From a virus: DNA of 21,523 nt. Below are positions 1-21,523 of the stretch, piece after piece. The DNA is taken from positions 1 through 21,523 of IMG/VR virus record IMGVR_UViG_3300045107_000608. One strand, given 5' to 3'. The notes below the pieces were generated by a model. It had not been told where the DNA came from. It searched no databases and was given only the letters and a program-made list of their open reading frames with translations. Position 1 is the stretch's first letter, and each line of letters begins with the position of its first letter. The position numbers and the translations under genes were made by a program.

Positions 1-3000
1 GGACAATGCGTCGCTGAGCAGCCGCGTCTGGTCCTCGGCCTCGAACACCACGACGCGTCCTTGCGGGTCGGAGCCGGCCCGTCCCTTCACGCCCTGGATG
101 CGGACCAGCATCGGTGTGCGGCCGCCGACGTTCTTTAGCGCGGAGACGTACATCGTCGAGCCGAGTTCGAACGGGCTGTTGAAACCCCGCATGCCGGTCG
201 GCACCGAGAGGATCCGAGGCGCCTCAGCGGTCCGGCGCAACCGGTGCGCGAAGATGTCGGCCGCGGCGTTCGTGCCTGCCTGGTAATCGGCGACATCGGT
301 GGCCGTGTTCCGCCCGCGAATGCAGTGCAGCTCGACGGGCTGCGCGTAGACCTTGCCGTGCCGCATCACCGACGCCTCGTGAAACACCTCGTTGAAGCCG
401 GTCAGCGCCGAGAGCCAGCCGCCCGATTGGCGCCCCACGTAGTCGGGTGTGTGGGCAAAGCGAAAGATGTTCGCGAGATTCAGGTCCTGATCATCGACCT
501 CAAGGGCGTTGCTGGATTCGTCCAAGATGTCGAGGATGTCATCGAGCGTCTCGGCATTCGCGGCGGCGGTCACCGCGTTGTCCTCGAGCGCAGCGATCAT
601 GAACTGCATATCGGTGTTGAAACCGCTGTCGCAGTCATTGGCGAGGTTCAGCCGCTTCACGAGCTCGCCGTACGAGATCCGCTCGTTGTTCGCGCCGACG
701 ATGAAATCCAGTCGATATGCCGCGCCGATCCGGTTAATCTGCTGTGTCTCGACCTCGTCGAAGCTTGCCTCGTCTAGCATCGACAGCGTCGGGTCATCCT
801 CGAACGTCGGCGCGGCGAGCGCGGCGCCGCCCCGGTAGTCGCCCTTGATGTAGTTCTTCCAGGCGTGCTTGTAGATCTGGGGTCCGCTCGTGAGCAGTGA
901 CGCGCCGGATTTCCACCCATAGGCGTTCACGGCGAACGGCACGCCCTGCTGATTCGGCGGCGCCTGCGTGAGGCCGAGCGCCCAATCTCGGAAGACGCCC
1001 TGCAGGCCGACAATCGTGTAGTCGCGCCCGTTCCGGGTGATGAACGTGCCGCTGAACCCGAGCTCACCCCAGCGCACGGTATTCGGGGCGGCGATCCGGC
1101 CCCCGGATGCGCCCTGGACCGAGAGATCGACGACCGTGTCCCAGAAGTTCAGCGACACGAACGGCGAGCCGCCCGGCGCGTAGCACTCATGGCCTGACCA
1201 GAGAAAGATCGCGGTCCGACGGCCGGCGAGGGTCTCATCGCCCACGAACTTCATAGGTCCCTGGCCCTTGCCGACGTTGACCGCCTGATCCGGCCCGTAC
1301 AGCACGGTGATCCCCGCGCCGCTCCACGCCGGCAGTTGCGCCTGGAAGTCGGCCCCGGGGACCACGCCGTCATGGGTCACGTTGTCGTGTGTGATGTATA
1401 CGACGTGATGTGCGCTGCCGGGATTACCAGCGACCGGATCGAAATCCGGCGCGTCCGCGATCACGATGATGTAGCTGTCGAAGGTGGCGTTCCCGTTGAA
1501 GTTCACGCCAACACCGGACGGGTTCGAATAGTCGTCGTCGCGGGCGATGTTGCTACCTTCGTTCGAGGCCGGGCTGATCTTGTTCGTCGAGGCCTTGTAT
1601 CCATACACGAACGACCACCGACGGCCAGATGGATTCAGCGCGTCACGGAGATCACCGGCGACGCCGATCTGCCCGACGATCGTCGGCGCCGGCAAGAGCG
1701 CGTCGACCGCCGGCAAGGTCGGTGCGCTCGAACCGGTCGCGGTGTCCGAGATCAGGCCATAGACGAACGGCACGCATGTCCCGACCGCTGTGGCGATGCT
1801 GTGCGCGGGCGTCTGAACGACCGCTGCCCCATCCGACACCCCAGACACGAGGCCAGGGCTGATTTCAATCCAGCTTTCCGGCGTTTCCGCCGCCAGGAGC
1901 TGCGCGAGCGTGTTGTTCGTTTTCGAGCTGCTCGAGACGGTGTACGTGTCAGTGCCCGCGCCGAAACTCAGGACATCGCCGGCGGCGAACTGGCCTTTCC
2001 CATTCCGGACGTTGATCCGCGTTGCTCCGGCGCTGTGGCCGCCGTTGACGACGTAGCTCTCGGCAGACGACGGCACCTTCGTTGCCGTGCACCCCGGGAA
2101 GTCGTCGACGTTGACCGAGGCCTTTGGCAGCTGCGCCTGGTCGTTATTAACGGCGAGCTCCTTCGAGAGCGGATCCTCACAGACGAACTGGAGCTCGTAA
2201 TCGCTTCTCCAATGGTGCTCGCGCACCACGCCGCGGAACAGCACGCGCGGCAGCTGCTCGGCGCGACGGCCCGCGTCCGTGATGCCGCGGTAGACGACCG
2301 GCATCCCCGCGAAATCCCGCGTCGTCGGGTCGGCCGCCAGCGCCCGCCATGCTCCGCCCTCGTCGTATAGGCTGAACGTGAAGCTCGGCACCTCGTGCTC
2401 GCCGTACCGATCCGAGAGACGCCGATCGATCTCGCCCACCTCGGTGAGCAAGCCCAGCTTCAGTCCGTGGTAATACGACTGGCGGTCTGGGAGGTCAGCC
2501 TCGGCCACGACGTGCACGGTGCCGACGCGATCGGTGATCTCGACCCACACCTCGTCGACTTCTGGCTCGTTCGTGAACACTTCGACGACGTCGACCGGCG
2601 CGAGCGCGAAATACAGCACCTGGACTGGCGTGCCTGGCACTGTGGTGAAATCGATTACGGCGCCACCCTGGCCGGCCGACTGGACGGTCGCTTCACATGC
2701 GACCGCGGACGCCGATCCGGTCGCCGCCTCGGTCCGAAGCTGCAGCGCCTTCATGTCGACGGTGGACCGTGCATAGACGCTCGGGTTCGCGTTGTCAGTG
2801 CCCCCGATCCACACGGCCCCCGTCGCTCCGTCATTCGTCCAGGCGCCAATCCCCATCGCCATCCCGTCGCCCGTCGCGACGTTCAGGTTGTGTGACTGCA
2901 GCATTAACAGCGACGGCTGAAAACCCAGGGACAGCGACGTTGTGCCCGGTGAGGCCGGCGTGTTGAACGAACCGAGGGCCACCTGTACGCCGCTCAGCGC

Positions 3001-3807
3001 GAGGACGTGCGCGTAGGGATGTGCGCTATTGCCAACAGTGCGCGTAAAGGTGAACCCGTCGGTGGCAGTCGCAGTGATCTGGAAACTGCACAGATCCGAT
3101 GCACCGGCGAGGTTTGCGACACGTTCGGACCCGCAGCGGTCTGTGTGCTGGCCGCGATACGTATCCGAAGCCGCGCCCGTGCCGCGGCCGAGCGTCCAGC
3201 CGCAGACGTTCGCTGATCCGTTACTAAACCCCAAGCTATGCATCGCGCCAAACGGCGCGCCAAGGGTGTATCCGGGAAAGCTCACGCCCTCGACAGCACC
3301 GGCCAGCACGAGAAACGCCGACGGTTGAAAGCCAACGCCCGTGACAACCTGCGTCGCTGGGGCATTCGCCGTGAGCTGGACCTGCTGATACGAGGCCTCG
3401 AGGCCATCGCCTCCGAGTACGACAACATGGAAGAGATCGGCGTTGAGGTCATTCGTTAGCCAATTGATGGTGAAGCCGTCGGCGGTAAACCCGGTGAACT
3501 GCCCTTCAACCTGCACGGTCGGCGTCGCGCCACTCGTCGCGTTCACCTCATATACGAGCCGGTTCAACACCTCCGCCTGTGCGCTCGTCGTCGCAGCTTC
3601 GTTGTCGGGATGCTGAATATAGCGGCAACCCTGCTTTGTACCATCAGTCATCCCGATGAGCAGGTGAACTCCATCGGTCGCGCCAGACGCAGTCTGGCGC
3701 GTTGACCAGATCAGTAACGCTTTACCCTGGAACCCAACGCCAACGACGGTTTGCACACCCGTCGTGGTCGCTTTCGCGAATGTTAAGTACTTGAACCTCG
3801 CGCCCAT
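1..3807 (-). CDS. Tail tip hub / fibre-like protein, C-terminus cut by window edge
   Basis: The frame opens with ATG at 3807, directly after the TAA of the upstream gene, and reads 1269 codons without a stop to base 1, so the gene is incomplete. I translated the minus strand by hand. Residues about 1-405 hold three tandem modules of roughly 135 residues. Each starts with a GVGFQPSAFLVL-type strand (near residues 21, 155 and 291) and ends with a DGFT...HVLAL-type strand. The remainder is a long beta-rich region (contains VPFVYGLISD near residue 690), then an acidic helical stretch (AETLDDILDILDESSN) and a further tail-protein-like domain. Position after the tape measure and a distal-tail-like gene fits a tail hub, host-specificity protein or fibre at the tail tip. 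I recognise no enzymatic motif. The modules resemble beta-sandwich or lectin-like repeats of phage adhesins, which is an inference. Role class is fairly certain, exact identity is not. Confidence 0.8.
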   Translation of the reverse strand, partial: MGARFKYLTFAKATTTGVQTVVGVGFQGKALLIWSTRQTASGATDGVHLLIGMTDGTKQGCRYIQHPDNEAATTSAQAEVLNRLVYEVNATSGATPTVQVEGQFTGFTADGFTINWLTNDLNADLFHVVVLGGDGLEASYQQVQLTANAPATQVVTGVGFQPSAFLVLAGAVEGVSFPGYTLGAPFGAMHSLGFSNGSANVCGWTLGRGTGAASDTYRGQHTDRCGSERVANLAGASDLCSFQITATATDGFTFTRTVGNSAHPYAHVLALSGVQVALGSFNTPASPGTTSLSLGFQPSLLMLQSHNLNVATGDGMAMGIGAWTNDGATGAVWIGGTDNANPSVYARSTVDMKALQLRTEAATGSASAVACEATVQSAGQGGAVIDFTTVPGTPVQVLYFALAPVDVVEVFTNEPEVDEVWVEITDRVGTVHVVAEADLPDRQSYYHGLKLGLLTEVGEIDRRLSDRYGEHEVPSFTFSLYDEGGAWRALAADPTTRDFAGMPVVYRGITDAGRRAEQLPRVLFRGVVREHHWRSDYELQFVCEDPLSKELAVNNDQAQLPKASVNVDDFPGCTATKVPSSAESYVVNGGHSAGATRINVRNGKGQFAAGDVLSFGAGTDTYTVSSSSKTNNTLAQLLAAETPESWIEISPGLVSGVSDGAAVVQTPAHSIATAVGTCVPFVYGLISDTATGSSAPTLPAVDALLPAPTIVGQIGVAGDLRDALNPSGRRWSFVYGYKASTNKISPASNEGSNIARDDDYSNPSGVGVNFNGNATFDSYIIVIADAPDFDPVAGNPGSAHHVVYITHDNVTHDGVVPGADFQAQLPAWSGAGITVLYGPDQAVNVGKGQGPMKFVGDETLAGRRTAIFLWSGHECYAPGGSPFVSLNFWDTVVDLSVQGASGGRIAAPNTVRWGELGFSGTFITRNGRDYTIVGLQGVFRDWALGLTQAPPNQQGVPFAVNAYGWKSGASLLTSGPQIYKHAWKNYIKGDYRGGAALAAPTFEDDPTLSMLDEASFDEVETQQINRIGAAYRLDFIVGANNERISYGELVKRLNLANDCDSGFNTDMQFMIAALEDNAVTAAANAETLDDILDILDESSNALEVDDQDLNLANIFRFAHTPDYVGRQSGGWLSALTGFNEVFHEASVMRHGKVYAQPVELHCIRGRNTATDVADYQAGTNAAADIFAHRLRRTAEAPRILSVPTGMRGFNSPFELGSTMYVSALKNVGGRTPMLVRIQGVKGRAGSDPQGRVVVFEAEDQTRLLSDALS

Positions 3808-4632
3808 TTACGGCAGCGGCGACGGCGTCGGCTCCAAGCCTCTGCCATCCTCCTCGAACGAGAGGTGAATGGTGTTGTAGTCGAGAAACTGCTGCGTCAC
3901 CTGCTGGACGGTGACCGTGTTCAGTGCCAGCCAGGCCTCCGCGGCGGTTCCATCCGGAATCAGCAACGTCGGCCGGCCGTTCGCGTCTAGGAACCAATCG
4001 ACGACGTCCTGAGCGCCGGCCGCGGTCGCCGGGTTCAGATCGGCGGCGATGGTGCGTCGTGTCGTCCCAAGCGGCGTTCTGAGCCGCCGGTACGCCGTGG
4101 CGTGTTCGATCTGCGGCTGGTCATAGCCGATGACGTCGCCCCAGACGTAGTTCGGGCTCAGGGTGCGCACGGCGGACGCGAGCCAGATCTCGCCGACCGA
4201 GACGTTCACCGCGTTGTCCACGAGCGTGCCGACGCGCCAATAGCTGTAGCTGCCGTAGTTGGGCAGCCCGACCAGATTCAGCCACGGCTGCGGCGGCATC
4301 CGATCGGCCCGCCAGGGGGGCATCGCGATCGTCTGGTCGAATGACGGCGACGTCCACACGTCGGAGTTGTTTGCTTGAATGTGGATTGTCAGACCCTGCT
4401 GGTAGTTCGCGTGGAAGATCGCAACGAGCGGGATCGCAACGGGCGAGCCCCAGTGGTACTTGAACATGCCCTGCTTCGTGCTCAGACGCACCGGACGCGC
4501 GGAGTTGACATTGCGGATCCACTCAATGTCGTATCCGGTCTCGATCGTCCCGCCGTCGACCGACACGGCGGCCGCCGTGAGGGCCAGGTTCTCGCTGTAC
4601 CGGCCGTAGATCGCGTTGACCGTCGCCGGCAT
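3808..4632 (-). CDS. Minor tail protein, distal-tail (Dit)-like
   Basis: 274-residue protein starting at ATG 4632, whose first base overlaps the last base of the tape measure stop (TAATG), so translation is probably coupled. Its TAA is followed immediately by the ATG of the tail-tip gene. The N-terminus (about residues 5-20) has an IYGRYSENLAL-type opening typical of minor tail proteins after the tape measure. The rest is rich in W, Y and beta-forming residues, with a proline-rich C-terminus ending TPSPLP. No lambda M/L/K/I features such as a Cys-protease/NlpC motif are present. In siphoviruses this slot is usually occupied by the distal tail protein that joins tube to tip. Family assignment rests mainly on position and the opening motif. 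Confidence 0.65.
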   Translation of the reverse strand: MPATVNAIYGRYSENLALTAAAVSVDGGTIETGYDIEWIRNVNSARPVRLSTKQGMFKYHWGSPVAIPLVAIFHANYQQGLTIHIQANNSDVWTSPSFDQTIAMPPWRADRMPPQPWLNLVGLPNYGSYSYWRVGTLVDNAVNVSVGEIWLASAVRTLSPNYVWGDVIGYDQPQIEHATAYRRLRTPLGTTRRTIAADLNPATAAGAQDVVDWFLDANGRPTLLIPDGTAAEAWLALNTVTVQQVTQQFLDYNTIHLSFEEDGRGLEPTPSPLP

Positions 4633-7600
4633 TACGACACCCCCAGGGAGACGCGCGTATCACGTCGCGCGCCGCCGGACTGCCGCCACAGCTCATGGAG
4701 GGCCGGCAGGATGTAATCCCTCACGAGGCGGTCCATCGCCGTCGGGTCGAAGATCTGGGCCTGCACCGGCAGCGAGAAGTTGAACGTCACGTCGCCTTTT
4801 GGCTGCGCGGTTCGATCGCGTGTCGTCGATGCATCAACGAGCGAGCCGGACGGTGCGGCGATCGGCGCGGCAGGCGAACCGACGCCAAGCCGTTGCGCCA
4901 TCGTGCGGCCGCTGCCGCTGAACCAGGCGTCCTCAGGGCCGTCTTCACCGACCAGGAACAGCGTCGGCCTCGTGACCCGCCGGAACCCACCGGCCGCCAT
5001 TTTTTCCGGCTCGCCGCCGTCGCCGGCGTCGGAGCGCGGCCCCGGTGAGCCGTCCGAGGAGTAGTGCGTGCGGACGTCGATGTCCTTGTGGTCCGGGATG
5101 TCGTCGATCACGTGGCCGGCTTTGTTCAGCGAGTCGATCACCTGCTGCAGCTTGTCGACGACGCGATCGAAGCCCTGCGTCATCGTCTCGGACCAGGTGA
5201 TGCCGAGCTGGCCCATGTCGGTGATCTTGTTGCCGTTCTCATCGAGCAGGTCGCCGTTGTCGATCAGGCTCTGAATGATCGGCTTCATCGCCTCCGGGAC
5301 TTCCTCGCCGGTCTTCTTCGCGAGGTTCAGATACTCCTGGATCGACTGCGCCATGTGCTTGTCGACGGTTGCGACGTCGATGCCTGAGCCGGCGAGCAGG
5401 CGCCAGTCGTTGAGGATGGTCTTCGCCTGGTCGTCGAGGGCCTGCTTCTTCATCGCTGGCCCGAGCTCTTCGATCGAGAAGTGGTATTTGTCGATCGCGG
5501 TCTTCAGATCCTCCGCGTCCTGTTGCTGCTCGGTGAACGCGCCGTTGATTTTGTCGATCCAGGCCTTCGCCGCGTCGCCGCCCTGCTTCTCGGCCGCGAG
5601 CAGTCCGGCGACGTCGGCCTGCGCCTGCTGCGCGGATCGTCCGGTGGCGGCATACGCTTTGCCGACGGCGTCCATCATCTGGTTGAAGCCGCCGAACGAC
5701 TGTTCGAACTGGCGCTCGACGTCGCGCCCCTGCAGCTCCTCCTGGCTCGGTCCGCCGATGCTGAACAGCTTTCCGAGTAGGGGTCCGACGAGCGACCCGA
5801 TTGCGCCGCCGATACCAGGGAGTGCGATGTCGAGCGCAGCACCGGCGGTCTCTCCGAACAACGATGTCATGCTGCCAGGGATGGCGCCGACGATCGATTT
5901 CCCGAGGTTTGCCCCGAGGTTCGAGCCGATCGCCTGCACGGCCCCGTTCATCCCGCCGCCGCCTGTGAGGGCCGACTGGATGATGTGAGGAACGCTTTCG
6001 ATCGTGGCGTCGATCGCTTTGCCGAAGCCAAACTGCTTGCCAGCTACGGCCTCAAGCTCCGCCCGCACCTGGTGGAGCGCGTCCCGGTACTTCTGAGACA
6101 TCTCCTCGACGGACTCGGTTTTGCCCGCGGTCACGTCGAGTGCGAGCGCGTACGCATGGAGCGGATCGCTCGAGATGTCCTCAAGCGCCTTGTGGAGGTC
6201 GCCGTACCGTGCGGCGACGAGGCCAACCTGCGCCAGGTGAGCGCCCATGATCTTCGTCGTCTCGTCGATCACGGACTGCTCGAACTTCATCTCGACGCTG
6301 ACGGCGTGCACCTGTTCAGTGGTCAGGCCGTACAGCTTCGCGATCTTCTCGACCGCGACACCCTGCTGCAGGTAGTACTGGACGCCCTGGACGACGGCGC
6401 CGTCCAGCTGCTCGATCGTCGCCATCGCCGACGATCCGACCGTCGCGAACTCGGCGAGCAGCTCGTTCCATTTCCGCTGCTCCTCCTCGGTTCGCCGCAC
6501 GTCATCGCGGTACTGCTTCGTCGACGCATCCAGCTGTAACCACGCGAGCGCGAGATCGTCTTTCGATGCTCCCGCTGCGGCCCCGAGGTTTAGCGTCGGC
6601 ATCTTGACCTTGCCGACCATCTCCTCAAGCTGCAGCCCGATTTGTCGCGACGTCTCTTGAAGATCCTCAGCGGGCCCCTTCACACCGGTAACGCCGAAGA
6701 GCGAAAAGGCGTTGTGGATGTCGTCTTTGTGCGAAATGGCCCACTGGAGGAGGCTGACGAAGTCGTGTACGGCCGGGAGCAGGTCCCGGCCCATGTCGAC
6801 GCCCATCTTCGAGAGCTGCAGGCCGAGCGCCCGCGTCTGCATCTCGAATTCCTCGGCGGCCTTCGCCTCCTCGTTGCTCCAGGTGAACCCCAATTCGCGC
6901 GACTGTTCGGTCAGCTCCTGCAGCGGCTTCATCAGGAGCGGCAGCATTTCTCGCCCCTGCTTCCCGAACAGCTCCATCGCCGCGGCCGCGCGCTGCGACG
7001 GATCTTCGACGTGCTGGATCCCCTCGGCGATCGCCAGGAACTGCTGGTCGGGCGACATCGCCTCGATCTGTTCGATCGAAAGACCGATCCGGCCGAGACC
7101 CTGGACGACCTTGTCGCTACCCTCGCCCAGGTTTCGCTGGAACATGAAGATGCCGTTCGAGACTTGCTCGAGCGACCCGCCCGCGACGTCGACCGCGTAT
7201 TTCAGGTTCGAGAGCGCGGCGACCGAGATCCCGGTCTTCTCGCTCATGTCGTTCAGTTCGCCGCCTATCTTGGCCGCACGCTCGGCGAGCTCCAGCGCAA
7301 CCCCGCCCGCGACCGCGAGCCCTGCCGCCGCGGCGCCAGCCGCGACGGCCATGCCACCCAACGAGCTCGACGCGCCGCCGGCCGCTGACGTGAGGTCGGA
7401 AGACAGCGCCTGCGCGAACTGCCCGAGCTTCTCAGTCGGGTGCTCCCAGACATCCGTCAGCGTCGTCTTCAGATCAGTGAACGAGGCGCCCGCGTTGTCG
7501 GTCGAGGGCTTCAGGTCGTCGAGGGCCTTCCGGAACGCGCTGGTCTGCTGCGTCGCGCCCTGGATCGAGCCGCCGGCGGCCTGCACGTCGCCGGCGAACT

Positions 7601-7688
7601 TCCGCGTCGATTCGGAGACCTGCTGATACACACCGGACGCGAGGTCGGTCGCTTTGACGACGATGTCGACCTGGCGGTCAGCAGCCAT
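4632..7688 (-). CDS. Tail tape measure protein
   Basis: 1018 residues, the longest complete gene in the window, placed directly after the tail assembly chaperone. This is the diagnostic position of the tape measure, which sets tail length and is ejected with the DNA. The N-terminus (VDIVVKATDLASGVYQQVSE) is typical of phage tape measures. A Gly/Ala-rich hydrophobic segment lies at about residues 105-135 and a longer Gly/Ala hydrophobic region at about 570-645; such segments are thought to insert into the host membrane. Between and after them are Gln/Glu/Lys-rich helical stretches. The C-terminus includes a MAAGGFRRVTRPTLFLVGEDGPE motif, a common closing region of this family. Start ATG 7688 lies two bases after the frameshifted chaperone stop. 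The 1018-residue length would predict a tail of roughly 150 nm if the usual 1.5 angstrom per residue rule holds. Confidence 0.95.
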   Translation of the reverse strand: MAADRQVDIVVKATDLASGVYQQVSESTRKFAGDVQAAGGSIQGATQQTSAFRKALDDLKPSTDNAGASFTDLKTTLTDVWEHPTEKLGQFAQALSSDLTSAAGGASSSLGGMAVAAGAAAAGLAVAGGVALELAERAAKIGGELNDMSEKTGISVAALSNLKYAVDVAGGSLEQVSNGIFMFQRNLGEGSDKVVQGLGRIGLSIEQIEAMSPDQQFLAIAEGIQHVEDPSQRAAAAMELFGKQGREMLPLLMKPLQELTEQSRELGFTWSNEEAKAAEEFEMQTRALGLQLSKMGVDMGRDLLPAVHDFVSLLQWAISHKDDIHNAFSLFGVTGVKGPAEDLQETSRQIGLQLEEMVGKVKMPTLNLGAAAGASKDDLALAWLQLDASTKQYRDDVRRTEEEQRKWNELLAEFATVGSSAMATIEQLDGAVVQGVQYYLQQGVAVEKIAKLYGLTTEQVHAVSVEMKFEQSVIDETTKIMGAHLAQVGLVAARYGDLHKALEDISSDPLHAYALALDVTAGKTESVEEMSQKYRDALHQVRAELEAVAGKQFGFGKAIDATIESVPHIIQSALTGGGGMNGAVQAIGSNLGANLGKSIVGAIPGSMTSLFGETAGAALDIALPGIGGAIGSLVGPLLGKLFSIGGPSQEELQGRDVERQFEQSFGGFNQMMDAVGKAYAATGRSAQQAQADVAGLLAAEKQGGDAAKAWIDKINGAFTEQQQDAEDLKTAIDKYHFSIEELGPAMKKQALDDQAKTILNDWRLLAGSGIDVATVDKHMAQSIQEYLNLAKKTGEEVPEAMKPIIQSLIDNGDLLDENGNKITDMGQLGITWSETMTQGFDRVVDKLQQVIDSLNKAGHVIDDIPDHKDIDVRTHYSSDGSPGPRSDAGDGGEPEKMAAGGFRRVTRPTLFLVGEDGPEDAWFSGSGRTMAQRLGVGSPAAPIAAPSGSLVDASTTRDRTAQPKGDVTFNFSLPVQAQIFDPTAMDRLVRDYILPALHELWRQSGGARRDTRVSLGVS

Positions 7689-7690
7689 CG

Positions 7691-8565
7691 TTACGCGTTC
7701 CCGGTATGGCCGTAGCCATGCCGCTCGGCGAGCGCTTCAGCGCGAATCTGATCCGCCACGCGGCGCGCGATCGACATGCCTGTCATGACCCGTGCGTCCT
7801 GGTCGCCGAGGCCGCCCGCGGCCGGCAGCGCGAACGGCGTCCAGCCGCCCTCCTCGAGGCGATGCGTCATGAACATCCGATCCACGGCTTCATCGGCCTC
7901 GGGGTCGAGCTCGCGCACCGGGCAGGTGTGGAGGATGATTTCCCCGCCGTGCCAGACGACGTGCTTCTGCTTCACGCCGTCACAGCCTCGCTTTCCACAG
8001 AGGCCGAGTTCGACACACTGTCCGCAGTCGGCACCGGTGCGTCCCCATTCGCTGTCGGGCTGGGCGCGTCCGAGGAAGGTGCGGAATCGAAGAGCGAGTT
8101 CAATTTTTTTTTGAGACCCGCGGGGTACTTGTTCTGGATGAACACCTGCGCCAGCGCCGCCCGGATCACGCTGTCGCGTGCGGCATACTCCGCGAGGAAA
8201 TCGAGCCCGGACTCGATCGGGTTCCCGTCCTCGCCCGTGTGGGCGCCGGCCGGCAGGGAGATGTACTTGGCGAAGGTCTCCTTCACGAACGCGCTGGCGA
8301 AGGCATCGTCGGCGGCTTCCTGCTTCTCGCGGGCCGCGCGCGCCTCGGCGGTCTCCTCGAGGGAGAGTCTCGCGAGCGTGTCCTCGGCGGCCTCCTCGCC
8401 CTCTTTCGCGCGTTTGACGCGCAATTGCTCGCGCTGCCGGATCTGATTCAACCGGGTCCAGCCGCGCATGAAGGCAAAGTTGTCGTCCACGGTGAATCGC
8501 GCGATCTGCAGCGGGACCCGCTGGCCGTCGATCAGGATGTGCGTCGGGTAGAACTTGCCGGACAT
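7691..8565 (-). CDS. Tail assembly chaperone, -1 frameshift fusion (gpG-T like)
   Basis: This is the longer product made if ribosomes starting at ATG 8565 slip back one base on the run of nine A at 8112-8104. The first about 154 residues equal the unshifted protein. The sequence then continues IELALRFRTF and runs about 137 residues to TAA at 7691, giving about 291 residues. The extension contains a Cys cluster (DCGQCVELGLCGKRGC, then HTCPV) that could bind metal. It ends two bases before the tape measure start. In lambda and most long-tailed phages, the gpG and gpG-T products coat the tape measure before tube assembly. Evidence is the position, the slippery site and coding-like sequence in the -1 frame beyond it. 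Open sequence of that frame upstream of the slip point is a shadow of the 0 frame. Confidence 0.85.
7972..8565 (-). CDS. Tail assembly chaperone, unshifted product (gpG like)
   Basis: 197-residue protein from ATG 8565 (MSGKFYPTHILID) to TGA 7972. The start was chosen because a strong ribosome binding site (GGAGAGGA) lies about 7 bases upstream and because sequence further upstream is intergenic and holds a hairpin. The middle is charged and helical (KRAKEGEEAAEDTLARLSLEETAEARAAR in pieces, about residues 50-90). After the KKK at residues 152-154 encoded by nine A, the tail is Ser/Ala/Pro-rich and looks like low-complexity sequence, as expected for a terminated chaperone. Expected to be the abundant partner of the frameshifted form and to bind the tape measure. 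Confidence 0.85.
   Translation of the reverse strand: MSGKFYPTHILIDGQRVPLQIARFTVDDNFAFMRGWTRLNQIRQREQLRVKRAKEGEEAAEDTLARLSLEETAEARAAREKQEAADDAFASAFVKETFAKYISLPAGAHTGEDGNPIESGLDFLAEYAARDSVIRAALAQVFIQNKYPAGLKKKLNSLFDSAPSSDAPSPTANGDAPVPTADSVSNSASVESEAVTA
8104..8112 (-). promoter_or_regulatory. Programmed -1 frameshift slippery site (A9)
   Basis: On the minus strand the sequence reads CTC AAA AAA AAA TTG in the 0 frame. It contains A AAA AAA heptamers that allow both tRNA-Lys to re-pair after a -1 slip. Past it the 0 frame runs only 43 more codons, whereas the -1 frame stays open and coding-like for about 137 codons, up to the tape measure. Position near the 3' part of the chaperone gene is the classical one. 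Confidence 0.85.
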
Positions 8566-8642
8566 GTGGGTTTCCTCTCCGCGCGCCTGGCGCGCTCGTG
8601 TGGCTTGCCGCGACCCTGAGAGAGAAACCCGGGCGAGAGGAG

Positions 8643-8680
8643 CGGGCGCCCGGCGGTCTGAATACCACCGACGGCGCCCG
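8643..8680 (-). terminator. Strong GC-rich hairpin between tail tube and chaperone genes
   Basis: CGGGCGCC (8643-8650) is an exact reverse complement of GGCGCCCG (8673-8680). An inner CGGCGGT / ACCACCG pairing (one wobble, two-base bulge) leaves a six-base loop. It lies in the 148-base gap after the tail tube stop. No U-tract follows on the minus strand, so it may be a partial terminator, an mRNA-stabilising structure or a processing site that lowers expression of the chaperone and later genes relative to the tube. No other gene is visible in this gap. Confidence 0.5.
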
Positions 8681-8713
8681 TTATGCCGGGTCGACTGCGT
8701 GAACCGAACCGAA

Positions 8714-9853
8714 TCAGATCCCGAGAACGATCTCGTCGTTCCCGGACGTTTCCTTCGCGACGCCCGTGAACGACCACTTGATGGCGCCGTCGCCATCGGG
8801 CGTGTCCGGGACATCGAACTCCACGCGCGGGCAATAGATCCCGATGACCTTGCCCTCGGTCGTGCCGACCTGCACAAAGAGCGTGTTGTCGGAAGCGGTC
8901 TCGGCCTGGGCGATGACCGACGTGTCGTCCGATACGTACGCCTCGAGCGAGAAGCTCACCTTCCGGCGGCCGTTCCGGTAGAAGCCCTGGGACCGGTCGG
9001 TCCCGAAGATGTCGTTCATCAAGGCTTCCATGTTCTCGATGTCGAACTGGCCCTTCGTGACCTGGTAGGCGGTGCCGTTGAACAGCAGCGTACCGATGAT
9101 GCCGGTGACCGGCGACCCAACCGTGGTGAAGCTCCCGGGCACGCTCTGCGCCGGCCGGAGCCGCTCTTTCGCTGGCCCCTGCGCCCGGAACTTCGCCTCG
9201 TCGTTGCCGTCGAACTGCACGGTCAGCTTGTTGATCACCCACCCGTGCATCTCGACGGTGAGGTTCGGCAGGTAGTGCGCGATCGTGAGCCCGGACGGCA
9301 GCTCGTTCGCGAGCTGGTACGAGCACATGGACTTCACCGTGTCGGCCACACTCGGCGCGCCCGGCAGTGCAGGCGCCCATGTCGCCGCGGCGCCCGCCAG
9401 CGCGGTCAGTTTCCGCGCGTAGACGCCAGCGTTCGGTCCGCTCGCGATCGAGATGGAGATCATCTCGCCGACGACGAACCCCGTACCCGCGGTCAGCGTG
9501 GCGCCCGTCGTGGTCGGACTGGAGGCGATCGTCGTGCTGCCGGCACCGATGACCTCGGTCCCGAACGCGTTCTTCAGGATGGCCGCGGCCTCGGGCGCGG
9601 TCTGAATCGTGCCCGACGGTTGGAGGTAGGCCTCCAAGTCGACGCTCCCGTCGATGTGCCGCGAGAACCGGTCGCGGAGGCCCGGCGTGCCGCGTTTCTC
9701 GAGGGAGTCGGAGCGGTTCAGGCTCGCGTGCGTCTTGATGTTCAGATGCCGCAGCGCATTCGTGGCGCTGAACGTCGGGGCCGTGCCGTACGTCGACTCG
9801 GCTTTTGCGTAGACCTTCCCGAGCCGGCCGATCTGGTAGACAGGTGTGGGCAT
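8714..9853 (-). CDS. Major tail tube protein (gpV-like)
   Basis: 379 residues, ATG 9853, with a GGAG ribosome binding site inside the end of the upstream gene about 9 bases away. The N-terminus (MPTPVYQIGRLGKVYAKAES) and the segment around residues 45-70 (RGTPGLRDRFSRHIDGSVDLE) fit phage tail tube proteins, which polymerise as hexameric rings into the tail shaft. An Ala/Gly/Thr-rich insertion at about residues 100-150 (TAGTGFVVGEMISIS) may be an extra surface domain. The C-terminal part (KVSFSLEAYVSD, CPRVEFDVPD, KWSFTGVA) is beta-rich. Placement immediately before the chaperone/tape measure pair is diagnostic. The strong hairpin downstream would favour high expression of this gene relative to the next ones. 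Confidence 0.85.
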   Translation of the reverse strand: MPTPVYQIGRLGKVYAKAESTYGTAPTFSATNALRHLNIKTHASLNRSDSLEKRGTPGLRDRFSRHIDGSVDLEAYLQPSGTIQTAPEAAAILKNAFGTEVIGAGSTTIASSPTTTGATLTAGTGFVVGEMISISIASGPNAGVYARKLTALAGAAATWAPALPGAPSVADTVKSMCSYQLANELPSGLTIAHYLPNLTVEMHGWVINKLTVQFDGNDEAKFRAQGPAKERLRPAQSVPGSFTTVGSPVTGIIGTLLFNGTAYQVTKGQFDIENMEALMNDIFGTDRSQGFYRNGRRKVSFSLEAYVSDDTSVIAQAETASDNTLFVQVGTTEGKVIGIYCPRVEFDVPDTPDGDGAIKWSFTGVAKETSGNDEIVLGI

Positions 9854-9856
9854 GGA

Positions 9857-10063
9857 CTACAGCTCCTGCTCCTCGCTGACGGCCGGCAACTCCGGCGCCT
9901 CGTCGAGCGGCGTGAATTTCACGATGTAATCGCCGAGCGCGTCGGCGAAGGTTCCGGACCCGAGCGGCTCGTCTAGGTCGACGACGTCGCCCTTCCGCAG
10001 CTGCCGCGGCGCGCCGTGGCCTTCGATCGTGAGTTCGTTGAGTTCACAGCGCGCGCGTCGCAT
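9857..10063 (-). CDS. Small acidic protein of unknown function in tail cluster
   Basis: 68 residues from ATG 10063 (MRRARCELNELTIEG) to TAG 9857. An AGAGGG ribosome binding site lies about 8 bases upstream, and the start follows the stop of the tail terminator gene by 13 bases. The frame stays open further upstream, but that part overlaps the terminator gene. It is short, probably beta-rich in the middle (RQLRKGDVVDLDEPLGSGT) with an acidic C-terminus (EAPELPAVSEEQEL). I do not recognise the family. Its conserved-looking position between the U-like and V-like genes suggests a minor tail or tail-assembly role, and a small SH3-like fold is conceivable. Confidence 0.65.
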   Translation of the reverse strand: MRRARCELNELTIEGHGAPRQLRKGDVVDLDEPLGSGTFADALGDYIVKFTPLDEAPELPAVSEEQEL

Positions 10064-10076
10064 ACAAGGCCCTCTG

Positions 10077-10547
10077 CTATGGCTGACCGAACGCGCGATG
10101 AATGCGCATCTCGGTTTTGACCCTTGCCCACACCGTCGACCCATCGGTCGTCGCGTCGAGCGTCCGCTCGGTGATGCGCGTATCCGCGGCGAGGCCGCCA
10201 CGTTGCACATCGACCGCGATCGCCCGCTCCACGTCGGCGCAGCCTCTGAAGAACGTCTGCAACCGAACCGGATCGCTGCTCTCAGCCGCATCGCCGACCC
10301 AATGAATCAGGACCGGCATCACCAGCAGGAGTTGCTTCGCTGGCGAGTACTCCCAACTCTCTGGCTGCGGCTCCAGCACGATGAAGGGCCGCAACCGCCC
10401 GGCACCGGCCAACGCCTCGTCATCGACGTTGACGTCCAACCTCACCGCAGCCGGGTCGACGTCGAAGTAATAGCCGCCGCTCACCGCAATCTGCTGGAGC
10501 GCCTGCTGCAGGTTCAGCAGGATCTGGTATTCATTCGGCTCCGGCAT
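10077..10547 (-). CDS. Tail terminator / completion protein (gpU-like)
   Basis: 156 residues, ATG 10547, overlapping the end of the Z-like gene by 17 bases. The sequence (MPEPNEYQILLNLQQALQQI at the N-terminus, then RPFIVLEPQPESWEYSPAKQ near the middle) has the alpha/beta pattern of tail terminator proteins, which cap the growing tube and contact the head connector. It sits exactly where lambda U lies, between Z-like and tube genes. Similarity is judged from order and size (lambda U is 131 residues) rather than a sharp motif. A DUF3168-type tail completion protein is the main alternative name and would have the same role. Confidence 0.65.
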   Translation of the reverse strand: MPEPNEYQILLNLQQALQQIAVSGGYYFDVDPAAVRLDVNVDDEALAGAGRLRPFIVLEPQPESWEYSPAKQLLLVMPVLIHWVGDAAESSDPVRLQTFFRGCADVERAIAVDVQRGGLAADTRITERTLDATTDGSTVWARVKTEMRIHRAFGQP

Positions 10548-11133
10548 TCGGCGGTGCGCTCGCTTCGCCGGCGGCGTACGCCAGCTCGTGTCCGAAGTTC
10601 TTCTGGAACATCTCGATGACCCGCGCGACGGCCTCCTGCTGGTGCTTGATAAATACGTGCCCCAGCGACGGCCCTTTCAACTCACGAATCGGCAACTGCG
10701 ACCGATACGGTTTCGGCCCACGACGGTTCGCGCCAGGCACGCGCACGAACACGCCCCGGTGTCCCGTCGGCATGGTCGCGATGAATGCGTTCTCGACGCG
10801 GTTGCGGCTGCCGCCCAGCCGATACGTCACGCCACGGCCTTTGCCCCGCGACGGCTCAGGTCCTCGCGCGCCGAAGTCGATCAAGGGGATGCGTTTCAGG
10901 CTCGCGGCCAGGCGCGCCTCCGGATTGCTGAGGGTCGCCTCTCGATAGACGAGCGCGTCGCGCACCGGCGCAGATTTCAACCCGGTGTCTTGTGCGATGG
11001 CCCGGACCATGACGGTGCGTCCAGAAGCCAGCCCGCGATTCATGGCGCGCACAGTAGCGCGTGGAACGGCCTTGCCCTCGTTCTGGAGGCTCACGACCAC
11101 GCCCTGTGTGCCCTGGACGGATACAGTGACCAT
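10531..11133 (-). CDS. Minor tail protein, lambda gpZ-like
   Basis: 200 residues from ATG 11133 (MVTVSVQGTQGVVVSLQNEG). An in-frame start at 11184 exists, but it would extend into the previous gene, so I prefer 11133, 10 bases after the upstream TGA. Features recalling the GpZ family are the N-terminal RATVRAMNRGLASGRTVMVR segment followed by IAQDTGLKSAPVRDAL (about residues 24-60), the Arg/Gly-rich middle, the GVFVRVPGANRRG strand (about 121-133) and LPIRELKGPSLGHVF (about 142-156). GpZ-type proteins help tails join heads. Order between FII-like and U-like genes is as in lambda. Confidence 0.75.
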   Translation of the reverse strand: MVTVSVQGTQGVVVSLQNEGKAVPRATVRAMNRGLASGRTVMVRAIAQDTGLKSAPVRDALVYREATLSNPEARLAASLKRIPLIDFGARGPEPSRGKGRGVTYRLGGSRNRVENAFIATMPTGHRGVFVRVPGANRRGPKPYRSQLPIRELKGPSLGHVFIKHQQEAVARVIEMFQKNFGHELAYAAGEASAPPNAGAE

Positions 11134-11143
11134 CGGTGGCTGC

Positions 11144-11473
11144 TCACTCCGGGACGACGATCGCGCGCACGCAATCGGGCTCAACCAACTCCAGCCCGTC
11201 GACGCGCCAGGTCCGGTTCGCCTGACCCTGCATCTCGGGCGCGACGACTAGCGTGTTCCGGACGATTTCCGGCACGGCGCCGTCGCGCGGGAACACAATC
11301 ACGCGCCGCGGTTCGCGCCGCTGGAAGTCCGTACCGATGGGTGTGGTTTCCGCGAGGGGCGTGACCCAGAAGCCGGTGGTCGTCACCGCCTGGGCGCCTG
11401 GCTCGGGCCGTGTGACGGTCGCCGGCACTCCGAACGCAGCGAGTGCCGGCGAGAACGGAACACGGCCATCCAT
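11144..11473 (-). CDS. Head-tail connector, lambda FII-like
   Basis: 109 residues, ATG 11473, starting 16 bases after the capsid stop, with GGAG about 9 bases upstream. The protein is mostly beta (TTTGFWVTPLAETTPIGTD, RRVIVFPRDG, TWRVDGLELVEPDCVRAIVV). Size and place between the major capsid and Z-like genes match lambda FII (117 residues), which forms the head side of the head-tail junction. No lambda FI equivalent (DNA packaging accessory) is present between capsid and this gene. Assignment is by synteny, size and predicted fold, with no decisive motif. Confidence 0.65.
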   Translation of the reverse strand: MDGRVPFSPALAAFGVPATVTRPEPGAQAVTTTGFWVTPLAETTPIGTDFQRREPRRVIVFPRDGAVPEIVRNTLVVAPEMQGQANRTWRVDGLELVEPDCVRAIVVPE

Positions 11474-11489
11474 CGGCCCGAACTCCGGC

Positions 11490-12479
11490 TTACGACTTGG
11501 TGACCTGCACGACGCCGCGCGGGCGCAGGCACAGCGCGAGCGGATTGCTCTGCGTGTGCACCTTCACCCAGCGATTCAGATCGTCATCGTTCACGATCTT
11601 CGCGTAGAGCGGCAGACCGAGCGTGTTCACCGCCTCGATGTAATCGGCCGGCGCGAACGACGTCTGGAAGATCGACGTCCCGGTCGGCACCACGAACGCC
11701 TGCGCATCCGGGAAGAAGCCGACGGATCCGACCTTGGCGCGCGGGTTCGTCCAGGTGATGCCGCCGTATTCGAAGCCCTTGCGGATGTCGCCGCGGAGCA
11801 GCGCGCTCTCCTGATACTTCAGGGATTCGACCACGGAGCTGTGCTGGATCAGCGTGTCGAAGAAGCTGTCACCGCAGAACGCGATGTAGCCGGTGATCGG
11901 CTCGGCGCCGAGCTCCGTCTCGATCAGTCGCTGGATGGCGACCGCCTCGTTGCGCACGTTCGTGTTCGTGTTCGACAGCGCGATGTCGTGCGTCTGCTGC
12001 GACACGCCGAACTCGGTGAACAGGTTGTACACGACCGTCGAGCCGTCAGAGTCGAGGATCTGGCCCTGGATAGCACCGGCGCGGTGGTACTCGAGGGTGA
12101 CCTCGTGCATCTGGCGCAGGTACCCGAGCCGCTCGTCGATGACGGCCTGGACCGACTCCATCTCCGACTCCGACCCGAAGGCGCGTACGCCCTGCACTTC
12201 GTCGGCGTACACCTTCGAGTCTCGCTCGAGGTGCGGCACCAGGAAGCTGCGTGCCGTGCGGAGCTTCCGACCAACCGTGTCGCCGGGGCCGCCGCGCGGG
12301 CTGGTCGGGATGAGCGTCAGCTGGCCGTCCTTTTCCTCGACGACCGCCGTTTTGTCGCGGATGCCCCTCTCGCGGAAGAGCCCCAGCGAGCCGATGAGGC
12401 CCGGCTTGTAAGGCGCCTTGAGCACCGAGGCGGTCAGCGAGACCGTATTGAACGCGTCGGACTTGAAGACATCGAGCAT
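11490..12479 (-). CDS. Major capsid protein (gpE-like)
   Basis: 329 residues, ATG 12479, with an AGGAG ribosome binding site about 8 bases upstream. Sequence and length fit the lambda E family of HK97-fold capsid proteins (lambda E is 341 residues). Recognisable parts are MLDVFKSDAFNTVSLTASVL at the N-terminus, the EERGIRDKT-like E-loop region (about 30-50), the RTARSFLVPHLERDSKVYAD stretch, the GYLRQMHEVTLEYHRAGAI helix (about 118-136), and the C-terminal ADYIEAVNTLGLPLYAK and LCLRPRGVVQVTKS segments. It follows the decoration gene by 33 bases. It forms the icosahedral shell and should be the most abundant protein of the particle. Confidence 0.9.
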   Translation of the reverse strand: MLDVFKSDAFNTVSLTASVLKAPYKPGLIGSLGLFRERGIRDKTAVVEEKDGQLTLIPTSPRGGPGDTVGRKLRTARSFLVPHLERDSKVYADEVQGVRAFGSESEMESVQAVIDERLGYLRQMHEVTLEYHRAGAIQGQILDSDGSTVVYNLFTEFGVSQQTHDIALSNTNTNVRNEAVAIQRLIETELGAEPITGYIAFCGDSFFDTLIQHSSVVESLKYQESALLRGDIRKGFEYGGITWTNPRAKVGSVGFFPDAQAFVVPTGTSIFQTSFAPADYIEAVNTLGLPLYAKIVNDDDLNRWVKVHTQSNPLALCLRPRGVVQVTKS

Positions 12480-12512
12480 GGTTGCGTCTCCTACCTCTCG
12501 TGTGCGCCGGCG

Positions 12513-13442
12513 TTACGACCGGGCGATGATGCCGAGCTTCGCGAGGGCGTCGATGGCGACGTTCTTCTGCGTCGTCGTGGCCCCGCTGAACCACACCAGG
12601 TCGGCGCTGCGGACCTCGGCGTCGCGCGCGATGACGGTGCCCGCCTTGTCGGCCGAGGACGCGTCGACATCGCCGTATAGGATGCCGGCCACCCGCTGGC
12701 CACCATCGGTGTTCGACGGGTCGTACTCCTGATATTTGTAGGTGCCACCCGTCACGCTGATGGTGAACGTGTCGCCCGAGACAAAATCGGTGGCGCCGTC
12801 GTTGATGGTGAACTTGATCTGGTTGTCGAACAGGGTGCCGACGACCGCGGTGCCAACGACGATGCCGCTGGGGTCATGCACGATGAACGTGCCGAGGTTG
12901 GTGCCGGGTTCGACGCAGACGATCTTGTAGTCGCCACGCTGGGCGCCAAGGTTCGTGCCGACCGCCTGGCCGGTGACGGTGCCGTTACCGGTGTTCCCGC
13001 TGGCGGCGGCCGCGGCGGCGACCGTCGGGCTGACGAGGCGTCGGCCGACCACGTGACCGGCTTTCAGGTTTTCACCCGACAACACCGTCACGCTTTCGCG
13101 CGAGCGCCAGCTGCCGTCAGCGGCCTCCGACAGCAGGAACTGCGCCGTGTGGCCCGTCTCCGTCAGCACGCCGAAGATAACCGGCGCGGCGAGGACCGTT
13201 CGAACATCGAAGACCAAGGCGGCGATGATGAACAGCGCGACCGCGGCTGCAGGCAACCAGACCTCTCGGCGGTTCAGACCGAGGCGGCGGCTCAGCGACA
13301 CGCCGGCGGCACGCCATTTCGTCATGCGCTCATGGCCGAGGCCTCGAGCATCGACGCGAATCACTTCGAGTGCAGGCATGTGGAGCAAGCCGGCGAAGAA
13401 GGCCAGGAGCGCCGGCAGCACGGAGAACGGGATCGTGTTCAT
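12513..13442 (-). CDS. Head decoration protein (gpD-like) with unusual membrane-type N-terminus
   Basis: 309 residues from ATG 13442, with AAGGAG about 10 bases upstream and overlapping the protease stop region (7-base gap). Residues 92-309 look like phage head decoration protein: TETGHTAQFLLSEA at 94-107, VTVLSGENLKAGHVVGR at 118-134, then an inserted beta domain (about 140-232), and a C-terminal GILYGDVDASSADKAGTVIA and GATTTQKNVAIDALAKLGII segment. Residues 1-91 do not belong to that family. They carry two hydrophobic stretches (about 5-22 and 62-90) separated by a basic linker. No stop separates the two parts, and codon use in the N-terminal part is coding-like. A separate decoration start at GTG 13169 (residue 92) is possible but has no good ribosome binding site. 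Decoration proteins stabilise the expanded capsid. Confidence 0.8.
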   Translation of the reverse strand: MNTIPFSVLPALLAFFAGLLHMPALEVIRVDARGLGHERMTKWRAAGVSLSRRLGLNRREVWLPAAAVALFIIAALVFDVRTVLAAPVIFGVLTETGHTAQFLLSEAADGSWRSRESVTVLSGENLKAGHVVGRRLVSPTVAAAAAASGNTGNGTVTGQAVGTNLGAQRGDYKIVCVEPGTNLGTFIVHDPSGIVVGTAVVGTLFDNQIKFTINDGATDFVSGDTFTISVTGGTYKYQEYDPSNTDGGQRVAGILYGDVDASSADKAGTVIARDAEVRSADLVWFSGATTTQKNVAIDALAKLGIIARS

Positions 13443-13449
13443 GGAACGG

Positions 13450-14913
13450 TTACTCCTTCTTCGCGAGTTTGTTGCGTTCGGCGTACACGGCCGCGACGCT
13501 GATCTTCGGTTTCGCGCGCACGCCGCGGTCGGGGTCGAGGCCGCCATCAATCTCAGCGCGATCTAGCCTGGCCGTGATGGTGGTCAGATGTTCGCGGATC
13601 GACGCGACCGGCATGTTCGACCCGACGTAGCCGGCCGCGAGCTCCGGCACCTTCGCCGTCGCGCACAGCGCCGTGATCTCGCGCTCGCGTGCGGTCGCCT
13701 GGTCCCGCTCGGCGACCTTGGCGGCGATGCGCGCCTGAACGTCAGCGATCGGCAGCTTCGCTGCCACTAGCTCGCGCGCGACGGCGGTGCTGAGCCCGGC
13801 CGACTCGACGGCAGCAAGCACTTCCGCCGCATCGGCGGCAGCCGGTGGCGCCGCCGGCGCTTTTGCGAAAGCGGCAATCTGGTTTCGGTACCGGTCGGGC
13901 ACTTCGAGCGCACCGAGGGCCCGCGGCTCGAGGAGCGCTGCCGCGCGCAGACCCTCGACCTTCTCGGTCGCGAACCCGTTGGCGATCGCCTCGTCGGCGT
14001 TCATCCAGGTTGTGGCCGCCATCAGCGCGCGGAGCTGCTCCGCGTCGAGCGGCGAGTGCCACTGGTACGTGGCGACGATCGCATCGCGCACGCGGTCGAG
14101 GACGTCGGCCACGTCGCGGAGGTCGCTGGCGTTTCCGTACGCCAACGTCAGCGGGTCGTGCACCATCACGATCGCGTTGTCGGCGACCTGCACCGTATCT
14201 CCGGCGGCGGCGACAATCGTTGCCGCGCTGGCGCACAAGCCCTCAATCATCGCGGTGACGGAGGCCTGATGCTGCCGCAGCGCATTCGCGATTGCGATCG
14301 CGTCGAACACGTCGCCGCCAGGGCTGTTGATGTGCAGGCGAATCGTCTGCACGCTCTTCGGCAGCGCGTTCAGGTCGTCGATGAAGGCCTTCGCTGTGAC
14401 GCCTTCTGACCAGAACGACTCGCCGATGTCGTCGTAGACGTACACGTCCGCAACGGTCTGGTCATCAGCGCTGGCGTCGATCCGGTACCACTGTCGTGGC
14501 TGCCCGTTGACGACCGCAACCTTCCGGCTCTGCTTCGCTCGCGGCTTGAACTGCAGCACGTTGTCCGTCGAACGTTTGTCCATCGCGTTCAGCAGGCGGC
14601 CGGCCGCGTCGTAGATCTCCGTCTCGTTCTGCTGGCTGGCGCGGGTGCGAATGGCACGGAGCGCGGAGCGATAGAGCTTGCCGTCCTTGCCGAACGGATA
14701 GCTCCAGGCGGCCTTGGTCTTCGAATCCTCGCTGTCGTCGTGCCCGAGATGCCAGGACGCGTAGGCATCCCAGTTCGGCGGATCGCCGAGAATCTTGTCG
14801 CCGTCCTCGGCGGAGAAGCTCCAGTCGGAGGTCTCGTCGACCTTGCCGGCGTCGATCAGGCTCTTGGCATGCGATTCACCAGCGCGGTAGAGCGTGAGGG
14901 CCACGGACCGCAC
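13450..14913 (-). CDS. Prohead (head maturation) protease, ClpP/S49 fold, with scaffold-like C-terminus
   Basis: 487 residues, GTG start at 14913 (a second GTG three codons on is an alternative; neither has a strong ribosome binding site, and a small GCCCG/CGGGC hairpin at 14934-14950 lies just upstream). Residues 1-112 form an extra N-terminal domain (WSFSAEDGDKILGDPPNWD, YPFGKDGKLYRSALRAIR) seen in some phage head proteases. Residues about 155-320 are the protease: INSPGGDVFDAIAIANAL at 195-212, likely catalytic Ser229 in GLCASAAT, His252 in MVHDP, and WMNADEAIANGF near 303-314. Residues about 330-470 are Ala-rich and helical like a scaffold, as in the lambda C/Nu3 pair where scaffold is made from the same frame. 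It should process the portal and scaffold during head maturation. Confidence 0.9.
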   Translation of the reverse strand: MRSVALTLYRAGESHAKSLIDAGKVDETSDWSFSAEDGDKILGDPPNWDAYASWHLGHDDSEDSKTKAAWSYPFGKDGKLYRSALRAIRTRASQQNETEIYDAAGRLLNAMDKRSTDNVLQFKPRAKQSRKVAVVNGQPRQWYRIDASADDQTVADVYVYDDIGESFWSEGVTAKAFIDDLNALPKSVQTIRLHINSPGGDVFDAIAIANALRQHQASVTAMIEGLCASAATIVAAAGDTVQVADNAIVMVHDPLTLAYGNASDLRDVADVLDRVRDAIVATYQWHSPLDAEQLRALMAATTWMNADEAIANGFATEKVEGLRAAALLEPRALGALEVPDRYRNQIAAFAKAPAAPPAAADAAEVLAAVESAGLSTAVARELVAAKLPIADVQARIAAKVAERDQATAREREITALCATAKVPELAAGYVGSNMPVASIREHLTTITARLDRAEIDGGLDPDRGVRAKPKISVAAVYAERNKLAKKE

Positions 14914-14958
14914 TGTCGCACGAGCACCGGCTCGCCCGTATCGTTCGGGCTACGGAAA

Positions 14959-16500
14959 TTACTTCGCTGGCGGCGGCTTCGGTCCGGCCGGGACGGCTGG
15001 ATTCGGCTGGGAGTTCGCCGTGCCGAGCATCTTGCGACCATCCGAATCGTAGGACAGGCCCAGCGCGTCGGCGCGCGCATTGTCGGCCGCCTGTTCGACG
15101 TCGATCGCCTCGGCGTCTTCGCCCTGTTCGCTGACCACGCTGCTGCGCGATTCGAACCCAGCGCGGATCGCTTCTCGGTTCGCCTGGACGTCCTGCACCG
15201 GGTTGATGTAGGGCCACCCTTGCGGGACCCACTTCGCGCGTGCAACCGGGTCTGGGTCCGTCGCATAGCTCGCCGGGATCGGGGCCGCGCCGAAGAGGAA
15301 CACACGGTCCAGCCAGGCGCGCCACACCGGGCGACACAGCTGGAAGGCCACGATCTGGTGCTGCCACGCCATGATGCGACGCCGGAACTGGTTGAGCAGC
15401 ACGCGCACGGTCCGATCATTCACGCGCGAGAGGTCCCCGGTGAGCACCTCGTACGGCACACCGGTCGCGGCGGCCACGTGCGAGAGCTGCTGACGCGTGA
15501 AATCCGGATAGGCGCCGTCGATGGCCGGCGGATCGGAGAATTTCACGTCCTCGCCGGGCGCGAGCTCCTGGAAGATGCCAGGCTCAAGGCTCAGCAACTG
15601 GTTCCCGTCATCGTCGTGCGCGACCGGAAGGCCGGTCATCGGGTCCGTGACGTCCGTGTCGGCCGAGTTCTGTCGCGTCACAAATCCGACGAACAGGTTC
15701 GCGAGCTGCTGCCGCAACAGCGTCGCGTCGTCGAATTTATCGAGCTCGCGGAGTTTGATGAGCGCCTGCGTCAAGTGCGGCACGCCCCGGAGCTGACCCG
15801 GGCGGAGCGGCTGATACAGGTGGATGACCCCGTCGGCCGGCACGCGTCGCAGGTCAGACGGATCGAAGTCGACCAGGTCGCCCGGGCGGCTCGGATGGAA
15901 GTAGTACGCGACGCGCCGGCCGATGGCGTCGAATTCGATGCCCGCCCGCACGCGGTTCCCATTCGGCAGCGTCGTGTTCCACGTGTGCGGGCACAGTTCG
16001 GGCTCGATGATTTGCACCTGCAGCGGCACCGAGAGGCCGTCGGACGGTGTGCGCGGCCGCAGCCGCACGAACACTTCACCGCCCTCGAGCCAGGCGCGCA
16101 CGGCCAGCGCTTGCTGCCCGTACCAGTCGAACAAGCCGTCGGCATCGCTCTCGTCGGTCCACAGGAGCCACAGCGCCTGCAGTCGCTTCCGGAGCGCCTG
16201 GTCGTCGGCAAGAGAAAGTGGCTTGATGCCCGTCCCGATGATGTTCGAGACCAGCTCGTCGATCGCGCCCTTCGCGTACCCGTCGTTTCGGACGGCGGCG
16301 CGCGAGCGGTCGCGGAGCAGCTGTAGCCCGTAGAGGATGGACGGGTTTGGCGACAGCGACGGCGGCCGCCAGCCGACCGCGCGGCGGCCCATCGACGTGC
16401 TCTCGTACGCGAGCCCGGCCCCCGAGTTGACGATGCGAGAGCGCCGCGGAGCCGGCGTGTCGACGGCCAGCGAGAGACGGAGCTGCTCAGTCGCCGCCAT
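14959..16500 (-). CDS. Portal protein (gpB family)
   Basis: 513 residues, ATG 16500, overlapping the gpW-like stop by one base (ATGA). The sequence fits the lambda B portal family (lambda B is 533 residues): LLRDRSRAAVRNDGYAKGAI and NIIGTGIKP near residues 60-95, the GEVFVRLRPR strand (about 139-148), VIHLYQPLRPGQLRGVPHL (about 225-243), and the SHVAAATGVPYEVLTGDLSR segment (about 337-356). The C-terminal about 40 residues are Pro-rich and probably disordered. It forms the 12-mer ring at one vertex, through which DNA is packaged by the terminase and ejected into the tail. A 45-base gap separates it from the protease. Confidence 0.93.
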   Translation of the reverse strand: MAATEQLRLSLAVDTPAPRRSRIVNSGAGLAYESTSMGRRAVGWRPPSLSPNPSILYGLQLLRDRSRAAVRNDGYAKGAIDELVSNIIGTGIKPLSLADDQALRKRLQALWLLWTDESDADGLFDWYGQQALAVRAWLEGGEVFVRLRPRTPSDGLSVPLQVQIIEPELCPHTWNTTLPNGNRVRAGIEFDAIGRRVAYYFHPSRPGDLVDFDPSDLRRVPADGVIHLYQPLRPGQLRGVPHLTQALIKLRELDKFDDATLLRQQLANLFVGFVTRQNSADTDVTDPMTGLPVAHDDDGNQLLSLEPGIFQELAPGEDVKFSDPPAIDGAYPDFTRQQLSHVAAATGVPYEVLTGDLSRVNDRTVRVLLNQFRRRIMAWQHQIVAFQLCRPVWRAWLDRVFLFGAAPIPASYATDPDPVARAKWVPQGWPYINPVQDVQANREAIRAGFESRSSVVSEQGEDAEAIDVEQAADNARADALGLSYDSDGRKMLGTANSQPNPAVPAGPKPPPAK

Positions 16501-16718
16501 CAGAACCCTTTGCCCGTCATCACGCCGAACGACTGCCGAGAACGACCGTTGAGCAGCGAGTCGAGAATGCGCTGGAAATACGCGATTTTCTGTGTGATTT
16601 CAGCGGCGGAGCTGTACGTGACGCTGCGGTCAGCGAACTGAACGACGTGCTCCGGGTTCGCGAGCCCGGCTTCGAGGGCGGCGATGTTGGCTCGGACGTC
16701 GGCTTCCGTGTACGCCAT
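16500..16718 (-). CDS. Head completion protein, gpW-like
   Basis: 72 residues from ATG 16718. The length (lambda W is 68) and the layout, an N-terminal helix (EADVRANIAALEAGLANPE), a short beta hairpin (VVQFADRSVTYSSA) and a second helix (AEITQKIAYFQRILDSLL), match the gpW fold. Its stop overlaps the portal start. gpW seals the packaged head at the portal so that the FII connector can bind. The gene directly upstream of a B-type portal is W in lambda, which supports the call. The 55-base gap to the upstream regulator holds no other gene. Confidence 0.85.
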   Translation of the reverse strand: MAYTEADVRANIAALEAGLANPEHVVQFADRSVTYSSAAEITQKIAYFQRILDSLLNGRSRQSFGVMTGKGF

Positions 16719-16773
16719 CGGGTCTCATCGTCGCGCACGAGCGCTGCCGCGAAGATCGGCGGGCTACAGAAAA

Positions 16774-16995
16774 TCAGCGATCCGGCGGCGCGTAGCGACT
16801 CAACACGCGGCGCAGCACCTGCCTGACGGGCACGCGCGACCGAAGAGCCGATCGGCAATACGCGTCGTACACGTCCTCGGTCAGCCGCACGTTGATGACG
16901 AGCGTGCGCGCGGACCTCGGACGACCACGCCCGACGCGCGGCGGTCCGTCCGGCGCCAGGGAGCCGTCGATCTCGAAGCTCTCGCCCGCACTCAT
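16774..16995 (-). CDS. Small ribbon-helix-helix DNA-binding protein
   Basis: 73 residues from ATG 16995. After a Gly/Pro/Arg-rich N-terminal arm (about 10-30) comes RTLVINVRLTEDVYDAYCRS, a beta strand leading into a helix, then a second helix SRVPVRQVLRRVLSRYA (about 53-69). This is the size and order of a ribbon-helix-helix (CopG/Arc-type) repressor, which binds DNA as a dimer through the strand. No such gene is in the lambda structural operon. A 16-base near-palindrome about 80 bases upstream is a candidate operator, so it may control its own transcript or the downstream head genes. The start has a weak ribosome binding site. Family assignment is from pattern only. Confidence 0.6.
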   Translation of the reverse strand: MSAGESFEIDGSLAPDGPPRVGRGRPRSARTLVINVRLTEDVYDAYCRSALRSRVPVRQVLRRVLSRYAPPDR

Positions 16996-17076
16996 CGGGT
17001 GATGCGCATTCGTCTGTATCGTGTTGTGGAGGAGCCGCTGCTGAGTCTACCGGGAATAGTTCAGCTCTGGAGAAAT

Positions 17077-17092
17077 GCACAACATGTAGTGC
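17077..17092. promoter_or_regulatory. 16-bp near-palindrome, candidate operator of the RHH regulator
   Basis: GCACAACATGTAGTGC pairs in seven of eight positions about its centre. It lies in the 102-base gap between the zinc-ribbon gene stop (17098) and the regulator start (16995). On the minus strand its TTGTGC end could serve as a poor -35 box, with TATTCC 18 bases on as a poor -10. This makes a repressor site overlapping a promoter plausible, but the promoter itself is weakly supported. Confidence 0.45.
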
Positions 17093-17097
17093 TTCGG

Positions 17098-17274
17098 CTA
17101 CTTCCGGAGCACGATCTTCCGCGGATTGATGAGGCTCTCGTAGGTCGTCCACCGGTGGTTGCACGCTCGGCACGCGTGACGTCGACGACGGTATCCCTTC
17201 CCGCGCCGGCTATTGACGATGCGCCCGCGCTGCCCGCATCGGCACCGATCCGGGTCGCGCAGCTCGACCATCAT
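17098..17274 (-). CDS. NrdR-like zinc-ribbon mini-protein
   Basis: 58 residues from ATG 17274, whose ATG overlaps the terminase stop (ATGATGG), so translation is probably coupled. It contains C11-x-C13 and C35-x2-C38 around an Arg-rich segment (NSRRGKGYRRRRHAC), followed by NHRWTTYESL. The order CxC, S-R, G-x-R-R-R-R, CxxC, R-x-T-T-Y-E closely follows the N-terminal zinc ribbon of the NrdR regulator of ribonucleotide reductase. The ATP-cone domain of NrdR is absent, so only the nucleic-acid-binding part remains. An mRNA- or DNA-binding role in the packaging region is possible. Function is not known. Confidence 0.7.
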   Translation of the reverse strand: MMVELRDPDRCRCGQRGRIVNSRRGKGYRRRRHACRACNHRWTTYESLINPRKIVLRK

Positions 17275-19181
17275 CGCGAGAGATAGCTGCTCCGCACGAC
17301 ACGGCGCTGGGGCGCCGGGCCGCGTGGCGCCGCAGGTGTGGCCGGCGGCTGACCTGTCGAGGGCGGCGGCTGTGGAGGCGGTGTCGCCTCGAGCGCCGCC
17401 TTCATCACCGCGAGCTTCGGATTCAGCAGCCGCAACGCGCTGATCGCGTACACGGCCATGTCGAGCGCTTCGTTGCGCGGCCGGATCTTCTGCCAAACCT
17501 GCTGCGGGATCCCCTTCGACCACTTCAGCACGAGCCGCTCGCTGGTGAGCTGCGCCGCGAGCTCCTCGTCGCACCAGTCCGCGTGCGGCAGGTGGATGTA
17601 GCCCGGGCCCTTCTCTGTCAGCGCCAGGCGGGAGATCAGCAGCGCCTTCGCAGCGTCGACGCCGATCGTGTACAGCGGCACCTGGCGCTCCTGCCGTCCC
17701 CAGCGCCTCGGCGACGGCGACGACACGATCGGCCGTTGCCCGTCGCGCCCGATGATCGCGTAGACGCGACGAGCGGCCTTTCGCTCCGCGTAGTCGTACA
17801 CGAGCGTCGTGCGGTGACCGCCGGAGTCGATGCACGCCGCGTGAATCAGCAACGTATGCCCGCTCGCGTGCCGGTACGGCGTGTCGAGTAGCTCATCGAG
17901 CATGCGCCATGGGTCCGGCTGTGACGTGTCGCCGGGCAGCGTCTGTCGATCGACCAGCCACGACTCGTCGCCTGGGCCCCAGCCGATGACGAGCGCCTCG
18001 AGTCGGTCGTCCTGGACGTCGACGCCCATCGTCAGGCAGCACGCGCCGGCCGGCACGTCGATGTCGGGCGGATACGCTTCACGCCGCAGCAGCAGCGCGT
18101 GCGGCTCGACGCCTTCGCCGGCTTCGTGCGCGACCGGCTCGCCGAGCGTCGTGTTCTGCCACGTGTGCATCTCGCTCTTATCGCCGGTCTTCTGCTTCTC
18201 ACGAGCCGCGAGGAAGTTGCTGACGATTTCGCTGAGCGAGGACAGCGGCGAGTACGCTTCCCAGAGGTGGAACGAAATGATCGATTTGTCGCGGCGGCCT
18301 GGGTTCGTGGCGCGCCACTCGCCGCGCGACAGGATCGCGACGCGCTCGGCGTCCGTGATGCCGTGGTCGCATTCCGGGCAGTGCAGCCGAGCTGTCAGCG
18401 GATCGGCGTCGGTCCAGCGCACGTTCTTCCACTCGTACGCGTGCATGTGGCCGCACTCCGGACACGGCACGTGGTACCGCCGCTGATCACCTCGCTGGAA
18501 CCAGGTGTGAATCGGGGCGCCCTCGAGCGTCGGCGACGACAGCATCAGGATCCGCCGGCGACGCAGGTACGCCTGCGTGCGCTTCATCGCGACGCGGAGC
18601 GTCGACCCTTCGCCCGGCAGCTCCGGCGGGTACCGGTCCACCTCGTCGAGCACGAGCAGCCGCACGGACCGCGAAGCGAGCGACGCCGCGGAGTTGGCGC
18701 CGCCGATTGAAATGGCGCCGCCGCGGAACGTCTTCGACAGCGTCGTGTTCGTCGCGTTCTTCTGTCGCTTCTTCCCGACCGACGAGCTGAGGATCGGCGA
18801 GGCCTCGATCACCGGCTCGAGGCGATTGCGCGAGAAGTCGATCGCCATCGGATCGACGGTCGGCTCGACGACGAGAATCGGACACGGGTCGTGCGCGATG
18901 TGGTACGCCACGACGTTGATCGCGCACGCAGTCTTACCCCACTGCGACGAACCCATTACGACGACGGTCTGAACGCCTGGCTCGTGGAAAGCGTCGAGGA
19001 TGCCGCGCTGGTAGGGCGCGAACGCCGTCTGCCAATGCGTGCCGGCTAACGGCCCGCTAGTCACGATGATGTGCTCGTCGGAAAACTCGGACACCTTCAG
19101 CTCCGGCGGCGGGGCGAACCCGCCGCGCACCTTCGCGATGAGCGCGCGTGCCGACGACGACGCATCCGTCTCGACGTTCAT
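17271..19181 (-). CDS. terL: Terminase large subunit (GpA family)
   Basis: 636 residues, ATG 19181, overlapping the small-subunit stop (ATGA). The ATPase has a Walker A-type loop GSSQWGKT at residues 77-84 and a Walker B LLVLDE at 175-180. A zinc-binding pair follows (C240-x2-C243 and C268-x2-C271), as in lambda A. The nuclease domain begins near GVDVQDDR at 386-393, with likely metal ligand Asp388 and a second acidic residue in CIDSGGHRT (Asp452). The C-terminal 40 residues are Pro/Gln-rich and probably unstructured. The enzyme cuts concatemeric DNA (cos-type cutting is expected for this family) and pumps it into the prohead through the portal. Family and role are clear, while the cos site itself was not identified. 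Confidence 0.95.
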   Translation of the reverse strand: MNVETDASSSARALIAKVRGGFAPPPELKVSEFSDEHIIVTSGPLAGTHWQTAFAPYQRGILDAFHEPGVQTVVVMGSSQWGKTACAINVVAYHIAHDPCPILVVEPTVDPMAIDFSRNRLEPVIEASPILSSSVGKKRQKNATNTTLSKTFRGGAISIGGANSAASLASRSVRLLVLDEVDRYPPELPGEGSTLRVAMKRTQAYLRRRRILMLSSPTLEGAPIHTWFQRGDQRRYHVPCPECGHMHAYEWKNVRWTDADPLTARLHCPECDHGITDAERVAILSRGEWRATNPGRRDKSIISFHLWEAYSPLSSLSEIVSNFLAAREKQKTGDKSEMHTWQNTTLGEPVAHEAGEGVEPHALLLRREAYPPDIDVPAGACCLTMGVDVQDDRLEALVIGWGPGDESWLVDRQTLPGDTSQPDPWRMLDELLDTPYRHASGHTLLIHAACIDSGGHRTTLVYDYAERKAARRVYAIIGRDGQRPIVSSPSPRRWGRQERQVPLYTIGVDAAKALLISRLALTEKGPGYIHLPHADWCDEELAAQLTSERLVLKWSKGIPQQVWQKIRPRNEALDMAVYAISALRLLNPKLAVMKAALEATPPPQPPPSTGQPPATPAAPRGPAPQRRVVRSSYLSR

Positions 19182-19774
19182 CCCGCTGGCGTCGGCGCTG
19201 TAGTGTCCGGCTTTAGCCGGACCTCCGGGATTGGTCGGTCAGGGCTCGCGAGCTCGCGCAAAACGTCATGGACCGCGTTCTGGAGCAGCTCCTCGACGCC
19301 CGCGATACCTTCGGTCATCGCGACGCGGCAGACTTGCTCGGCAAGCGTGGTCGGCATCGCGAGCAGCAGGGTCCGCACGGCCGCCACTTCAGCTGCCCAG
19401 GACTTTTCAACCTCGTCGCGCGGCAGCAGGTCGCGCCGGCGGATCTCGAGCGCCTGCTCCGCCAGGAGGGCCTGAGCCCGCTCGCGTCTGGCGCGCTCGC
19501 GCAGCAGGTCCGTCGCCTCGCCCTTCTGTGCTGCGGCATTGCGCGCGGCGAGCCATTGCTGGGCCGCTGCCGGGTCATACAGCGACGGCCGTCCGCCGCG
19601 GCCGCGATCCGCGACCGGCAGCCCCTGCTCCAGCCATTTCGCGATGGTCCGCGGGTCGCACCCGAGTTTCTCCGCGAGCTCGGTACGCGTCACAAGCCCG
19701 CGCTTACCGGCCGTGCGGCTGCGGGTCGCCCGCTTACCCGTGCGTCGTTTGGTGACCTTCGATGCCCGTTTCAA
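19178..19774 (-). CDS. terS: Terminase small subunit (Nu1-like)
   Basis: 198 residues. The start is TTG 19774, since an in-frame TAA lies a few codons upstream and no ATG is available near the N-terminus; GTG at residue 28 is an alternative. A very basic N-terminal tail precedes a winged helix-turn-helix (LVTRTELAEKLGCDPRTIAKW, about 27-47) with a RGRGGRPSLYD wing. A long helical region rich in Arg/Ala/Glu (about 75-135) likely drives oligomerisation. It binds cos DNA and recruits the large subunit, with which it overlaps by four bases. The last 13 residues (VRLKPDTTAPTPA) come from a palindromic repeat element at 19205-19222 and look like an acquired tail. Confidence 0.85.
   Translation of the reverse strand: MKRASKVTKRRTGKRATRSRTAGKRGLVTRTELAEKLGCDPRTIAKWLEQGLPVADRGRGGRPSLYDPAAAQQWLAARNAAAQKGEATDLLRERARRERAQALLAEQALEIRRRDLLPRDEVEKSWAAEVAAVRTLLLAMPTTLAEQVCRVAMTEGIAGVEELLQNAVHDVLRELASPDRPIPEVRLKPDTTAPTPAG
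19205..19222. repeat. 18-bp palindromic repeat inside terminase small subunit gene
   Basis: GTCCGGCTTTAGCCGGAC is a near-perfect inverted repeat (GTCCGGCT / AGCCGGAC). A second copy with one base changed lies at 20018-20035. On the minus strand it encodes V-R-L-K-P-D, followed here by T-T. I recall this element and its peptide as highly repeated in Acidobacteriota genomes, which I could not check here. Confidence 0.7.
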
Positions 19775-19898
19775 CGATGCCCAATGCCCTTAAATGTCGT
19801 GCAAAAACCTGCGGGATTTTTGCGCCCCCGTTTGCCCGCTTTCGCTGCGACTCGCCAGGGACCCCCGATTTCAACGACTCGCGTCGCTCGCCCATCAT
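19734..19898 (-). CDS. Possible small protein upstream of terminase
   Basis: A 54-codon frame starting at ATG 19898, which overlaps the stop of the upstream zinc-binding gene (ATGATGG, the same arrangement as elsewhere in this operon), and ending at TAA 19734 inside the terminase small-subunit start. The product is basic (MMGERRESLKSGVPGESQRK) and matches no family I know. Its third-codon GC is lower than in neighbours, so coding status is doubtful. Its main support is the stop/start overlap and the need to fill the gap. Alternatively this 120-base gap is a packaging or regulatory region. Confidence 0.3.
   Translation of the reverse strand: MMGERRESLKSGVPGESQRKRANGGAKIPQVFARHLRALGIVETGIEGHQTTHG
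19801..19823. promoter_or_regulatory. AT-stem inverted repeat upstream of terminase small subunit
   Basis: GCAAAAA (19801-19807) and TTTTTGC (19817-19823) are exact inverted repeats around a nine-base GC-rich loop, close to the small terminase start. Flanking TTTCAACGA copies at 19769-19777 and 19869-19877 are exactly 100 bases apart. It could be a weak bidirectional terminator or part of a terminase binding (cosB-like) region. Confidence 0.3.
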
Positions 19899-20692
19899 TC
19901 CCGCACGTTCCCGTCGACGAACCGCGCCATCCGCGATTGGCCCATCTGCTCTTGCCTGGAGGTGACTTCGGTCTGCAGTTCATCGCGGCTCTTCCCGACC
20001 CACCAGCTCGGTTCTCGGTCCGGCTTCAGCCGGACACTCGATGGACGTTCGAGCGGCTGCCGAAGCGGCGCGCTTGTTTTTGGCTCGACTGACGGTATCG
20101 TCATGTCCGCGGGTCGATCGTGCTCGGCGTCGACCGAGAGCTGGCCGCTGTCAGTGACAGGCGCGGCGGCTACCGGTTCGCTCGGCTTCTGTTCAGGCGG
20201 AGACGGGCGCGGCTGGACGCATGCCTGGCGAGGCGCCGATACGGTGCGTAGATAGCACTTCCGAGAACAGAACCGGCCGGCGGATCCGGGTGCTGGAATG
20301 CACCGCTCGCCGCACCGCTCACAGATCCGCTGATGTTCCTCGAGGCGATCTGTAGCCACCCCGCGCCGGTGCGCGAGGTGCTCCACCGACCGATGCGGGC
20401 TCGTCGCCGTGCAGGTCGGGCACATGCGCTGCCTGGGACTGGTGCGGATGAACGGCTTGTCGCAGACCGGGCAGGGCCTCATCGGCACGTCAGGCGCCGG
20501 TGGCGCTGGCGTCGCTGGTTCGACCGGCACGGCTGAAGCCTTCACGTCATTCGGCACTGGCACGCCGAGCAGCTTTCGAATCTCGGCCAGGTCGCCATCG
20601 ATCTTGGCGAGCTCCGCCAGAAGCGCCTCTTTCCGCGCCATCGCGGATCGCACGGCTCCGAGCAGGTCGAGGGCTTCCATCTCTGCGCTCAT
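19895..20692 (-). CDS. Hypothetical coiled-coil protein with two Cys4 zinc motifs
   Basis: 265 residues from ATG 20692, which overlaps the upstream stop (ATGA). The open frame extends further upstream, but only within that neighbour. The N-terminus (about 1-45; MARKEALLAELAKIDGDLAE) is a coiled coil. After a Pro/Ala linker come CPVCDKPF...RMCPTC (about 75-95) and CERCGERC...FCSRKC (about 123-146), two likely zinc knuckles or ribbons. A Pro-rich region follows, with a VRLKPD segment encoded by a repeat element, then WWVGKSRDELQTEVTSRQE. The family is not recognised. Position just before the terminase and the Cys4 motifs suggest nucleic-acid binding, possibly linked to HNH-like or packaging functions, though no HNH catalytic motif is visible. 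Confidence 0.65.
   Translation of the reverse strand: MSAEMEALDLLGAVRSAMARKEALLAELAKIDGDLAEIRKLLGVPVPNDVKASAVPVEPATPAPPAPDVPMRPCPVCDKPFIRTSPRQRMCPTCTATSPHRSVEHLAHRRGVATDRLEEHQRICERCGERCIPAPGSAGRFCSRKCYLRTVSAPRQACVQPRPSPPEQKPSEPVAAAPVTDSGQLSVDAEHDRPADMTIPSVEPKTSAPLRQPLERPSSVRLKPDREPSWWVGKSRDELQTEVTSRQEQMGQSRMARFVDGNVRE
20018..20035. repeat. Second copy of the 18-bp palindromic repeat
   Basis: GTCCGGCTTCAGCCGGAC differs from the copy at 19205-19222 by one base in the loop. It encodes V-R-L-K-P-D in frame within the zinc-motif gene. Confidence 0.7.
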
Positions 20693-21480
20693 TGTTCCGG
20701 GTCGGACGGGGCGTGGCTCCCGCTGGCTCTTGCTGGATCGAATGTCGCGGTTTTGTCTTGGTTCAGCGGGAGCGGCAGATCCGGCCGATGCTCCCCGCCG
20801 AGGCCCGGCCGAATCAGCGTTCGGGCATGGTGCGCGAGCTGTTGGACTTCCTGGCAGCAGGCGCGCTCCAGGAGCCAGCGCAATGTCGTGTCGAGATCCA
20901 CCGGGAGCGCCGGTAATTCCGCTGCGTCGTTGCCTTGACTGCGAGCGCGACACTCCGGACAGGGATCAGAAAGGTCCGGCCGTCCCTCGCCGCTGAGGAG
21001 GGATCGCTCCTTCAAGCACCACCAGCAGCGACCGTTCTTCACGCTCATCGGATCGTCGCAGTGATGACAACTCGTGAGCGCAGCTTCGGTTTTGCCGCAG
21101 ATGCGACAGATTTCATAGTGGGCGAAGTCGTGTTTGTGCTGCGGCGGTTCCCAGCCGAGGAGGGCTCCTACTCCGTCCGTCGTGGATTCACGGCTTTCGG
21201 ATCCTGCTCGCTCAGAATCGCGTAAATCTTTTCGTACGTCCGGTTGTAGTGGTGACTCTCCTGCGGCGGCGGATCGCGCTTGATGTGCTCGCTGATCGCG
21301 GCCATGATGCGCTCGGTCAATTTCGTCGCTGGCGTGTTGGGAAATTCCATCGTTGCTCTCCTGTAAGCCGAGGACGGACGGCTCGGCACCCTTGGATTCT
21401 TTCAACGCGATTTCGAGCAGCCGCTTGATCTGCTCCACCTCGGTCATTCCCGCTTCGATATGACGCACGATGGCCGTCAC
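20689..21480 (-). CDS. Hypothetical Cys-rich zinc-binding protein, boundaries uncertain
   Basis: A 263-codon frame opening at GTG 21480 (ATG 21447 is an alternative) and ending at TGA 20689, which overlaps the next start. The first about 42 residues (MTEVEQIKRLLEIALKES) look coding. Residues about 43-105 overlap a second, better-looking small gene at 21168-21350 and read like shadow sequence. From about residue 105 coding quality returns with CRICGKTE, SCHHCDD, RCWWCLKE and later DPCPECRA, four CxxC pairs that suggest zinc ribbons. No ATG, GTG or TTG lies between the small gene's stop and these Cys pairs, so they must be translated from upstream. Either the small gene is nested in a longer gene, or the region contains frame changes. 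Family not recognised. Confidence 0.55.
   Translation of the reverse strand: MTAIVRHIEAGMTEVEQIKRLLEIALKESKGAEPSVLGLQESNDGISQHASDEIDRAHHGRDQRAHQARSAAAGESPLQPDVRKDLRDSERAGSESRESTTDGVGALLGWEPPQHKHDFAHYEICRICGKTEAALTSCHHCDDPMSVKNGRCWWCLKERSLLSGEGRPDLSDPCPECRARSQGNDAAELPALPVDLDTTLRWLLERACCQEVQQLAHHARTLIRPGLGGEHRPDLPLPLNQDKTATFDPARASGSHAPSDPEQ
21168..21350 (-). CDS. Small hypothetical protein nested in a longer frame
   Basis: 60 residues from ATG 21350 (MEFPNTPATKLTERIMAAIS), with a strong AGGAGAG ribosome binding site about 5 bases upstream, to TAG 21168. It has good GC3 codon bias, unlike the overlapping frame over the same bases. The sequence is helical (RTYEKIYAILSEQD) and charged. I do not recognise the family. 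It lies wholly within the 20689-21480 frame, shifted by one base. It is the most convincing coding frame in these 183 bases. Confidence 0.6.
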   Translation of the reverse strand: MEFPNTPATKLTERIMAAISEHIKRDPPPQESHHYNRTYEKIYAILSEQDPKAVNPRRTE

Positions 21481-21496
21481 GCCGTTGCGAAGCGGG

Positions 21497-21523
21497 AATC
21501 ATATGATTGTCAAATCACATGAT
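21497..21523 (-). promoter_or_regulatory. Tandem AT-rich repeats and possible -10 box upstream of the first gene
   Basis: AATCATATGAT (21497-21507) and AATCACATGAT (21513-21523) are direct repeats spaced 16 bases and each nearly palindromic. On the minus strand a TATGAT lies at 21503-21498, about 20 bases before the GTG at 21480. This AT-rich patch in GC-rich sequence may be a promoter with paired operator sites. Any -35 box would lie at or beyond the window edge. Confidence 0.4.

Follow-up and report, generated by a model that had tools for sequence, protein, structure and literature searches.

Two palindromes matching an Acidobacteriota GTAG REP family are read in frame in a phage small terminase tail and a neighboring gene

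GTAG REPs that are linked to a RAYT transposase gene (REPtrons) have been described in Pseudomonas, Stenotrophomonas, and E. coli, where intragenic REPs are also on record (Di Nocera et al., 2013, PMC3733652), and in the published REPtron arrangement the RAYT gene is situated between inverted REP arrays (PMC3733652). For other REPs than the one considered here, TnpA-REP is known to bind its tagged hairpin when the DNA is single-stranded, cutting and joining beside it, and a change in the GTAG can abolish or redirect this cleavage (PMC8266576). The palindromic elements of Rickettsia (RPEs) are likewise read in frame in many unrelated protein genes; some are longer, and RPE-4 and RPE-6 are of the CGTC type without a known transposase (PMC3733652). 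Mobile elements in the P. fluorescens group coincide with REP deserts (PMC3390384).

The repeat that we describe resembles those of REPtrons in being a short palindrome beside a GTAG or GTGG tag, present in hundreds of copies, mainly intergenic, found in inverted arrays around a RAYT gene and occasionally inserted in frame within genes, but differs in that two copies reside in a phage genome. It shares in-frame reading with the RPEs, from which it differs by its GTAG tag, its RAYT linkage and its mostly intergenic location in the host. What has already been published is the REP type, the RAYTs, and in-frame genic insertion, whereas this host family and the occurrence in a phage add new instances; in the literature searched, we found no description of this stem sequence for the host class. 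Mobile elements are usually REP-free, and the phage copies provide a specific example of a host REP within phage coding sequence.

The DNA analyzed (hereafter the window) is a 21,523-nucleotide viral stretch, IMG/VR record IMGVR_UViG_3300045107_000608, whose relevant features are listed in Table 1. The original prediction of near-identical 18-bp palindromes 813 bases apart in two genes agrees with both the coordinates and a shuffle test. The two copies differ at a single position, in the loop, and their separation, start to start, is not that of a REPIN (two inverted REPs tens of bases apart). The stem-loop of copy 1 occupies 19205-19222 on the + strand and its GTAG tag, at 19201-19204, is on the strand opposite to that of the terminase genes. 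Neither side of copy 2 bears an intact GTAG or GTGG tag (CTCG-G to the left and CGAG-T on the - strand), and orienting it by the CGAG leaves its loop in the wrong orientation. As single-stranded DNA, each is predicted to form a hairpin with a 7-bp stem and a 4-nt loop (-8 kcal/mol, z -2.4 for copy 1; -8.6/-8.9 kcal/mol, z -3.6/-4.3 for copy 2).

Table 1. Positions of the two palindromes and of the genes around them in the window.
Feature	Position	Strand	Basis
Terminase large subunit, 636 aa, GpA ATPase and nuclease domains	17271..19181	-	Pfam PF05876, PF20454; PHROG 15
Terminase small subunit, 198 aa	19178..19774	-	PHROG 57 E 4e-33; Pfam Phage_Nu1 above cut-off
REP copy 1, (T)GTAG-T-GTCCGGCTTTAGCCGGAC-C	19200..19223	+	direct sequence
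Zinc-ribbon-like protein, 265 aa, two CxxC clusters	19895..20692	-	start 20692 by codon scoring
REP copy 2, GTCCGGCTTCAGCCGGAC	20018..20035	+	direct sequence

No further site with three or fewer mismatches to the 18-bp palindrome was present elsewhere in the window, and none of 100 dinucleotide shuffles reached four such matches. The two palindromes are real and far above chance. An origin as two independent GC-rich palindromes is exceedingly improbable: isolated exact matches do exist in unrelated phages (they make up most of the 43 viral matches described below), but here two copies lie within 0.9 kb, against 0.11 matches expected from the shuffles even with three mismatches allowed, and copy 1 matches the host form over all 24 nt, tag included.

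The contexts of the bacterial matches gave the repeat consensus GTAG-T-GTCCGGCTTYAGCCGGAC-C. Among the matches listed in a scan of one-genome-per-species bacterial contigs, most were from Acidobacteria. The whole genome of one of these bacteria, G001, has 383 copies in 3.6 Mb, and a second, G008, has 320, compared to none for a reversed-pattern control, which is the high copy number typical of the GTAG REP superfamily. The 18-mer is present in 22 of the 27 genomes of the G001 family, at up to 383 copies, and of the 193 genomes of one Acidobacteriota class 46 have the GTAG-tagged form, with as many as 357 copies in a genome and none of the reversed control. Counting the 18-mer, as had been proposed, thus located an enriched host group in this class; the accompanying statement that the repeat is abundant in Acidobacteriota is accurate for the family and class and too broad for the phylum, as only 10 of 247 genomes in a phylum-wide draw contained the 18-mer. 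Of the 42 copies in 379 kb of G001, 37 have the GTAG, and their loop, read on the tag strand, is TTCA, TTTA or TTGA. Copy 1 matches this tag and loop form exactly and its exact 24-mer, GTAGTGTCCGGCTTTAGCCGGACC, occurs eight times in the same 379 kb, so that copy 1, like the 37 G001 copies, bears the tag of the superfamily and copy 2 does not. We conclude that the palindromes of the window are very probably GTAG REPs of this host family.

Genes of the Pfam family Y1_Tnp (PF01797) were found in 17 of the 20 genomes tested. In at least four genomes (G001, G006, G008, and G011), a RAYT gene has inverted arrays of this REP on both sides, and the RAYT linkage characteristic of the GTAG REP superfamily is seen at loci L211, L214, L216, and L220. 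The G001 RAYT protein contains the motifs PDHVHLLI (HUH) and ARYVLENPLRAGL (Tyr), and we infer that this hairpin would be cleaved and transferred by its RAYT. The suggestion of a mobile palindrome was therefore right in kind, the repeat being a GTAG REP with a RAYT transposase flanked by it. There is no RAYT gene in the window itself.

To place the host copies relative to genes, we used a codon-based gene caller written for this analysis, by which 92% of the 379 kb of G001 is coding. Twenty-five of the 42 copies are wholly intergenic, 12 are inside genes and 5 are partly inside, an intergenic excess (P about 1e-17) consistent with the mainly intergenic location of the superfamily. Several of the 12 intragenic copies are at gene starts, where errors in the called start are possible. 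Clearly internal copies are in genes whose products we take, from our own reading of the sequences, to be Lnt, threonine synthase, and a serine hydrolase. In the threonine synthase (L241, 12307-14232) the repeat encodes GPASAGP in one loop and VVSGFSR in a second, and the GPASAGP loop differs in length and sequence among about 25 related genomes. In related genomes, the length of both REP-peptide loops varies greatly.

The frames of the repeat itself bear on how such copies are tolerated. The tag strand is open as VVSGFSRT, and also as SVRLQPD when the loop is TTCA, and the non-tag strand as VRLKPDT and GPAKAGHY, such that, of the six frames, three are open with either of the common loops, one more with TTCA, and two always contain a stop. 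The peptides VRLKPDTT, GPAKAGHY, and VVSGFSRT that occur in proteins of these bacteria are thereby explained as open frames of one repeat. It had been proposed that the palindrome inserts without breaking frame; both phage copies are indeed in frame, but survivorship is the better reading, as three to four of six frames are open and most host copies avoid genes. Similarly, both phage copies are read as VRLKPD on the - strand, as predicted, but the inference of a shared orientation does not follow, because the 18-bp sequence is palindromic and the peptide cannot show orientation; the orienting feature is the GTAG tag.

Copy 1 is in the C-terminal tail of the small terminase, as originally proposed, with VRLKPD at residues 185-190 of the PHROG 57 protein and the tail reading DRPIPE-VRLKPDTT-APTPAG up to its stop codon, which overlaps the large-subunit start (ATGA). 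A search of viral contigs with the small terminase as a direct query found no relative; the large terminase identified 37 viral loci (39-81% identical), 32 of them with a small terminase (31-62% identity). The comparison of related terminases that had been suggested as a check showed the peptide to be absent: none of the small-terminase relatives has VRLKPD in any frame, and no palindrome of this REP family was found in 278 kb of the 37 viral relatives. Neither outcome named as refuting the original proposal, a repeat enriched in no host group or the same peptide without the palindrome in all relatives, was observed, and the original interpretation was right in the main. The best comparable tails end in PVPGARVA and PLPSASAA, where the window has PIPE-VRLKPDTT-APTPAG, and removal of 24 nt from the latter gives the length of those tails to within one residue. 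The simplest reading of these alignments is an insertion of ~8 codons in a variable tail, a comparison for which the DNA alignment at the TerS/TerL junction is too divergent to show the insert borders and in which none of the relatives without the insert is over about 80% identical.

The position of copy 1, ~24 nt upstream of the large-subunit start and at the overlapping ATGA junction, raises the question of whether the repeats serve the phage, with the hairpin tuning large-terminase translation or mRNA decay or forming part of a pac site. The pac sites of several phages are in or near the small terminase gene, and in a second viral contig (L131, see below) a tagged REP likewise encodes VRLKPDT within the C-terminal tail specified by a small gene. 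Nevertheless, we consider such a role very unlikely: none of the 37 relatives has the palindrome there or elsewhere, the junction mRNA folds no better than its shuffles (z -0.73), and no terminator-like site was found at the repeats. No phage function is needed to explain the copies. Also highly doubtful is the broader proposal that RAYT-driven repeats regularly append VRLKPDTT tails to phage proteins and that this phage uses one, for example within its packaging site or as a small-terminase tail.

Copy 2 is also in frame and near the end of its gene, with VRLKPD at residues 220-225 of the zinc-ribbon-like protein. This protein has weak zinc-finger matches, and a longer reading of the gene weakly matches the HNH endonuclease family PHROG 1271 (E 5e-6). 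No relatives of the gene were found in viral contigs, and the comparison with relatives lacking the repeat covers copy 1. It is feasible that the copies came with host DNA by recombination (for example through imprecise excision, or gene exchange with another prophage or the chromosome) rather than by RAYT action, a reading that we hold to be somewhat unlikely. The missing tag of copy 2 is in keeping with it, as is the failure to find viral relatives of the surrounding gene, which may be part of a recent acquisition. At copy 1, however, the alignment of the small terminase with its relatives continues as far as the repeat, and the large-subunit gene starts ~24 nt beyond it, which limits any foreign DNA there to a few dozen bases.

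The probable host of the phage was indicated by prophages. G126, a genome of the same class, contains a prophage whose gene order matches that of the window from small terminase to tail genes (TerL 66%, portal 64%), and G353, also of this class, has a more distant syntenic prophage (portal 63%). A DNA search of window positions 1-19190 within the class yielded nothing beyond prophage-like matches and short GC-rich noise, and the named phages of INPHARED, whose TerL is at most about 43% identical, give no host. On the strength of the two syntenic prophages, a host in this Acidobacteriota class is likely, and the window would then represent an uncultured phage lineage tied to one Acidobacteriota class by a host signature as well as by syntenic prophages. 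The genomes of G126 and G353 have four and 142 tagged REPs, respectively, and the REP was not found in the syntenic prophage region of either, which argues that residence in such a host does not of itself fill a phage with REPs. The long association with the host that had been read into the repeats is not borne out, since no copies are present in same-lineage prophages from this class. The lack of copies in the phage relatives and same-class prophages is as expected for mobile elements, given the REP deserts noted above; in contrast, the window has two copies in 21.5 kb, or 0.93 per 10 kb, close to the 1.06 of the REP-rich G001. As mobile elements are typically REP-free, the presence of the REP in this phage is mildly unusual.

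The explanation that we favor, and consider probable, is that host REPs entered the phage, by a host RAYT or with host DNA, and that the open-frame copies in tolerant tails survived. A host RAYT (TnpA-REP, an HUH/Y1 single-strand nuclease) would multiply the ~24-nt GTAG hairpin units in the bacterial genome, and phage DNA that is replicating or lysogenic in such a host would receive copies either through recombination with host DNA or from the RAYT in trans, which would act on the phage DNA in single-stranded form. Insertions truncating phage genes would be lost, and those in dispensable, variable tails with an open frame (VRLKPDTT) would persist as near-neutral extensions of ~8 codons. As to the agent, we lean slightly toward the RAYT itself, rather than recombination, having placed the copies, although the link of copy 2 to a RAYT is weaker as it has no intact tag. 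Also counter to the favored explanation, G353 has its 142 tagged REPs and none in the related prophage, and the 18-mer is also abundant outside the class, with 140 copies in Povalibacter (G017), which is a separate occurrence.

Among 2.9 million viral contigs there were 43 matches to the 18-mer, most of them at a conserved CTCGAG-type coding site in an unrelated phage group. This site, GTCCGGCTCGAGCCGGAC (viral contigs L120-L162), is conserved in many unrelated phages with common flanks, and we rejected it as a REP; most matches to the tagged half-site in viral contigs were also rejected, being non-palindromic and due to chance. A GTAG-tagged copy is present in L131 (IMGVR_UViG_3300044709_000069, 3063-3085), where it contributes VRLKPDT to the tail at the C-terminus of a FitA-like ribbon-helix-helix protein of 78 aa; no relative of this protein without the tail was found. 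A GC-rich virus contig, L285 (IMGVR_UViG_3300005844_000085), has GTACGTAGTGTCCGGCTTTAGCCGGCC at about 1188-1213, a tagged REP with one mismatch.

Two further observations concern the bacterial genomes. The metagenome-assembled genomes G006 (L018, L021, etc.) and G007 (L019, etc.) carry the titles Bifidobacterium breve and Acidimicrobiia and contain this REP in abundance; both grouped inside the Acidobacteriota class of G001, and their titles therefore look wrong. Lastly, G001 has a sister stem variant, GTCCGCCT-NN-AGGCGGAC (loci L237-L256), with 25 copies in 379 kb, that would encode VRLKADTT.
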